Source: Niveibacterium microcysteis (GTDB lineage Bacteria; Pseudomonadota; Gammaproteobacteria; Burkholderiales; Rhodocyclaceae). From it: a stretch of 64,000 bases of DNA. Under the pieces are notes generated by a model. It made no database searches, was not told where the DNA came from, and saw only the letters and a list, made by a program, of their open reading frames with translations. Positions 1 through 64,000 of the stretch are shown piece by piece. How positions within the stretch are numbered: the stretch's first letter is position 1; every line of letters begins with the position of its first letter. A program made the translations under genes and the position numbers. The stretch is taken from NCBI RefSeq assembly GCF_017161445.1, contig NZ_CP071060.1:2356001-2420000 (forward strand). The letters run 5' to 3'.

Positions 1-38
1 TGGTGGCGGCGGTGCGGGAGCGGATGCATGGCGCGTAA
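1..38 (+). CDS. C-terminal end of an upstream gene (partial)
   Basis: From base 3 an open frame runs to a TAA at 36-38, giving a tail of 11 residues (VAAVRERMHGA). It overlaps the flippase start by 11 bases. Short overlaps are common in this locus, so this is plausibly the last codons of another polysaccharide gene, perhaps a glycosyltransferase. The fragment is far too short to identify. Confidence 0.45.
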   Translation, partial: VAAVRERMHGA

Positions 39-1524
39 CGTATTTTCGATTGCGATCGGAAACCTCGCATCCAAAGGGCTTGGCATTGTCCGAGAACTGC
101 TGTTCGCGGCGTCGTTCGGTACCGGCGACACTGCCGCAGCCTTCCGCATCGCGCAGACCGGCTTCCAGCTGCCCTCCCAGGCGCTGGTCGGTGACGCGCT
201 CAGCGCCGGTTTGCTTCCGCTTTACCGCAAGCTCAGCGCGGAGAGCAAGGATTCGGCACGGGTTTTAGTTTTGGTCGCCTGTTTCTATGGGCTGATCTTC
301 TCGGCGGTCGTTACGATCTTGCTCTACCTCTACTCGGAGTCTGCTGCGAGATTTATCGCGCCGGCGGTGGAACCATCGGTATTGGCCGTCGCCAGCGGAC
401 TGCTGAAAGTCTTAGCGTTGGCAACGCCCTTCTACGTCCTAAGCGGAACCATTTCTTTCGTTGAAGCAAGCTTCGGAAGCTTCGGAGCAATCGCATGGCG
501 TCCGGTGCTGCTGAACGTTGGTTCGATCGCTGGTGTCGGCCTGGCGGTTCTATTTCACGTAGATCATTGGCTTGCAACCGCGATTCTCATAAGCCACGTC
601 CTTTTCTTCATGTGGACCGTTCTAGAGCTGCGGCGCCTCGATCGACTCATGCCGGAAGGCCCGATTGCTGTTACGGTGGTCCGTCAAATCGGCAGTCGAT
701 TTGCTCGCAACATGCTGCCTCTTTTGGGATTGCCATTAATCGCCCAAGTCAATGTTTTGGTTGAGCGAATTGTCTCGTCTTGGATCGGAACGTCCGTGAT
801 TCCAAGCGTCGACTACTCGCGGTTCATAGCAGACACCACTGTGCAGCTGATCGCGATGCCTCTTGGGGTCCTGACAATGTCCAAACACGGAGGCGTGGAC
901 ACAAAAGAGGCGCGAACTCATATACGCGACGTCTCCGCAACCATTGTTCTGATTGCTTTTCCTCTGGCCGTTATCATTTCGCAAAATGCGGAAGACATCA
1001 TAAGAACTCTGTTCGCACGAGGGGCCTTTAACGAACAGTCAATCTCAAGTACAGCTGACGTTTTGCGGTGGATGGGTGGTGCGCTGGGAATGACGATTAC
1101 GGCCTACTACCTTGTGAAGGCACTGAATTCGCAGTTGCGCAACGTTGAGGCGTTGATGATAACTATCGCGGCGTGTTCGGCAAACATGCTTGTAAACGTG
1201 CTGCTGTGGCGGTCGTATGGTGCACAGACCGTCGGCATGGCTGTTGCCTCCTACAGCATGGTTCTATTTACGTTGTCGTTTACACGCTTACATCTTTGGC
1301 GAGAGCTTGGCCCCTTTCTGGCTGTGGTTGTGGGTTGTTGTTTCGTTCAATTTGTTCTGACTCGATATCTAGCAGAAGGGCTTGCGTACCCCTATGGACT
1401 CATTGCGAGTTGTGTAGCTACGTTGGTCCTTTGGGGGGTGCTGTCCATCGTTGTGCCTCCTCTTCGGACGGCAGCTCGCCCGGTGCTTTGTCGGATCCCG
1501 GTGATCAAGTCGGTCTTTAGATAG
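28..1524 (+). CDS. MurJ/MviN-like lipid-linked oligosaccharide flippase
   Basis: A 498-residue polytopic membrane protein made almost wholly of hydrophobic helices separated by short basic loops. The N-terminal region (GNLASKGLGIVRELLFAASF, then TGDTAAAFRIA) has the layout of the MurJ/MviN branch of the MOP flippase superfamily, in which the first helices carry the conserved arginine that contacts the lipid-linked substrate. Members inside polysaccharide loci translocate an undecaprenyl-linked repeat unit across the inner membrane. The length is close to the family's usual 500-520 residues. Its position at the head of glycosyltransferase and nucleotide-sugar genes favours exopolysaccharide or O-antigen export over peptidoglycan synthesis. 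A housekeeping murJ presumably lies elsewhere; that part is inference. Confidence 0.8.
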   Translation: MARNVFSIAIGNLASKGLGIVRELLFAASFGTGDTAAAFRIAQTGFQLPSQALVGDALSAGLLPLYRKLSAESKDSARVLVLVACFYGLIFSAVVTILLYLYSESAARFIAPAVEPSVLAVASGLLKVLALATPFYVLSGTISFVEASFGSFGAIAWRPVLLNVGSIAGVGLAVLFHVDHWLATAILISHVLFFMWTVLELRRLDRLMPEGPIAVTVVRQIGSRFARNMLPLLGLPLIAQVNVLVERIVSSWIGTSVIPSVDYSRFIADTTVQLIAMPLGVLTMSKHGGVDTKEARTHIRDVSATIVLIAFPLAVIISQNAEDIIRTLFARGAFNEQSISSTADVLRWMGGALGMTITAYYLVKALNSQLRNVEALMITIAACSANMLVNVLLWRSYGAQTVGMAVASYSMVLFTLSFTRLHLWRELGPFLAVVVGCCFVQFVLTRYLAEGLAYPYGLIASCVATLVLWGVLSIVVPPLRTAARPVLCRIPVIKSVFR

Positions 1525-1576
1525 GCCCAATCCATAGGGGCCCACGCTGTGATGAACAATTTTAGGATGGGTGGCG

Positions 1577-2197
1577 ATGTCGGCATTTCGATTGCTTAAA
1601 CCAAAGTTTGTACTGGCGCTATTCAGAAACTTGGCATTTAAGCTGCGCCATCGGTCGGCGTTTGATTTTGATATTTTCAAAACGTACATCGACTCTTCCG
1701 CACTGATAGAAATCGTTGGCGGCGGCAAGATTGTGTTTGAACGCGGGAAGCGAATCTACATATCGCGTGGATGCGTCATTCGAGCGTCTGGAGGAATACT
1801 CACAATCGGGCAAGGCGCCTTTTTCAATCAAAACTGTGTTGTGGTATCCCATCAATCGGTCAGCGTTCAGGCCGACAGTATGTTCGGACCAAACGTTTGC
1901 GTGTTTGACGCGGACCATGCACACGATGATTTGAGTATTCCATTTAGCGCTCAGGGGTACGTCAAGGCCCCAGTAACGATTGGGAAGAATACATGGCTTG
2001 GTGCCAACGTCATCGTGGCGAGAGGTGCCGGGATCGGTTCGAATTGCATAATTGGAGCAAATGCAGTGGTACGAGGACGAATTCCGGATGCGTCGGTTGC
2101 AGTTGGAGCTCCGGCGCGCGTTGTGAAGCGGCTCGACGCGAAAATGGATTGTCATTGGGGTAGTGCCCCGCTCGTCGCTACAGAAAGGGGGCTGTGA
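1577..2197 (+). CDS. Left-handed beta-helix (hexapeptide) acyltransferase
   Basis: About 206 residues. From roughly residue 60 to 180 the protein consists of hexapeptide repeats (for example GGGKIVFERG, GGILTIGQGAF, APVTIGKNTWLGANVIV, GIGSNCIIGANAVV) that form a left-handed beta helix. It ends in the VGAPARVVK signature typical of WbbJ/maltose-acetyltransferase-type O-acetyltransferases. The histidine in FDADHAH is the likely catalytic base. It probably acetylates a sugar of the repeat unit in the cytoplasm. I chose the ATG because an AGGATGG-like ribosome site sits just upstream; an in-frame GTG two codons earlier (1571) is the alternative. The C-terminal 20 residues are not helix repeats. 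Confidence 0.8.
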   Translation: MSAFRLLKPKFVLALFRNLAFKLRHRSAFDFDIFKTYIDSSALIEIVGGGKIVFERGKRIYISRGCVIRASGGILTIGQGAFFNQNCVVVSHQSVSVQADSMFGPNVCVFDADHAHDDLSIPFSAQGYVKAPVTIGKNTWLGANVIVARGAGIGSNCIIGANAVVRGRIPDASVAVGAPARVVKRLDAKMDCHWGSAPLVATERGL

Positions 2198-2198
2198 T

Positions 2199-3386
2199 AT
2201 GGACGTAGTGTTGCTCTCGACCGCGGATTGGGACAATCCTTTCTGGACCAATAAGCAGCACGTTGCCGTGGAGTTGGCCCGGCGCGGGCACCGGTTGCTT
2301 TACATTGACTCGCTGGGGTTGCGACGCCCGTCTGCCAGCGCGCAGGACTTTCGACGGATTGCCAATCGGCTGAAGAAGGCGGTGCGTCCGCCGCAACCGG
2401 TGCGGGAGCGGATTTGGGTTTGGTCGCCGTTCGTCATTCCATTCCAGCGTTATGCATGGGTGCGCGGGCTTAACCGCCGCCTGCTCGACTGGGGCCTGCG
2501 CTTCTGGATGTGGCGACTGGGTTTGAAGCCGGAGTTGTTCTGGACCTACAACCCGATGACCACGCGCCTGTTTCGTGATGAACAGTTCGCCTGCCGCGTG
2601 TATCACTGTGTGGACGAGATCAAGGCCCAGCCGGGAATGCCGTCGGAGGAGATCGAGCGCGCGGAGCTTGAGCTGACGGCACACGCCGACGTGTGCTTCG
2701 TTACGGCCGAGCATCTTCTGGAAACACGACGAGCAATCAATTCGAATACTCACTATTTCCCGAATGTGGCCGACTTTGCTCATTTCGAGAAGGCTCGCGA
2801 GGCGTCAACTGCGGTGCCAGACGATTTGGCTGCGCTACCGGGGAAAAAGATCGGGTTCATTGGCGCGATCAGCGGCTACAAGGTCGACTTTGAGCTATTG
2901 AGGAAGATGGCGGAATGCCATCCGGACTGGTCGATCGTAATGATCGGAAAAGTGGGCGAGGGCGATCCCTGGACAGATGTTTCCAGTTTGCAGAATTTGC
3001 CGAACATCCATTTTGTTGGCCCCCGCGCGTACGACACCTTGCCGGCGTACCTCAAGGGGTTTGATGTGGCAATACTGCCGAGCATGCTGAACGAGTACAC
3101 GCGCGGCATGTTTCCGATGAAGTTCTTTGAGTATCTGGCAGCGGGGCGTCCGGTGGTGGCCACCGACCTCCATGCATTGCAGGCGTATGGTCACGTGGCG
3201 CACCTGGCACGCAGCCACGACGACTTTATTGCCGGGGTCGAGGCTGCTTTGCGTGGCGAGGTGCCTGCCTTGGAGCAAAGGTTGGACGTGGCGCGTGAGC
3301 AGACGTACGAGCGGCGCACTGAGCGCATGCTGGCGCTGGTGCCGAAATACGTACCGGCGGGAACGCTAGCGGAGGCGCAAGCATGA
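2199..3386 (+). CDS. Glycosyltransferase family 1-like protein
   Basis: A 395-residue GT-B fold glycosyltransferase. The N-terminal half begins MDVVLLSTADWDNPFWTNKQ, characteristic of a group of polysaccharide glycosyltransferases. The C-terminal half has a Rossmann domain with GAISGYKVDFELL, IGKVGEG and the nucleotide-sugar binding segment around MFPMKFFEYLAAGRPVVATD, which carries the conserved glutamate. The start is an ATG preceded by AAAGGGGG at ideal spacing; a longer frame opening at a GTG inside the previous gene is less likely. The sugar donor cannot be read from the sequence. It likely acts on undecaprenyl-linked intermediates at the inner membrane. Confidence 0.85.
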   Translation: MDVVLLSTADWDNPFWTNKQHVAVELARRGHRLLYIDSLGLRRPSASAQDFRRIANRLKKAVRPPQPVRERIWVWSPFVIPFQRYAWVRGLNRRLLDWGLRFWMWRLGLKPELFWTYNPMTTRLFRDEQFACRVYHCVDEIKAQPGMPSEEIERAELELTAHADVCFVTAEHLLETRRAINSNTHYFPNVADFAHFEKAREASTAVPDDLAALPGKKIGFIGAISGYKVDFELLRKMAECHPDWSIVMIGKVGEGDPWTDVSSLQNLPNIHFVGPRAYDTLPAYLKGFDVAILPSMLNEYTRGMFPMKFFEYLAAGRPVVATDLHALQAYGHVAHLARSHDDFIAGVEAALRGEVPALEQRLDVAREQTYERRTERMLALVPKYVPAGTLAEAQA

Positions 3387-4573
3387 AGGTGGCGATTGTT
3401 CATGACTGGCTGACGGTGTATGCCGGCGCCGAGAAGGTTCTGGAGCAGATGTTTGAGATCTGGCCGGATGCAGATCTGTTCTCCGTGGTGGATTTTCTGC
3501 CTGACGACAAGCGTTTCTTCGTGAAGGGAAAGCGCGCGACTACGAGTTTCATTCAGCGTTTGCCAAAAGCGGAAAAGCGCTACCGTGCCTATCTGCCTTT
3601 GATGCCGATCGCGATGGAGCAACTGGATCTGTCGGCGTACGACGTGGTGCTCTCGTCTAGCCATGCGGTGGCGAAGGGCGTGCTGACCGGACCGGACCAA
3701 CTGCATGTGAGCTATGTGCATTCGCCGATTCGTTATGCCTGGGATCTTCAGCATCAGTACCTTAAAGAGGCGAACCTGACGAAAGGTTTCAAGAGCCTCG
3801 TAGCCCGCGCAATCATGCACTACATGCGGATATGGGATATGCGAACCGCGAATGGCGTCGACGCGTTTATTGCGAACTCGCATTTCATCGCCCGCCGTAT
3901 CAAGAAGGTCTACCGCCGTAGCGCCGAGGTGATCTTTCCGCCAGTTGATGTTGATCGGTTCACGCTTCGTGAGCAGAAGGAAGACTTCTATTTCACGGCT
4001 TCTCGCATGGTGCCGTACAAGAAGATTCCGCTGATTGTGGAAGCCTTTGCGGGTATGCCAGACAAGCGACTCTTTGTTATCGGCGAAGGGCCAGAATTCG
4101 AGAAAGCCAAGGCTGCTGCGGCCAACGCGCCTAATGTGACCTTGCTGGGGTACCAGTCGACCGAGGTGATGGTCGATTACATGCAGCGCGCGAAAGCTTT
4201 TGTGTTTGCCGCGGAAGAAGACTTCGGCATTACACCGGTGGAAGCTCAGGCGTGCGGAACACCGGTTATCGCGTTCGGAAAAGGCGGTGCGCTTGAGACG
4301 GTGCGCGCGGAAGGGCATGGCGAGCGCGATACGGGCTTGTTTTTCAGCGAGCAGACCGTGCCTGCTATCCAGGCCGCGGTTGCGCAGTACGAAGCCGGGC
4401 CCGGTTTCAGCGCCGCGGCGTGCCGAATGAACGCCGAGCGATTCTCGCCGCGGAGCTTCCGCCATCAACTCAAAACGATTGTGGATCGCGAATGGCGTGC
4501 GTTTCGCGGCAGCGACACGACGCCAACGGCCGACCCTACGACGCCTGAGAGTCGGGATCGCGCAGCAGCGTGA
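3383..4573 (+). CDS. Glycosyltransferase family 4 (WbaZ-like)
   Basis: 396 residues. The N-terminus (MKVAIVHDWLTVYAGAEKVL) contains the glycine/alanine loop of GT4 enzymes. The C-terminal domain has the donor-binding run SRMVPYKKIPLIVEAF, VIGEGPEF and FGITPVEAQACGTPVIAF with the E-x7-E motif. Such proteins usually add mannose, galactose or rhamnose to a lipid-linked chain. The ATG overlaps the stop of the preceding glycosyltransferase by four bases (ATGA), which suggests translational coupling of the two transferases. The last 25 residues are a low-complexity TPTADPTTPE-type tail. Confidence 0.87.
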   Translation: MKVAIVHDWLTVYAGAEKVLEQMFEIWPDADLFSVVDFLPDDKRFFVKGKRATTSFIQRLPKAEKRYRAYLPLMPIAMEQLDLSAYDVVLSSSHAVAKGVLTGPDQLHVSYVHSPIRYAWDLQHQYLKEANLTKGFKSLVARAIMHYMRIWDMRTANGVDAFIANSHFIARRIKKVYRRSAEVIFPPVDVDRFTLREQKEDFYFTASRMVPYKKIPLIVEAFAGMPDKRLFVIGEGPEFEKAKAAAANAPNVTLLGYQSTEVMVDYMQRAKAFVFAAEEDFGITPVEAQACGTPVIAFGKGGALETVRAEGHGERDTGLFFSEQTVPAIQAAVAQYEAGPGFSAAACRMNAERFSPRSFRHQLKTIVDREWRAFRGSDTTPTADPTTPESRDRAAA

Positions 4574-4628
4574 CGTCGATTCGTGTCTTGACGCCCCAAA
4601 TTATTCAAGCTCTGTGGAGTAAGCAACT

Positions 4629-5951
4629 ATGAAAATCACTGTTGTCGGAACGGGTTATGTTGGCCTGGTGTCCGGAGCCTGCCTTGCAGAAATGGGCAAT
4701 GACGTTCTCTGCCTGGATCTCGACCCGAACAAGATCAAGATTCTGAAAGACGGCGGCATCCCGATCCACGAACCGGGATTGGACAAGGTCGTCGAGCGCA
4801 ATGTGGCGGCGGGCCGCCTGCACTTCACGACTGACGTAGAAGAAGCGGTTCGTTTCGGCACGATCCAGTTCATTGCAGTGGGCACTCCGCCGGACGAAGA
4901 CGGTTCGGCGGATTTGAAATACGTGCTGGCGGCGGCCCGCAACATCGGCCGTTTGATGACTGACTACAAGGTCATTATCGACAAGAGTACGGTGCCTGTT
5001 GGCACGGCAGACAAGGTACGCGCTGCAGTGGCGGACGAGTTGGCAAAGCGCGGGCTTGATCTTGAGTACTCGGTGGTTTCAAACCCCGAGTTCTTGAAAG
5101 AGGGCGCGGCGGTTGAGGATTTCATGAAACCTGACCGCATCGTTGTCGGTGCTGAAGACGAGCGCGCGATCTACATGATGCGCGCTCTGTATGCACCGTT
5201 TCAGCGCAATCACGACAAGCTTGTAGTGATGGATGTGCGCTCTGCCGAGCTGACGAAGTATGCAGCAAACGCAATGCTGGCGACGCGGATCTCGTTCATG
5301 AACGAACTGGCCCTGTTGGCTGAAAAGCTGGGTGCGGATATTGAATTGGTGCGGCAGGGGATCGGCTCCGATCCGCGGATCGGCTACCACTTCCTCTACG
5401 CTGGCTGTGGTTACGGTGGATCGTGCTTCCCGAAAGATGTAAAGGCTCTCATCAAGAGCGGCGCCGACGCGGGCCAGGACTTGAAGGTGCTGAACGCAGT
5501 GGAAGCGGCGAACGACGCGCAGAAGCTGGTACTGGTCGACAAGGTGGTCAAACAGTTTGGCGAAGACCTGAGCGGCAAGCGTTTCGCTGTGTGGGGCTTA
5601 GCGTTCAAGCCGAATACTGACGACATGCGCGAGGCAACGAGCCGTGTAGTCATTGAAGAGCTATTCAAGCGTGGCGCTACCGTGAGCGCGTATGACCCGG
5701 TCGCGATGGCCGAGACGAAGCGGATCTTTGGTGACGAGCCGCGGCTCGCTTACGCACGGAATCCGATGGATGCGCTTGAAGGGGCCGATGCGTTAGTGAT
5801 TGTCACGGAGTGGAAGGAATTCCGTAGCCCGGACTTTGCGCGCATCAAAGCGGTTTTGCGCAGCCCCGTGGTCTTCGATGGTCGCAACCTGTACGACCCG
5901 GCAATGCCTCGCGCCGCCGGGCTGACCTACCTGCCGATTGGCCGTCCCTAA
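4629..5951 (+). CDS. ugd: UDP-glucose 6-dehydrogenase
   Basis: 440 residues, normal for the family. The N-terminal NAD-binding Rossmann motif is GTGYVG (7-12). The middle domain has PEFLKEG (153-159). The nucleophilic cysteine is Cys266 in GGSCFPKD, and the C-terminal UDP-binding domain carries [12 protein letters not shown]. The enzyme oxidises UDP-glucose twice to UDP-glucuronate in the cytoplasm, supplying an acidic sugar for the polysaccharide made by the surrounding genes. It is preceded by a 55-base gap, so it may be co-transcribed with the glycosyltransferases. Confidence 0.95.
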
Positions 5952-6030
5952 CGTTGGGAATACGGATGAGCCTGCGCCCCGCGAGGGGCGACTGGCCATC
6001 TTGATTACAGGCTGAAAGGCGGAGAAGGCC

Positions 6031-7482
6031 ATGACTGAAACTAAAAAGACGATATCGATCGCAGCGATTCAGAATGAACGCGGCGTGCGCTTTGGCACCA
6101 GCGGGGCGAGAGGCCTGGTGGCGGACATGAGCAGCGACGTGTGCTTTGCGTATACGAGCGCTTTCCTCGAAGCGATTAAGGCGTTCGAGGGCAAGGTTGC
6201 GCTTGCGATGGATCTGCGGCCGAGCAGTCCCGAAATTGCCGCCGCGTGTGCGGCAGCGATTGAGCATGCGCGCCTTGAAACGGACTTTTGTGGCACGGTG
6301 CCAACGCCCGCGTTGGCGTACCACGCACAGATGCGCGGCATGCCGGGCATCATGGTGACAGGGAGCCACATTCCCTTCGATCGGAACGGCATCAAGTTTT
6401 ATCGTGCCGAGGGCGAGATCACCAAGACGGACGAGGCAAGAATCAGCGCGGCAGTCGTCGAGATGGGGAGTTCGAGCACTACGCCTTTGCCTGCAGCCAA
6501 CCGCAGCGCCTTCGATGCCTACGTGGCGCGTTATCTGGATTTCTTCCCTGCGCAGAGTCTGGCGGGAATGCGCCTCGGCTTCTATGAACATTCGAGCTTG
6601 GCTCGCGATGTGCTCCGCCGCATCCTTGAACTTCTTGGTGCTGAAGTGGTTTCGCTGGGCCGGACCGACGAGTTCGTGCCGATCGACACCGAGGCTGTGA
6701 GCCGCGCTGATGTTGAACAAGCACGTCGCTGGGCAGCAGAGCATCGGTTCGATGCCATCGTGTCGACCGACGGCGATGCGGATCGTCCTCTGGTCGGCGA
6801 CGAGAACGGCAACTGGTTCCGAGGCGACGTGGTCGGCATTCTTTGCGCCCAGTATCTCCGGGCAAAGGGCGTCGTGACGACGGTCAGTTCGAACACTGCG
6901 GTTGAAAAGTGTGGGGCATTCGCAAGTGTGTCGCGGACACGGATAGGTTCGCCGTACGTGATTGAGGGGATTGAGCGACAACTCGCTGCCGGGATATCGC
7001 CGGTAGTGGGCTTCGAGCCGAACGGCGGTTTCCTTGTTGGCTCGTCGATCGAGCGCGAAGGGCGACGTCTCGCTCCATTGATGACCCGTGACGCCGTGCT
7101 ACCGATCCTATGCGTGCTGATGATGGCGCGCGAGCAGGGCGTGAAGGTGTCCGCCGTGTCGCTCGGCCTGCCTAGCCGGTTCACAGCAAGCGACCGGATC
7201 CAGTCATTCCCTACGGCGTTGAGTGGCACGCTGATTGCTCGTTTCGCCTCGTCAGCCGCGGCATTTGGCGAGTTGTTCGGCAGCCTGTGTGGCGAGATTG
7301 CTTCGCAGGACGAAACCGACGGTTTGCGCGTTACGTTGCGCAGTGGAGAGATCTTCCATCTTCGTCCATCGGGGAATGCTCCAGAGTTGCGTTGCTACGC
7401 TGAGGCAGCTACTCAGGAGCGAGCCGAACACTTGGTGAGCGAGGGACTGACGCGGCTGCGCAACCTTGTGCCGCGGCAGTGA
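6031..7482 (+). CDS. Phosphomannomutase/phosphoglucomutase-family phosphohexomutase
   Basis: 483 residues with all four functional loops of the alpha-D-phosphohexomutase superfamily. The phosphoserine loop is TGSHIP (Ser112), the metal loop is DGDADR (247-252), the sugar-binding loop is GFEPNGG (327-333) and the phosphate-binding loop is RPSGNAPE (445-452). It moves phosphate between C6 and C1 of a hexose, feeding the nucleotidyltransferase encoded next. The active-site loop reads TGSHIP rather than the common TASHNP, a variant seen in some members. I cannot tell mannose from glucose specificity by sequence alone. An 80-base spacer separates it from ugd. Confidence 0.9.
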   Translation: MTETKKTISIAAIQNERGVRFGTSGARGLVADMSSDVCFAYTSAFLEAIKAFEGKVALAMDLRPSSPEIAAACAAAIEHARLETDFCGTVPTPALAYHAQMRGMPGIMVTGSHIPFDRNGIKFYRAEGEITKTDEARISAAVVEMGSSSTTPLPAANRSAFDAYVARYLDFFPAQSLAGMRLGFYEHSSLARDVLRRILELLGAEVVSLGRTDEFVPIDTEAVSRADVEQARRWAAEHRFDAIVSTDGDADRPLVGDENGNWFRGDVVGILCAQYLRAKGVVTTVSSNTAVEKCGAFASVSRTRIGSPYVIEGIERQLAAGISPVVGFEPNGGFLVGSSIEREGRRLAPLMTRDAVLPILCVLMMAREQGVKVSAVSLGLPSRFTASDRIQSFPTALSGTLIARFASSAAAFGELFGSLCGEIASQDETDGLRVTLRSGEIFHLRPSGNAPELRCYAEAATQERAEHLVSEGLTRLRNLVPRQ

Positions 7483-7558
7483 TTGGATTTCTTAGGTAGT
7501 TGGTACGGCTGACACGGTACTTACCGGTCAGCTACATAACAAACTCAAGGAGAGAAAG

Positions 7559-8662
7559 ATGGCCAAGGCATTGATCCTTGCTGCCGGACAGGGCACGCGC
7601 GTAAGACCCTTGACGAAGCACACGCCGAAACCGATGGTGCCGATTCTCGGCAAGCCCGTGATGGAGTACTTGATCGATCACCTCGCGCTCTACGGCGTGA
7701 AGGAGATCATGGTCAACGTTGCCTTCATGCACTGGAAGATCGAGAACTACTTCGGGGATGGCCGCCGCTTTGGCGTCGAACTCGGCTACTCGTACGAGGG
7801 TGTGCGCGAAAACGGTGAGGTGGTGTGCAAGCCGGTCGGTTCTGCAGGCGGCATGCGCAAGATTCAGGATTTCGGCGGCTTCTTCGATGACACGTTCATC
7901 GTGCTGTGCGGCGACGCAATCGTTGATCTCGATATCAAGGCCGCGCTATTCGAGCATAAGACTAAGGGCGCAATCGCCAGCGTGATCACGCTGGACGTAC
8001 CTCGCGAAGAGACGAAGAACTACGGGATCGTCGTGACCGATGAAACCGGACGCGTGACGTCATTCCAGGAAAAGCCCAAGCCCGAAGAGGCCAAGTCGAC
8101 GGCGGCGTCGACCGGCATCTACATCTTCGAGCCGGAAGTCCTTGATCTCATTCCGCCTGATACCGAATTCGATATCGGTAGTCAGTTGTTCCCGCTCTTG
8201 GCTGAGAAGGGGTTGCCGTTCTTCGCACAGAAGCGGTTCTTCAACTGGATCGACATCGGTCGCGTTTCTGACTACTACTCTGTGCTGATGCGCGTATTGC
8301 GCGGTGAAGTTGCTCAGATGGATATGCCCGGCAAGGAAGTCGCGCCAGGCGTGTGGGTTGGGCTTAACACCTCGATTGCTTGGGATAGTGTTCAGATCGT
8401 GGGGCCGGTTTACATCGGTTCCGGGGTAAAGATAGAACCAGGTTGCAGCGTCATCGGCCCAGCCTGGATCGGTCACGGCAGTCACCTGCGCCACGGATCA
8501 AAGGTGATCCGTAGTGTGCTCTTCGAGTACACGCGCCTCGGCGAAGATATGATCTTTGAGGAGATGATCGCGTCTCCACAGTATTGCGTCGATCGAAAGG
8601 GTGAAACGATGTACGTCGGTGACGATCGTTGCCTGTTGCGCTGGGGTGACGCGCGGGCGTGA
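7559..8662 (+). CDS. Sugar-1-phosphate nucleotidyltransferase (mannose/glucose-1-P type)
   Basis: 367 residues. The N-terminal nucleotidyltransferase domain opens with LILAAGQGTRVRPLT followed by TPKPMVPI, the pyrophosphorylase signature. The product-binding acid pair appears in VLCGDAIVDLD and the sugar loop in FQEKPKPEE. From about residue 255 a short left-handed beta helix follows (PGVWVGLNTSI, VGPVYIGSGVKI, IGPAWIGHGSHL), as in GDP-mannose and some dTDP/UDP-glucose pyrophosphorylases. It most likely converts the product of the upstream mutase to an NDP-sugar. AAGGAGAG provides a strong ribosome site. A clear intrinsic terminator follows, closing the transcription unit that begins before this window. 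Confidence 0.9.
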   Translation: MAKALILAAGQGTRVRPLTKHTPKPMVPILGKPVMEYLIDHLALYGVKEIMVNVAFMHWKIENYFGDGRRFGVELGYSYEGVRENGEVVCKPVGSAGGMRKIQDFGGFFDDTFIVLCGDAIVDLDIKAALFEHKTKGAIASVITLDVPREETKNYGIVVTDETGRVTSFQEKPKPEEAKSTAASTGIYIFEPEVLDLIPPDTEFDIGSQLFPLLAEKGLPFFAQKRFFNWIDIGRVSDYYSVLMRVLRGEVAQMDMPGKEVAPGVWVGLNTSIAWDSVQIVGPVYIGSGVKIEPGCSVIGPAWIGHGSHLRHGSKVIRSVLFEYTRLGEDMIFEEMIASPQYCVDRKGETMYVGDDRCLLRWGDARA

Positions 8663-8689
8663 ACCTAGTCCCGACCGATCTAGTGCCAG

Positions 8690-8718
8690 AGAGCCGGCCT
8701 TTCGCCGGCTCTTTTTTT
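8690..8718 (+). terminator. Rho-independent terminator after the first polysaccharide unit
   Basis: A perfect 9-bp stem (AGAGCCGGC with GCCGGCTCT) and a five-base loop are followed by seven T residues. It lies 27 bases after the nucleotidyltransferase stop codon and separates that operon from the lipoprotein glycosidase gene. Confidence 0.93.
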
Positions 8719-8899
8719 CTGCGTTGGTGGCAGGCCGGCACTGCTATCGCGCTTGCACCAAAATCGGGCTTCATTGACGCTGTAGGTAAAAGAAGAAATC
8801 ACGCGTAGGCGAGTCTCTAAATCTCTATTGATGACTTCAGCCGTGAAGGATATTGACGTAGTCCTCAATACAGACTATCGAGCCCACGGAGCACGCGTG

Positions 8900-11041
8900 A
8901 TGAAGTCAGTCGTATTGGCCGCAATATATGGAATCACATTGACCCTAGGCGTCGGCTTGTCCGGTTGTGGAGGAGTTGGGGACGACGTGCCCCATTCAGG
9001 TAAATTCCCTACGCCGACGTCCGCTGCGGTTCCTGAGAATGGCTGCCTACGAACTGGGGCCAATAGTCAGGGCTGCGCCCCCGATCCGCTTGAAGGAAGT
9101 GTCGATCAAGGGGCCGACACAACCTCACCTCAGCCGGAATTCATGCCTGATGCGGCTCTTGGCTATTCGGGCTCGTCGGACACGAATGACGGCAAGACGC
9201 AGACTTACCCTGCAAGCACTGATTTCCGATCCCTGCCATTGCAGGACGTAACGGTGTCGCAGCCCATCGGGACGACGATAGCCGCGTTTGATGCCGCACC
9301 GGATGTAGTTACCGCCTGGAAATTCTCCCTCGGTACGGAATATCCTGGGGCTGTTGGTTCGATGACCCAAACGGTTGGCTCTGGCGGTGGCGCTGCGGCA
9401 CGTGTCGACTACGACTTAGGCTGCGGGGTCCTGAACGTAGCCCCACGCGGCACACAAGCTTGCGGTGCTTACGTTCAAATGACAAACACTTTGAGTTCTC
9501 CAGTCAGCGTTTCTGCCGGTGTCAATCCTGCGCTGGCCTTCGACGTTCGCAATCCGCAAGGTGTCGCAGTGTTGCTCACTCGAGTGCAGGACAGTACCGG
9601 CCAAACGCTGCAATTTCACCCCAACGCGCGCAACATCGAACGGCCTTCTGGCGAAAACTGGAGGAGAGTCATCCTACCGATCGCTAGCTCGTCGAATCAC
9701 TATGGTGGTGCGAATGACGGGGTTCTGCATCCGCCAATCAAAGCCATTGGAATTGGCGTTGGTGACTTTGCGGAATTGCAGCCTGCGGGATTGGCCGAGT
9801 TCGACAATATTGCGCTTGTCGATGCTGGCACATTCAATTTCACACTAAATGCCACAGCTGCAACGGCCCCGGGGAGCTTTCCCCAAAGTTACGTTGGAAG
9901 AATGTCCGTTAACGTTTCGTCCGATGACCTCATCTCTGTCGAAAAGGCTAAATCCATCGGAATCACGGTAGTACGTCGAGATCTGACTTGGGCAAACATC
10001 GAGAAGGCAGGAATCTACGATTTCTCAAGATACACGAAGTACGCGGAGAACCTCAGCTCGAGGGGAATGTCGGTTCTTTGGATCCTCGCCTACGGCCATC
10101 CTGACCATGGGGGAGGTGCTCCAATCTCGGATGCGGATCGGGCGGCTTTTTCCGCCTTCGCGGCAGCAACCGCATCCAACTTTAAGGGAAAGAACGTCGT
10201 CGGTTTTGAAATCTGGAACGAGCCAAATCTGAAATCTTTCTGGTCGAATCCTGATCCGATTGCCTACGCAAAGCTGGCTTCAAGCGCTTCAACTGCAATT
10301 CGTGCCGCAGACCCAAATGCCAGAGTGATCGTTGGCAGCACAGCAGGCGTCGATATGAATTACTCGATCAAAGTGGCTTCTGCCGTGCCTGAAAACTTAG
10401 TGGACGCCTTTTCCGTACACCCGTACAGCAAACCAGCGCCGGAAAATTTCGCCAACTCGCTCTATCCATTGAAGGCTTCCCTTGCTTCTTTGGGTATGAA
10501 TAAGCCAATTTGGGATACTGAGTGGGGATACTCTTCGTACGGCGATTTCGACGCGAGTAAATATGGGGACGGAAATGCGCCAGCCGCGAGAAATCGCCAA
10601 GCAGTTCTGGTGTTGCGCCGGGTGCTCACGGATTTGGGTTTGGCGATTCCGTTTCTGAACCTCTACAACTTGGTTGATGGCATCACTGGGCCACTCGACA
10701 GAGAGGCAAATTTTGGTCTGCTTACGTACCCAGGCGAGGAGAAACCCAGTTTTTCGGGATTGAAGACGTTGTTTTCGGCTCAATCGGGCAGGGCGTTCAA
10801 AGGCCCTGTGCTCGATGTTCCCCCCGGTGTTCATGCGCTTCGCTGGGATGGGGCGGCGGACAGAGTGTTTGCAATATGGTCGGACACCGTGGGCCAGACC
10901 GTGGACGTATCCCTACCGGCCGCGACGAGTGCCATTCGCCGTTGGAACGGCGATGCTGTGAGCCCTGGCTACGCTGGTGCGGTGAACACAGTTTCAATCA
11001 AAGAGGCGGACGGCCCGCTATTCGTGATCGTCAGCCAGTGA
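8900..11041 (+). CDS. Lipoprotein glycoside hydrolase (clan GH-A, PslG/GH39-like)
   Basis: 713 residues. The N-terminus is a lipoprotein signal with lipobox LSGC (Cys23); GGAG eight bases upstream supports this ATG over one 24 codons earlier. After a Ser/Thr/Pro-rich linker comes a beta-rich region (about 120-310) resembling a carbohydrate-binding domain. The catalytic (beta/alpha)8 barrel occupies about 330-620. The acid/base is Glu441 in EIWNEPN and the nucleophile is Glu541 in WDTEWG, with HPY before it. The Pseudomonas exopolysaccharide hydrolase PslG has the same organisation and locus context. It probably trims or releases the polymer in the periplasm or outer membrane. It stands alone behind a terminator, and a 675-base gap follows. 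Confidence 0.82.
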   Translation: MKSVVLAAIYGITLTLGVGLSGCGGVGDDVPHSGKFPTPTSAAVPENGCLRTGANSQGCAPDPLEGSVDQGADTTSPQPEFMPDAALGYSGSSDTNDGKTQTYPASTDFRSLPLQDVTVSQPIGTTIAAFDAAPDVVTAWKFSLGTEYPGAVGSMTQTVGSGGGAAARVDYDLGCGVLNVAPRGTQACGAYVQMTNTLSSPVSVSAGVNPALAFDVRNPQGVAVLLTRVQDSTGQTLQFHPNARNIERPSGENWRRVILPIASSSNHYGGANDGVLHPPIKAIGIGVGDFAELQPAGLAEFDNIALVDAGTFNFTLNATAATAPGSFPQSYVGRMSVNVSSDDLISVEKAKSIGITVVRRDLTWANIEKAGIYDFSRYTKYAENLSSRGMSVLWILAYGHPDHGGGAPISDADRAAFSAFAAATASNFKGKNVVGFEIWNEPNLKSFWSNPDPIAYAKLASSASTAIRAADPNARVIVGSTAGVDMNYSIKVASAVPENLVDAFSVHPYSKPAPENFANSLYPLKASLASLGMNKPIWDTEWGYSSYGDFDASKYGDGNAPAARNRQAVLVLRRVLTDLGLAIPFLNLYNLVDGITGPLDREANFGLLTYPGEEKPSFSGLKTLFSAQSGRAFKGPVLDVPPGVHALRWDGAADRVFAIWSDTVGQTVDVSLPAATSAIRRWNGDAVSPGYAGAVNTVSIKEADGPLFVIVSQ

Positions 11042-11716
11042 GGTGCGCGCTTAGTTGGGAGGATATATCGGTCCCTTTTGGTGCCGGGTCCCCCCGTCGT
11101 ATCCGCGGCGCGACTCGGAACACATCACGTCCTGCCTCGACATCGACATGATTGAGCGCGATCCAACTGCTGTCGATTAAGCGCCGTCTGCATCCTCAAC
11201 GAAGCACCGCTGAACCCGAAACGAAAAGCCTACTTTGAAATGAGAGGTCGGATCCGACGCGCCATATGGAGGTGCAGGCGGGACTCCAGCCAACGCGCTA
11301 AAGCCTCCCTGCAAAATCTCCTTAGTAGCGCCATATTCTTGGCGCTGCGGCGTACGAGGGAAAGCCCTCTGAGTGCAGGCAAAGCGGTCCGCTCGCTTAC
11401 GCGCCACCGCCCGAGAGGACACTGCAGGGCCGTATTGCCAGAATGCGCTATGGTCACCTCGTAGCCGCCAATGCGCCGCTGGATTATTCCGGGGCCAATC
11501 AACCAAACATGGGGGTGATGGACATTTGGCCGACCTCACAGGCACGGACTGGATACAACCTCGCATACATAGCTTAGGCCCGAACTGTCTCCGTGTTTGG
11601 CGTGCGGCACGGCAACCAAGCTGCGCCAAGGTAAAATCGCGGCCGATTGTCCCTAACCAGTGATCGCGCTGCTGACGCACAGCGTAGCCCCGATCTTAAT
11701 GTCTGTTGGAGTCCTG
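11042..11716. other. Intergenic region without a convincing gene
   Basis: 675 bases between the glycosidase and rfbB. Open frames exist on both strands (the longest, 11177-11680 minus, is 167 codons) but none has a recognisable domain or a good ribosome site. TAAAAT at 11632-11637 resembles a -10 element ahead of rfbB; I find no matching -35 at normal spacing. The stretch could be decayed sequence. Confidence 0.6.
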
Positions 11717-12787
11717 ATGACCATTCTCGTAACCGGCGGCGCCGGCTTTATAGGCGGTAATTTTGTCCTTGACTGGATTGCATCGACCGGTGAGTCCGTC
11801 GTCAATCTGGATAAGCTTACTTACGCAGGTAACCTCGAAACGCTGAAGTCACTGGAAAGCGACGATCGTCACACCTTCGTGCAGGGCGACATCTGCGATC
11901 GCGCGCTGATCGATTCGCTGTTTTCGACGTACAAGCCGCGGGCGATCGTGCATTTTGCCGCCGAGTCTCATGTGGACCGCTCGATTCACGGTCCCGGTGA
12001 GTTCGTGCGCACCAACGTTGACGGCACGTTCACCTTGCTCGAGGCCGCGCGTGCTTACTGGAACGGGCTCGAAGGCGAAGCGAAGGCGAACTTCCGCTTC
12101 CATCATGTTTCGACCGACGAGGTCTACGGCTCGCTCGGCCCGAATGATCCGCCCTTCACCGAGACCAACACCTACGAGCCGAACAGCCCCTATTCGGCAA
12201 GCAAGGCCGCTAGTGATCACTTGGTGCGGGCATGGCATCACACGTATGGGCTGCCGGTTACGACCAGCAATTGCTCGAACAACTACGGCCCGTATCACTT
12301 CCCCGAGAAGTTGATTCCGCTGATGATCGCCAATGCGTTGGCCGGGAAGCCACTCCCGATCTACGGTGACGGTCAGCAGATCCGTGACTGGCTCTACGTC
12401 ACCGACCACTGTAGCGCGATCCGCACGATCCTCGCCAAGGGCAAGGTGGGCGAGGTCTACAACGTGGGCGGTTGGAATGAGAAGCCGAACATCGATATCG
12501 TGAAAACGATCATCGCGCTGCTCGACGAACTTAAGCCCAGCCCCGAGGGTAGTTATGCGCGTCTGATCACCTATGTGACTGACCGCCCTGGTCACGACCG
12601 CCGCTACGCGATCGATGCCCGCAAGATCGAGCGCGACCTTGGTTGGAAGCCGGCAGAGACCTTCGAGACAGGCATTCGTAAGACAGTTCAGTGGTACCTC
12701 GACAACCAAGGCTGGGTTCAGAACGTGCTGAGCGGTGCCTACCGCGACTGGGTTGCGAAGAACTACGGCGACCGCGCGGGGGCATGA
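11717..12787 (+). CDS. rfbB: dTDP-glucose 4,6-dehydratase
   Basis: 356 residues, the standard size for RmlB. The NAD-binding motif TGGAGFIG sits at residues 5-12. The active site has [10 protein letters not shown] and the SDR catalytic pair in [24 protein letters not shown] and the C-terminal [12 protein letters not shown] are typical of the enzyme. It makes dTDP-4-keto-6-deoxyglucose, the second step to dTDP-L-rhamnose. GGAG at 11708 fits this ATG; two upstream in-frame starts lack a ribosome site. It overlaps rfbD by an ATGA junction and heads the rfbBDAC operon. Confidence 0.96.
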
Positions 12788-13677
12788 TGAAGATCCTGCT
12801 GCTCGGAAGGGGTGGGCAAGTCGGTTGGGAACTGCAGCGGGCACTGGCGCCGCTTGGTTCGATTGTCGCGGTCGACTTTGACTGCGCCGATTACTGCGGC
12901 GACTTCACGAATCTGGACGGTTTGGCTGCGACCGTCCGGGCCGTGGCGCCGGATGTGATCGTCAATGCCGCAGCGCATACCGCTGTAGATAAAGCCGAGA
13001 GCGAATCCGATTTGGCGCGCACCATCAACGCGCTTGCGCCGGGCGTGCTGGCGCGGGAGGCCGCAGCGACGGGAGCACTGCTGGTGCATTACTCCACCGA
13101 CTATGTTTTCGACGGTAGTGGTGACACACCCCGCGACGAGTCAGCAGCCACGGCTCCACTGAGTGTTTATGGGGCTACTAAGCTCGAAGGCGAGCAACTG
13201 ATCCAGCAAAGCGGTTGTCGCCACCTGATCTTCCGCACGAGTTGGGTGTACGCCGCACGCGGCGGCAATTTCGCCAAGACGATGCTGAAGCTGGCGCGCG
13301 AGCGTGAGCGTTTGACCATCATCGACGACCAGATCGGCGCCCCGACGGGCGCTGATCTGCTGGCCGACGTGACGGCCCATGCGATTCGCACGGTGCAGGC
13401 GCGGCCGGATCTGTGCGGTCTGTACCACCTTGTCGCTGCCGGAGAAACGTCCTGGCACGGCTACGCGAGCTTCGTCATCGAGTTTGCCCGTCGTGCGGGG
13501 GAAGTACTCGCGGTAAATGAGATTGCGCCGGTTCCGACGACGAGTTTTCCGACTCCGGCAAAGCGGCCGCTCAACTCCCGTCTTTCCACAACAAAATTGC
13601 AGGACACATTCAAGCTGACCCTGCCTGACTGGAAAACGGGCGTAGAACGCATGCTCGTCGAGATCTTGGGCAAGTGA
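12784..13677 (+). CDS. rfbD: dTDP-4-dehydrorhamnose reductase
   Basis: About 297 residues. The N-terminal nucleotide-binding motif is [10 protein letters not shown]. The active site shows STDYVFDG and YGATKLEGE, holding the catalytic Tyr/Lys. [13 protein letters not shown] and the C-terminal RPLNSRL are typical of RmlD. It performs the last reduction to dTDP-L-rhamnose with NAD(P)H. The ATG lies in the rfbB stop (ATGA), so the two are translationally coupled; a second ATG is the next codon. rfbA follows after 67 bases. Confidence 0.95.
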
Positions 13678-13744
13678 GCTTGCCACACATTCAACGGGCC
13701 TAAGAGTCCGAAATCATCGCGCGTAACAGTATCGAGGAGTCGTC

Positions 13745-14629
13745 ATGACGCAACGCAAGGGCATCATCCTCGCCGGAGGTTCCGGCACCCGATTGCATCC
13801 GGTGACCTTGGCGGTCAGCAAGCAACTGATGCCGGTGTATGACAAGCCGATGATCTACTACCCGCTCTGCGCACTGCTGCTCGCGGGTATCCGGGAGATT
13901 CTGATCATCTCGACACCACAGGATACGCCGCGCTTCGAACAGCTACTCGGCGACGGCAAGCAGTGGGGTATCGAGATCAGCTACGCGGTGCAACCAAGCC
14001 CCGATGGCCTGGCCCAAGCCTTCATTATCGGCGCCGATTTCGTTGGGGATTCGCCCTCAGCGCTCGTCCTCGGCGACAACATATTTTACGGGCACGACCT
14101 CCAGCGCCGACTGGAAGCTGCGGACGCGCGAACAACTGGCGCAACCGTGTTCGCCTACCCGGTGCACGATCCGGAACGCTACGGGGTAGTGGAATTTGAC
14201 GCTGACGGCCATGCAATAAGCCTTGAGGAGAAGCCCAAGGCACCGAAGAGTCGCTACGCGGTGACGGGCCTCTATTTCTACGACCAGCAGGTCGTCGAGT
14301 TCGCGCGTAACCTCAAGCCCTCGCCACGAGGCGAGCTTGAGATTACAGACCTGAACAGGATTTACCTCGAAAAGGGGCAGATGGATGTACAGGTGATGGG
14401 GCGCGGTGACGCTTGGCTCGATACCGGCACGCACGATAGTCTGATCGAGGCAGGTCAGTTCATCCAGACGCTAGAGAAACGCCAGGGCCTGAAGATCTGT
14501 TGTCCTGAGGAAATTGTCTGGCGGCAGAAGTGGATCGATAACGCTCAACTGGCCGCCCTTGCGAAGCCACTCGGGAAAAGTGGCTACGGCCAATACCTAT
14601 CCCGAATTCTTGAAGACAAGGTGTTCTGA
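13745..14629 (+). CDS. rfbA: Glucose-1-phosphate thymidylyltransferase
   Basis: 294 residues, the usual RmlA length. It carries [49 protein letters not shown] and [10 protein letters not shown], all RmlA signatures. It couples dTTP and glucose-1-phosphate to dTDP-glucose, the first committed step. GAGGAG upstream gives a good ribosome site. Its stop overlaps the start of rfbC by one base (TGATG). Confidence 0.96.
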
Positions 14630-15177
14630 TGCAGGTGACCGCTACTGCACTCCCCGATGTGCTGATCCTAGAACCGACGGTATTCGGCGATTCGCGCGGT
14701 TTCTTCATGGAGAGCTTTAACGCGAACACGTTCCGTGAAGCCACCGGGCTCGACGTGCAATTCGTGCAGGACAATCACTCACGCTCGACGCGAGGAGTAC
14801 TGCGCGGTCTGCACTACCAGCTGCAGCAGCCGCAGGGCAAGCTGGTACGGGTTCCGCGAGGCCGCGTGTTTGACGTGGCGGTGGATATGCGCAGATCCTC
14901 GCCGAACTTTGGTAAATGGGTCGGCGTCGAGCTGAGCGAAGACAACCACCGACAGTTGTGGATTCCGCCAGGCTTTGCGCACGGTTTCGTGGTGCTGTCG
15001 GACTCAGCCGATTTTCTTTACAAGACCACGGACTACTACGCGCCGGCGCATGAGCGCTGTTTGAAGTGGAATGATCCGACCGTGGGTGTTCAATGGCCAC
15101 TCGACGGCCTTGAGCCCTCGCTTTCGGGGAAGGACCAGCAGGGTAGTGCGCTAGCCGATTGCGATAGTTTCGACTGA
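14629..15177 (+). CDS. rfbC: dTDP-4-dehydrorhamnose 3,5-epimerase
   Basis: 182 residues in the RmlC cupin fold. The catalytic region is HSRSTRGVLRGLHYQ, with the active-site histidine before YQ. RGRVFDVAVDMR and WIPPGFAHGF line the pocket, and the conserved tyrosine is in YKTTDYY. It inverts C3 and C5 of the keto sugar. With rfbB, rfbD and rfbA it completes dTDP-L-rhamnose synthesis, so rhamnose is probably a component of the polymer. A bidirectional terminator follows. Confidence 0.95.
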   Translation: MQVTATALPDVLILEPTVFGDSRGFFMESFNANTFREATGLDVQFVQDNHSRSTRGVLRGLHYQLQQPQGKLVRVPRGRVFDVAVDMRRSSPNFGKWVGVELSEDNHRQLWIPPGFAHGFVVLSDSADFLYKTTDYYAPAHERCLKWNDPTVGVQWPLDGLEPSLSGKDQQGSALADCDSFD

Positions 15178-15246
15178 CGCCCGCTCGCCTTTGACATCAT
15201 CTGCGCCGAGGTCAGCCTCGCGGTTAACTGCTGATGGACATGAAAA

Positions 15247-15273
15247 AAAACGCCGACAATATGTTGGCGTTTT
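15247..15273. terminator. Bidirectional terminator between rfbC and rocF
   Basis: A 12-bp stem (AAAACGCCGACA with TGTTGGCGTTTT, one G-T pair) with a three-base loop. It is flanked by an A-run on the left and a T-rich run on the right, so it can act on both convergent transcripts. Confidence 0.88.
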
Positions 15274-15296
15274 GCTTTTGCAGCCATCGAACCGCC

Positions 15297-16220
15297 TCAG
15301 CGTCTCGGTTTGCGCATCAAGGTCGACTTGCCGAAGAGGCTTTCGATCAGGTCCACGGCGAGTAGCGCCGTCTGATTCTGGCGGTCGAGGGCGGGGTTGA
15401 GTTCGACGACGTCGAGGGATCCCAGCATGCCGGTGTCGGCGATCATTTCCATGCACAGTTGTGCTTCGCGGTAGGTGGGGCCGCCGCGAACTGTTGTGCC
15501 AACGCCGGGGGCGATTTCCGGATCGAGGAAGTCGACGTCGAAGCTCACGTGCAGGTGGGTGTCGGGGTCCAGATCGTCCAGGGCGAGTTCCATCGCTGCG
15601 CGCATGCCGGCTTCGTCGATGAAGCGCATGTCGAAGACCTCGAGGTTCTTGGTGTGCACGAGGCGTTTTTCACCTTCGTCGACACTCCGGATTCCGATTT
15701 GCCGAATGCAATCCGGCTCAATCGCGGGCGTCTGACCACCGATCTCGATCAAGGCTTTCGGCCCGAGCCCGCACAGGCAAGCCACCGGCATGCCGTGGAT
15801 GTTTCCACTCGGCGTGATCTCGCTGGTGTTGAAGTCGGCGTGAGCGTCCAGCCACAGGATGCGTAGCTTGCGGCCCGTCTCACGGCAGCGACGGGCGACG
15901 GCGCTGATCGAGCCGATCGCGAGGCAGTGGTCACCGCCGAGCATGATCGGTAGCCGGTCGCGTTGAAGTTCGCCATAGATCGCGTCGTGCACGGCGCGGT
16001 TCCATGCGACGACTTCGTCGAGGTGACGATAGCCCTCAACCGGCGGCAGCCAAGGATTCTTCGGGCCGGCGATATTGCCGCGGTCTTCGACGTCGAGGCC
16101 GTGGCGCTGCAGCATCGGTCCGATATCCGCCACGCGCAGGGCCTCGGGGCCCATTGAAGCGCCACGGCTACCTGCGCCGATGTCGGTGGGTGCGCCAATC
16201 AGGCTGATGCGAGTTTTCAT
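15297..16220 (-). CDS. rocF: Arginase
   Basis: 307 residues in the ureohydrolase family. The manganese ligands sit in GGDHCLA, DAHADFN and SFDVDFLDP. The C-terminal end (VELNPALDRQNQTALLAVDL) matches arginase rather than agmatinase. It hydrolyses arginine to ornithine and urea, which links it functionally to the urea-type importer further along. The start is the ATG in front of KTRISLIGAP; a frame extending 44 codons upstream lacks homology and a ribosome site. It converges with rfbC. Confidence 0.87.
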   Translation of the reverse strand: MKTRISLIGAPTDIGAGSRGASMGPEALRVADIGPMLQRHGLDVEDRGNIAGPKNPWLPPVEGYRHLDEVVAWNRAVHDAIYGELQRDRLPIMLGGDHCLAIGSISAVARRCRETGRKLRILWLDAHADFNTSEITPSGNIHGMPVACLCGLGPKALIEIGGQTPAIEPDCIRQIGIRSVDEGEKRLVHTKNLEVFDMRFIDEAGMRAAMELALDDLDPDTHLHVSFDVDFLDPEIAPGVGTTVRGGPTYREAQLCMEMIADTGMLGSLDVVELNPALDRQNQTALLAVDLIESLFGKSTLMRKPRR

Positions 16221-16347
16221 GTTCGGGCGAGCGGGCAGGTGAGCGATGCGTGATTTCACTCCGACAAGCTGATCCGCGCAATCGCCCTTGCGACATGAAC
16301 GTCCGAGATCTGCGACGCGCGGTGTGACTCCGCGCGCTTCGGACCGA

Positions 16348-16353
16348 TACAAT
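16348..16353 (+). promoter_or_regulatory. Possible -10 element ahead of psd
   Basis: TACAAT lies 30 bases before the psd GTG. A TGTGAC some 19 bases upstream is only a poor -35, so the promoter call is tentative. Confidence 0.3.
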
Positions 16354-16382
16354 TACCCGCTTTACCGAATTCGAGAGCCGCC

Positions 16383-17228
16383 GTGTCTGATCGCCTTGCC
16401 GTGTTGCCGCAGTACCTTTTGCCGAAGCAGGCGCTGACGTCGCTCGCGGGGCGCTTTGCTTCGTGGCACGGCGGCAGTCTGACGCAGGCCGTTATTCGTC
16501 GTTTCGTCGCACGCTATGGGGTCAACATGGGGGAAGCCGCCAACCCCGATATTTCGAGCTACGCGAGCTTCAATGACTTCTTCACCCGCGCATTGAAGGC
16601 TGACGCGCGGCCATTGGCTGAAGCCGACCTGATCTGCCCGGTGGATGGTGCGATCAGCCAGTTTGGCGCCGTCGAGCGCGACCAGATCTTCCAGGCCAAG
16701 GGGCACAGCTACAGCACGACGGCACTGGTTGGTGGTGACGCGGCGCTGGCGGCCGAGTTTCAGGACGGCCATTTCGCAACGCTGTATCTGAGCCCGCGCG
16801 ACTATCACCGCATCCACATGCCCTGCGCCGGTCGGCTGACGCGGATGATCCATGTGCCGGGCGATCTGTTCTCGGTGAACCCGACGACGGCGCGCGGCGT
16901 TCCCGGGCTCTTCGCACGTAACGAACGCGTCGTCTGCGTCTTTGAATCGGAGCATGGTCCGTTCGTGCTGACGCTGGTCGGCGCCACCATCGTGGGCAGC
17001 ATGGCCACCGTTTGGCACGGCGTGGTGAATCCGCCACGCCCCGGCGTCGTCCGCGAGTGGACCTACGCCGACACGCCAGTGGTGCTGGAGCAGGGCGCCG
17101 AGATGGGGCGCTTCCTGCTTGGGTCTACGGTCGTGATGCTGTTTCCGAAAGGCCCCTTGCGCTTCAACCCCACTTGGGCGCCGGGCGGCGCGCTGCGCAT
17201 GGGCGAGGCGATGGCCAGCCGGGGTTGA
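16383..17228 (+). CDS. psd: Phosphatidylserine decarboxylase proenzyme
   Basis: 281 residues of the type I (E. coli-like) enzyme. The self-cleavage motif LGST is at 246-249, so Ser248 becomes the pyruvoyl group. Asp88 (CPVDGAIS) and His145 (YHRIHMP) complete the Asp-His-Ser triad known from E. coli Psd. LQ-type N-terminal helices, FNDFFTR and FARNERV also match. It makes phosphatidylethanolamine at the inner membrane. The start is a GTG. The C-terminus is shorter than E. coli's because the acidic tail is absent. A small 7-bp hairpin (17217-17236) overlaps the stop and may help terminate. Confidence 0.95.
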   Translation: MSDRLAVLPQYLLPKQALTSLAGRFASWHGGSLTQAVIRRFVARYGVNMGEAANPDISSYASFNDFFTRALKADARPLAEADLICPVDGAISQFGAVERDQIFQAKGHSYSTTALVGGDAALAAEFQDGHFATLYLSPRDYHRIHMPCAGRLTRMIHVPGDLFSVNPTTARGVPGLFARNERVVCVFESEHGPFVLTLVGATIVGSMATVWHGVVNPPRPGVVREWTYADTPVVLEQGAEMGRFLLGSTVVMLFPKGPLRFNPTWAPGGALRMGEAMASRG

Positions 17229-17243
17229 GCCCGGCTGTCGGTC

Positions 17244-18458
17244 CTACTCGTGGCGCAGCGCTTCGATCGGATCGAGCTGCGCCGCACGCCGCGCCGGCAT
17301 GAAGCCAAACACCACGCCAACGGCCGCCGCGAAACCAAACGCGATCAGGTTGATGCTCGTGTCGAAATTGAAGGGCACGTTCATCGCGCCGGCCATGGCT
17401 GCTGACGCGACCAGCGCCAGGAGCACACCGACCAGGCCGCCGAGCGAAGACAGCGTCACCGCTTCGACCAGGAACTGCCACAGCACTTCGCGTGGCAGTG
17501 CGCCGATTGCAAGGCGGATGCCGATTTCCCGCGTACGCTCGGTGACGGACACCAGCATGATGTTCATGATGCCGATCCCACCCACCAGCAAGCTCACGCC
17601 CGCCACAGCGCCGAGCAGCGATGTCATGACCCGGGTGGTGGAACTGAGCGCCTGAGCGATCTGGCGCGTATCCATCACCGAGAAGTCGTCGGATTCATTG
17701 GCAGCAAGATTGCGCAGTTCGCGCATCACCGCGCTGATCTCTGCAACCAGCACATCACCATCGACACCATCCTTGCCGGACACATAGATCTGCCCGACTT
17801 GCTGCGTGCCCTGGCGGCCCGCCAAGCGGCGCTGCAGCGTGGTGATCGGAAGAATGATCGTGTCGTCCTGATCCATCCCGAACGAAGACTGGCCCTTCGT
17901 CGCAAGGACGCCGATCACCTCGCAGGCCATCGTGTTGACGCGCAATTTGGCACCGACCGGATCTTCGTTTCCGAACAACTCCTTGCGCACCGTGTTGCCG
18001 ATTGCGCACACCGCACGTCCGCTGCGCACATCGGCGGCACTGAAGGCGCGGCCACTGGCGATTTCGCGATTGGCAATCGGGAAGTACTCAGGCGTCGTGC
18101 CAATGACGCTGGTCGTCCAGTTCTTCTGCTGGTAGACGATGCTGACGGAGCGGTTCGTGACCGGGGCGACCGATTCAATGCTCGATACGCGATCCGCCAG
18201 CGCGCTTGCATCGGTCATCTTGAAGCGCGCCACGCCCCCCTGAGGCATGCCGATGGCGGCACCCGGACGCACGATGATCAGGTTGCTGCCGAGGCTCGCC
18301 ACCTGTGCCGTCACCGCATCGGTGGCACCTTGGCCAACGGTCACCATCGTGATCACTGCGGCAACGCCGATCACAATGCCAAGCACCGTCAGGAAGGCGC
18401 GCATCAGGTTGCGGCGGATCTCGCGTAGCGCAAGAAGTAGGGCGTTCAGTAGCATCAC
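17244..18458 (-). CDS. MacB-type ABC transporter permease (FtsX fold)
   Basis: 404 residues. It has one N-terminal transmembrane helix (AFLTVLGIVIGVAAVITMVTVG), a large periplasmic MacB_PCD domain (about 45-250) and three C-terminal FtsX helices from about 275 that include the GGIGIMNIMLVSVTERTREI signature. The protein ends PARRAAQLDPIEALRHE, the usual MacB terminus. The ATPase is a separate polypeptide here, unlike fused E. coli MacB. With its neighbours it forms a tripartite exporter for a peptide, lipid or antibiotic-like substrate. It overlaps the ATPase stop by four bases and is last in the operon. Confidence 0.9.
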   Translation of the reverse strand: MMLLNALLLALREIRRNLMRAFLTVLGIVIGVAAVITMVTVGQGATDAVTAQVASLGSNLIIVRPGAAIGMPQGGVARFKMTDASALADRVSSIESVAPVTNRSVSIVYQQKNWTTSVIGTTPEYFPIANREIASGRAFSAADVRSGRAVCAIGNTVRKELFGNEDPVGAKLRVNTMACEVIGVLATKGQSSFGMDQDDTIILPITTLQRRLAGRQGTQQVGQIYVSGKDGVDGDVLVAEISAVMRELRNLAANESDDFSVMDTRQIAQALSSTTRVMTSLLGAVAGVSLLVGGIGIMNIMLVSVTERTREIGIRLAIGALPREVLWQFLVEAVTLSSLGGLVGVLLALVASAAMAGAMNVPFNFDTSINLIAFGFAAAVGVVFGFMPARRAAQLDPIEALRHE

Positions 18459-19174
18459 GCGCCCCCTGGCGGCAGTGAGTCCGCGTCGATGCGGCCGTCT
18501 TTCACACGGACGACGCGCTGTGCGTGCGCCGCGATGTCGGTTTCATGCGTCACCATCAGCACGGTAATGCCGCGCTCGGTGTTCAGGCGGGTGATCAACG
18601 CCATCACGTCGTCACTCGTCTGCGTATCGAGATTGCCGGTGGGTTCGTCGGCAAACAAAACCAAGGGGTTCGTCACGATCGCGCGGGCAATCGCCACTCG
18701 CTGCTGCTGCCCGCCCGAAAGCTCTGATGGCGTGTTACGGAGTTTGCCTTCCAAACCCACCGCGGCCAGAGCCTCCGCGGCCAAGGCGTCGCGCTCCTTG
18801 CGCGGCATGCCTCGGTAAAGCAGCGGCAACTCGACGTTTTCCAGCGCTGAGGTGCGGGCAAGCAGGTTGAAGCCCTGAAAGATGAAGCCGTGATGGTGCC
18901 GCCGCAGCAACGAGCGCTGAATGCTGTCGAAGCGCTCGACATGCTGGCCATCGAAAACGTATTCGCCCGTCGTCGGCGTATCAAGGCAACCGAGAATGTT
19001 CATCAAGGTGGATTTACCTGAGCCGCTCGGGCCCATGACCGCGACGAACTGCCCGCGCGGGATTTCCAGATCGATACCGCGAAGCGCTTCAAAACGCGCC
19101 TCGCCCTGGCCGTAGGTCTTGGTGATGCCGGACAGTCGGAACAGCGGCTCGGGCGCGATGCTGGATTCCGTCAT
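18455..19174 (-). CDS. MacB-type ABC transporter ATP-binding protein
   Basis: 239 residues. It has Walker A GPSGSGKST, signature LSGGQQQRVAIARA, Walker B VLFADEPTGNLD and the switch histidine in VMVTHE. It belongs to the LolD/MacB group that drives mechanotransmission exporters rather than import. It overlaps both neighbours by four bases (ATGA junctions), so translation of the adaptor, ATPase and permease is coupled. Confidence 0.92.
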   Translation of the reverse strand: MTESSIAPEPLFRLSGITKTYGQGEARFEALRGIDLEIPRGQFVAVMGPSGSGKSTLMNILGCLDTPTTGEYVFDGQHVERFDSIQRSLLRRHHHGFIFQGFNLLARTSALENVELPLLYRGMPRKERDALAAEALAAVGLEGKLRNTPSELSGGQQQRVAIARAIVTNPLVLFADEPTGNLDTQTSDDVMALITRLNTERGITVLMVTHETDIAAHAQRVVRVKDGRIDADSLPPGGA

Positions 19175-20463
19175 TTCTTGCGAGTCTCCGCGCGCTGCTC
19201 GGTAATCACTTCGAGACCGTCCTCAATGCCAGTGCCACTGACTTCGACCATGCGGCCATCGGTGAGTCCCACGGTCACTTTGATCGGCTGCGGGCGCTCA
19301 TCGCGCAAGACCCATAGGGTTTGCTCACTGCCTTGCGCGAGCGGCCGGTTGCGCGAGGCAGCGTTCGCTGCGGGGCGAGGCGGGCGGGGCGGTTTGGGGA
19401 TCAGGCTTGAGAGCAGCCCGCCGCCCTCGGTAGCGGCAGCCTCGGTGCGCGGCTTGAAACGCAGCGCCGTGCCAGGCACGAGCAGCACACCTTTGCGCTC
19501 GGCGATGCGGATATCCGCAGTGGCGGTCATGCCTGGGCGCAGGGTGAGATCCTTGTTGCTGACTTGCAGTTCGGTCTTGTAGCTCACCACGTTCTCGACC
19601 AAGGTCGAGCCGTACTGAACCTTGGTGACCTTTGCCGCGTAGTTGCGATCCGGCCAGGCGTCGACCGTGAACGAGGCGGGCTGATCGTCGTGCACCTTGC
19701 CGACGTCAGCTTCGGCCACATCCACTTTCAGACGCATTTGCGCGAGGTCCTCGGCCAGCACGAACAACTCCGGCGCAGTGAACGAGGCCGCTACGGTCTG
19801 GCCCGGGTCGATCTTGCGCGTCAGCACCACACCATCGATCGGCGAGCGGATTGCAGCCTTGCCAAGATCGGTCTCGTTGGTGCGCAGGGCTGCTTCGGTT
19901 TCGGCAACACTAGCCCGGGCCGAAGCCACATCCGCCCGAGCACGCGCCGCGGTAGCACGTGCCGTATCGAGCTCGCTCTTGGCCGGCACCTTGCCGCCCG
20001 AGAGTTTCGCCACTTCCTCTTGCCGTGCGAGCGTGGCTTCGCTTTCCACTTGCGTCGCCTGCGCCTGTTCCAGCTTGGCGCGCGCCGCAGCGAGCACGGC
20101 GCGGGCCTTTTCGGTCTGATCGCGCAGCTTTGAGATATCGAGCACGGCGAGTGTTTGCCCCTTGCGCACCCGATCATTCGTATCGACGAGCACCTGCGCG
20201 ACTGTGCCAGAGAGTTCGGAGCCCACGGTCACCTGATTCGTTGGCTCCAACTTGCCTGTGGCCGTAACGGTCACCACGAGATCGCCACGCTTGACGGCGA
20301 CGGTGTTGAACTTTGGCGCGCCATTGCCGGCGACCAGGGCCCGAATCCCAAAGCCGATAGCGCCAAGCACAACGAGCGCGATTGCTGCGACCACGATCAC
20401 ACGGCGGCGCGACCATGCGCCATCCTTGGCGGCGATGTGAAGAATCTTGCGGGTATCAACCAT
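19171..20463 (-). CDS. MacA/HlyD-family periplasmic adaptor subunit
   Basis: About 430 residues. A single N-terminal transmembrane anchor (RRVIVVAAIALVVLGAIGFGI) is followed by a lipoyl half (SELSGTVAQVLV), an alanine-rich coiled-coil hairpin (about 90-180), the second lipoyl half (SPIDGVVLTRKIDPGQTV) and a beta-barrel with the membrane-proximal domain. An unusual proline-rich insert (PKPPRPPRP) lies before the last strands. It bridges the inner-membrane ABC complex to the outer-membrane factor. The ATG follows GGAG and overlaps the upstream stop by eight bases. Confidence 0.9.
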   Translation of the reverse strand: MVDTRKILHIAAKDGAWSRRRVIVVAAIALVVLGAIGFGIRALVAGNGAPKFNTVAVKRGDLVVTVTATGKLEPTNQVTVGSELSGTVAQVLVDTNDRVRKGQTLAVLDISKLRDQTEKARAVLAAARAKLEQAQATQVESEATLARQEEVAKLSGGKVPAKSELDTARATAARARADVASARASVAETEAALRTNETDLGKAAIRSPIDGVVLTRKIDPGQTVAASFTAPELFVLAEDLAQMRLKVDVAEADVGKVHDDQPASFTVDAWPDRNYAAKVTKVQYGSTLVENVVSYKTELQVSNKDLTLRPGMTATADIRIAERKGVLLVPGTALRFKPRTEAAATEGGGLLSSLIPKPPRPPRPAANAASRNRPLAQGSEQTLWVLRDERPQPIKVTVGLTDGRMVEVSGTGIEDGLEVITEQRAETRKK

Positions 20464-21967
20464 TGATTGAATCTCCAACGGCGGGCGTCTTGCCCGCTGC
20501 TTCGGGCGACCATCCGCCACCCAGTGCCTTGTATAGATTGACCAGCGCTTTGGCGCGCTCGCCTTGTGCCGAAGTCTGCTGATCCTGCAGCGACAGGAGG
20601 GTGCGCTGGGTGTCGAGCAGAATCGACAGATCGATCAAGCCCGCCTTGTAGCGTTGCGATGCAAGTTGTTCCGCCTCACTAGCGGCCGCGGTCGCGGTGT
20701 CCAGACTCGCCAAACGCGTGTTGGTCGTGCGCCATGCCACGAGCGCGTTCTCGACTTCACTCAGGGCTGTCAGGACCGATGCCTGCCAAGTAATCAGCGC
20801 CTGCTGCTGCAAGGCATTCTGAATTGCGATGCTTTGCTTGATTCGGCCCGCATCAAAGATCGGGGCGCTCAGCCCGCCCGCAATGCTGGCCAACACGGCT
20901 TCGGGGCGGAACAGATCGCCTGCACTGAGTGCATCGACACCTATCGAGCCACTCAAGACCAGTTTCGGATAGCGGGCCGCCTCCGCTTCGCCAACACGTG
21001 CCGTCGCAGCGGCCAATTGGCGCTCGGCAGCGACAAGATCGGGGCGTTGTTGCAGGGTCTGTGCCGGAATACCAAGCCCGAGCGCAAACTGGAAGTCGGG
21101 CAGGGCGCGGCGTGGCCCCACAAGGCCATCAATTGCACCCGGAGGCTTGCCTGCCAGCAGCGCCAACTGATTCCGAGCCTCCGAAATGCTGCGCTCAACA
21201 CTCGGCAAAGCCGCTCGCGCCTGCTCGAGGCTGCTCTTGGATTGAGCGACGTCGAGGGTGGAGGTCAGTCCAGCCTGTTCGCGCCAGCGGGTGATCTGGT
21301 CGGTTTCATCACGGCTGGCGAGTGTCGCCTGGAGCACCGCCAGCCGATTCTCGGCCGTACGGAGATCGATGTAGGCACTCGCTACGGCCGCCACCAGACT
21401 TACCCGGGCTGCATACAGATCCGCCTGGGCCGCATCGACGTCGGCCTCAGCAGCCTCCACAGCACGACGTTTGCCACCGAAGAGATCAATCTCCCAGCTC
21501 AAGTCGGCTGAGGCCGAATAGCTGCGAGTGGTGAGCGTCTGATCGTTCGGGCGTGACGCCTGATTCCGCGCATTCGCTGAAGCATCGATTTCCGGCAGTT
21601 GCCCGGCCTTGGTCAGCCCGCGTCGCGCACGTACTTCCTCAAGCCGCGCTAGCGCGCTTTGAAGGTCCGTACTGCCCGAAAGCGCAGCGTCCACCAATGC
21701 GTTGAGGCTCGGATCATCGAATTGCTGCCACCAACGCGCCAGCAGCGCCGGTGTCGCCGGGCGGCTAACCGAATCGGCAGCCTGCGATTGCCAGACCGGA
21801 TATTCGACAGGCGTAGGCGTGCGGTAGTCCGGTCCCACGCTGGCGCAGGCAGACAAGCCGAGTGCAAGAATGGCGGCGCAAACACGGCGCGGATTGAACG
21901 GTGGCAGACCGGATGCACGTGGCACAAACGGTGCCGCGCGAGTACTGCGGTTCTTCAGTAAAGGCAT
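20456..21967 (-). CDS. Outer-membrane efflux lipoprotein (NodT/OprM-like)
   Basis: 503 residues. The signal peptide ends in lipobox LSAC, so the mature protein is acylated. Two tandem OEP repeats with long helical stretches follow (GSTDLQSALARLEEVRARRG; second repeat from about residue 290). It forms the trimeric TolC-like channel of the exporter encoded by the three downstream genes. First gene of the operon; the region in front borders the mobile island, which may have displaced the native promoter context. Confidence 0.9.
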   Translation of the reverse strand: MPLLKNRSTRAAPFVPRASGLPPFNPRRVCAAILALGLSACASVGPDYRTPTPVEYPVWQSQAADSVSRPATPALLARWWQQFDDPSLNALVDAALSGSTDLQSALARLEEVRARRGLTKAGQLPEIDASANARNQASRPNDQTLTTRSYSASADLSWEIDLFGGKRRAVEAAEADVDAAQADLYAARVSLVAAVASAYIDLRTAENRLAVLQATLASRDETDQITRWREQAGLTSTLDVAQSKSSLEQARAALPSVERSISEARNQLALLAGKPPGAIDGLVGPRRALPDFQFALGLGIPAQTLQQRPDLVAAERQLAAATARVGEAEAARYPKLVLSGSIGVDALSAGDLFRPEAVLASIAGGLSAPIFDAGRIKQSIAIQNALQQQALITWQASVLTALSEVENALVAWRTTNTRLASLDTATAAASEAEQLASQRYKAGLIDLSILLDTQRTLLSLQDQQTSAQGERAKALVNLYKALGGGWSPEAAGKTPAVGDSING

Positions 21968-22058
21968 GAATCAAGAATAGCCTTTACGCCCAATCAGAAT
22001 GCTTCCCGCGCGTAGCAAACGCGAACTCAGTATGGCCAGTTGCGACTGATCGGGTGGG

Positions 22059-22279
22059 CGCTAACAAACAGATACATCCCAACCACACAGACTTTGGTGG
22101 ACATAATACAGATTATGCGGCCTTTGCCAGCGGTGCCGTTCTTACCAAAACGGCGTTCTGGTCACGGACAAATCCGATCTGCTCCAGGACAAAACCATCT
22201 GATCCAGCCGTTCTGGCCAAAACGACCTGATCCAGTTTGACCGACAAGCATCTACTCACGGACAAAACCGATCTGATCC
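22059..22279 (+). repeat. Array of ~20-bp repeats, left arm of an inverted pair
   Basis: Six clear to weak copies of GACAAAACCGATCTGATCC run in one orientation. The best copy is at 22258-22279. Good copies are at 22164-22185, 22186-22205 and 22213-22233. Weaker copies are at 22059-22079, 22097-22118, 22141-22163 and 22239-22257. Spacing is about 19-27 bp. The same motif recurs in reverse at 24807-24971. Tandem, inward-symmetric arrays with a GACAAAA core are typical ends of transposons moved by TnsB/TniA/IstA-type transposases. Confidence 0.6.
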
Positions 22280-22448
22280 GGAAAGAAAAGCTGACGCCAT
22301 AACAACGGCTTACGAACGGCTTCAATCGGAGCGCTGGCGGCGCACGCTAGGTCACCCGTTCACGAACCGCTTCGAGCGCTCGACGATATGCGGCACATCG
22401 CGCCAATTCCGTTCCCGAATAATCAAAGACTGAATCGCCCCGACTTCC

Positions 22449-23323
22449 CTAGACAGTTTTCTGCTTGTTGAAATACCGCTGTTCGAACTCGACCGGAGAC
22501 ATGTTCTCGGCGTGACTATGCCGACGTTTCGGGTTGTAGAACAACTCGATGTAGTCGAAGACATCGCGCCGAGCGTCCTCTCGGGTCGCGTAGATCTTTT
22601 GGCGAATCCGTTCTCGTTTGAGTAGTTGGAAGAAGCTCTCTGCGACTGCATTGTCGTGGCAGTTGCCGCGCCGGCTCATGCTCCCCACAAGATTGTGGTG
22701 CCTTAGGAAGTCCTGCCAGTCGTAACTGGAGAACTGGCTACCTTGGTCCGAGTGCACGATGACGGAGGTGTCCGGCTTGCGTCGCCAGACGGCCATCAGC
22801 AACGCATTGAGTGCCAGATCCCGATGCATACGCGGCCCCATCGACCATCCAATAACTTGGCGCGAGAACAGGTCGAGCACCACCGCAAGGTAAAGCCAAC
22901 CTTCGAAGGTCCGGATGTAGGTGATGTCGGTGACCCATGCCTTGTTAGGCGCCGTGGGTGAGAACTGGCGGTCGAGCGCATTCGGATGGACGATTGCCGG
23001 TCGTCCGCCATAGTGGCCGCGCCGGCGCGAATAGCCTGTTTGCGCACGCAGCCCTTCGACCCGCATCAGCCGAGCCACCGATGCTTGCCGCATTGTTCGC
23101 CCATCTCGCGCAGATCATCATGGATCTTGCGATAGCCATACACGGCGCCCGACTCAAGCCACGCGTGCTTGATCAGCCCCAGGAGCCGACGATCCTCGCG
23201 GCTCCTAGGACTTTCGTGGCATCGACTCCACGCATAGAACCCGCTTGGATGGACGCCAATGACCTTGCACATCCGTCGCACCACGAACTCGCTTTGATGG
23301 GCCTGGATGAACGCGTACTTCAC
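22449..23323 (-). pseudogene. IS3-family transposase OrfB, frameshifted
   Basis: The reading starts MKYAFIQAHQSEF at 23323, overlapping the orfA stop. It continues through the HTH_21-like region (YGYRKIHDDLREMGEQCGKHR). A one-base deletion near 23078-23080 then shifts the frame. The rest is intact in another frame: VARLMRVEGLRAQTGY, then the rve catalytic core with WVTDITYI (first Asp), VHSDQGSQF (second Asp) and NAVAESFFQLLKRE (Glu). Family members read HRVARLMR across the break. It is inactive unless the deletion is a sequencing error or is bypassed by frameshifting. Confidence 0.88.
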
Positions 23324-23598
23324 CCGGACTGCTTGGCAAAGTACGCGGCGGCTTTTCTTAGGATGTCGCGCTCTTCGGTGACGCGTTTGAGTTCGCTCTT
23401 CAAACGACGGAGCTCCGCACTCTCGGCATCCGCCTTCGCCCGCTCCGGCGCGGGCGCACTATAGCGCTTGATCCATTGGTACAGGCTGTGTGTGGAGACC
23501 CCCAGCCGCGCCGCCACCTCCGCAACGGCATGCCCTCGATCGGTGACCAGCTTCACCGCTTCAACCTTGAACTCTTCTGTGTAACGCGCCGTACCCAT
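23320..23598 (-). CDS. IS3-family transposase OrfA
   Basis: 92 residues. A helix-turn-helix (EVAARLGVSTHSLYQWIKRY) is followed by a leucine-rich coiled coil (AELRRLKSELKRVTEERDILRKAAAYFAKQSG). This is the IS-end binding subunit, normally joined to OrfB by programmed -1 frameshifting; AGAAAAG near the end of the gene is a possible slip site. The stop overlaps the orfB start (ATGA). Confidence 0.92.
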   Translation of the reverse strand: MGTARYTEEFKVEAVKLVTDRGHAVAEVAARLGVSTHSLYQWIKRYSAPAPERAKADAESAELRRLKSELKRVTEERDILRKAAAYFAKQSG

Positions 23599-23660
23599 GA
23601 CACCTCCTTGTACGCCTCAGTGTGAGGCAAGAATGTGTCTAAGGAGTCCGGGGCGATTCA

Positions 23661-23961
23661 GTTCGTGTTTCCGTCCGCTGCCGTACGTCCCTGGGGCGAT
23701 AGCGACCGTCTGGTGCGCTGGCACGCATCCCCTTCAACGATCCAGAGAGCATTTAAGGCCGCGGTGAGAAAATCTCAGGTCAACAAGCATGTCAGCGTTC
23801 ACACGCTTCGCCACTCGTTTGCAACCCATTTGCTTGCTGCAGGCACCGACATTCGTACCATCCAGTTGCTGCTTGGACACCGCAATCTGCAGACGACGAT
23901 GATCTACACCCATGTCGAGGCGGCGGTTCGTACCGTAAAGAGTCCGTTCGACCTGCTTTGA
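23661..23961 (+). pseudogene. Integron-type tyrosine recombinase, C-terminal fragment
   Basis: About 100 codons remain, starting directly at the IS right end. They include VFPS, then [20 protein letters not shown], the catalytic [12 protein letters not shown], the [16 protein letters not shown] box with the nucleophilic tyrosine, and a final SPFDLL. The order and wording ([33 protein letters not shown]) resemble integron integrases more than phage or XerC/D enzymes. The integrase of IS91-linked elements is the alternative. The N-terminal two thirds, including one catalytic arginine, are missing and are not on the other side of the IS. No attI or attC site is visible. Confidence 0.7.
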
Positions 23962-24806
23962 GCGATGGCGCCCGGGGCCCTTGACCCGCCGCGGGCGCCA
24001 CGTTCGCCGGAACTCCAGTGCCCGCAGCCATAAAGCGGTCGTTTGAATGTCTGCTCGCGCGCAAACCGGACCACATATCCCTCTTGGCAATGAAGTTCCG
24101 CTATGGGTCGGATTCTCACGCCGACGGGTTTTCAAAGCTGACGGTCGAGAACCGTCTGCTCGTAAGCGCTTGAACGTCGGCTTTGGGCTAGCTCCTCACA
24201 AACCTGGGATCCCAAAGCTGCCGGTCGAGAGCATCTCGATCGTCGGCGCCTGAACGCCCGCGAAGGCCGAACACCCCTCGATGATCAAACACAACGAGCG
24301 ACCGATCTGATCGGTAACCCGCGAGTAGACGGTTAGCCATACGAAGGCTCGCAGCAGGTCGGTTTCTGTCAGCGAACTGGCGAGCTCCTGATCGTCCTGA
24401 AGCGGGAACATACAGGCGCCCGGGACAGCGCAGCGTGGGTCACCAAACAGACGGCCTACGACTACTAAAAGGAGTTGCCCAGCTTCTTTTGGTAGTCGTC
24501 TCGACCGTATGCAGATTCCGAAGCCAACCGCCTAGCGAACAGCAACTTCCGACCTTGATCACGTTGCGGACTGCGCAGCCTTGGCCGTCGCTTCGATACG
24601 GCGGGCACGGCGCACGCAATGCACACCCCAAACCTCTGTCACCGATACATGCTGCTCCGAGTCGTAACGCCGGACTTGGCACCCCCTAACCCATTGTTCT
24701 GGCCCCCTGAAGCGCGCCCGATGTTGGCCGAGTTGCATGATGTCTTCAACCGAAGAGCGCGCAAATGGTCGAACGCGCCGCGGGATATCAAGCGCTTCGA
24801 TCAACC
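23962..24806. other. Non-coding interior of the mobile island
   Basis: I find no gene here. Two 44-bp imperfect direct repeats (24133-24176 and 24213-24256, 33 of 44 identical, 80 bp apart) share CAAAGCTG, CGGTCGAGA and TGAACG blocks. A 14-bp hairpin lies further right. Short open frames are not supported by homology. Confidence 0.6.
24458..24499. repeat. Long hairpin in the mobile island
   Basis: ACGACTACTAAAAG pairs with CTTTTGGTAGTCGT (14 bp, one G-T pair) around a 14-base loop. There is no T-run, so it is not an ordinary terminator. It does not fit the RYYYAAC/GTTRRRY boxes of an integron attC site. Confidence 0.6.
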
Positions 24807-24971
24807 GGATCAACTGAGATTTGTCCATGGGAAATCGGGCGAACAGCGCTCGGACCAGGTGCGTTTTGTCTGTAGACAATTGAAACAGTCTTACAAACGC
24901 ATATTCTTCAAAGCGCTCGCCCGCTAGTTAGATCAGGTGGGGTTTGTGCGTTACCACTGATCCTTTGTGCG
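24807..24971 (-). repeat. Array of ~20-bp repeats, right arm of the inverted pair
   Basis: Copies of the motif seen at the left arm occur here on the opposite strand: 24807-24828, 24852-24873 and 24930-24951 (15-17 of 22 positions match the best left copy), plus a shortened copy at 24958-24971. The open frame that crosses them (24559-24879 minus) reads DKTHLVR and DKSQLIR only because the repeat is in phase. Confidence 0.55.
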
Positions 24972-24995
24972 ATTTGGCCCCGCAACCCGCGCGCG

Positions 24996-25889
24996 TCACA
25001 CCTTACCCAAAGCGCGGGCAGCTGCTGAAGCCGCCGCCGTTCGCGTTTCCACGCCCAGCTTTTCGAAGATGTGTTCGAGATGCTTGTTTACCGTACGCGG
25101 GCTCATGCCGAGGATTTCGCCGATATCGCGATTGGTCTTCCCACGCGCCACCCACAGCAGAACTTCGCTCTCCCGCGCAGTCAGCTCGGCAGCGGCACGC
25201 TTGCTCGCGCCCGTGCCCGCGGCGGTGAGCGCGAAGACCGTGATGGCCTGTGCCGACTCACTCACTCGCCGCGCTTGCAGGGCGCCATTTGAAAGCGAAA
25301 GCGACGTGCTAGTCTGCTCGCCCAGCCCAGTCAGGAGCCCCGCCAGATGAGGCGGCATTCTGAGCCCTTCGTTGAGGTTCAAGCCCGGCTCCAGCGCGCT
25401 GAGCAGCTGCCGCGCAGCGTTGTTGCACCACAGAAGTTGCGAGGTTTCGTCCACCGCCAGCATGGCATTGCTGCTGGCGTTCACCGCCTCGCGCGTGGCG
25501 CGCACCAGGCGCGCGGTACGGGTGTGGGCCTGCAGCCGCGCGATCACTTCGGGCGGCGACACCGGCTTGGTGACGTAATCATTACCGCCCACCGCAAAGC
25601 CCCGCACGATGTGTTCGGTTTCGCCCAGGCCGGTCATGAAAATAACCGGAATGTCCTCGCTCAGATCGCGGATCCGCTCGCAGGCTTCAAAGCCATCCAT
25701 GCCGGGCATCTGCACGTCGAGCAGAATCGCTCCCGGAAGGTGTTTGGCCAGATATGCAAGCGCCAGCGCCCCGCTGGCGGCAGTGTGCACCTGAAGGCCA
25801 ACGGCCCCTAGTTCGAGCGATAGCAGTGCCAACGCATCAGCGCTGTCATCCACAAGCAGTACGTCACAGGCTTCTTCAACTGAATGCAT
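24996..25889 (-). CDS. Response regulator, receiver + PAS-like + LuxR HTH
   Basis: 297 residues. The receiver domain is about 8-125 with the phosphoacceptor aspartate in ILLDVQMPGMDG, Thr in FMTG and Lys in VTKPV. A PAS-like segment follows (about 135-215, NAMLAVDETSQLLWCNNAA). The C-terminal LuxR/GerE DNA-binding domain starts at ELTARESEVLLWVARGKTN and has SPRTVNKHLEHIFEKLGV. The ATG overlaps the 3' end of the permease-kinase gene by 14 bases, so the two are translationally coupled and form a cognate pair. The likely target is the divergent amide/urea operon. An ATG 15 codons upstream is an alternative start. Confidence 0.9.
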   Translation of the reverse strand: MHSVEEACDVLLVDDSADALALLSLELGAVGLQVHTAASGALALAYLAKHLPGAILLDVQMPGMDGFEACERIRDLSEDIPVIFMTGLGETEHIVRGFAVGGNDYVTKPVSPPEVIARLQAHTRTARLVRATREAVNASSNAMLAVDETSQLLWCNNAARQLLSALEPGLNLNEGLRMPPHLAGLLTGLGEQTSTSLSLSNGALQARRVSESAQAITVFALTAAGTGASKRAAAELTARESEVLLWVARGKTNRDIGEILGMSPRTVNKHLEHIFEKLGVETRTAAASAAARALGKV

Positions 25890-28800
25890 GGTCTTGCAAG
25901 GTCTGGCTGAGGGTTGCGGTAAGCGCGGCATCATCAGTGCCGATCAGCGCCAGGGAGCGTGCGGCCCAGGGTGCGAGGTCAGGGCTGTCGTCGCCCAATT
26001 CTTCAAGCCGCGCCCGCAACGCTCGCGGGTAGCCGCCAGCGGCCAGCGCCAGCAGTTCTCGCAGCACATCGGGGCCGGGCGGGACGATGCGTGGCGCTGC
26101 CGCCGGCGCGGCGTGCAACCACTCGATGCCCAGCGCACTGCGCACCTGTTCAAGCAGATCCGCCTCGGCCACCGGTTTGGTGACAAAGCCATTGCAACCG
26201 CTCTGCGCCCGCGCCTGCTCGGTGTTGTCATGCGCGTTGGCCGACACCATCACGATCGCGAGTGTGCTATGCCCGGCTTCGCGCAGTTGGCGGCAGATCA
26301 CCCATCCGGTGGTGTCACGCAGGCTGATGTCGAGCAGCAGAAGATCCGGCGTGCGCTCGGCCAGCACCGCAAGGCAAGCGGCGCCGCTATCGACTTCTTC
26401 GATGAGAAAGCCGAGCGGCTGCAGCATCGCGCGCAGCACGCCACGATGGGCCGCTTCATCGTCCACGATCAGCACATGCTGCCGCCGCCCAAGGTAGCCA
26501 CAGACCGGCGCAGCCAACGCACTGACTTCGACGCTCGGCAAGGTCGGCAGGTAGAGCCGCACGACGAAACGGCTCCCTTCGCCCCGCTTGCTGTAGAGCT
26601 GAATGTCACCGCCCATCAATTCAACGAGCAGACGCGTGATGGTGAGCCCGAGCCCGGTACCCTCCGCCCCCACCCGGCCGGCGCCACGTTCGAAGGGCTG
26701 GAAGATGCGCTCATGCTCGGCCGCATCGATGCCGACCCCGGTGTCGATCACCTCGATGTGCGCAATCTCGCGGCGGTAGCGCACACGCAGGCAAACCTGG
26801 CCGTGCTCGGTGAATTTGACCGCGTTGCCCAGCAGGTTGATGAGGATCTGGCGCAAGCGCTTGGGGTCGGCATGCACGCGCTGCGGCAAGTGGCCGCGCG
26901 CCTCGTAGTGAAAGCTGAGGCCGGAGCTTTCGGCCAGCGGGCGGAACATCTTGACGATTTCGGTAAAGAATTCCTCCAGGTACAGCCCTTCCTGCTCCAA
27001 CCGCAGCTTGCCCGCCTCGATGCGCGACAGATCGAGCAAGCCATCGACCAGGCTGGCGAGGTGTTCGCCGCTGCGGTGGATGGTGCTGACCGCATCACGC
27101 AAGCCGCCCGCCAGCGCCTGCTGGCGCAAGAGCACCTGCGAATAGCCGAGGATGCTGTTGAGCGGCGCGCGCATCTCGTGGCTCATGCCGGTAACGAAGC
27201 GGCTCTTGGCAAGGTTGCCGCTTTCGGCGACTTCCTTCGCTTTCTGCAGCGCGGCGTCGGTCTGGCGGTGGGCATCGATCTCGCGCTGCAAGAGCTGGTT
27301 CTGCCGATCCGATTCTTCCTGCGCGACCACCCTGCTCTCGTTCGCCAGCACCAGCCACCAAGCCGCCACCGCGGTAAGCAGGAAGATCCCGGCGAACACC
27401 TTCCAGAACAGCGGCGCGAGGTCGGCCGACACCGGGCCGCCGGGATGCAGCAACTCCTGTGCATACAAGAGCCAGAGCATGGCGCCGAACACGCAGACCA
27501 TGCCGCCAAGCACGAGCGCGAACTGCCCGACGCGACGCGCCATCGGCAGCGACACGCGATGCGGTAGCCAACCGGCCAACAGATCGGCGAGGTGTTCGTG
27601 CACCCGCGCGCCGGTCTTGCAGCGGTCGCCGCAACGCGCGTCCAGCGTGCAGCATAGCGAACAGATCGAGCCACCGTAGGCCGGACAGTGCGCCATGTCG
27701 TCCGATTCGAACTTGTTGCGGCATATCGCGCAGCGCATCACGCGGTGCCGCGGCCCGAAGTCCACCGGCGTGCGCGCAATCGTGTAACGCTGCCGCGTGA
27801 GCAGCGAAATCAGCGGCGCGGCGAGCAGCGACACCAGCAAGGCGATACCTGTGGAGGCCGGGCGCAGGCCCTCGCCGAACAGCCCCACGTAGACCGCCAC
27901 AGACAGCACCGACGCAATCACCATAGCGCCGAAACCGGAGGGGTTGATGTCGTACAGGTAGGCGCGGCGGAATTCGATGGTTCTGGGCGAGAGGCCCAGC
28001 GGTTTGCTGATCACCAGATCGGCCACCACCGCGCCGACCCAGGCCACTGCAAGGTGTGCATAGAGGCCCAGCACCTGCTCGATCGCTTCGAATACGCCCA
28101 TCACCATCAGCAGCACCGCGATCAGCACGTTGAAGGCCAGCCACACCACACGCCCCGGATGGCTGTGCGTCAGCCGTGCGAAGAAGTTGGACCAGGCGAG
28201 CGACCCGGCGTAGGCGTTGGTGATGTTGATCTTCAGCTGCGACACGATGACGAAAACGCCGGCAAGAAAGATTGCCCCCCCGTGATAGCCGACCACCTCC
28301 CGGAAGCCGATCAGGTACATCTGCATCGGTTCGAGCGCACGCGACAGTGGCATTTCGTGCTGCAAGACAAGGAAGGCCAGGAAGGCGCCGCCGACCATCT
28401 TGGCCGCGCCCATCAGGATCCAGCCCGGCCCGGCCACGATCACTGCCAGCCACCAGTGCAGCTTGCGGCCAGGCGTGGGCTCCGGCATGAAACGCAGGAA
28501 GTCCACCTGCTCGCCAATCTGCGCGATCAGCGATGCCGCCACCGTGGCTGCCGCACCGAACGCAGCCCATGAGAATTCATCGCTGCCGGCGCTGCTGCCG
28601 TTGAGCGAACTGAAGGCGACGAAGGCCTGCGGGTTCTTGATCGCCACCGCGATGAAAGGCAGGACCAGCAGCAGCAGCCACACCGGCTGGGTCCATATCT
28701 GCAGACGGCTGATCAGGGTGACGCCGTGGGTCACCAACGGCACCACGATCAGTGCACTGAGCAGGTAGCCCACGCCGCGTGGCAGGCCAAACCAGAGCTC

Positions 28801-29244
28801 GAAGGCCTGCGCCATGATCGCCGCTTCGATGGCAAAGAAGATGAAGGTGAAGCTGGCGTAGATCAGCGAGGTGATCGTGGAGCCGAGATAACCAAAGCCC
28901 GCACCACGCGCCAGCAGATCCATGTCGAGCCCGTGGCGCGCAGCGCGATACGCAATCGGCAGACCGGTGAGGAAGATCACCAGGCTGACCACGGCGATCG
29001 CCCACATTGCGTTGGTGAAACCGTAGCTCAGGGTGATGGCTGCACCAATCGCCTCCAGTGCAAGGAAGGACACTGCACCAAAAGCGGTATTCGCGACGCG
29101 GAACTCGCTCCATTTTCGGAAACTGCGCGGCGTGAAACGCAGCGCGTAGTCCTCCAGCGTTTCGTCCGACACCCAGCGGTTGTAGTCCCGCCGCACCTTC
29201 ATGATGCGCTGTACCGGCTGCGCTTTGGCGACTTCCTGGTCCAC
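25876..29244 (-). CDS. NCS1 permease-cysteine cluster-histidine kinase-receiver fusion sensor
   Basis: 1122 residues from a GTG preceded by AGAGGG; an ATG 14 codons on is possible, and the open frame runs 85 codons further upstream without homology. Residues about 15-490 are a 12-helix purine-cytosine permease (NCS1) domain. About 505-545 is a cluster of nine cysteines (CAIC, CSLCC, CGDRC) like a zinc site. Two more membrane helices and a coiled coil follow. HisKA has His689 in SHEMRAPLN, a variant of the HExRTP box. HATPase_c shows the N box NLLGNAVKF, DTGVGI and GTGLGLT. A receiver (Asp972 in LLLLDISL) and a helical tail end the protein. It probably senses or transports a nitrogenous ligand and phosphorylates the downstream regulator. 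Confidence 0.88.
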   Translation of the reverse strand: MDQEVAKAQPVQRIMKVRRDYNRWVSDETLEDYALRFTPRSFRKWSEFRVANTAFGAVSFLALEAIGAAITLSYGFTNAMWAIAVVSLVIFLTGLPIAYRAARHGLDMDLLARGAGFGYLGSTITSLIYASFTFIFFAIEAAIMAQAFELWFGLPRGVGYLLSALIVVPLVTHGVTLISRLQIWTQPVWLLLLVLPFIAVAIKNPQAFVAFSSLNGSSAGSDEFSWAAFGAAATVAASLIAQIGEQVDFLRFMPEPTPGRKLHWWLAVIVAGPGWILMGAAKMVGGAFLAFLVLQHEMPLSRALEPMQMYLIGFREVVGYHGGAIFLAGVFVIVSQLKINITNAYAGSLAWSNFFARLTHSHPGRVVWLAFNVLIAVLLMVMGVFEAIEQVLGLYAHLAVAWVGAVVADLVISKPLGLSPRTIEFRRAYLYDINPSGFGAMVIASVLSVAVYVGLFGEGLRPASTGIALLVSLLAAPLISLLTRQRYTIARTPVDFGPRHRVMRCAICRNKFESDDMAHCPAYGGSICSLCCTLDARCGDRCKTGARVHEHLADLLAGWLPHRVSLPMARRVGQFALVLGGMVCVFGAMLWLLYAQELLHPGGPVSADLAPLFWKVFAGIFLLTAVAAWWLVLANESRVVAQEESDRQNQLLQREIDAHRQTDAALQKAKEVAESGNLAKSRFVTGMSHEMRAPLNSILGYSQVLLRQQALAGGLRDAVSTIHRSGEHLASLVDGLLDLSRIEAGKLRLEQEGLYLEEFFTEIVKMFRPLAESSGLSFHYEARGHLPQRVHADPKRLRQILINLLGNAVKFTEHGQVCLRVRYRREIAHIEVIDTGVGIDAAEHERIFQPFERGAGRVGAEGTGLGLTITRLLVELMGGDIQLYSKRGEGSRFVVRLYLPTLPSVEVSALAAPVCGYLGRRQHVLIVDDEAAHRGVLRAMLQPLGFLIEEVDSGAACLAVLAERTPDLLLLDISLRDTTGWVICRQLREAGHSTLAIVMVSANAHDNTEQARAQSGCNGFVTKPVAEADLLEQVRSALGIEWLHAAPAAAPRIVPPGPDVLRELLALAAGGYPRALRARLEELGDDSPDLAPWAARSLALIGTDDAALTATLSQTLQDHAFS

Positions 29245-29513
29245 CCGTAATCCCTCTGAAACGCGCGCGTCGACGCCAATGTTCACGCCGGAAGCACGCA
29301 AGCGGCGTGCCCGATTGCGTGCAGTCTGTGGCGCCGATTCTGGTGTGCGCAGTGCGTATGCGCAGTACGTCAAATGACTTATTTCGCGTCTCCGCCCCTG
29401 CTCCCAAAGTGCGTTCCAACAACGCAGCACATCACGACCGCCGCGGCGGCCAGTGCGGAACCAGAAACCCGGCTGCGTTGCTTTGAAGCCCGCGTTCATC
29501 AGGAGAGACCATC
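29245..29513. promoter_or_regulatory. Divergent control region, sensor gene / urtA
   Basis: 269 bases between two divergent operons. Besides the sigma-54 match it holds a direct repeat TGCGCAGT at 29346-29353 and 29359-29366 and the palindrome at 29410-29426. Either could bind the LuxR-type regulator. I found no good sigma-54 or sigma-70 promoter pointing to urtA. AGGAGA sits eight bases before the urtA ATG. Confidence 0.5.
29297..29312 (-). promoter_or_regulatory. Sigma-54 type -24/-12 promoter for the sensor gene
   Basis: On the minus strand the sequence reads GGGCACG-CCGC-TTGCG against the consensus TGGCACG-N4-TTGCW: only the first and last bases differ and GG/GC spacing is exact. Transcription would start near 29286, about 42 bases before the chosen GTG, which supports that start. 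A palindrome TGCGTT-N5-AACGCA at 29410-29426 lies about 130 bases upstream. Confidence 0.6.
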
Positions 29514-30773
29514 ATGCGTGACCACGCTTCGCCCAAGCCCCGATCCACCCTCCGCCGCCATCTCTTGCAGGGCATCGTCACCCTGCCGCTGATTGGTCTG
29601 TCTGCCGTAGGCCAAGCCGCGCCGCCGGCCACCGCAGTGGTGAACACGACCAAGCTGGCGGTGACCGACACCGAAGTCACCGTCGGCCAGCTTCACTCGG
29701 CCACCGGCACCATGGCGATCTCGGAAATCGGCTCGATCCAGGCCGAACAACTGGCGATCGACCAGATCAACGCGATGGGCGGCGTGCTCGGCCGCAAGAT
29801 CAAGGTGATCAAGGAAGACGGCGCATCTGACTGGCCGACCTTCGCCGAAAAGTCAAAGAAACTGCTGATCAACGACCGCGTCGCAGCAGTGTTCGGCTGC
29901 TGGACATCTGCCTCGCGCAAGGCGGTGCTACCGATCTTCGAGAAGGAAAACGGGATGCTCTACTACCCCACCTTCTACGAGGGCCTGGAGCAATCCAAGA
30001 ACGTGATCTACACCGGCCAGGAAGCGACCCAGCAGATTCTTTGGGGCCTCGACTGGGTGTCGAAGGAGAAGAAGGCGAAGACCTACTTCCTCGTCGGCTC
30101 TGATTACATCTGGCCGCGCACCTCGATGAAGATCGCGCGCAAGCACATCGAGGGCCACCTTGCCGACAGCAAGGTCGTGGGCGAGGAGTACTACCCGCTC
30201 GGTCACACCCAGTTCAACTCGCTGATCAACAAGATCAAGGCGGCCAAGCCAGACGTCATCTTCATCGCGGTGGTGGGTGGCTCGAACGTGTCCTTCTACA
30301 AGCAGCTCAAGGCTGCGGGCGTGACGGACGCGAAGCAGACGCTGCTGACGATCTCGGTCACCGAAGACGAAGTGCTGGGTATCGGTGGCGAGAACATGGC
30401 CGGCTTCTATGCCTCGATGAAGTACTTCCAGTCGCTCGACAACGCCAACAACAAGGCCTTCGTGCAGGCCTTCAAGGCCAAGTACGGCGCCAAGGCGGTG
30501 ATTGGCGATGTGACGCAGGCGGCCTACCTGGGCCCGTGGTTGTGGAAAGCAACCGTCGAGAAAGCGGGCAGCTTCGATGTCGACAAGGTCGCCGCAGCGT
30601 CCAAGGACATCGAGTTCAAGGGCGCGCCTGAAGGCTACGTGAAGATCCACGCCAACCATCACCTGTGGAGCAAGACACGTATCGGCCAGGCCCAGGCTGA
30701 CGGCCAGTTCAAGGTGGTCGCCGAGTCGCCGGACCTGATCGAGCCGAATCCTTTCCCCAAGGGTTACCAGTAA
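29514..30773 (+). CDS. urtA: Urea/short-chain amide ABC transporter binding protein (UrtA/FmdD type)
   Basis: 419 residues. A long N-terminal signal with basic residues (RRHLLQGIVTLPLIGLSAVG) directs export. The mature type I periplasmic-binding fold has EVTVGQLHSATGTMAISE, AVFGCWTSASRKAVLPIFE, LYYPTFYEG and GSDYIWPRT, the core of urea-binding UrtA and the amide-binding FmdD of Methylophilus. It captures substrate in the periplasm for UrtBC. Followed by formamidase and FmdB genes, the substrate may be formamide/acetamide rather than urea. A stable hairpin after the gene probably raises its transcript level over the permeases. Confidence 0.88.
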   Translation: MRDHASPKPRSTLRRHLLQGIVTLPLIGLSAVGQAAPPATAVVNTTKLAVTDTEVTVGQLHSATGTMAISEIGSIQAEQLAIDQINAMGGVLGRKIKVIKEDGASDWPTFAEKSKKLLINDRVAAVFGCWTSASRKAVLPIFEKENGMLYYPTFYEGLEQSKNVIYTGQEATQQILWGLDWVSKEKKAKTYFLVGSDYIWPRTSMKIARKHIEGHLADSKVVGEEYYPLGHTQFNSLINKIKAAKPDVIFIAVVGGSNVSFYKQLKAAGVTDAKQTLLTISVTEDEVLGIGGENMAGFYASMKYFQSLDNANNKAFVQAFKAKYGAKAVIGDVTQAAYLGPWLWKATVEKAGSFDVDKVAAASKDIEFKGAPEGYVKIHANHHLWSKTRIGQAQADGQFKVVAESPDLIEPNPFPKGYQ

Positions 30774-30782
30774 CAGCCTGAC

Positions 30783-30816
30783 CCGTCACCCCTGCCCACG
30801 CGGATCGGGGTGACGG
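30783..30816 (+). terminator. Intercistronic hairpin after urtA
   Basis: A perfect 10-bp stem (CCGTCACCCC with GGGGTGACGG) around a 14-base loop, without a T-run. Such stems after binding-protein genes usually protect the upstream mRNA or cause partial termination; full termination is unlikely because urtB follows. Confidence 0.6.
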
Positions 30817-30869
30817 CCGCCTCGCGGCAACGCAAACGCACTTCACTCTGAACTTGGGAGGTAAGCACC

Positions 30870-31784
30870 ATGGCATTCGCCGACATGCTCAACATCGGAA
30901 TGATGCAAGGCTTCGCAGGGCTTAGCCTGTTCGCGGTGCTACTGCTGATGGGCCTTGGTCTGGCGATCATCTTCGGCCAGATGGGGGTGATCAACATGGC
31001 GCATGGCGAGTTCATGACGCTGGGCGCCTACACCATCTTCCTGTTCTCCTCGCTCTCCGAGAGCTTATTCCCCCAATTCACACAAACGTATTTTCTGGTC
31101 GCCATCGTCGCGGCCTTCTTTGTCACTTTCCTGGCAGGCTGGTTCGTCGAGTGGGCCTTGATTCGCCACCTCTACAAGCGCCCGCTCGATACGCTGCTAG
31201 CCACCTGGGGCGTCTCGCTCGGCATGCAACAGTGCTTCCGCAGCTTCATCGGCCCCAAGGAAGTGAGTCCTACCCTGCCCGACTGGCTGATGGGTTCCTG
31301 GTCGCCGCATGAGGGGCTCGACATCCCGATCAACGGCCTCTTCGTGATGGCCCTGACGCTTGTCGTCACCGGCGGCATATTGCTGGCCCTCTACAAATCC
31401 CGCTGGGGCCTGCGCGTGCGGGCCACGGTTGCCAACCGCGCGATGGCCAACGCGATCGGCATCAATACCAAGAAGACCGACCGCCTGACCTATGCCATCG
31501 GCTGCGGCATCGCAGGCGTTGCGGGTGCAGCCTTCACCACGATCGGTTCGACCGGCCCCACCAGTGGTTCGCTCTACATCGTCGATGCCTTCCTGGTGGT
31601 CACCTTCGGGGGTGCTGCCAGTCTGCTTGGCACGGTGGCCTCGGCCTTCGGCATCGCGCAGATGCAATCGATCAGCGAATTCTTCATGACCGGCTCGATG
31701 GCCAAGGTGCTCACGCTAATGACCATCGTGGTGATCCTGATGATGCGGCCGCAGGGGCTGTTCGCCTCAAAGATCCGCCGCTAG
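30870..31784 (+). CDS. urtB: Urea/amide ABC transporter permease UrtB
   Basis: 304 residues of the LivH/UrtB branched-chain-type permease family with eight or so membrane helices. GQMGVINMAHGEFMTLGAY and the cytoplasmic ATPase-coupling loop (VRATVANRAMANAIGINTKK) are diagnostic. It pairs with UrtC to form the inner-membrane channel. GGGAGGT before the ATG gives a strong ribosome site. Confidence 0.9.
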   Translation: MAFADMLNIGMMQGFAGLSLFAVLLLMGLGLAIIFGQMGVINMAHGEFMTLGAYTIFLFSSLSESLFPQFTQTYFLVAIVAAFFVTFLAGWFVEWALIRHLYKRPLDTLLATWGVSLGMQQCFRSFIGPKEVSPTLPDWLMGSWSPHEGLDIPINGLFVMALTLVVTGGILLALYKSRWGLRVRATVANRAMANAIGINTKKTDRLTYAIGCGIAGVAGAAFTTIGSTGPTSGSLYIVDAFLVVTFGGAASLLGTVASAFGIAQMQSISEFFMTGSMAKVLTLMTIVVILMMRPQGLFASKIRR

Positions 31785-31844
31785 TCATCGCCCCATGTAT
31801 CCACCCGGCGCCCGACCTGCACAGCACTTCCGGAGAAACGCATC

Positions 31845-33020
31845 ATGAACAAGATCAAGGCATTCATCGATCAACGTGGCCTCGGCAGTTTCCTCATACT
31901 CGCCGCACTGATCCTGGTGGTGTTCCCGCTTGCGATGGACATCTTCCGGCTCAATCTCGTCGGCAAATACCTCACCTACGGCTTCGTCGCCATTGGCCTT
32001 GTGATGTGCTGGGGTTACGGCGGCGTGCTGAGCCTCGGCCAGGGGGTGTTCTTTGGCCTCGGGGGCTACGCGATGGCGATGTTCCTCAAGCTCGAAGCGT
32101 CCGACCCAATCAGCACGAAGATCCAGTCCACACCGGGCATCCCGGACTTCATGGACTGGAACCAGCTGACCGCGCTGCCGCTGTGGTGGACCCCGTTCAA
32201 GTACCTGCCGTTTGCGCTGATCGCGGTGCTGCTGGTGCCCACGCTACTCGCCTTCGTGATCAGCTTTGCGATGTTCAAGCGCCGCGTCGGCGGGGTGTAC
32301 TTCGCCATCATCACGCAGGCGGTGGCATTGATCCTCTCGGTGCTGATCATCGGCCAGCAGGGTTACACCGGCGGGGTAAACGGCATCACCGATCTGAAGA
32401 CCCTGCTCGGCTGGGACATCCGCACCAACAGCGCCAAGTACATCCTCTACTTCGCCAACGCCGCGTTGCTGCTCGGCTGCATCTACCTTTGCCTGTGGGT
32501 GCAGAAAAGCAAACTCGGCACGCTGTTGCTCGCGATGCGCGACAAGGAAGACCGGGTTCGTTTCTCCGGTTACGACGTGTCGATGTTCAAGGTGTTCGCC
32601 TTCTGCCTCGCCGCGATGCTCTCGGCGATTGGCGGCGCGATGTTCACGCTGCAGGTCGGCTTCATGTCACCGAGCTTCGTCGGCATCGTCCCGAGCATCG
32701 AGATGGTGATCTTCGCCGCAGTGGGTGGGCGCATGTCACTGATCGGCGCGGTGTACGGCGCCTTGCTGGTGAACTTCGGCAAGACATATTTCTCCGAGAG
32801 CTTCCCCGACCTCTGGCTCTTCCTCATGGCGAGCCTCTTCATCGGCGTCGTGATGGCCTTCCCGAACGGACTGGCCGGCGTTTACACCAGCCACGTCAAG
32901 CCCTGGCTCGCGCGCCGCAAGGCCACTCAGATCAGATCACAGGCCCTTGCGGAGCCGCCGGCAGACAGCGCGCCGCAAACCGAAGAGGCCGAAATCCCCG
33001 GCCTGATCCGCGCCACCTGA
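31845..33020 (+). CDS. urtC: Urea/amide ABC transporter permease UrtC
   Basis: 391 residues of the LivM/UrtC family. It has LGLVMCWGYGGVLSLGQGVFFGLGGYA-type helix 2-3 sequence, GYTGGVNGITDL in the periplasmic part and RDKEDRVRFSGYD in the ATPase-coupling loop. A basic, alanine-rich tail of about 35 residues follows the last helix. It overlaps nothing; urtD starts 31 bases later. Confidence 0.9.
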   Translation: MNKIKAFIDQRGLGSFLILAALILVVFPLAMDIFRLNLVGKYLTYGFVAIGLVMCWGYGGVLSLGQGVFFGLGGYAMAMFLKLEASDPISTKIQSTPGIPDFMDWNQLTALPLWWTPFKYLPFALIAVLLVPTLLAFVISFAMFKRRVGGVYFAIITQAVALILSVLIIGQQGYTGGVNGITDLKTLLGWDIRTNSAKYILYFANAALLLGCIYLCLWVQKSKLGTLLLAMRDKEDRVRFSGYDVSMFKVFAFCLAAMLSAIGGAMFTLQVGFMSPSFVGIVPSIEMVIFAAVGGRMSLIGAVYGALLVNFGKTYFSESFPDLWLFLMASLFIGVVMAFPNGLAGVYTSHVKPWLARRKATQIRSQALAEPPADSAPQTEEAEIPGLIRAT

Positions 33021-33051
33021 TCGCATACCTGCTCGTTGAAGGGAGCCTCAC

Positions 33052-33795
<744 letters not shown>

Positions 33796-33810
33796 GAAAG
33801 GAACCCCAGC

Positions 33811-34500
33811 ATGCTCAACGTATCCGATCTCGTCGTGTGTTACGGCCAGAGCGAAGCCCTGCATGGCATCTCGTTCGAAGCCAACAAGAACGAAACCGTG
33901 GCGATCATGGGCCGCAACGGCATGGGCAAGACCACGCTGTTCAAATCGCTGATGGGCGTGCTGCCCACCCGCAGCGGCTCGATCCAGGTGGCGGGGAAGG
34001 AAGTCTCGAAAGACGAGAGCTTCCGCCGCGTCGCCAAGGGCATCGCCTATGTGCCGCAAGGCCGGATGATCTTCCCCACTCTCTCTGTCGAAGAAAACAT
34101 CCAGACCGGGCTGGAGAACGCCGCCATCAAGAAGGTGCCGGACGAGATCTATGCGCTCTTCCCGGTGTTGTGGGAGATGCGCCGCCGCAAGGGCGGCAAC
34201 CTTTCCGGCGGCCAGCAGCAACAGCTGGCGATCGCACGCGCGCTCGTCACCGATCCGAAGGTGCTGCTGCTCGATGAACCGACCGAGGGGATCCAGCCTT
34301 CGATCATCAAGGACATCGCCAAGGCGCTCAACGAGATCCGCAAGATGCGCGAGATCACGATCGTCGTCTCGGAGCAGGTACTGAGCTTTGCGATGGACGT
34401 GGCCGACCGCCTCTTCGTCATCGAGGGAGGGCGCCTGGTGCACGAGAGCCCGCGCGCCAGCACCGACGTTGCCCAAATCAAGCAGTTCCTGTCCGTTTAG
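33811..34500 (+). CDS. urtE: Urea/amide ABC transporter ATP-binding protein UrtE
   Basis: 229 residues, LivF-type. Walker A GRNGMGKTT, signature LSGGQQQQLAIAR and Walker B VLLLDEPTEGIQPS. The sequence CYGQSEALHGISF near the N-terminus is typical of UrtE. It is 15 bases behind urtD and completes the five-subunit importer. Confidence 0.92.
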   Translation: MLNVSDLVVCYGQSEALHGISFEANKNETVAIMGRNGMGKTTLFKSLMGVLPTRSGSIQVAGKEVSKDESFRRVAKGIAYVPQGRMIFPTLSVEENIQTGLENAAIKKVPDEIYALFPVLWEMRRRKGGNLSGGQQQQLAIARALVTDPKVLLLDEPTEGIQPSIIKDIAKALNEIRKMREITIVVSEQVLSFAMDVADRLFVIEGGRLVHESPRASTDVAQIKQFLSV

Positions 34501-34589
34501 CCGGCAGCGCCGCGCAGTCAATCAAGCGTTTTCATCGGGAGTTCCGGGGGCGGCCCGAGCGCCGCGCCCGCTTATCAAGGAGGTGTGCC

Positions 34590-35819
34590 ATGCCTGAAAC
34601 ACTCATCAAAGTCGACCTGAAGCAGTCGCCCTACGAGAACGAGAACATCCACAACCGCTGGCATCCGGATATCCCGATGGCCTGCTGGGTCAAGCCCGGA
34701 GACGACTTCGTGCTGGAAACCTACGACTGGACCGGTGGCTACATCCAGAACAACGACAGCGCAGACGACGTGCGCGATGTGGATCTTTCCACGGTGCACT
34801 TCCTCTCTGGCCCGGTCGGGGTGCACGGCGCCGAGCCGGGCGATCTGCTGGTGGTCGAGCTGCTCGACATCGGCGCCAAGCAGGACAGCCTGTGGGGCTT
34901 CAACGGCTTCTTCTCGAAGAACAACGGCGGCGGCTTCCTCGTCGATCACTTTCCGCAGGCGCAGAAGTCGATCTGGGACATCGAGGGCATGTTCACCAAG
35001 AGCCGCCATGTGCCCGGTGTGCGCTACGCGGGCCTGATCCACCCTGGCCTGATCGGCTGCCTGCCCGACCCGAAGATGCTGGAAACCTGGAACACGCGCG
35101 AAGTGGACTTCATCGCCACCCAGCCCGATCGCGTGCCGCCGCTCGCCAACCCGCCGTTCGCCAAGACCGCGCACGCCGGCAAGGCCAAGGGCGAGGTGGC
35201 CGCGAAGATTGCCGCCGAAGGCGCGCGCACCGTGCCGCCGCGCGAACACGGCGGCAACTGCGACATCAAGGATCTGTCGCGTGGCTCGAAGATCTTCTTC
35301 CCGGTCTACGTCGAAGGCGCGGGTCTCTCGGTCGGCGATCTGCATTTCTCGCAGGGCGATGGCGAGATCAGCTTCTGCGGCGCGATCGAAATGGCCGGTT
35401 GGGTGCACATGAAGGTCTCCCTAATCAAGGGTGGCATGGCCAAGTACGGCATCAAGAACCCGATCTTCAAGCCCAGCCCGATCACGCCCAAGTACGACGA
35501 CTACCTGATCTTCGAAGGCATCTCGGTCGACGAGCAAGGCAAGCAGCACTACCTCGATGTGCATGTTGCCTACCGCCAGGCCTGCCTCAACGCGATCGAG
35601 TACCTCAAGAAGTTCGGCTACTCCGGCGCGCAGGCGTACTCGATCCTCGGCACCGCGCCCTGCCAGGGCCACATCAGCGGCGTCGTCGATATCCCCAACG
35701 CCTGCGCCACGCTGTGGCTGCCGACCGACATCTTCGAGTTCGACATCAACCCGAGCGCAGCCGGGCCGGTGAAGTACCTCGACGGTTCGATCGACATGCC
35801 GATCTCGCCCGACCTTTAA
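34590..35819 (+). CDS. fmdA: Formamidase (FmdA/AmdA family)
   Basis: 409 residues, the usual length of the acetamidase/formamidase family. Recognisable blocks are WHPDIPMACWVKPGDDF, GPVGVHGAEPGDLLVVELLD, FPGLIHPGLIGC-type (AGLIHPGLIGCLPDP), PPREHGGNCDIKDL and FSQGDGEISFCGAIEM. It hydrolyses formamide (and sometimes acetamide) to ammonia and the acid in the cytoplasm. It follows the importer after a strong AGGAGGTG ribosome site, so transport and hydrolysis are coupled, as in the fmd locus of Methylophilus methylotrophus. Confidence 0.94.
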   Translation: MPETLIKVDLKQSPYENENIHNRWHPDIPMACWVKPGDDFVLETYDWTGGYIQNNDSADDVRDVDLSTVHFLSGPVGVHGAEPGDLLVVELLDIGAKQDSLWGFNGFFSKNNGGGFLVDHFPQAQKSIWDIEGMFTKSRHVPGVRYAGLIHPGLIGCLPDPKMLETWNTREVDFIATQPDRVPPLANPPFAKTAHAGKAKGEVAAKIAAEGARTVPPREHGGNCDIKDLSRGSKIFFPVYVEGAGLSVGDLHFSQGDGEISFCGAIEMAGWVHMKVSLIKGGMAKYGIKNPIFKPSPITPKYDDYLIFEGISVDEQGKQHYLDVHVAYRQACLNAIEYLKKFGYSGAQAYSILGTAPCQGHISGVVDIPNACATLWLPTDIFEFDINPSAAGPVKYLDGSIDMPISPDL

Positions 35820-35828
35820 GCGCATGAG

Positions 35829-35853
35829 GCCCTCTCCGCGCCGCGGAGAGGGC
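35829..35853. repeat. Perfect 11-bp hairpin between fmdA and fmdB
   Basis: GCCCTCTCCGC pairs perfectly with GCGGAGAGGGC around a three-base loop, nine bases after the fmdA stop. There is no T-run. It may be a REP-like element or a transcript stabiliser that attenuates fmdB. Confidence 0.65.
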
Positions 35854-35879
35854 AAGTTCCACGGATCAGGAGTTGTGCC

Positions 35880-36206
35880 ATGCCTCTCTACGCCTACGAG
35901 TGCCCGGACTGCGGCGGTTTCGAGACCCTGCGCAGCATCGCCAGCCGGGACGCGCCCACCTTCTGCCCGCGCTGCGGTACACGCGCCTCACGGGTGCAGA
36001 CCCTTTCCGCGCTATCGCTGATGGACAGCAATACCCGCAGCGCCCACGCCACCAACGAGCGCGCGCGCCACGAACCCAAGCGATCCAGTACGCATGTTCA
36101 CGGGCCGGGCTGCGGCTGTGGTAGCGGCATCAGCAAGAGCACCGCAAAAGCGCCCGACGGTAGTAAATCATTCCCGGGAAAACGCCCTTGGATGATCAGC
36201 CACTAG
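35880..36206 (+). CDS. fmdB: FmdB-family zinc-ribbon protein
   Basis: 108 residues. The N-terminal zinc ribbon MPLYAYECPDCGGFE...CPRCG (CPDC and CPRC pairs) is the FmdB/CxxC_CXXC_SSSS signature. The remainder is polar and ends in a second small Cys/Gly patch (GPGCGCGSG). The family name comes from a putative positive regulator of formamidase in Methylophilus, but biochemical function is not established. It is the last gene of the urt-fmd operon. Confidence 0.88.
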   Translation: MPLYAYECPDCGGFETLRSIASRDAPTFCPRCGTRASRVQTLSALSLMDSNTRSAHATNERARHEPKRSSTHVHGPGCGCGSGISKSTAKAPDGSKSFPGKRPWMISH

Positions 36207-36240
36207 AACGCGCTCACCGATAGCAAAAGACCGAATCGCG

Positions 36241-36500
36241 GTGGGTTCTGAGGACGCACCCACGCTTGAGAACATGGAGGCATGGAGAAATCCCCTAGCT
36301 TTCCCTTGGTGCGTACCGCAGACGCTGCATGCCGCGGTCGGGCAGCATGAGGCCGATGCCAGCCTGTGTAATGGCGTCACGGCCGACGAGCCTCAGCACA
36401 TCATGGACCTAGAGCGCAAGTTGCGCGAGCTGCGCAAGGCGAACGAGATCCTCAAGCCGGCCAGCTTGTTTCTTGCGCAGGCGGAACATTGGCTCCAGAG
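36241..36500 (+). pseudogene. IS3-family OrfA remnant
   Basis: In frame, the stretch TADEPQHIMDLERKLRELRK continues ANEILKPASLFLAQAE, matching the leucine-zipper end of IS3-type OrfA proteins; CVPQTLHAAVGQHEAD before it resembles the second helix region. No start, no orfB and no terminal repeats remain. It is a scar in the gap between the amide and purine blocks, distinct in sequence from the complete IS at 22.4-23.7 kb. Confidence 0.65.
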
Positions 36501-36592
36501 CAGTTCAACGCACATCGAGTGCGTATTCGAAAAATCACGCCCCCAATCGAGCTTGCATGGCTCCGAGTGTACGACCGACGCTACGGTCAGGC

Positions 36593-37096
36593 CTATCGCG
36601 TGCTCCAGAAAAGCCGCTGCATTGCGATGGTCTCGGCGGCAATCTCGTCGACGGGGCCAATCAGCTTCACCGGCTTCTGCGAGTGCGCGAATACGTAGGC
36701 GGACGACACGCTGAGGGTCGGGTTTTCAGCGTGGTCGCCGGTCGCAGAAAGCAGCTGGGCTTCGGTCATGCCGAAGACGACGCGGCCGATGTTGGCCCAA
36801 TAGGCGGTGCCAGCACACATGCAGCACGGCTCGACAGCGGTGTAGAGCGTGCAGCCCCACAGGTAATCCGCGCTGAAGTTCGTCGCCGCTATTCGAGCCA
36901 GCGTCGATTCCGCGTGATTCACGGTGTCGATATTGCACTGTTCGAGCAGCACGGTTTCCTGATCGGGCCCGACCAGGATTGCGCCGAAAGGGTGGTGACC
37001 CAGGCTTACAGCTCGTTCGGCCACAGCGTTGGAACGCCGAAGGTGCCGCAGAATCTGCTCATGGGTGGGCTCAAGGCCTTGGGCGGGATAGCGCAT
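36593..37096 (-). CDS. Nucleoside/guanine deaminase (CMP/dCMP deaminase fold)
   Basis: 167 residues. HPFGAILVG leads to the zinc site: NHAE (His ligand plus catalytic Glu) and PCCMC (two Cys ligands). This organisation fits the GuaD/TadA branch of the cytidine deaminase superfamily, which includes small guanine deaminases and nucleoside deaminases. The C-terminal DEIAAETIAMQRLFW differs from the tRNA-specific TadA end. It likely deaminates a purine base taken up by the neighbouring transporter. AAGGAGT before the ATG decides this start over one 14 codons upstream. Confidence 0.82.
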   Translation of the reverse strand: MRYPAQGLEPTHEQILRHLRRSNAVAERAVSLGHHPFGAILVGPDQETVLLEQCNIDTVNHAESTLARIAATNFSADYLWGCTLYTAVEPCCMCAGTAYWANIGRVVFGMTEAQLLSATGDHAENPTLSVSSAYVFAHSQKPVKLIGPVDEIAAETIAMQRLFWSTR

Positions 37097-37121
37097 CGCG
37101 ACTCCTTGGGGTAATCCAGCG

Positions 37122-37148
37122 AAAACGCCCGGCGGCACCGGGCGTTTC
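37122..37148 (-). terminator. Terminator downstream of the purine-binding protein gene
   Basis: A 10-bp stem (AAACGCCCGG with CCGGGCGTTT) and five-base loop. On the minus strand it ends in TTTTC and lies 30 bases beyond the BMP gene stop, between it and the deaminase gene. Confidence 0.8.
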
Positions 37149-37177
37149 GTGTCAATGGTGCGAATACAGCCCGCGGC

Positions 37178-38251
37178 TTACTTCGGCACTGAGCCTTCCA
37201 CGCCTTCAACGTAGAAGTTCATCTTCGCCAACTCGCTATCCGGCAACGACTTGCCAGCAGCAACGAACTCCTTGCCAGACTGGTCCTTCAGCGGGCCGGT
37301 GAAGGGGTGCAACGTACCGGCCTTGATGCCGTCGCGGCGATCTTCGGCGAGCTTCTTGACGTCCGCCGGCACGGCCGGGCCAAACGCTTCGATGTTCACC
37401 GCACCCTGCTTCACGCCGTACCAGATGGGCGTCGGCTTCCAGGTGCCGGCCATGACCTTCTCGACCGTCTCGTTGTAGATCGTGCCCCAGTGCAGGACTG
37501 AGGCGGCCAGGTGGGCCTTGTCGCCGAACTTGGTCATGTCCGAGTCCCAGCCGAAGGCATAAACGCCCTTCTCTTTCGCAGCCTGCACGATGGCCGGCGA
37601 GTCGGTGTTCTGCATCAGCACATCGACGCCTTGCGCGATCAAGGTCAGTGCAGCTTCACGCTCCTTGCCCGGATCGAACCAGGTGTTCACCCACACCACG
37701 CGGGTGGTCACGTTCGGGTTCACGCTGCGCGCGCCGATGGTGTACGCGTTGATGTTGCGGATCACTTCCGGGATCGGGAACGAGCCCACCACACCCAGCT
37801 TGCCGTTCTTGGTCATCTTGCCGGCCACCACACCCAGCATGTAGGCCCCTTCATAGGTGCGCACATCGTAGGTGCCAAGGTTCTTGCCGGTCTTGTAGCC
37901 CGTCGCATGCATGAAGACCGTCTTCGGGAAGGCCTTCGAAACTTTCTCCATCTGGTTCATGTACCCGAACGACGTGGCGAAGATCACCTTGGTGCCCTTG
38001 CTCGCCAAGTCGCGGAACACGCGCTCCGAGTCGGCCGTTTCCGGCACGTTCTCGATTCCCTGTGTCTTCACCTTGTCGCCGAACTTGGCGTCGACCTCCT
38101 TGCGGCCCACGTCATGCGAATAGGTCCAGCCGTGATCGCCGGTCGGGCCGATGTAGACGAAGCCGGCCTGCAAAGGCTCGGCCGCGTGCGCAGCACTACT
38201 GATACCCAGGGCCAGCGTGACGCCAGCCACAAGACACTTGAATCGGGACAT
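37178..38251 (-). CDS. BMP-family ABC transporter binding protein (PnrA-like, purine block)
   Basis: 357 residues. A cleavable signal peptide ends ...SSAAHA-AEP. The mature protein has AGFVYIGPTGDHGWTYSHD, FATSFGYM, GTYDVRTYEGAYMLGVVAGKM, VVGSFPIPEVIRNINAY and WYGVKQGAV, the BMP/PnrA family of purine nucleoside receptors. It should deliver a purine (nucleoside or base) to the permeases encoded across the divergent promoter after xdhC. It is separated from its membrane partners by the xdh genes, an unusual split. It is transcribed alone with a terminator behind it. Confidence 0.9.
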   Translation of the reverse strand: MSRFKCLVAGVTLALGISSAAHAAEPLQAGFVYIGPTGDHGWTYSHDVGRKEVDAKFGDKVKTQGIENVPETADSERVFRDLASKGTKVIFATSFGYMNQMEKVSKAFPKTVFMHATGYKTGKNLGTYDVRTYEGAYMLGVVAGKMTKNGKLGVVGSFPIPEVIRNINAYTIGARSVNPNVTTRVVWVNTWFDPGKEREAALTLIAQGVDVLMQNTDSPAIVQAAKEKGVYAFGWDSDMTKFGDKAHLAASVLHWGTIYNETVEKVMAGTWKPTPIWYGVKQGAVNIEAFGPAVPADVKKLAEDRRDGIKAGTLHPFTGPLKDQSGKEFVAAGKSLPDSELAKMNFYVEGVEGSVPK

Positions 38252-38521
38252 TGAACGCTCTCCTGTTGGAATTTCGCCGCCGGTCCCGTGACCGGATCGC
38301 GGACTGGAATCGACTGTATCGACTCGTCGCCGCGCAACCCATCCCGCAGCGCTTATGAGCGGTATTCGTCCAACGCAGGTCGCACGCTCGAAGCGCTACC
38401 GCCAGACCTTCATAAGCGCAGGCGGATAACCCCTATCCGCCTTGCCCGGCTTCGCACAGCCAGCGCACCTGATAACTTCGAATCACCCCGGCGCACATGA
38501 GCTTGCGCGAGAGAAAACACA
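38252..38521. promoter_or_regulatory. Divergent control region, BMP gene / xdhA
   Basis: 270 bases. A perfect inverted repeat GGCGGATA-ACCCC-TATCCGCC lies at 38421-38441. A second, wider pair GCGCTTATG (38349-38357) and CATAAGCGC (38411-38419) brackets 53 bases. These are good candidates for operator sites of a purine-responsive regulator. I see no convincing sigma-54 match. Confidence 0.5.
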
Positions 38522-39985
38522 ATGACCGCACGACCGATCCAGTTCTATTTCCGCGGCGCTGTCCAACAAATCAGCGGCAAACCGACCACCCGCAGCGTGC
38601 TGCAGTGGCTGCGTGAAGACGCCTGTGCCACGGGCACCAAGGAAGGTTGCGCGGAAGGCGACTGCGGTGCCTGCACGGTGGTGATCGGCGAACGTGATGA
38701 CAGCGCACCCGGTGGGCTGAAGCTCACCGCCGTTAACGCCTGCATCCAGTTTCTGCCCACGCTGGACGGGAAGGCCCTGTTCACCGTGGAAGACCTCGCC
38801 GACGGCGGCGACCTGCACCCGGTTCAGCAAGCCATGGTTGATTGCCACGCGTCGCAGTGCGGTTTCTGCACGCCCGGCTTTGCAATGAGCCTGTGGGCCG
38901 ATTACGAAACGCGCTCCGGCACGCGGACCCGCGAACAGACGCTCAGCGTGCTCTCGGGCAACTTGTGCCGATGCACCGGCTACCGGCCAATCATCGACGC
39001 CGCGACAGCGGCCCATGCGAGGCCGCGCGTAGCCATGGACCGCGCCCCGGTGCGCGCTGCGCTCGACTTGCTCGCCGCCCTGCCCGCACTTGAATACCAG
39101 AGCGACCACACGCGCTTCTTCGCCCCGCGCACCGTCGATGAACTTGCAAGCACCTATCTCGCTCGACCGAGCGCGAGGCTGCTCGCCGGCTCCACCGACA
39201 TCGGGCTCTGGGTCACCAAGCAAATGCGCGACTTGCCGGATCTGATCTACCTCGGTGCCGTAACCGAACTGCGCACGATCACGCGCGACGATGATCAACT
39301 GGTGATTGGCGCAGGCGCGACGCTGACCGAGGCCTTCGCCGCACTGGTCGCGGCGAATCCCGCCTGGCAAGAACTGGCCGAGCGATTCGCATCGATGCCG
39401 ATTCGCAATGCCGGCACCTTGGGCGGCAACATCGCCAATGGCTCGCCCATCGGCGATTCGATGCCCGGCTTGATCGCGCTCGGCGCGAGCGTGTTGCTGC
39501 AACGTGGCGACGCGACGCGTGAGATCGCGCTGGAAGACCTCTACCTCGGTTACCAGAAGTCAGCGCTGCAGGCGGGCGAATTTGTGCGCGCGATTCGCGT
39601 GCCCTGCGGCCCTGCAGCACCCACGATGTTCCGTACCTGGAAGGTCAGCAAGCGCGCCGATCAGGACATCTCCGCCGTCTGTGCCGGCATCGCCGTAAGC
39701 GTGCGCGACGGCCTGATCGAGTCCGCACGTGTCGCCTTCGGCGGCATGGCCGCGACACCCAGCCGTGCACCGCGTTGCGAAGCCGCACTGCTTGGCCAGC
39801 CCTGGTCGGCCGAGTCGGTACGCGCAGCAATGCTGGCGCTCAGCGCCGACTACATGCCGCTCACCGACATGCGCGCCACCGCCAATTATCGCAACGCCAC
39901 CGCACGCAACCTGCTGTGGCGCTTCTGGCTGGAGACCGCGGCCCCAGCGACAGCACCAACCCGACTCGCTGAGGTCTCAGCATGA
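38522..39985 (+). CDS. xdhA: Xanthine dehydrogenase small subunit
   Basis: 487 residues. Two [2Fe-2S] clusters are visible: the plant-type one in GCAEGDCGACTVV and the second in CHASQCGFCTPGF with CRCTGYRP. The FAD-binding domain follows from about 190 (RLLAGSTDIGLWVTK, RNAGTLGGNIANGSPIGD). It passes electrons from the molybdenum site to NAD+. It has the usual size of bacterial XdhA and overlaps xdhB by four bases. Confidence 0.95.
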   Translation: MTARPIQFYFRGAVQQISGKPTTRSVLQWLREDACATGTKEGCAEGDCGACTVVIGERDDSAPGGLKLTAVNACIQFLPTLDGKALFTVEDLADGGDLHPVQQAMVDCHASQCGFCTPGFAMSLWADYETRSGTRTREQTLSVLSGNLCRCTGYRPIIDAATAAHARPRVAMDRAPVRAALDLLAALPALEYQSDHTRFFAPRTVDELASTYLARPSARLLAGSTDIGLWVTKQMRDLPDLIYLGAVTELRTITRDDDQLVIGAGATLTEAFAALVAANPAWQELAERFASMPIRNAGTLGGNIANGSPIGDSMPGLIALGASVLLQRGDATREIALEDLYLGYQKSALQAGEFVRAIRVPCGPAAPTMFRTWKVSKRADQDISAVCAGIAVSVRDGLIESARVAFGGMAATPSRAPRCEAALLGQPWSAESVRAAMLALSADYMPLTDMRATANYRNATARNLLWRFWLETAAPATAPTRLAEVSA

Positions 39986-42294
39986 TGGTTCCGCGTGGCG
40001 TCATCGGCGCCTCTCTGCCGCACGAAAGCGCGAAGCTCCATGTCAGCGGTCGCGCACAGTACACCGACGATATGCCGCTACCCGCCGGCGCGCTGCACGC
40101 CGCGTTCGGCAGCGCCCCGGTCGCGCACGGGCAAATCACTGCGATGGATCTGGCGGCCGTGCGTGCCGCACCCGGCGTGGTCAAGGTGCTCACCGCCGCC
40201 GACATTCCCGGCGAGAACAACTGCGGCCCGGTGCTGCACGACGACCCCATCCTCGCCGATGGGCTGGTGCAGTACTGGGGCCAACCGCTGTTCCTTGTCG
40301 TCGCCACAGGCCATGACGCCGCACGCCGTGCTGCGCGCCTCGCGAAATTCGAGTTCGAGCCCCTGCCTGCAGTGCTCACCGCTGAAGCGGCGATGGCGGC
40401 CGAATCCTGGGTATTGCCGCCGGTGGAAGTACGCCGTGGCGATGTGGTCACCGCACTGGCCGCCGCCAAGTACCGGCTGCAAGGCGCGGTGGATCTGGGC
40501 GGACAGGAGCACTTCTACCTCGAAGGCCAGATCGCGATCGCGACGCTGCGCGAAGACGACTCGATACACCTGAACGTTTCGACCCAGCACCCGACCGAGA
40601 TGCAGCACATGGTGGCCCATGCGCTTGGCTGGCGGGCGCACCAGGTCAGCGTTGAATGCCGGCGCATGGGCGGCGGCTTTGGCGGCAAGGAATCGCAATC
40701 GTCGCAGATCAGTTGCGCCGCCGCGCTCGCTGCCTGGCACACCAAGCGCCCGGTGAAGTTGCGGCTGGATCGCGACGACGACATGACGATCACCGGCAAG
40801 CGCCACGACTTCCGCATCGAGTGGAACGTGGGATTCGATGCCGAAGGTCGGATCGAAGGCCTGGCGTTGACGCTGGCCTCGCGCTGCGGTTTCTCGGCCG
40901 ACCTTTCCGGCCCGATCAACGACCGAACGATCTTTCACGCCGACAACTGCTACTACCTCGATGCGGTCGCCATCCGTAGCCTGCGCTGCAAAACCAACAC
41001 GGTATCGAACACCGCCTTCCGCGGCTTCGGCGGCCCGCAGGGCATGTTCGCAATCGAGACCATCATCGACGATATCGCGCGCCACCTCGGTTGCGATCCG
41101 CTCGATGTGCGGCGGGTGAACTTCTACGGCGACAGCCGCGGCACGCAGCGCAACGTCACCCACTACGGCATGAAGGTGGAAGACAACATCGCCCCCGCGC
41201 TGGTCGAGCAACTGGTGCGCGACTGCGACTACGCCGCGCGGCGGGTGGAGATTGCCCGCTTCAACGCCAGTAGCCCCATCATCAAGCGCGGGCTGGCGCT
41301 CACGCCGGTGAAGTTCGGCATCTCCTTCACGGCGACGATGTATAACCAGGCCGGCGCGCAGGTGGCGGTGTATTCGGATGGCACGGTGCTGCTCACCCAC
41401 GGCGGCACCGAGATGGGCCAGGGGCTCTACACCAAGATCCGCCAGATCGTCGCCCATGAGTTCGGCCTGCAGGTGGAGGATGTGCGCCTCTCGCCCACCG
41501 ACACCAGCCGCGTGCCCAACACCTCGGCTACCGCTGCTTCGAGCGGCACCGATCTGAACGGCAAGGCAGCACAGGCCGCTGCACAGGCGATCCGCGCGCG
41601 CCTTTCGGCCTTCATCGCGGCGCGCAACGCGGTCCCCCCGGAGCATGTGCTGTTCACGGGCGGTCGCGTCATCGCGGGCAGCGAGATCATCCCCTTCGTC
41701 GATCTCGTCGGGCAGGCCTACCGCGCCCGCATCCAGCTATGGGACGCCGGCTTCTACGCCACGCCCAAGATCCACTACGACCCGCACACGATGATGGGCC
41801 GGCCGTTCTACTACTTCGCCTACGGCGCAGCCTGTGCCGAAGTGGCGCTGGACACCCTCACCGGCGAGAGCCGCGTGCTGCGCGCAGACATCCTGCACGA
41901 CGTCGGCCGCAGTCTGAATCCGGCCATCGACATCGGTCAGATCGAAGGCGGATTCATCCAGGGCATGGGCTGGCTCACCAGCGAAGAACTGTGGTGGAAG
42001 CCGGATGGCCGGCTGATGACGCACGCGCCATCCACCTACAAGATCCCGGCGGTGTCCGACTGCCCGCCTGTCTTCAACGTGAAGCTGTTCGAAGGCGAGA
42101 ACGTGGAAGACGCGATCCACAAGTCCAAAGCGGTGGGGGAACCGCCGCTCATGCTGGGCTTGTCCGTGTTCTTCGCGCTGCGCGATGCCTGCGCGGCTGC
42201 GACCGGCGGCCCGGTTGAACTCTCTGCCCCTGCCACGCCGGAAGCGCTGCTGCGCGCTATCGGCGGCCTCGCCATACCCGCGGAGGCGGCATGA
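39982..42294 (+). CDS. xdhB: Xanthine dehydrogenase molybdopterin-binding subunit
   Basis: 770 residues. Molybdopterin-contact motifs include GGGFGGKESQ, FRGFGGPQGMFA and THGGTEMGQGL; the catalytic glutamate is expected in GEPPLMLGLSVF near the C-terminus. It oxidises hypoxanthine and xanthine to urate at the Mo centre. With guanine deaminase and 8-oxoguanine deaminase downstream it forms a convergent route to urate. Coupled to xdhA and xdhC by ATGA overlaps. Confidence 0.95.
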   Translation: MMVPRGVIGASLPHESAKLHVSGRAQYTDDMPLPAGALHAAFGSAPVAHGQITAMDLAAVRAAPGVVKVLTAADIPGENNCGPVLHDDPILADGLVQYWGQPLFLVVATGHDAARRAARLAKFEFEPLPAVLTAEAAMAAESWVLPPVEVRRGDVVTALAAAKYRLQGAVDLGGQEHFYLEGQIAIATLREDDSIHLNVSTQHPTEMQHMVAHALGWRAHQVSVECRRMGGGFGGKESQSSQISCAAALAAWHTKRPVKLRLDRDDDMTITGKRHDFRIEWNVGFDAEGRIEGLALTLASRCGFSADLSGPINDRTIFHADNCYYLDAVAIRSLRCKTNTVSNTAFRGFGGPQGMFAIETIIDDIARHLGCDPLDVRRVNFYGDSRGTQRNVTHYGMKVEDNIAPALVEQLVRDCDYAARRVEIARFNASSPIIKRGLALTPVKFGISFTATMYNQAGAQVAVYSDGTVLLTHGGTEMGQGLYTKIRQIVAHEFGLQVEDVRLSPTDTSRVPNTSATAASSGTDLNGKAAQAAAQAIRARLSAFIAARNAVPPEHVLFTGGRVIAGSEIIPFVDLVGQAYRARIQLWDAGFYATPKIHYDPHTMMGRPFYYFAYGAACAEVALDTLTGESRVLRADILHDVGRSLNPAIDIGQIEGGFIQGMGWLTSEELWWKPDGRLMTHAPSTYKIPAVSDCPPVFNVKLFEGENVEDAIHKSKAVGEPPLMLGLSVFFALRDACAAATGGPVELSAPATPEALLRAIGGLAIPAEAA

Positions 42295-43313
42295 ACGAGT
42301 GGCTCACGCAAATAGCCCCCCTGCTCGGCGCCGAGGGGCCGCTGGTGTTGGTCACCGTGGCGCAGACCCTAGGCTCGACACCCCGCGAGGCGGGCGCGGC
42401 AATGCTCGTCGGTGCGACACAAACGGCTGACACGATCGGCGGCGGCCACCTGGAGTGGGAGGCCACCGCAATCGCACGCGCCCTGCTGCGGGACGGCACC
42501 CGCTTGCGCACCGTTCGCTTCTCGCTCGGCGCAAGCCTCGGGCAATGCTGCGGCGGTGCAGTGTGGCTGCTGTTCGAACGCATCGACGCAGACAGCGCGC
42601 TCATGTGGCGCCACCGCGCCGCCGCCGTGGCGCGCGGCGAACACCTCGCACGCTCGGTCGCGAGCAGCGATGCCCACTCAGTCTGGTCGCTATGCCCCGC
42701 GGGGCGAACCGGCACTGACTTCTCACGCCAGCCCGACGGCCACTGGCAGTTCGAACAACACATCGGCGAGCCGCCGTTCCCGATCAGCATCTTCGGTGCC
42801 GGCCACGTAGGCGAGGCACTGGTGCGGGTGCTCGCACCGCTCGGCGCCCAGATCGCGTGGATAGACACCCGCGAGGATGTGTTCCCCGCTGAACTGCCCG
42901 CCAACGTCCGCGCGATCAGCACCGATGTGCCCGAGCAAGCAGTGGCCGACGCGCCGCCCGGCACCTGCTTTCTCGTACTGACGCACAGCCACGCACTGGA
43001 CTTCGAGCTGTGCATGGCGATCTACCGCCGCAAGGACTTCGCCTACTTCGGCCTGATCGGCTCCGACACCAAGCGTGCCCGCTTTGAGCATCGCTTCATC
43101 GAGCGCGGTATTGCCGCGGAGCGCCTCGAAGAACTCACCTGCCCGATCGGTATCGCCGGCATTCAGAGCAAGTCGCCGCAGTCGATTGCCATCGGCGTTG
43201 CCGCGCAACTACTGCAACTGCGCGAAACGCGGCTGCTGTTGCAACACGCTTCGCAACATGCAGCGTCGGCCCTCGCCGACATCCATTGCAAATCCACCGG
43301 AAGCCCGCGATGA
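42291..43313 (+). CDS. xdhC: Xanthine dehydrogenase accessory protein XdhC
   Basis: 340 residues. The N-terminal XdhC/CoxI domain (VTVAQTLGSTPREAGAAMLV, GGGHLEWEA, LGQCCGGAVWLLFE) holds the cysteine pair that binds and sulfurates molybdenum cofactor. A C-terminal Rossmann domain begins IFGAGHVGEALVRVL. It loads the cofactor into XdhB. The four-base overlaps on both sides tie it to xdhB and to the ABC ATPase gene that follows. Confidence 0.94.
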   Translation: MNEWLTQIAPLLGAEGPLVLVTVAQTLGSTPREAGAAMLVGATQTADTIGGGHLEWEATAIARALLRDGTRLRTVRFSLGASLGQCCGGAVWLLFERIDADSALMWRHRAAAVARGEHLARSVASSDAHSVWSLCPAGRTGTDFSRQPDGHWQFEQHIGEPPFPISIFGAGHVGEALVRVLAPLGAQIAWIDTREDVFPAELPANVRAISTDVPEQAVADAPPGTCFLVLTHSHALDFELCMAIYRRKDFAYFGLIGSDTKRARFEHRFIERGIAAERLEELTCPIGIAGIQSKSPQSIAIGVAAQLLQLRETRLLLQHASQHAASALADIHCKSTGSPR

Positions 43314-44872
43314 ACCCTGAGCCAGCGTCTCCGATCCCGCTTCACGGCGAGCCGCGTTTGCAGTTGCTCCACATCTCGAAACGCTACCCGTCGGTATTGG
43401 CGAATGACGACGTCAGCCTGGTTGTGCGACCGGGCGAGATCCACGCGGTGCTGGGTGAAAACGGCGCCGGCAAGAGCACCTTGATGAAGGTGATCTACGG
43501 CGCGGTGAAAGCCGACATGGGCGAGATCATGTGGAACGGCCGTCAGGTCGATATCCCCGACCCCGCCGCCGCCCGCGCGCTGGGCATCGGCATGGTGTTC
43601 CAGCACTTCTCGCTGTTCGAAACGCTCACGGTGGTCGAGAACATCGCGCTCTCACTCGGCGGTGAGTTCGATCTCGCAAGCCTTGCGGTCAAGGTCAAGG
43701 AAGTGTCGCAGCGCTACGGCCTGCCGCTCGATCCGCTGCGCCATGTGCACAGCCTTTCGGTGGGCGAACGGCAGCGGGTGGAGATCGTTCGCTGCCTGCT
43801 GCAGAACCCGCAATTGCTGATTCTCGACGAGCCCACTTCGGTGCTCACGCCGCAGGCGGTGCGCAAGCTGTTCGAAACGCTGCGTCAGCTTGCCAGCGAG
43901 GGCGTCAGCATCCTCTACATCAGCCACAAGCTCGACGAGATCCGCGAGCTGTGCGAACGCGCCACCGTGATGCGCGGCGGCCGTGTCACGGGCGAAGCCG
44001 ACCCGCGCCAGGAGAGTTCGGCCAGCCTCGCCCGCATGATGATCGGCCGCGAACTACCGCATTGCGAAGCGCCGACTTACGAGGGCGAACGCAAGCCGCT
44101 GCTGGAGATCCGCGCGCTATCACGCGAGCCGGACGACGCCTTTGGCACCCGCTTGGCCGACATCGCGCTCACCGTTCACAGCGGCGAGGTGGTCGGCATC
44201 GCCGGCATCTCAGGCAACGGGCAGGCTGAACTGCTCGCCGCGCTGTCGGGCGAAACGCCGGTCGCGCGCGAGATGGTGCAGCTGTGCGGCGAGGCCGTGG
44301 GCCACCGCGATGCCGGGGCGCGGCGCGATCGCGGGCTCTCGTTCGTGCCGGAAGAGCGGCTCGGGCGCGGCGCGGTGCCGGCGATGTCGCTCGCCGACAA
44401 CGCACTGCTTACCGCACACCGGCAAGGGCTGGTGCGCCACGGCCTGCGCCGCTTCGCTGCGGCGCGCGAATTTGCCCAACGCTGTATCGAGCGCTTCGAC
44501 GTGCGCTGCGGTGGTACCGGCGCGTTGGCGCGCAGTCTTTCCGGCGGCAACCTGCAGAAGTTCATCGTCGGGCGCGAGATCATGCAAGCACCCAAGGTGA
44601 TGATCGTCGCCCAGCCGACCTGGGGCGTCGATGTCGGTGCCTCGGCCTTCCTGCGCCAGACCCTGCTCGACCTCTCGCGCAGCGGAGTCGGCGTGCTGGT
44701 GATCTCGGAAGAACTCGAAGAACTGTTCGAGATCTGCGACCGCATCGCGGTGCTGGCCGGTGGGCGTCTCTCGCCCGCGGTGCCGCGCGAACAAACCAAC
44801 GCCGAGGCAATCGGGCTTGCGATGTCTGGCCTCTTTGCCCAACCCACGCCGGAGAGCGCCCATGCTGCTTGA
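43310..44872 (+). CDS. Purine/nucleoside-type ABC importer ATPase (two-domain)
   Basis: 520 residues with two nucleotide-binding domains. Domain 1: Walker A GENGAGKST, signature LSVGERQRVEI, Walker B LLILDEPTSVLTP. Domain 2 (from about 265): degenerate Walker A GISGNGQAE, signature LSGGNLQKFIVG, Walker B VMIVAQPTWGVD. Only the first Walker A keeps the lysine, as usual in the NupA/RbsA-like group that works with BMP-type receptors. The ATG within the xdhC stop was chosen; an ATG eight codons earlier is possible. It overlaps the permease gene by 11 bases. Confidence 0.91.
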   Translation: MNPEPASPIPLHGEPRLQLLHISKRYPSVLANDDVSLVVRPGEIHAVLGENGAGKSTLMKVIYGAVKADMGEIMWNGRQVDIPDPAAARALGIGMVFQHFSLFETLTVVENIALSLGGEFDLASLAVKVKEVSQRYGLPLDPLRHVHSLSVGERQRVEIVRCLLQNPQLLILDEPTSVLTPQAVRKLFETLRQLASEGVSILYISHKLDEIRELCERATVMRGGRVTGEADPRQESSASLARMMIGRELPHCEAPTYEGERKPLLEIRALSREPDDAFGTRLADIALTVHSGEVVGIAGISGNGQAELLAALSGETPVAREMVQLCGEAVGHRDAGARRDRGLSFVPEERLGRGAVPAMSLADNALLTAHRQGLVRHGLRRFAAAREFAQRCIERFDVRCGGTGALARSLSGGNLQKFIVGREIMQAPKVMIVAQPTWGVDVGASAFLRQTLLDLSRSGVGVLVISEELEELFEICDRIAVLAGGRLSPAVPREQTNAEAIGLAMSGLFAQPTPESAHAA

Positions 44873-45956
44873 ACCCCGCGCCACCCCCTCGCGGTGGATG
44901 AGCTATGCCGCGCCGCTGCTGGCGATCCTGCTCACCCTTGGCGTCGGCGCCCTGCTCTTTCTTGCGCTCGGCAAAGATCCGCGCGAAGCCTTCCATGTCT
45001 TCTTCATCGGCCCGCTGGCCGACGCCAACGGCTGGAGCGAACTGCTGCTCAAGGCCGCCCCGCTGATCCTGATCGCACAGGGGTTGGCGATCGGCTTTCG
45101 GGCGCGCATCTTCAACATCGGCGCCGAGGGCCAGTTGATCATGGGCGCAATCTTCGGCGGCGGCGTCGCAATTGCCTTCCCCGAATCGCAGAGCGCCTGG
45201 TTGCTGCCGGCAATGGTGCTGGCCGGCGCGGTTGGCGGCGCATTGTGGGGCGCCATTCCTGCGCTGCTGAAAACCCGTTTCAACGCAGAAGAAACGCTGA
45301 CCACGCTGATGCTCGCCTATGTCGCGAACTTCATCCTCTCGTGGCTCGTCAGCGACCCTTGGCGCGACCCGGCCGGCATGAACTTCCCGCAGTCGGTGAT
45401 GTTCGGCGACGCGGCATTGTTCTCGATGCTGTTTGAAGGGCTGCGCCTGAACACCTCGGTGTTCATCACCGCCGCCGCTGTGCTGTTGTTCTGGCTGTTC
45501 GTATCGAAGAGCTTCCTGTCGTACCAGGTCACGGTCGGTGGGCTTGCGCCGCAGGCGGCACGCTACGCGGGCTTTCCGGCCAGCCGTACGGTCTGGCTCA
45601 GCCTGGTGCTCTCCGGCCTCACGGCAGGGCTGGCCGGCATAGGCGAAGTCGCCGGCCCGGTCGGGCAACTGAACCTGAACATCTCACCGGGCTATGGCTA
45701 CGCCGCGATCATCGTTGCCTGGATCGGGCGCCTGCATCCAATCGGCATCGTGTTCGCCGGACTGTTGATGGCGCTGATCTACCTTGGCGGCGAGGCGGCA
45801 CAGATGGCGCTGCAAACACCGGCCGCGATCACCGGCATCTTCCAGGGCATGTTGTTGTTCTTCCTGCTTGCCTGCGACGTGTTCATCGACTTCCGCCTGC
45901 GCAAGCCACTCGAAAAACGCCGCGCCGCCGCACTCGCCAAAAAGGCCATCGCATGA
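44862..45956 (+). CDS. Purine/nucleoside-type ABC importer permease 1
   Basis: 364 residues, BPD_transp_2 family with about ten helices. GLAIGFRARIFNIGAEGQLIMGA is the hallmark of the first permease of BMP-type importers (NupP/YufP-like). GGLAPQAARYAGFPASRT is the coupling loop facing the ATPase. GGAGAG five bases before the ATG sets the start. It overlaps the next permease by four bases. Confidence 0.92.
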   Translation: MLLEPRATPSRWMSYAAPLLAILLTLGVGALLFLALGKDPREAFHVFFIGPLADANGWSELLLKAAPLILIAQGLAIGFRARIFNIGAEGQLIMGAIFGGGVAIAFPESQSAWLLPAMVLAGAVGGALWGAIPALLKTRFNAEETLTTLMLAYVANFILSWLVSDPWRDPAGMNFPQSVMFGDAALFSMLFEGLRLNTSVFITAAAVLLFWLFVSKSFLSYQVTVGGLAPQAARYAGFPASRTVWLSLVLSGLTAGLAGIGEVAGPVGQLNLNISPGYGYAAIIVAWIGRLHPIGIVFAGLLMALIYLGGEAAQMALQTPAAITGIFQGMLLFFLLACDVFIDFRLRKPLEKRRAAALAKKAIA

Positions 45957-46879
45957 TCGAACATCTGATTCCGATTCTCGCCGGCACCTTGGGGGCTGCC
46001 ACGCCGCTGATCTACGCCGGCCTCGGCGAACTGGTGGCCGAACGCAGCGGCGTCATCAATCTGGGCGTCGAAGGCATGATGCTGATCGGCGCGGTCGCCG
46101 GCTTTGCCGCCGCAGTGGAGACCGGTGGCGGTGCGGGCGCCGGCTTCCTTGCAGGCGCTGCCGCCGGCACGCTTGCCGCGCTGTGCTTCGCGGTGCTGAC
46201 GCTGTCGCTGGCCGCGAACCAGTCCGCGGCGGGGCTGGCGCTGACGATCTTCGGCATCGGCCTTTCCGCCTTCATCGGCCAGCACTACGTCAGCCACAGC
46301 CTGCCCGGCCTCAAGCCGGTTGCGCTGCCGCTGTTGTCGTCGATTCCGCTGCTCGGCCCGGTCTTCTTCACGCAGGACATGGGCGTGTACCTGTCCTTCG
46401 TGTTCTTCGGCATCGTGTGGTGGGTGCTGGCGAAGACCAAGCTGGGCCTGATGCTGCGCGCGGTCGGCGAATCACCCGAATCGGCGCATGCGCTGGGCTT
46501 TCCAGTGTTCGCGATCCGCTATGGCGCCGTGCTGTTCGGCGGTGCGATGGCAGGCATTGCGGGGGCTTACCTCTCGACTGTCTACACGCCGATGTGGGTG
46601 CAGAACATGAGCGCCGGGCGCGGCTGGATCGCCGTGGCGCTGGTCGTGTTCGCGACCTGGAAGCCGGGCCGCCTGCTGCTCGGCGCCTGGCTGTTCGGCG
46701 GCGTCACGATCCTGCAGTTCCATGCGCAAGCGCTGGGCGTGCGGGTGCCGTCGCAGTTGCTCTCCGCCCTGCCCTACATCGCCACCATCGTGGTGCTGGT
46801 GCTGATCTCGCGCGACCGCAAGCTGCTGCAGCTGAACCTGCCGGCCTCGCTCGGCAAGAGCTTCGTGCCAGGGCGCTGA
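45953..46879 (+). CDS. Purine/nucleoside-type ABC importer permease 2
   Basis: 308 residues. GLGELVAERSGVINLGVEGMMLIGA is the hallmark of the second permease (NupQ/YufQ-like); RAVGESPESAHALGFPV is the coupling loop. With permease 1 and the ATPase it forms the inner-membrane part of the importer; the receptor is most likely the divergently encoded BMP protein. Confidence 0.92.
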   Translation: MIEHLIPILAGTLGAATPLIYAGLGELVAERSGVINLGVEGMMLIGAVAGFAAAVETGGGAGAGFLAGAAAGTLAALCFAVLTLSLAANQSAAGLALTIFGIGLSAFIGQHYVSHSLPGLKPVALPLLSSIPLLGPVFFTQDMGVYLSFVFFGIVWWVLAKTKLGLMLRAVGESPESAHALGFPVFAIRYGAVLFGGAMAGIAGAYLSTVYTPMWVQNMSAGRGWIAVALVVFATWKPGRLLLGAWLFGGVTILQFHAQALGVRVPSQLLSALPYIATIVVLVLISRDRKLLQLNLPASLGKSFVPGR

Positions 46880-46934
46880 TTCCCAAATCAATCCGGCGAC
46901 GCCACCTGAAGCGTCGCCGTGCAGGACCTAAGCC

Positions 46935-48317
46935 ATGACGACCCTTTTACTGCACCACGCCGATGTGCTGCTGACGATGGATGCTGCGCGCCGCGAGATC
47001 GCGGACGGCGCAGTGCTGATCCGCGACGGCGTGATCGAAACCGTCGGCACCACCGATGAACTCGCCGCGCTCTGCGCGCACGCCGGTGTGGCGCCGGACG
47101 AAACGATCGAGCTGCGCGGCCATGTGCTGATGCCCGGCCTCGTAAACACCCATCACCACATGTACCAGAGCCTGACCCGCGCAATGCCCGCGGCGCAGGA
47201 TGCGGAGCTGTTCGACTGGCTGCGCGCGCTCTACCCGGTGTGGGCCGGGCTCACGCCGGAGATGATCCATGTCTCCACACAGACGGCGATGGCGGAGCTG
47301 ATCCGCTCCGGCTGCACGACTTCGTCCGATCACCTCTACATCTATCCGAACGGCAGCCGGCTCGACGATTCGATCGCCGCCGCACAGGAGATCGGCATGC
47401 GCTTCACCGCATGCCGCGGCAGCATGAGCGTGGGCCAGTCGAAGGGCGGCTTGCCGCCGGACGAAGTGGTGGAGCGCGAGGACGCGATCCTCACCGATAC
47501 CCGGCGACTGATCGAGACCTGGCACGACCCGCGGCGGCATTCGATGCTGCATGTGGCGGTGGCGCCCTGCTCACCCTTCTCGGTATCGCGCGAGCTGATG
47601 CGCGAATCGGCCGAGCTGGCGCGCCACTACGGCGTGCGCCTGCACACCCACCTGGCCGAGAACGACAAAGACATCAGCTACAGCCGCGAGGTCTTCGGCA
47701 TGACGCCGGCCGAGTACGCCGAGTCATTGGGCTGGACCGGCGACGATGTATGGCACGCGCACTGCGTGAAGCTCGACGCCCCGGGCATCGCACTGTTTGC
47801 GCGAAGCGGCACTGGCGTGGCGCACTGCCCATGCTCGAACATGCGTCTGGCCTCTGGCATCGCGCCGATTCCGCAGATGCGCGCGGCGGGGGTGCCGGTC
47901 GGTCTGGGCGTCGACGGTTCGGCATCGAACGACGGTGCGCACATGCTGGGCGAAGCGCGGCAGGCGATGCTGCTGGCGCGCGTCGGCCATGGTCCCGCTG
48001 CACTCACCGCCCGCGAGGCGCTGGAACTGGCGACCCTGGGCGGCGCCCGCGTGCTGGGCCGCGACGACATCGGCGCGATCGCGCCCGGCATGAGCGCAGA
48101 TTGCGTGGCCTTCAATACCGGGGGCGTCAGCCTTGCGGGCGGCGCGGTGCACGACCCGGTCGCTGCGCTGCTGTTCTGCACCCCGCCGCCGGTGAGCCTG
48201 TCGGTCATCAACGGCCGAGTGGTCGTGCGCGAGGGTCAGCTCACGACGATCGACCTGCCTCGTGTGCTCGAACGCCACAACCGCTTCGCGCTTGCCCTCG
48301 CTGCGGGGCACGCATGA
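46935..48317 (+). CDS. 8-oxoguanine deaminase (amidohydrolase)
   Basis: 460 residues, metal-dependent amidohydrolase of the AtzB/TrzN/guanine-deaminase-like group. Metal ligands: NTHHHMYQSL, HTHLAEND, HAHCVKL and the Asp in GVDGSASNDG. The sequence SDHLYIYPNGSRLDDSI and QSKGGLPPDEVVE match Pseudomonas-type 8-oxoguanine deaminases, whose product is urate. It lies between the importer and guaD, overlapping guaD by four bases. Isocytosine or hydroxy-triazine deaminase activity is the alternative. Confidence 0.83.
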   Translation: MTTLLLHHADVLLTMDAARREIADGAVLIRDGVIETVGTTDELAALCAHAGVAPDETIELRGHVLMPGLVNTHHHMYQSLTRAMPAAQDAELFDWLRALYPVWAGLTPEMIHVSTQTAMAELIRSGCTTSSDHLYIYPNGSRLDDSIAAAQEIGMRFTACRGSMSVGQSKGGLPPDEVVEREDAILTDTRRLIETWHDPRRHSMLHVAVAPCSPFSVSRELMRESAELARHYGVRLHTHLAENDKDISYSREVFGMTPAEYAESLGWTGDDVWHAHCVKLDAPGIALFARSGTGVAHCPCSNMRLASGIAPIPQMRAAGVPVGLGVDGSASNDGAHMLGEARQAMLLARVGHGPAALTAREALELATLGGARVLGRDDIGAIAPGMSADCVAFNTGGVSLAGGAVHDPVAALLFCTPPPVSLSVINGRVVVREGQLTTIDLPRVLERHNRFALALAAGHA

Positions 48318-49633
48318 ACCAGCAGATCCACCTTGTCCGTGGCGCGGTACTGCACTTCCTCCGCGATCCGGGGCCGGTCGACGACGCCTCGGCCTGCGAG
48401 TTCTTTGAAGACGGCGCACTACTGATCGAAGCCGGCCGTGTCAGCGCTGTCGGCGAATGGGGGCACATCGCCGCCGCGCTTGATCCCGCTGCACGTGAGC
48501 ATGCGCAGTTGCATGACTACCGCGGCCACCTGATCCTGCCGGGCTTGGTCGATACGCACATCCACTACCCACAGGTGGGGGTGCTGGGCTCTTTCGGGCG
48601 GCAACTGATCGACTGGCTCACCGAATTCACCTTCCCGGCCGAATCCGCCTTCGCCGACCCTGCGGTGGCGCACCAGTGCGCCGAGTTCGTGGTGCGAAGG
48701 ATGCTCGCGCACGGCACCACCACCGCATCGGTCTTCGCGACGGTGCATCCGCATTCGGTGGATGCCTTCTTCGAGGCAGCCTCGCACTTTGATCTGCGCA
48801 TGTTGTGCGGCAAGGTGATGATGGATCGCAACTGCCCGGATTCACTGCGCGACACCGCCGTGAGTGCCGAACACGACAGCCGCGCGCTGATCGAGCGCTG
48901 GCACGGCCATGGCCGCCTGCGCTACACGCTGACCCCGCGCTTTGCGCCGACCTCGACGCCGCAGCAGCTGGACGTGGCCGGCGCGCTGTACGCCGCGTGG
49001 CCGGATCTGCATGTGCAATCGCACCTCGCGGAGAACAAACGCGAGATCGAATGGGTGCGCGAGCTCTTTCCGGATCGGCGCAGCTACCTCGATGTGTATG
49101 CGCGCCACGGCCTGATCGGCCCGCGCACGATCTACGGCCACTGCGTGCATCTGGATGAAGCCGAACGCAAGTGGATGGCCGACACGCACACCGCGGCCGC
49201 GTTCTGCCCGACGTCCAACCTGTTCCTCGGCAGCGGCATGTTCGACTACGGCGCCGCACGCGATGCGGGCATGGCGGTGGGGCTCGCGACCGATGTGGGC
49301 GGTGGTACCTCCCTCTCGTTGATCCGCACGCTGGGCGAGGCCTACAAGGTGTCGCAGTTCTGCGCGCAGCCGCTGGCGCCGCTCTCGGCCTGGTATCTGG
49401 CCACGCTGGGGGGCGCCAGGGCCTTGGGGCTTGAACACTTCATCGGCAACTTTGAAGCCGGCAAGGAAGCGGACTTCGTGGTGCTGGACCTGCACGCCAC
49501 CGAGGAACTGGCGTGGCGGATTTCGCATGCTTCAACGCTGCAGGAGCGCCTGTTTGCGCTGCAGACGCTTGGTGACGAACGCTGCGTGGTGGCGACCCAC
49601 GCGATGGGCCGCCCGGTGTATCGGCGCGATTGA
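48314..49633 (+). CDS. guaD: Guanine deaminase
   Basis: 439 residues. GLVDTHIHYPQ and QSHLAENKREI supply the metal histidines, YGHCVHLDE the third, and ATDVGGGTSLS the catalytic aspartate; LGSFGRQLIDWLTEFTFPAE is diagnostic for GuaD. It converts guanine to xanthine, feeding XdhAB. The true start is the ATG inside the preceding stop, although the frame stays open far upstream. A second, unrelated deaminase fold for purines is encoded 11 kb to the left. Confidence 0.93.
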   Translation: MNQQIHLVRGAVLHFLRDPGPVDDASACEFFEDGALLIEAGRVSAVGEWGHIAAALDPAAREHAQLHDYRGHLILPGLVDTHIHYPQVGVLGSFGRQLIDWLTEFTFPAESAFADPAVAHQCAEFVVRRMLAHGTTTASVFATVHPHSVDAFFEAASHFDLRMLCGKVMMDRNCPDSLRDTAVSAEHDSRALIERWHGHGRLRYTLTPRFAPTSTPQQLDVAGALYAAWPDLHVQSHLAENKREIEWVRELFPDRRSYLDVYARHGLIGPRTIYGHCVHLDEAERKWMADTHTAAAFCPTSNLFLGSGMFDYGAARDAGMAVGLATDVGGGTSLSLIRTLGEAYKVSQFCAQPLAPLSAWYLATLGGARALGLEHFIGNFEAGKEADFVVLDLHATEELAWRISHASTLQERLFALQTLGDERCVVATHAMGRPVYRRD

Positions 49634-49637
49634 ACGA

Positions 49638-49661
49638 CGGGGCGCCCGAAACGGCGCCCCG
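49638..49661. terminator. Hairpin between convergent guaD and ABC permease genes
   Basis: A 9-bp stem (CGGGGCGCC with GGCGCCCCG) and six-base loop, starting five bases after guaD. Only a weak CTTT follows, so it is a plausible but not strong two-way terminator. Confidence 0.6.
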
Positions 49662-49666
49662 CTTTG

Positions 49667-50443
49667 TCAGAGTGCCGCGCCGGCGCCGCGATGGGCCCAG
49701 CCGGTGAGGCGGCGTTCAAGCGCGGCAAAAAGCTCGTACATCACCACGCCCATCGCGCCGATTACGATCAGCCCAGCGAACACCAGCGGCATGTTCATCG
49801 ACGAGCTGGCGGACATCATCAGATAGCCAATGCCAAGGTTCGAGGCGACGGTTTCGGAGATGACCGAGCCGACAAAGGCGAGCGTGATCGCCACCTTCAG
49901 CGAGGCAAAGAAGTAAGGCATCGCGCGCGGCAGCCCAACCTTGCGCAGGATGTCCAGCCGCGATGCGCCGAGCGAGCGCAGCACGTCTTCCAGTTCCGGC
50001 TCCAGCGTCGCCAGCCCGGTCGCCACGTTCACCACCACCGGGAAAAAGGAGATCAGGAAAGCGGTGAGGATCGCCGGCACCGTCCCGATGCCGAACCACA
50101 CCACCAGCACCGGCACGAAGGCGACCTTTGGGATGCTGTTGAAGCCCACCAGCATCGGGTAGAGCGCCTTGTAGACCAACGGTGAGGAGCCCACCACCGC
50201 GCCGACCACCAGCCCCACCACCACTGCCAGTGCGAAGCCGACCAGGGTGGTGAAGAAGGTTTGCGTCGCGTGCTCGAAGATCGGCCCCGCGGTAGCAAGG
50301 CCGGCCTTGAACACCGCGCTGGGTGCCGGCATGAGGAATTCGGGCACCGCGAAGCTCACGCACATGCCTTCCCACATGATGAGGATGAACAGGGTGACCG
50401 CCCATGGGGCGAGCCGCATCAGGGTCTTCTGGCGAATGGCCAT
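49667..50443 (-). CDS. NitT/TauT-type ABC transporter permease
   Basis: 258 residues, six or so membrane helices of the BPD_transp_1 family. The EAA loop is RSLGASRLDILRKVGLPRAMPYFFASLKV, and FVPVLVVWFGIGTVPAIL is typical of SsuC/TauC/ThiX-like permeases. It is the last gene of a three-gene operon. Substrate cannot be read from it. Confidence 0.9.
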   Translation of the reverse strand: MAIRQKTLMRLAPWAVTLFILIMWEGMCVSFAVPEFLMPAPSAVFKAGLATAGPIFEHATQTFFTTLVGFALAVVVGLVVGAVVGSSPLVYKALYPMLVGFNSIPKVAFVPVLVVWFGIGTVPAILTAFLISFFPVVVNVATGLATLEPELEDVLRSLGASRLDILRKVGLPRAMPYFFASLKVAITLAFVGSVISETVASNLGIGYLMMSASSSMNMPLVFAGLIVIGAMGVVMYELFAALERRLTGWAHRGAGAAL

Positions 50444-50452
50444 TGCGCTGCC

Positions 50453-51232
50453 TCAGTGCTTTCGGACGTGGCCGATGTGCTCACGCAAGGCGTGCACATG
50501 GCTGGCAAAGTGGTCGGTGTAGGTCAGATCCAGATCGCGCGGGCGCGCCAGGTCGATTTCTCGCCGGACGAGGATGCGGCCGGGGCGCGCGCTCATCACG
50601 TACACCGTATCGGCAAGGAAGACTGCCTCGCGCAGATCGTGAGTCACCAGAATCACCGTGAAGGGCTGCGTCTGCCAGAGGTCGCGCAACATGCACCACA
50701 GCTCTTCGCGGGTAAAGGCATCGAGCGCACCGAAGGGTTCGTCGAGCATCAGCAGGCGCGGTTTGTGGATCAGCGCGCGGCAGATCGAAGCACGCTGCTG
50801 CATGCCGCCGGAAAGCTCCCACGGAAACTTGTCTTCGCAGCCCGCGAGGCCCACTGCAGCCAATTGCGCGCGCGCACGCTGCTCGAATTCGGCGCGGTGG
50901 CTGCGCAGTTCGCTGCGGTAAGGCTCGACGATCTCCATCGGCAGCATGACGTTCTGCAATGTGGTTCGCCAGGGCAGCAGGTTCGCTGCCTGAAAGGCCA
51001 TGCCCACCAAGTTGAGCGGCCCGCCCACCTGACGGCCATTCACATAGACATAGCCGTCGTTGGGCAAGCGCAAACCGGAGACGAGCTTCATCAGTGTCGA
51101 TTTGCCGCAACCGGATGGCCCGACGACGGCGACGAACTCGCCTTCACGCACATCAAGGTTCACATCCTCGATCGCTCGGGGACCATCGTCCGTGTAGGCA
51201 AGGCTGACGTTCTCGAATCGGACGAAGCTCAT
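50453..51232 (-). CDS. NitT/TauT-type ABC transporter ATP-binding protein
   Basis: 259 residues. Walker A GPSGCGKST, signature LSGGMQQRASICRAL, Walker B LLMLDEPFGALD and switch LVTHD. It couples ATP hydrolysis to the adjacent permease. Nine bases separate it from the permease gene and seven from the binding protein gene. Confidence 0.92.
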   Translation of the reverse strand: MSFVRFENVSLAYTDDGPRAIEDVNLDVREGEFVAVVGPSGCGKSTLMKLVSGLRLPNDGYVYVNGRQVGGPLNLVGMAFQAANLLPWRTTLQNVMLPMEIVEPYRSELRSHRAEFEQRARAQLAAVGLAGCEDKFPWELSGGMQQRASICRALIHKPRLLMLDEPFGALDAFTREELWCMLRDLWQTQPFTVILVTHDLREAVFLADTVYVMSARPGRILVRREIDLARPRDLDLTYTDHFASHVHALREHIGHVRKH

Positions 51233-51239
51233 TCGCGCC

Positions 51240-52274
51240 TCACTTGACCATCCGCTCGGCCTTGGCCGGCAGGAAGGCGGGATTGAAGAGTTCAGCGCCG
51301 CTCGGCACCTTGGGCAGCGCGTAGGCTTCGGCGGTTTCGGCGATCGAACGCTGCAGGCGCTCCGGCGTCACGCCGCCGAGCCCGTTGGCCTTGACCTCCG
51401 GCGTGACCACGTTGGCCGCGAGTGCGAGCTTCAGGCGGCGGGTCTCGAGCGCGGCATCGACCAGCGCATCGCGTTCCTTCACTGTCATTGCGGCAGCATC
51501 CGGCGAGGCGATCGTCTCCTTGAGCGCCTTGTTGAACGCACGCAGAAAGCCAGCCACGGCTTTCGGCTGTTCGGCCGCGAACTTCGGCGCAACGATGATC
51601 GCGTTGCCGTACAACTCCACGCCGTTGTCGGCGAAGGGCATTACGGCGATGTCCTGTGGCTTCACGCCGCGCGCTTCGAGGTTGAGCAGGCTGGTGAAGT
51701 AAAAGCCGGTGATCGCATCCACATCGCCGCGCGCCAGCAGGGTCTCGCGCAGTGCCGGTTCAACCGACTGCCACTTCACGGCATTGGGATCGAGCTTGTT
51801 GCTCTTCGCAAACGCTGGCCAGGCCTTGCGGCCCGCATCGAACACCGGCGCCGCGAGTGTCTTTCCGAGCAGGTCGGCCGGCTTGTTGATGGCGGACTTC
51901 TTCAGCGAGAACACGGCGGCCGGCGTGCTGTTGTAAACCATATACACAGCCTGGATCTTGGAGCCCGGCTGCTTGGCATCGTATTCAACCAGTGCGTTGA
52001 AATCGGCGAAGCCCATTTCGTAGGCTCCGGTCGCCACGCGGGTAACCGCGCCAGCCGAGCCGTTGCCTGCATCGATCGTGACATCCAGCCCTTCCGCCGC
52101 GAAGTAGCCTTTCGATTTAGCCAGCAGGAATGGTGCAGCCGGGCCTTCGAAGCGCCAGTCGAGCGTGAACTTCAACTTCAATGCCTCGTCCGCAAGAACA
52201 CTGCCACCGTTGAGTAGCAAGAAAGCGGCACCGGCAAGCTGAATGACTGTGCGGCGAGTAAAACTGAAAGGCAT
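51240..52274 (-). CDS. NMT1/THI5-like ABC transporter binding protein
   Basis: 344 residues. A twin-arginine-like N-terminus (FTRRTVIQLAGAAFLL) precedes the mature domain. TLDWRFEGPAAPFLLAKSKGYFAAEGLDV is the NMT1/SsuA-type ligand-cleft sequence. Relatives bind pyrimidine precursors, riboflavin, taurine or small nitrogen compounds. Its place between purine and ureide genes suggests a nitrogenous heterocycle or breakdown product. AGGAGA upstream sets the ATG. A sigma-54 promoter with NtrC-like sites lies just upstream, so it is probably nitrogen controlled. Confidence 0.88.
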   Translation of the reverse strand: MPFSFTRRTVIQLAGAAFLLLNGGSVLADEALKLKFTLDWRFEGPAAPFLLAKSKGYFAAEGLDVTIDAGNGSAGAVTRVATGAYEMGFADFNALVEYDAKQPGSKIQAVYMVYNSTPAAVFSLKKSAINKPADLLGKTLAAPVFDAGRKAWPAFAKSNKLDPNAVKWQSVEPALRETLLARGDVDAITGFYFTSLLNLEARGVKPQDIAVMPFADNGVELYGNAIIVAPKFAAEQPKAVAGFLRAFNKALKETIASPDAAAMTVKERDALVDAALETRRLKLALAANVVTPEVKANGLGGVTPERLQRSIAETAEAYALPKVPSGAELFNPAFLPAKAERMVK

Positions 52275-52316
52275 CGGGTTCTCCTGAATTGGCAACGTGA
52301 GCAGTTGCACCAACTC

Positions 52317-52332
52317 AGCAATCCGTATGCCA
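52317..52332 (-). promoter_or_regulatory. Sigma-54 type -24/-12 promoter for the NMT1-type importer
   Basis: The minus strand reads TGGCATA-CGGA-TTGCT. This matches TGGCACG-N4-TTGCW at nine of eleven defined positions plus the final W, with exact GG-N10-GC spacing. Transcription would start near 52306, about 30 bases before the binding protein ATG, leaving just room for its ribosome site. Confidence 0.68.
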
Positions 52333-52382
52333 CACCCTATTTCCAGTCAAACCGCCCGAGGCAGCCGGCCAATCATTTCAAT

Positions 52383-52431
52383 GACGCCAGTCTGGTGCAA
52401 TAAAACCCGAATTGCATTTCAATCTGGTGCG
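52383..52431. promoter_or_regulatory. Pair of NtrC-like enhancer sites
   Basis: GACGCCA-GTC-TGGTGCA (52383-52399) matches the NtrC consensus TGCACCA-N3-TGGTGCA at 11 of 14 positions. A second TGGTGC half-site occurs at 52425-52430, 32 bp (about three helix turns) away. They lie roughly 85 and 117 bases upstream of the predicted start, a normal enhancer distance. Confidence 0.55.
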
Positions 52432-52771
52432 CACGGCAAATTGCTGCATCAATTCGGCGCATCGCTCGATCGATGATCACGAAACCGAAAACCGCAATAT
52501 CCGGGAATCGCATACCAAGCTACCGCAAACCCAGTCTGCACAAGACCTTTCCGCCTCTGTCGCAAAAACACCGACAATTCACGGCACGCAAACCAGTTAA
52601 TCCGCCGTTAAGGTTCGTGTATTACGGAATCATTATCCCGGGTATAAGCACCCCCACTCCCTTGCACTGCTAGCATCGAATCGAATCAAAGCGCTGCCGG
52701 CACGAAGGCCGTGACCGCAGGCGAGTTTCCGATTTCATTCAAAGCCAGCCCGAACAGACAGGGAGATTCAC
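52432..52771. other. Leader region of the porin gene
   Basis: No gene is supported in this AT-richer 340-base stretch. Short frames on the + strand have no homology. CCCGGG-centred TTATCCCGGGTATAA (52633-52647 region) is a short palindrome. GGGAGA seven bases before the porin ATG is the ribosome site. No clear promoter was identified. Confidence 0.5.
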
Positions 52772-53608
52772 ATGAAAGCAAAACTTTCGCTCGGCGTCGC
52801 CGCCGTACTCAGCGCAATAGCCGCCGCCCCCGCCTCCGCGGCGGATTGGAGCGATACCTCGGCTAGCTGGCGCTACGGCACGCAGTTCGCCGAACCCGCG
52901 ATCGACAAGGACATCAAGAAGAACATCTTCGCGCTGACCCATGTCAGCGGCTACAAGTACGGTAGCAACTTCTTCAACGTCGACTTCCTGCTGTCGGATG
53001 AAAACGACCCGGCCGCGGGCGGGAAAGGCGGCGCGCAAGAAGTCTATGCCGTCTATCAGAACCAACTGCACCTGGGCAAAGTCACCGGCGCCGATCTGTC
53101 GTTTGGCCCCGTGCGTGATATCGCGATCACGACTGGCTTCGACGCCAGCGCGAAGAACACCGACTTCGCGGCGCGCGTCCGCAAGTTCACGTTTGGCCCG
53201 ACCTTGAAATTCGGCGTACTCGACGGCTGGGTCGACTTCAGCCTGATGTACTACAAGGAAACCAACCACAACGGTATCGTTGGCAAGGATGTGAATTTCG
53301 AGAGCACCTACCGCGTGGCGGCCGCGTGGGGCATCCCATTCAACGCCGGCCCGCTGCCGATCAGCCTGAACGGCTTCTTCACCTACACCGGCGAGAAGGG
53401 CAAAGATGGATTCGGCGCCGACACGAAGCCTGAAACGCTCACCGACATCTTCCTGATGGCCGACCTTGGCGCGCTGGCTGGCAAGAAGGGCACTTTCCTG
53501 GCGGGGGTCGGGTACGAGTACTGGCAGAACAAGTTCGGCAACGACCATGAACAGGTTGTCGGTTCAACCGGCAAGACGCCGATGATCAAGGCGGAAGTGC
53601 ATTTCTGA
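52772..53608 (+). CDS. Tsx/OmpK-like nucleoside-specific outer-membrane channel
   Basis: 278 residues. A cleaved signal peptide ends PASA-ADW. The mature part is a series of amphipathic strands ending in phenylalanine (MIKAEVHF), as outer-membrane barrels do. WSDTSASWRYGTQFAEP, LTHVSGYKYGSNFFNVDFLLSD and VGYEYWQNKFGN match the Channel_Tsx family. Such channels pass nucleosides and related bases, fitting the purine genes around it. It is single, with its own terminator. Confidence 0.85.
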   Translation: MKAKLSLGVAAVLSAIAAAPASAADWSDTSASWRYGTQFAEPAIDKDIKKNIFALTHVSGYKYGSNFFNVDFLLSDENDPAAGGKGGAQEVYAVYQNQLHLGKVTGADLSFGPVRDIAITTGFDASAKNTDFAARVRKFTFGPTLKFGVLDGWVDFSLMYYKETNHNGIVGKDVNFESTYRVAAAWGIPFNAGPLPISLNGFFTYTGEKGKDGFGADTKPETLTDIFLMADLGALAGKKGTFLAGVGYEYWQNKFGNDHEQVVGSTGKTPMIKAEVHF

Positions 53609-53632
53609 TTCGGATCCGCGATTGGAATGAAC

Positions 53633-53660
53633 AAAGGCCCGCGTTCATGCGGGCCTTTTC
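53633..53660. terminator. Terminator after the Tsx-like gene
   Basis: A 10-bp stem (AAAGGCCCGC with GCGGGCCTTT) with a six-base loop, followed by TTTTC and preceded by an A-run. It can serve both the porin gene and, in the other direction, the ureide operon that ends 98 bases further on. Confidence 0.9.
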
Positions 53661-53757
53661 TATTTACTCGCCGGGAGAATTACATCGACACCGAACATCA
53701 AGCGAAGCCAGCACGGCGCCCCCTTGTTGGAACGAGATTCGGTGGCTGCCGCCGCGC

Positions 53758-55572
53758 TCAGCGCGCGGCGAGATAGGCGCGCCAGCCGCCGTAACCGGTG
53801 ATGTCTTCTGCCCCGTCCGCTGCGAACGCTTCACAGACAAAGCCTTGCACACTTGAACCATCTGCAAGCTTCACAACGCCAATACCAAGCGGTGCGGGGA
53901 TCCCCGCGACGAAACTACCGAATTCGCGCGCAGGCATCTCCCAGACTTCCATCTGCACCGAGCCACCCCCCTCCCCGACTCGAATCATGCCGGGGCGAAA
54001 CGGTGGCCCGCCGGGTAGCGCGACGAGGCGGTATTCCGGTGCCGACATCACGTCGGCCACAAGACGAGCGGCACGGCTCGTGAGTTGCGTGTTGAGTGGC
54101 AGGCCGCTCATGTGAGCGCCGCACACCGCAACACGCACTTGCCCGCTTGGGAGCAAGGGGTTTTCGAATGCCCCGGGCATCGGAAGCCCGGTTGCACCAA
54201 GTTGCGCCCCCAAGGCGCGCTGCATCCGCGCCGCAAGCCGCAGCAGTGGCCCATCCTGGTGTGCACACGAAAACAGGGTGACGCCGAATGGCAGACCATC
54301 GGATTGAAAGCCCACGGGTACCGCGGTGGCGGCATAGTCCAGCAGGTTCATGAAATTGGTGTAGGTGCCGAGATTCGCGTTGAGCCGGATCGGATCCGCG
54401 AGCATCTCGGCGATCGTGTAGATCGTGCCCGCAGTTGGCGTAAGCACGCAATCGATCCGTTCCCAGATCGCATCGCACTGTCGCTTGGCGGCTTTCAATC
54501 GATAGCCGAAGGTGTAGGCGTCGGCTGCTGACCATCGACGGGCACCGCCGATAATCTCGCGGATCACCGGTAACGGGACCGCTGGATTGGCGTCGAAGAA
54601 TTCGCGGATTGCCGCATAGCGCTCCGCCACCCAAGGGCCGTCATAGAGCAGCTTTGCCGTATCAATAAAGGACTGCAGATCAACTTCGACGACCTCGCCT
54701 CCGAGCGACTCGATCCGCGCGATCGCCTCACCGAACAAACGTCTCGCTTCGTCGTTGCCGAAGAAGGCCAGTTGTTCGCTCGGCGGAACGCCAACCCGGA
54801 AACGGCTGGCGCTGCCGAAATCAAACCCGTGGCCTTCAGGCTCCCGGGCGAAACAGTCGTCGGCATCGAAAGCGGCGGCCACGCCGGTCACCGCCTCGGC
54901 ATCGTCGGCGGTCAGCGCGAAGACCGACACGGTATCGAGCGAGCGGCACGCCGGCACCACGCCGGTTGTGGACAGCCAACCCAGGGTCGGTTTGTGCCCG
55001 ACCAGGTTATTGAAGGCCGCTGGCACGCGGCCGGAGCCCGCGGTGTCGGTGCCCAGCGCGAAGCTGACATAGCCCTTCGCCACCGCAACCGCAGACCCCG
55101 AACTCGACCCGCCCGAAATGTAGTCGGGGTTGAAGGCGTTGCGACACGCGCCCCAGGGCGATCGGGTGCCGTTAAGCCCGGTGGCAAACTGGTCAAGATT
55201 GGTCTTGCCGATCGGAATCGCGCCCGCTTCGATCAGACGCTGCACGACAAATGCGCTGGCCTGCGGCGTGTAGGCAAACTCGCGGCAGGCGGCGGTCGTC
55301 GGCACACCGGCCAGATCGATGTTGTCCTTGATCGCAAACGGGATGCCGTAGAGCGGCAGCGACGCGGGGTCGCGCCCGGCGAGCGCCTGCGCGTAGCGGC
55401 GGATGGCGTCATCCGAGAGCCGCGTGATCCACACACAGTTCGGATCTTCTGCGGTGCGCCGAAGCACCTCGTCCACCACATCGAGCGGTGTCAGCCTGCC
55501 TTCGCGATAGGCCGTCTGGAGACTGGCGATATCCAGGCTCTGCGCGTGCAGCGCCGCTTCGGGTTTGCTCAT
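53758..55572 (-). CDS. atzF: Allophanate hydrolase
   Basis: 604 residues. The N-terminal amidase-signature domain has the Ser-cisSer-Lys triad: Lys82 (FAIKDNID), Ser156 (GGSSSGSA) and Ser180 (GTDTAGSGR). Spacing equals that of characterised amidase-signature enzymes. The C-terminal domain (about 460-604, VAVCGAHMSGLPLN to GYGGWRAYL) is the AtzF-type domain, which removes the second carboxamide group. It turns allophanate into two ammonia and two CO2 in the cytoplasm. It is last in the seven-gene ureide operon and overlaps the gene before it by four bases. No biotin-dependent urea carboxylase is nearby, so biuret, not urea, is the likely source of allophanate. Confidence 0.94.
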   Translation of the reverse strand: MSKPEAALHAQSLDIASLQTAYREGRLTPLDVVDEVLRRTAEDPNCVWITRLSDDAIRRYAQALAGRDPASLPLYGIPFAIKDNIDLAGVPTTAACREFAYTPQASAFVVQRLIEAGAIPIGKTNLDQFATGLNGTRSPWGACRNAFNPDYISGGSSSGSAVAVAKGYVSFALGTDTAGSGRVPAAFNNLVGHKPTLGWLSTTGVVPACRSLDTVSVFALTADDAEAVTGVAAAFDADDCFAREPEGHGFDFGSASRFRVGVPPSEQLAFFGNDEARRLFGEAIARIESLGGEVVEVDLQSFIDTAKLLYDGPWVAERYAAIREFFDANPAVPLPVIREIIGGARRWSAADAYTFGYRLKAAKRQCDAIWERIDCVLTPTAGTIYTIAEMLADPIRLNANLGTYTNFMNLLDYAATAVPVGFQSDGLPFGVTLFSCAHQDGPLLRLAARMQRALGAQLGATGLPMPGAFENPLLPSGQVRVAVCGAHMSGLPLNTQLTSRAARLVADVMSAPEYRLVALPGGPPFRPGMIRVGEGGGSVQMEVWEMPAREFGSFVAGIPAPLGIGVVKLADGSSVQGFVCEAFAADGAEDITGYGGWRAYLAAR

Positions 55573-56258
55573 GCGCGCCCCTTTGCGAGCAGCGTTTCTC
55601 GGGCACCAGTGAGCGCCGCGAGACTCGCAGTCCAGCCCACGATGCCGCCTTGCGCTCGCACCATATCAAGCGTCGCCTGCTTGAAGTGCGGGAAGTAGCT
55701 GGCGGTGGCCTCTTCGACCAACAGGCAGTTGTAGCCGCGGTCGTTCGCTTCACGCATCGTCGTCTGCACGCAGACCTCGGTGGTGACGCCGGCAAAGATC
55801 AGCGTGTCGACGTTGCGGCGCGCGAGCCATTCGCCCAGATCCGTCGCGTAAAACGCACCCTTGCCCGGCTTGCGCAACACACGCTCGCCCGCCAGGGGCG
55901 CCAGTTCGGGCACGAAGTCGCTACCGGCTTCGCCGTCGATCAAGATGCGGCCCATCGGACCGGCATCGCCGATGCGCTTGCCGGGCGCACCGCGCTGCAG
56001 CTTGGCGGGCGGACAGTCAGACAGGTTCGGCGCATGTGCCTCCTTGGTATGCACGATGCTCATGCGCACACTGCGCGCCCAATCAAGCAACTGCCGCGCA
56101 GGGGCAATGCACCCCGCAAGCTGCGACACATCGTTGCCCAGTGCCTCGCCGAAACCACCCGGCAGCAGGAAGTCGCGCTGCATGTCGATCATGATCAGCG
56201 CGCTGCGCGTGGTCTCGAACCTGAACAGCCCCGGTTGTGCGTCGATGCCCAGTTCCAT
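55569..56258 (-). CDS. BiuH-like cysteine hydrolase, candidate triuret hydrolase
   Basis: 229 residues, isochorismatase-like hydrolase fold. The Asp-Lys-Cys triad is Asp25 (MIDMQRDF), Lys130 (LRKPGKGAF) and Cys163 (TTEVCVQTT), and Gln203 (RAQGG) occupies the place of the substrate-binding glutamine of biuret hydrolase. It is clearly a paralogue of the BiuH two genes upstream but differs around the pocket: SYFPHFKQATLDMV replaces [14 protein letters not shown]. Triuret hydrolase TrtA is a known BiuH relative of this kind, and the operon fits triuret to biuret to allophanate. Ureidoacrylate- or other ureide-amidase activity cannot be excluded. Confidence 0.75.
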   Translation of the reverse strand: MELGIDAQPGLFRFETTRSALIMIDMQRDFLLPGGFGEALGNDVSQLAGCIAPARQLLDWARSVRMSIVHTKEAHAPNLSDCPPAKLQRGAPGKRIGDAGPMGRILIDGEAGSDFVPELAPLAGERVLRKPGKGAFYATDLGEWLARRNVDTLIFAGVTTEVCVQTTMREANDRGYNCLLVEEATASYFPHFKQATLDMVRAQGGIVGWTASLAALTGARETLLAKGRA

Positions 56259-56267
56259 AGCCCCTCC

Positions 56268-57848
56268 CTAAGCGTGCGCCTCACCGGCCATGTAGCGCCC
56301 CAGCGTCGCAACATCGGCGCCGGCGCGCAGGCACTCGTACCCGATCTGCCCTGCGTGCATCACCAGCAGGCGATCCGAAAGCTCCAGCAGTTCGTCCAGG
56401 TCTTCGCTCACCAGCAGCACCGCGCAACCGGCATCGCGCGCCGCGCGCAGCCGGGCGTGGATCGCCGCCACCGCGCGGAAGTCGAGCCCGAACACCGGAT
56501 TGGCCACGATCAACACCCGCACCGGGCCTTGGGCGCCGGCGCTCAGCTCGCGCGCCAGCACGGCGCGCTGCACATTGCCGCCGGAGAGCGAGGCAATCGG
56601 CGCGCCCGGCCCCGGCGTGCGCACACCGAAGTGTTCGATCATGCTGCGCGCCTGCTCGGCGAGTGCCTTGGGCCGCAGCCAGGGGCCGCGTGCGAGCGGC
56701 GCTTTGTCGAAACTGCGCAGCGCCATGTTGTCCGCCACGCTCATCTCGCCCACGCAGGCATTGCGCAGCGGCTCTTCCGGCAGACTGCGGACGCCCAGCG
56801 CCTGCATCTCGTGGCGCCGCTGGCGGTAGGGCTTACCGTCGATCGTGACGCTGCCGCTGAGGTGCCGGCGTTGCCCGAGCAAGGCTTCCACCAGCTCGCG
56901 CTGGCCGTTGCCGGACACGCCCGCAACGCCGACGATCTCGCCCGCCCGCACGCTGAAGCTCGCCTTGTCCACCGCCGGCACGCCGCGATCACCAATCACC
57001 GTGAGCGCGCTGACCCGCAACACTTCGTCACCGGTCGTGTGGCTGGTTGCCGGCGAGGGCTCGGCTTCGGTCGACGCGTCGTCGGCGCCCATCATTGCGA
57101 CGGCCAGGCGATGGGGGTCGGTTTCCGACACCTTTGCCCCGGCCACATGCTTGCCGCGCCGCAGCACCGTCACCGCGTCGGCAAAACGCATCACCTCGCG
57201 GAACTTGTGGGTGATCATCAGCACTGTCAGCTTGCCGGCCTGCGTACGTGTCTGCAGATAGCCCAGCAGCTCGTCGGCCTCCCCCGGGGTGAGCACAGAT
57301 GTCGGTTCGTCGAGGATGATGAAACGGCGTTTGAGGTAGAGCTGCTTGATGATCTCGACCTTCTGCTTCTCACCTGCCGCCAGTTCGCCGGCGAGCGCGT
57401 CGAGCGGCACGCGGAACGGCATCTCGGCGAGCATCGCGTCGAGCGCGGCGCGCTCGCGCTTCCAGTCCAGCAGTGCGGGCAGGCTCGGCTGGGCAAGCAA
57501 CAGGTTCTCCGCCACCGAGAGATTCGGTGCCAGCGTGAAGTGCTGGAACACCATGCCGATGCCCAGCGCGGCTGCTTCGCGCGGGCTGCCGATGCTGCGC
57601 TCGCGGCGGTCGACACTGACGCTGCCGCTATCCGCCGGCTGATAGCCGATCAGGCATTTGACCAGGGTACTCTTGCCGGCGCCGTTCTCGCCCAGCAGGG
57701 CGTGGAAGCTGCCGGCGGCGACATGGATCGACACATCGTCGAGCGCGACGAAGTCGCCGAAGCGTTTCGTGAGGTTGAGTACCTCGACTTCTGCCGCCTC
57801 GCCTTGCGGGGCTTCAACCCCCGGAACAACGATTGCCGATTCGAACAT
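56268..57848 (-). CDS. BMP-type ABC importer ATPase, ureide operon
   Basis: 526 residues with two nucleotide-binding domains. Domain 1: GENGAGKST, LAAGEKQKVEI, FIILDEPTSVLTP. Domain 2: GVSGNGQRE, LSGGNVQRAVLAREL, VLIVANPVFGLD. It is a paralogue of the ATPase in the purine block. The ATG follows GAGG, with ten bases to the biuH stop; a frame 26 codons longer overlaps biuH and is unlikely. It sits between the two cysteine hydrolases, so the transporter and the enzymes are made together. Confidence 0.9.
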   Translation of the reverse strand: MFESAIVVPGVEAPQGEAAEVEVLNLTKRFGDFVALDDVSIHVAAGSFHALLGENGAGKSTLVKCLIGYQPADSGSVSVDRRERSIGSPREAAALGIGMVFQHFTLAPNLSVAENLLLAQPSLPALLDWKRERAALDAMLAEMPFRVPLDALAGELAAGEKQKVEIIKQLYLKRRFIILDEPTSVLTPGEADELLGYLQTRTQAGKLTVLMITHKFREVMRFADAVTVLRRGKHVAGAKVSETDPHRLAVAMMGADDASTEAEPSPATSHTTGDEVLRVSALTVIGDRGVPAVDKASFSVRAGEIVGVAGVSGNGQRELVEALLGQRRHLSGSVTIDGKPYRQRRHEMQALGVRSLPEEPLRNACVGEMSVADNMALRSFDKAPLARGPWLRPKALAEQARSMIEHFGVRTPGPGAPIASLSGGNVQRAVLARELSAGAQGPVRVLIVANPVFGLDFRAVAAIHARLRAARDAGCAVLLVSEDLDELLELSDRLLVMHAGQIGYECLRAGADVATLGRYMAGEAHA

Positions 57849-57858
57849 GGCGCGCGCC

Positions 57859-58554
57859 TCAGGCGTCCGACCACGCGGCCAGCGCAGCGAGCACCGCGGC
57901 CGAATCCGCCACCGCGCCGAACACACCGCCCTGCATCAGCACCATGTTGATCGCGGCAAGGTGATTGTTGTAATCAGTCGCGCCGCAACCATCGGTGACC
58001 AGCAGGCATTCGAAGCCGCGATCGTTCGCTTCGCGCATCGTGGTGTGCACGCACACATCGGTGGTGATGCCGGTGAGCACGATGTTGCGGATACCGCGGG
58101 TGTGCAGCACCAGCTCCAGATCGGTCGCGCAGAAGGAACCCTTGCCGGGTTTGTCGATGATCACTTCGCCCGGCAGCGGGTAGAGCTCGGGGATGATGTC
58201 CCAGCCCGGCTCGCCGCGTACCAGGATACGGCCGCAGGGCCCGGCGTCGCCAATACCCGCGCCGATGCGCTGCGAGCGCCAGCGCTTGTTCGCAGGCAGA
58301 TCCGACAGATCGGGTCGATGGCCCTCGCGGGTGTGGATCACGTGTGCACCGGCTGCGCGGAACTTCGCCAGCAGCTTGCCGATCGGTTCGATCGGCGCGC
58401 GGGTCAGCGAGATGTCGTAGCCCATCGTGTCGACATAGCCGCCCTTGCCGCAGAAGTCGGTCTGCATGTCGATGATGACGAGCGCGGTGTTCGGGGGCGT
58501 CAGCGCGCCATCGAACGGCCAGGGATAGGGCTTGGATTCCAGGGTCAGGCTCAT
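57859..58554 (-). CDS. biuH: Biuret amidohydrolase
   Basis: 231 residues. The triad Asp29 (IIDMQTDF), Lys135 (IDKPGKGSF) and Cys168 (TTDVCVHTT), and Gln208 (LMQGG), occur at exactly the spacing reported for the Rhizobium enzyme (Asp36, Lys142, Cys175, Gln215). [25 protein letters not shown] and [13 protein letters not shown] are near-identical to BiuH. It hydrolyses biuret to allophanate and ammonia, which AtzF then finishes. Genes for cyanuric acid ring opening are not in the window, so biuret may come from outside or from triuret. Confidence 0.92.
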
Positions 58555-58570
58555 GGTCGTGCCTCGGTCA

Positions 58571-59491
58571 TCAGCGATTCAGGGAAAGCTCGCCAGGCGC
58601 GCCCTTGAGGCTGGTATCGCGCGAACAGGTCAGCGCCATCAGCAGCAGGGTCAGCGCGTAGGGCGCAGCATTGAAGAGGTAGTAGCCGGACGAGATGCCG
58701 ACGGACTGCAAGGCCGGTCCGATCGCCCCGGCGGCGCCGAACATCAACGCTGCCAGCACACAGCGGCGCGGCTGCCAGCGCGCGAAGATCACCAGCGCAA
58801 CCGCCATGATCCCCTGCCCGTTCGAGAGCCCTTCGTTCCAGCTGCCCGGATAGAACAGCGACAGGAAGGCGCCGCCCACCCCCGCCAGGGCGCCACCGAA
58901 TACCGTCGCCGCGATGCGGGTCGGGATAACCGCGGCACCGGCCGCGCGTGCGGCGGCCTCGCTATCGCCAACCAGGCGCAGCGTCAGGCCGAGTCGGGTA
59001 TTCGCGAACGCCCAGTGCAGGGCAAACGCCAGCACCAGACCCGCGATGAAGAGCGGGTTGATGTCGAGCGCCGAACGCAGCGCGGGCGAATCGCTCCACG
59101 CCCCGAGGTGAAACGCGGTGAGCGTGGGCGCCTGCGGCTGTATGTAGGCCTTGCCCCAGTAGAAGGCCAAGCCGGTGCCGAGCAGCATCAGGGCAATGCC
59201 GAGCGCGATGTCGTTCACCCGCCGCAAACTCGCGAGCAGCCCATGTAACAGGCCGAACACGGCGCCGGCACCGGCCGCGGCGAGCACCCCGAGCCAGGGC
59301 TGGCCGCTATGCAGCGAGGCGGCGTACGCACTCATCGCCCCCATCACCAGCGTGCCTTCGAGGCCAAGGTTGATGCGCCCCGCTTTCTCGGTGATCGTTT
59401 CGCCCAGGCTCACGAACAGGAAGGGCGTGCTGACGCGAATCGCGCCACCCAGCATGGCCAGCAGCACCGCAGTGATCGCATCGACGTGCAT
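58571..59491 (-). CDS. BMP-type ABC importer permease 2, ureide operon
   Basis: 306 residues. [25 protein letters not shown] is the second-permease hallmark and [17 protein letters not shown] the coupling loop. It resembles the purine-block permease 2 in layout but is divergent in sequence. GGAGG before the ATG sets the start; the frame is open 31 codons further upstream into the previous gene. Ten bases separate it from permease 1. Confidence 0.91.
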
Positions 59492-59501
59492 TGGGGCCTC
59501 C

Positions 59502-60608
59502 TCAAACGCTGACGTCAGTCTTGGCCGCCAGAGCTGGCGTTGGCGAATGCCGCGGCGCTGCCAGCTGCGGCAGCCGCCACGCATGGCCGCGCAGGGTTTC
59601 GATCGCGATCAGCACGACGAACAAGATGCCCTGCAGCACAAGCACGGTGGCGTCCGGCATGTCCAGCCGGCGCTGCAGCAAGCTGCCGGCGGCGCCAATG
59701 CCGCCGATGAGGACCGCGGCGGGGACCACGGCCAGCGGGTTCTGCCGTGCGATGAAGGCGATCAGGATGCCCGCATGGCCGTAGCCGACCAGCACCGACG
59801 CGTTGCATGCGCCATGCACCGCCGCGACTTCGATCATGCCGGCAAGCCCGGCCATGGCGCCGCCAGCAGCGCACAGCCCGATCACCCACGGCGTGACGGC
59901 GAGCCCCGCCATCGCCGCGGCGCGCGGGTTGCCGCCCACCACGCGCACGGCAAAGCCCCACACGGTGAAGTGCAGGAAGACCCAGGCCAGCAGCGCACAC
60001 ACGACACCGACCGCAAGCCCCACATGGACATCGAGCCCCGGCAGTGCGCCCAGCATCGCTTCCGGCGCCAAGGGATAGGTCGAGGGCTTGTTGAGACTGG
60101 CGGGATCGCGCAGCGGACCCTCGACAAAATGATTCATCAAGGCCACCGCGATGTACGACAACAGTAGGCTGGAGATCGTCTCATTGACGCCGCGCCACTG
60201 ACGCAGCGCACCCGCAAAGCCAATCAGCACCCCACCGGCAATCATGCCGGCCAAGGCCATGGCCAGCCACAGCAGCGGGTTCGGGCTGCCCGCCAGTGGC
60301 ACGGCCACCGCCGCGGCGCCCAGCGCGCCAAAGGCCAGCGCCCCTTCGCCGCCGATGATCACCAGCCCTGCGCGCGCTGGCAGCGCAACCGCAAGGCCAG
60401 TGAGAATCAGCGGTGCCGCACGCAGCAGGGTGTTCTGCCAGCCGAATGCATCGCCAAACGCTCCGGCAAAAATGGTTTCGAGCACCTCCAGTGGCGCCTG
60501 CCCTTCCAGCGCCACAAACAGCGAGAACAACATCAACGCGATCGCCAGCGCTGCAACCGGCAGCAGCGCATCGATCAACGGACGTGGGCGGGCAGGCGCG
60601 GCGCTCAT
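59502..60608 (-). CDS. BMP-type ABC importer permease 1, ureide operon
   Basis: 368 residues. GLAVALPARAGLVIIGGEGALAFGA corresponds to the first-permease hallmark and RVVGGNPRAAAMAGLAV to the coupling loop. NHFVEGPLRDPASLN occurs in the periplasmic loop. It begins ten bases after the binding protein gene. Confidence 0.91.
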   Translation of the reverse strand: MSAAPARPRPLIDALLPVAALAIALMLFSLFVALEGQAPLEVLETIFAGAFGDAFGWQNTLLRAAPLILTGLAVALPARAGLVIIGGEGALAFGALGAAAVAVPLAGSPNPLLWLAMALAGMIAGGVLIGFAGALRQWRGVNETISSLLLSYIAVALMNHFVEGPLRDPASLNKPSTYPLAPEAMLGALPGLDVHVGLAVGVVCALLAWVFLHFTVWGFAVRVVGGNPRAAAMAGLAVTPWVIGLCAAGGAMAGLAGMIEVAAVHGACNASVLVGYGHAGILIAFIARQNPLAVVPAAVLIGGIGAAGSLLQRRLDMPDATVLVLQGILFVVLIAIETLRGHAWRLPQLAAPRHSPTPALAAKTDVSV

Positions 60609-60618
60609 CTGCGTGGCC

Positions 60619-61740
60619 TCAGACCGAACCGATCACGCCTTCGACGAGGTAGTTCATCCCCTCAAGCTCGATCGCCTGCTGCGCGAAGCTCTTGCCTGCG
60701 GCGATCACTTCCTTGCCGGTGTTGTCCTTCAGCGGGCCCTTGAAGATCACGAACTCGCCCTTGAGCATTTTCGCCCTCACCTCGTCGGCGGCCTTTCGTG
60801 CCTTGTCGCCCACAGCGGCACCGTAGGGCGACATCTTGACGAAGCCTTCCTTCAGGCCGCCGCGCACGAAGTTCGGGAAGGGTTTGCCTTCCTGCAGCGC
60901 CTTCACGAAGGTGGTGTTGGGGGTCACCCAGTCCCACTCCGCGCCGGTTAGGTAGCCCTTCGGGGCCAGCTTGGCCTGGCTGGCGTGGTAGCCACAGCTA
61001 AAGGCGCCACGGCGCTCGGCGGTTTCAACCACGACCTTGGGGCCATCCACATGGCAGGTCAGCACGTCGCAGCCCTGGTCCAGCAGGCTGTTGGCCGCTT
61101 CCGCTTCCTTCACCGGCATCGCCCAGTCACCGGTGAAGATCACGCGGGTCGTTGCGTTCGGGTTCACCGAGCGCGCGCCCAGGGTGAAGGCGTTGATGTT
61201 GCGCAGCACCTGCGGAATCGGCTTGGCGGCGACGAAGCCGAACTTGCCCGTCTTGCTGGTGAGTCCGGCGACGATGCCGCTCAGGTATTCACATTCATCG
61301 ATGTAGCCAAAGTAGCTCGCGACGTTCTTCGGGTGCTTGCCTTCCGACCACAGGCCGCCACAGTGCGCGATGTGCGCGTTGGGGTACTTCTGCGCCACTT
61401 TCAGCACGTGCGGATCGAAGTAGCCGAACGAGGTGGCGAACACCACGGCGGCCTTGTCCTGCACGATCATCGCTTCCATCGACTTCTGCACCGCAACGGT
61501 TTCCGGCACTTTCTCTTCTTCGATGACCTTCACGCCGGGCAGCTTCTTCAATGCTGCAGCGGCCTGCGCGTGGGCCTGGTTGTATCCGAAGTCGTCGCGC
61601 GCACCGACGTAGATGAACCCGACCGTGATGCCGCCCGCCGCCAGCGCGTCGCGCACCGACGCGGGCAGCAGCCCCAGCGCAGGCGCCGCCGCCGCGGCCT
61701 TGATGAAATTGCGACGCGAAAAGCTGGAACGATCCTGCAT
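60619..61740 (-). CDS. BMP-family ABC transporter binding protein, ureide operon
   Basis: 373 residues. The N-terminus has a twin-arginine motif (SRRNFIKAAAAAPALG), so it is probably Tat-exported, unlike the Sec signal of the purine-block receptor. VGFIYVGARDDFGYNQAHAQ, FATSFGYFDPHVL and AAKPIPQVLRNINAFTLGARSVNPNATTRV are BMP family. A cysteine-rich part (IAHCGG, DECEYL, GCDVLTCHVDG, AFSCGYH) is unusual. First gene of the seven-gene operon; its ligand is inferred to be biuret, triuret or a related ureide because hydrolases for these are interleaved with its transporter genes. Confidence 0.9.
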   Translation of the reverse strand: MQDRSSFSRRNFIKAAAAAPALGLLPASVRDALAAGGITVGFIYVGARDDFGYNQAHAQAAAALKKLPGVKVIEEEKVPETVAVQKSMEAMIVQDKAAVVFATSFGYFDPHVLKVAQKYPNAHIAHCGGLWSEGKHPKNVASYFGYIDECEYLSGIVAGLTSKTGKFGFVAAKPIPQVLRNINAFTLGARSVNPNATTRVIFTGDWAMPVKEAEAANSLLDQGCDVLTCHVDGPKVVVETAERRGAFSCGYHASQAKLAPKGYLTGAEWDWVTPNTTFVKALQEGKPFPNFVRGGLKEGFVKMSPYGAAVGDKARKAADEVRAKMLKGEFVIFKGPLKDNTGKEVIAAGKSFAQQAIELEGMNYLVEGVIGSV

Positions 61741-61808
61741 GGCGTTTCTCCCTGATCGATGTCATTGGCCGGAGGGCGTATCACTGACAGCGCAGTTCTT
61801 GTACGCCG

Positions 61809-61826
61809 TCTTGTATGCAAGATACG
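61809..61826. promoter_or_regulatory. GntR-type operator at the ureide operon promoter
   Basis: TCTTGTATGCAAGATACG contains the palindrome CTTGTATGCAAG, the TTGTATNCAA form bound by FCD-type GntR regulators. It coincides with the predicted transcription start of the operon. A close copy (14 of 18 bases) stands ahead of the atzH-like/gntR operon. Confidence 0.6.
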
Positions 61827-61840
61827 CAAAGCGCGTGCCA
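61825..61840 (-). promoter_or_regulatory. Sigma-54 type -24/-12 promoter for the ureide operon
   Basis: The minus strand reads TGGCACG-CGCT-TTGCG, identical to the consensus TGGCACG-N4-TTGC. The start point would be near 61814, inside the GntR-type palindrome, which would let the regulator block initiation. Confidence 0.72.
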
Positions 61841-62214
61841 GTCTTGCCATCGAAACCACCGCGATGTGCCTGCCAAGGCTGGAGGGCGCGCGGGCAGTAC
61901 GCAGAAGGCTGAGCGGGCAACATGGGTCGTACGGGATGCGCCTGCGGCGCAATCAGGAGTACGTTGGAACCGCCCGATTTACGAGCCGCCTTGGTGCGGC
62001 GCGCACCGTTGGCGTGCTCCATCGCGCAGGAGATCGAGGCGTGACGACGACGAAGGTGTCCGGTGCGACAGCCCGTTCTTAAGGACCGCGAAAGCAGGCA
62101 GCGCGACGGCCCCTCGCCACGTTTCGCGCACAAGGCGACTCCGCCAATGCGAAGAACGGACTTGGTGGCGGAAGCGTCGCGCTTGAGCTGCGCCTACCGA
62201 AGCAGCCGACCTGC
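61841..62214. promoter_or_regulatory. Upstream region of the ureide operon
   Basis: No gene is supported in these 374 bases. GGTGC-N5-GCACC at 61993-62007 is a clean palindrome about 185 bases upstream of the predicted start and could be an enhancer site, although its arms are in the opposite order to the NtrC consensus. Confidence 0.5.
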
Positions 62215-62967
62215 TTAACCGCGCCCTGTCCGGCGCGCTTCGTAGAGCTTATGCAGCGTGATCTTGCGCACCTCTGCGCGGCTCGCCTCGATGTGGGCCG
62301 CAAGTAATGAGGTCGCCCGCTCGCTGCCGCGTCGCCGGATGGCGCGCAGGATCGCGGCGTGTTCCGCGTAGGTGGTCTCGATGCGCTCGCGCTGCGTGAA
62401 ATCGAGGCGCCGCACGATCCGGATGCGCTCGGTCACGTCGGCATGCACCCGCGCCATCTCGGGATTGCCAGCGGCCTCGACCAGCGCCATGTGGAAGGCT
62501 TCGTCCTGTAGCGCCACGCTGCGTCCGTCGTTGTCGCGCTCCGACTCATCGAGGAGCCAATAGGCTTCCAGACGGGTCAAAGCCGAAAGGGATTCCTTGC
62601 GATCGCACAAGCGGCGCACTGACTCCAGTTCGATCAACTGACGCAGGTCGTAGAGGTTCTCGAAGCGATCGAAATCGTAGGGGTTCACGCTCCAGCCGTT
62701 GCGAAACTGAACGCTGAGGAAACCCTCGCGCTGCAACTGGTACAGCGCTTCGCGCACCGGTGTGCGTGACACGCCTAGCCGCTCGGCAAGCTCCGTCTCG
62801 GTAAAGCGGTCGCCGGGGAGAAGCCGAAACTCAGCAATGTCGTCCTTGATCGCGGCATAAACCGCCTGCGCTCGGGTCGCCGGTTGTTCCGCAGCACGCG
62901 CGCCGGCAACGCTGCGGCGCCCCCCTTTCGACGGCGGCTTTGGCTGCGAGGCACGACGCGCTGTCAT
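62215..62967 (-). CDS. GntR-family (FCD) transcriptional regulator
   Basis: 250 residues. After a basic 30-residue tail comes the winged helix (AVYAAIKDDIAEFRLLPGDRF, TELAERLGVSRTPVREALYQL), then an all-helical FCD ligand domain (LYDLRQLIELESVRRL, DEAFHMALVEAAGNPEMARV, EHAAILRAIRRR) with the metal/ligand-binding Asp and His residues. It probably controls the adjacent ureide operon and its own operon through the shared palindrome, with a ureide or breakdown product as effector. The ATG overlaps the stop of the gene before it by four bases. Confidence 0.9.
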   Translation of the reverse strand: MTARRASQPKPPSKGGRRSVAGARAAEQPATRAQAVYAAIKDDIAEFRLLPGDRFTETELAERLGVSRTPVREALYQLQREGFLSVQFRNGWSVNPYDFDRFENLYDLRQLIELESVRRLCDRKESLSALTRLEAYWLLDESERDNDGRSVALQDEAFHMALVEAAGNPEMARVHADVTERIRIVRRLDFTQRERIETTYAEHAAILRAIRRRGSERATSLLAAHIEASRAEVRKITLHKLYEARRTGRG

Positions 62968-63377
62968 GCCTGCGACTCGTTCTTCAGGCTTACATGCGCA
63001 GCAACGATGCGCCAGCCACCATGCTCCGGGAGATCCGATCTCACCCAGGTCTGGCTCTGCCGCCCACCGCCTTCCCTATCGGTATAGCGGAACACCAGGT
63101 TCACCGTACCCAGATCCGTGCCGTACGTGCTGACCTCGCAACGCACGATCCGCCTTGGCGAGCTCTGCAGCGGCAAACTGGCGCGGAAGGCGACCACTGC
63201 GTCGTAGCCGAACTGCTCGTCTGCCAAACCGAAGCGCAGTGTGTTTTCCCCCGGCATGAAGAAACGATCCAACGCAAGGCGATCGTTGCCCACCAGGGCC
63301 ACCTCATAGCGTTCGGCAATCGCCGTCAGCTCATTGCAGATGGCAGGAATATTGATCTGATCCGCAGGAATCGGCAT
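62964..63377 (-). CDS. AtzH-like (DUF3225) small protein
   Basis: 137 residues, SnoaL/NTF2-like fold. RYEVALVGNDRLALDRFFM, LRFGLADEQFGYDAVVAFR, CEVSTYGTDLGTVNLVFRY and GRQSQTWVRSDLPEHGGWRIVAAHVSL match AtzH/HpxZ proteins. AtzH is encoded in cyanuric acid operons beside AtzF and HpxZ in purine catabolism operons; a role at 1-carboxybiuret or another unstable intermediate has been proposed. Both contexts fit here. A GTG one codon earlier is an alternative start. It is the first gene of a two-gene operon with gntR. Confidence 0.78.
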   Translation of the reverse strand: MPIPADQINIPAICNELTAIAERYEVALVGNDRLALDRFFMPGENTLRFGLADEQFGYDAVVAFRASLPLQSSPRRIVRCEVSTYGTDLGTVNLVFRYTDREGGGRQSQTWVRSDLPEHGGWRIVAAHVSLKNESQA

Positions 63378-63395
63378 CACTCACCTTGCGTGCAG

Positions 63396-63413
63396 TTTTG
63401 TGTACAAGATAAG
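63396..63413. promoter_or_regulatory. GntR-type operator at the atzH-like/gntR promoter
   Basis: TTTTGTGTACAAGATAAG shares 14 of 18 bases with the site at 61809-61826, including TTGT-R-T-R-CAAGATA. It lies 18 bases before the atzH-like ATG and implies autoregulation. Confidence 0.58.
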
Positions 63414-63418
63414 AATAA

Positions 63419-63434
63419 CGCAGGTTCCGGGCCA
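63419..63434 (-). promoter_or_regulatory. Weak sigma-54 type match at the atzH-like/gntR promoter
   Basis: The minus strand reads TGGCCCG-GAAC-CTGCG. GG and GC and their spacing are conserved, but two other consensus positions differ. It is adjacent to the operator, as at the ureide operon. Confidence 0.4.
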
Positions 63435-63709
63435 CCGCGCCTGGCGCGCGATTGCGTGCTTCGCGATAGCGCCGCGCGCCAACACTCTGGTTGCGCATAC
63501 GTAGTCCTGCTTCCGTCGGCGAAAGCGCGCCAGTCCTCGCCAAGCGGCGCATCCATGCACCATACGCCAGCGAAGGGACACCGCCAGAGGCACCACCTCG
63601 GTGCCGTGAGGCCAGACGTTGGCCTCATCGATGCATGGGAGAAGGCCGCCAGGTCCGTGGAACGAGACTTGCATAGCTTGCTGCGTTGCAACGTACAAAC
63701 GGAAAGAAC
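63435..63709. other. Divergent intergenic region before the LysR gene
   Basis: 275 bases with no supported gene on either strand. It probably carries the LysR promoter and operator, but I cannot point to a specific T-N11-A site with confidence. GGAAAG at 63701-63706 is the ribosome site for the LysR gene. Confidence 0.45.
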
Positions 63710-64000
63710 ATGGCCAACAACTCCTGGGACACGATGGACGTCCACCTGCTGCGCGTGCTCCACGCAGTGCTGGCCGAATGCAGCGTCACCAAGGCGGCGC
63801 TGCGCCTGAATCAGTCGCAACCAGCGGTGAGCACCGCGCTTCGTCGGCTGCGCGATATCACCGGCGACCAACTGCTGGTGCGCTCGCGCAACGGCATGAC
63901 TCCGACCGAACGCGGCGCCGCGCTGCTTGAGCCCGTCAAGCTGGCGCTGGCGCAGATCGAAGCAATCGCAGTACGCCAGGTGCGTTTCGATCCGGCAAAG
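63710..64000 (+). CDS. LysR-family transcriptional regulator (partial, N-terminal 97 residues)
   Basis: The frame runs off the right edge. It starts MANNSWDTMDVHLLRVLHAV. The helix-turn-helix is SVTKAALRLNQSQPAVSTAL followed by RRLRDITGDQLLVRSRNGMTPTERGAALL, the standard LysR DNA-binding domain. The effector domain lies outside the window. Its target could be the divergent atzH-like/gntR operon or genes further right. Confidence 0.93.
   Translation, partial: MANNSWDTMDVHLLRVLHAVLAECSVTKAALRLNQSQPAVSTALRRLRDITGDQLLVRSRNGMTPTERGAALLEPVKLALAQIEAIAVRQVRFDPAK

Follow-up and report, generated by a model that had tools for sequence, protein, structure and literature searches.

Fusions of a transporter domain to a histidine kinase that works with a paired response regulator are known from CbrA, CrbS and RpuS, the SLC5-STAC kinases. 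CbrA is reported to both transport and signal (PMC7096432, PMC13022988), and CrbR is described as another LuxR-type regulator with an inverted-repeat operator (PMC5715377). Ks-Amt5 is reported to bind but not translocate NH4+, and in the part of that source available to us its response regulator is called yet to be identified (PMC5764959). The fmdCABDEF genes of Methylophilus methylotrophus are reported to be induced by formamide and urea; the accessible part of that account lists a putative positive regulator and names no sensor kinase (PMC10781810). A hybrid histidine kinase and a LuxR gene are reported beside a second urt operon in Ectopseudomonas (PMC13296017). Our literature search, made mostly outside subscription papers and partly on incomplete texts, found no description of an NCS1 kinase or of the operator presented below.

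Here we analyzed a 64,000-nucleotide stretch of the Niveibacterium microcysteis genome (contig NZ_CP071060.1, positions 2,356,001 to 2,420,000; the window), in which an NCS1-like transporter domain is fused to a hybrid histidine kinase. We consider it likely that this fusion is a membrane receptor kinase for urea or short-chain amides, built on a repurposed NCS1-type transporter module and acting through the coupled LuxR-type regulator.

Organization of the fusion gene and its neighborhood

The features of the locus, in window coordinates, are as follows.

24996..25889, minus strand: response regulator, receiver - sub-threshold PAS - LuxR/GerE (Pfam; 14-bp overlap with the fusion)
25876..29244, minus strand: NCS1-like/Cys8/hybrid histidine kinase fusion, 1122 aa (uninterrupted frame, domain profiles and structure model)
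27775..29157, minus strand: NCS1-like transporter domain, residues 30-490
27619..27732, minus strand: Cys8 cluster, residues 505-542, C-x2-C-x11-C-x7-C-x2-CC-x5-C-x3-C (alignments)
27325..27549, minus strand: two further predicted helices ahead of the kinase, residues 566-640 (structure model)
27010..27210, minus strand: HisKA, residues 679-745 (Pfam)
26548..26868, minus strand: HATPase_c, residues 793-899 (Pfam)
26143..26475, minus strand: receiver domain, residues 924-1034 (Pfam)
29366..29381, no strand assigned: predicted response-regulator operator TACGTCAAATGACTTA, 1 mismatch (motif search; family-wide pattern)
29514..30773, plus strand: urtA-type amide/urea binding protein (TIGR03407, 523.6 bits)
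30870..31784, plus strand: urtB (TIGR03409)
31845..33020, plus strand: urtC (TIGR03408)
33052..33795, plus strand: urtD (TIGR03411)
33811..34500, plus strand: urtE (TIGR03410)
34590..35819, plus strand: fmdA formamidase (NF045496, 762.5 bits)
35880..36206, plus strand: fmdB-type zinc-ribbon protein (PF09723, TIGR02605)

The fusion frame starts with GTG and is open upstream as far as 29499. Its HisKA, HATPase_c and receiver domains score far over the Pfam cut-offs and lie in one chain, which defines a hybrid histidine kinase. A structure model of residues 1-660 begins with a transporter made of helices, goes on to a small cysteine domain rich in beta structure and ends in helices 566-599 and 609-659, in line with the two extra membrane helices that the initial annotation of this DNA had placed before the kinase. 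That annotation had also coupled the fusion to a LuxR-type regulator and set it opposite an amide/urea importer-formamidase operon, and both proposals hold: the receiver-LuxR gene follows the fusion directly, with overlapping ends, and the profile-identified urtABCDE-fmdA-fmdB genes are divergent from the fusion-regulator pair. A scan of 28900-29700 for sigma-70 promoters and terminators found none. Farther out, an integrase-core (rve) transposase-type frame lies downstream of the regulator (22449-23093). The same genome encodes a second, paralogous fusion with 60% identity (L063, G000:C1:517001-537000, at ~8421-11858), which has urea-type urt genes of its own nearby.

The initial annotation allowed for an assembly or frameshift artefact that joins two genes, an explanation that we regard as practically dismissed. 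At one locus from a metagenome-assembled genome (MAG; L035) the two halves do occupy separate overlapping frames; against this, all 44 of 44 order-level matches have a long open frame of at least 1127 aa, and the closest named relative, from Niveibacterium sp. 24ML, is the same fusion at 95%. Fusion residues 1-640 match at least 7999 database candidates at E≤0.001, HisKA, HATPase_c and receiver are all present in 115 of the 120 matches listed, and the architecture is found in Alpha-, Beta- and Gammaproteobacteria. With its 1122-aa frame intact and its architecture recurring across genomes, the single-frame fusion of transporter and kinase is real. Nor are the halves always separate and unlinked to amide genes in homologues, since fusions are recurrent and several of the unfused relatives also have amide or urea genes linked to them. 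The H box, SHEMRAPLN, had been singled out as special; the alignment of relatives has HEMRAP, HEMRSP or HEMRAG in the nearest kin and HELRTP in more distant rows, and we rejected the idea in favor of ordinary variation.

The N-terminal half is a divergent NCS1 branch

The NCS1 label given by the initial annotation to the N-terminal half is not obtainable from Pfam, since PF02133 matched neither the whole protein at E≤0.1 nor residues 1-561 at E≤10, nor anything in a scan of the host genome. Within residues 1-561 Pfam gave no match at all, even at E≤10, and none between the transporter and HisKA; a PDB sequence search with the family profile also gave no match at E≤10. In contrast, a profile-profile comparison of the sensor half with NCS1 reached 98.8% over 386 columns. 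The SSF (SLC5/SSS) profile, used as a control, gave 0.5% probability over 50 columns, which is no match, as expected, and Pfam scans of the fusion and of its residues 1-561 contained no SSF match. Fold comparison identified a LeuT-type fold, with CodB and Mhp1 as the nearest solved structures. Furthermore, an unfused relative that is 43% identical (L181) scores 38.1 bits against PF02133, over a cut-off of 23.5; for two more unfused relatives (L179, L182) there is no score. As the direct score is absent from the fusion and present in the bridging relative, the kinship is transitive. Taken together, the profile comparison, the fold and the bridging relative identify the N-terminal half as a divergent NCS1 branch, so that the original label stands on these three grounds and fails on Pfam.

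In CodB, Trp108 and Phe204 are reported to be the two aromatic residues that sandwich the base (PMC9379551). By alignment, the TM3 position, F136, is aromatic in 254 of 268 sequences and leucine in 14, and the TM6 position, I240, is isoleucine or valine in 263 of 268. The TM6 aromatic of the nucleobase sandwich is thus gone, and for this reason we did not file the domain as a nucleobase symporter. Replacement of the TM6 aromatic in Mhp1 is reported to have had little effect on uptake (PMC4195764), which makes its loss weak evidence about the ligand. Pocket residues E140, Q242, E245 and N343 are invariant in the family alignment, as are dozens of other residues of the transporter half, many of them polar. 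An invariant lysine, K338, aligns near the Na2-site Ser/Thr on TM8, at a placement made ambiguous by a one-residue gap. Together, K338 and the loss of the TM6 aromatic weakly argue against a classical Na+/nucleobase symporter and leave room for other transport. We also computed candidate positions for amide-versus-urea specificity (such as 146, 236, 243 and 337), which are confounded by phylogeny.

A conserved eight-cysteine domain follows the transporter

The initial annotation described a nine-cysteine metal-type cluster. A conserved cluster of metal type is indeed present, with eight cysteines and not nine: cysteines 505, 508, 520, 528, 531, 532, 538 and 542 each occur in 36 or 37 of the 37 rows covering the cluster, while C584 varies in the same alignment, and the nine-cysteine version was rejected. 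Within one clade of unfused relatives, 119 of the 120 listed also keep the Cys8 domain. The unfused relative from Klebsiella keeps cysteines 505, 508, 528 and 531 and has lost 520, 532, 538 and 542, and the Acinetobacter unfused protein, read by eye, has the same pattern. One cysteine of the eight is kept in the Tsukamurella and Arthrobacter relatives; the Streptomyces relative keeps five and fits a two-site pattern less neatly. The patterned loss across L179, L181 and L182 suggests two metal sites, one of them dispensable. From this correlated loss we infer that Cys8 probably comprises two predicted four-cysteine metal sites.

A model of the isolated domain (pLDDT 73) weakly resembles RING, FYVE and ZZ two-zinc fingers. 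Among the matches listed in searches with Cys8 of PHROGs, Pfam, PDB sequences and folds, all were weak or chance-like resemblances, cross-brace zinc fingers included. One further genome (G038) gave a match to the cysteines only, at a contig edge.

The module is linked to urea and amide genes

The sample of 250 genomes from the order contains 44 copies of the module, of which 33 lie within 15 kb of a UrtA gene (0.57 expected). FmdA is found in 28 of the 42 genomes that have the module and in 7 of the 208 that do not; these sequences are related by descent, so that Fisher and permutation figures overstate their independence. These counts supply the phylogenetic profile of the fusion versus urtA-fmdA that the initial annotation had suggested, and they favor the association. 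Among the remaining 11 of the 44 modules, two face urease genes (L066, L147), L148 sits on a urt contig that is truncated, another copy is 15.7 kb from UrtA, and seven are near no recognized urea or amide gene. One of these seven, the orphan fusion L140:8273-11659, adjoins genes that by eye resemble nitrogenase nifHDK.

The association is weaker in the class-wide sample, where, of the 16 regions that have a full module, 9 also contain urt, fmdA or urease genes; the other seven (L067, L068, L070, L074, L075, L076 and L080) contain none of these genes. In a set of 38 loci of the family, urt genes are present in 31 (30 divergent, and L035 on the same strand), the other seven having at most ~5 kb of sequence upstream of the fusion. 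Where betaproteobacterial loci are long enough to show it, fmdA accompanies urt; in gammaproteobacterial loci urease genes come after urt (L078, L079 and, read by eye, L019). In 20 regions that we chose from the 66 places listed, urt or fmdA is beside the module in 19, and the twentieth (L154) has an amidase-signature amidase. On a quick tree with long branches flagged, the amide/urea label needs 4 switches over 60 rows; 19 of 93 rows are without such a label, some of them on short contigs. In other hosts the fusion-regulator pair faces urease genes, urt-urease genes, or an unfused version of the transporter module itself.

Module matches occur in 42 of the 250 genomes sampled from the order, 17 of the 274 from the class (G120 having only a distant NCS1-like protein) and 52 of the 398 from the phylum. 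They also occur in 531 plasmid records, some of them chromosome-sized, of which 342 are from Klebsiella; 524 of the 531 cover at least 80% of the query.

A shared palindrome precedes many of the urea and amide genes

The motif TACGT-N6-ACGTA emerged from the upstream regions of the window and 26 loci, and is exact in 18. In its longer form, TACGTCA-NN-TGACGTA, the palindrome is present in 43 of 58 loci at a distance of 56-190 bp ahead of urtA, porin, fmdA or amiE; this count includes the window and the 26 loci in which it was found. When one mismatch is tolerated, 43 of 83 modules have a copy in the 1.5 kb upstream. A further 26 sites include 15 that fall 59-119 bp before matches to urtA, porin, fmdA or amiE, at promoters mostly not used in finding the motif. 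Among 300-bp upstream regions it is present in 49 of 117, 38 of them exact, against a mean of 0.46 and a maximum of 5 regions for permuted half-sites (n=59); the 117 include many fmdA and amiE regions internal to operons.

On a Klebsiella plasmid an exact copy lies in the interval that separates urtA from the fusion (L177:9867), on Sinorhizobium pSymB another precedes urtA, and the urtA near the paralogue in the host genome has a one-mismatch copy ~100 bp upstream. The Tsukamurella region contains no copy. Across the host genome the motif count is 5 versus 8 for the control, and is thus not above it, so that support for the operator comes from the position of its sites and not from their number.

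Unfused relatives and other fusions

All 120 listed relatives of an unfused query end 0-24 residues past the last cysteine, and many of those named are from acidophile genera. Three genomes from a single genus, of which one matches Acidihalobacter prosperus, have the kinase pair divergent from an unfused module heading fmdA-fmdB-aliphatic amidase, and no Urt was found at these three loci. An Acinetobacter record likewise has the kinase pair divergent from an unfused copy of the transporter module. In Tsukamurella an unfused gene precedes a zinc-ribbon gene and fmdA, and a single opposing gene intervenes. The annotation of the Arthrobacter and Streptomyces records has no urea or amide gene near the unfused relative. 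Mycobacterium smegmatis is reported to have consecutively numbered putative cytosine permease and formamidase genes, both up on nitrogen starvation (PMC4222082); this permease may belong to the same family. The Klebsiella unfused relative (L181:6971-8578), annotated as a cytosine permease, lies directly after ureG and is a candidate urea permease.

Between the fused sequences and one large unfused clade, near-fixed core differences include S59A, F60Y, L63D, A141G, A346S and A350S. A141G and A346S hold in 7 of 7 further unfused rows, and Y60/D63 in 6 of 7.

The NCS1-Cys8 module is fused variously to hybrid kinases, to a PAS-PAS kinase (L068) and to PAS-GGDEF-EAL (L067); neither of the two latter loci has urea neighbors in the regions fetched. 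The PAS-GGDEF-EAL fusion (L067:7848-11519) suggests control of c-di-GMP by the same kind of ligand. Cyanobacterial modules, from the sequences read, are fused to kinases with a different H region. In an Azoarcus MAG the module is joined directly to a receiver and a weak LuxR match, with no kinase (L030:3000-6299); L032 resembles it and stops early.

On a Klebsiella pneumoniae conjugative IncFIB/IncFII plasmid (L177:3897-13369), a fused relative is divergent from urtABCDE-formamidase. A Klebsiella CG307 urea locus has been described as UrtABC/AmiF; the text available contains none of the terms histidine kinase, two-component and LuxR (PMC13060141). The plasmid locus is probably this UTS locus.

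Discussion

The linkage, the phylogenetic profile and the shared operator support the earlier proposal of a nitrogen-source sensor tied to an amide/urea operon. We propose that urea or an amide would bind the NCS1-like pocket, and that a conformational change would run through the cytoplasmic, probably two-metal, Cys8 domain and the two extra helices to the kinase. The phosphoryl signal would be carried by HisKA-HATPase-receiver and the overlapping receiver-LuxR product, with a flow and polarity that we infer. The LuxR protein would bind TACGTCA-NN-TGACGTA between the divergent genes and control, most likely activate, urtABCDE-fmdAB.

The serious alternatives are a non-transporting receptor and a transporting transceptor, of which Ks-Amt5 and CbrA, respectively, are the reported examples that may serve as analogues. 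That the NCS1-like half carries urea or an amide across the membrane, and that transport drives signaling as in CbrA, is conceivable and in our judgment somewhat doubtful. In clusters for formamidase and urease, unfused relatives occupy the slots expected of a transporter, and they have the same invariant pocket residues; CbrA offers a precedent for doing both. The fused set nevertheless differs from the large unfused clade at near-fixed TM1, TM3 and TM8 positions, as if transport had been tuned away, and Urt importers adjoin most fused copies in the order sample. K338 points the same way, at its ambiguous placement near the Na2 site, except that the unfused relatives have it too.

The two remaining readings concern what is sensed. 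Metal or redox input through Cys8, with the NCS1-like half a mere anchor, would explain why nearly every fused sequence covering the cluster keeps all eight cysteines; we think it unlikely, because the cluster is just as well kept in the large unfused clade, the many invariant polar residues of the transporter half suit more than an anchor, and the recognized partner genes of the module are urea and amide genes. A purine or nucleobase sensor, suggested by the NCS1 label and by xanthine-dehydrogenase-type genes starting at 38.5 kb, is less probable still. The window does hold a Bmp/PnrA-type binding protein and a xanthine-dehydrogenase-type flavoprotein gene a few kb past fmdB (37178-39985), yet such neighbors are not conserved by the fusion (XdhA/XdhB in 2 of 39 loci, weakly; Bmp in 0 of 39), and the family has I or V in place of the TM6 aromatic of the nucleobase pocket.

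Beyond the urea/amide receptor kinase proposed for the window, we lean slightly towards a more general view, in which NCS1-Cys8 is a portable urea/amide recognition module. It would serve as a stand-alone permease by urease or formamidase genes or, once a small number of near-fixed core positions had changed, as the input part of histidine kinases and GGDEF-EAL proteins, in a membrane receptor family that also controls the Klebsiella plasmid urt-formamidase locus. The module family offers a candidate receptor, regulator and operator in one package, and its natural pairs of receptor and presumed permease, with few differing core residues, make the step from transporter to receptor directly testable. 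It also points to the regulator adjoining the Klebsiella plasmid locus and, downstream of the Klebsiella urease genes, to an unfused protein that is a candidate urea permease.

Compared with the NCS1 transporters CodB and Mhp1, the sensor half is 16-17% identical, is without the TM6 aromatic, has the TM3 tryptophan mostly changed to phenylalanine and a lysine near the cation site, and is extended by the Cys8 domain and the kinase. The locus resembles fmdCABDEF of M. methylotrophus in combining a formamidase with an amide/urea importer. Like CbrA, CrbS and RpuS, the protein joins a transporter domain to a histidine kinase with a paired response regulator; unlike them, it has an NCS1-type and not an SLC5/SSS transporter, urea/amide partners and a different operator sequence, and its Cys8 domain occupies the place between transporter and kinase that STAC has in CbrA. 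With Ks-Amt5 it shares the recruitment of a nitrogen-source transporter fold as kinase input, the fold being Amt in the one and NCS1 in the other. The fusion adds the NCS1 type to the transporter-kinase fusions known from CbrA and Ks-Amt5.
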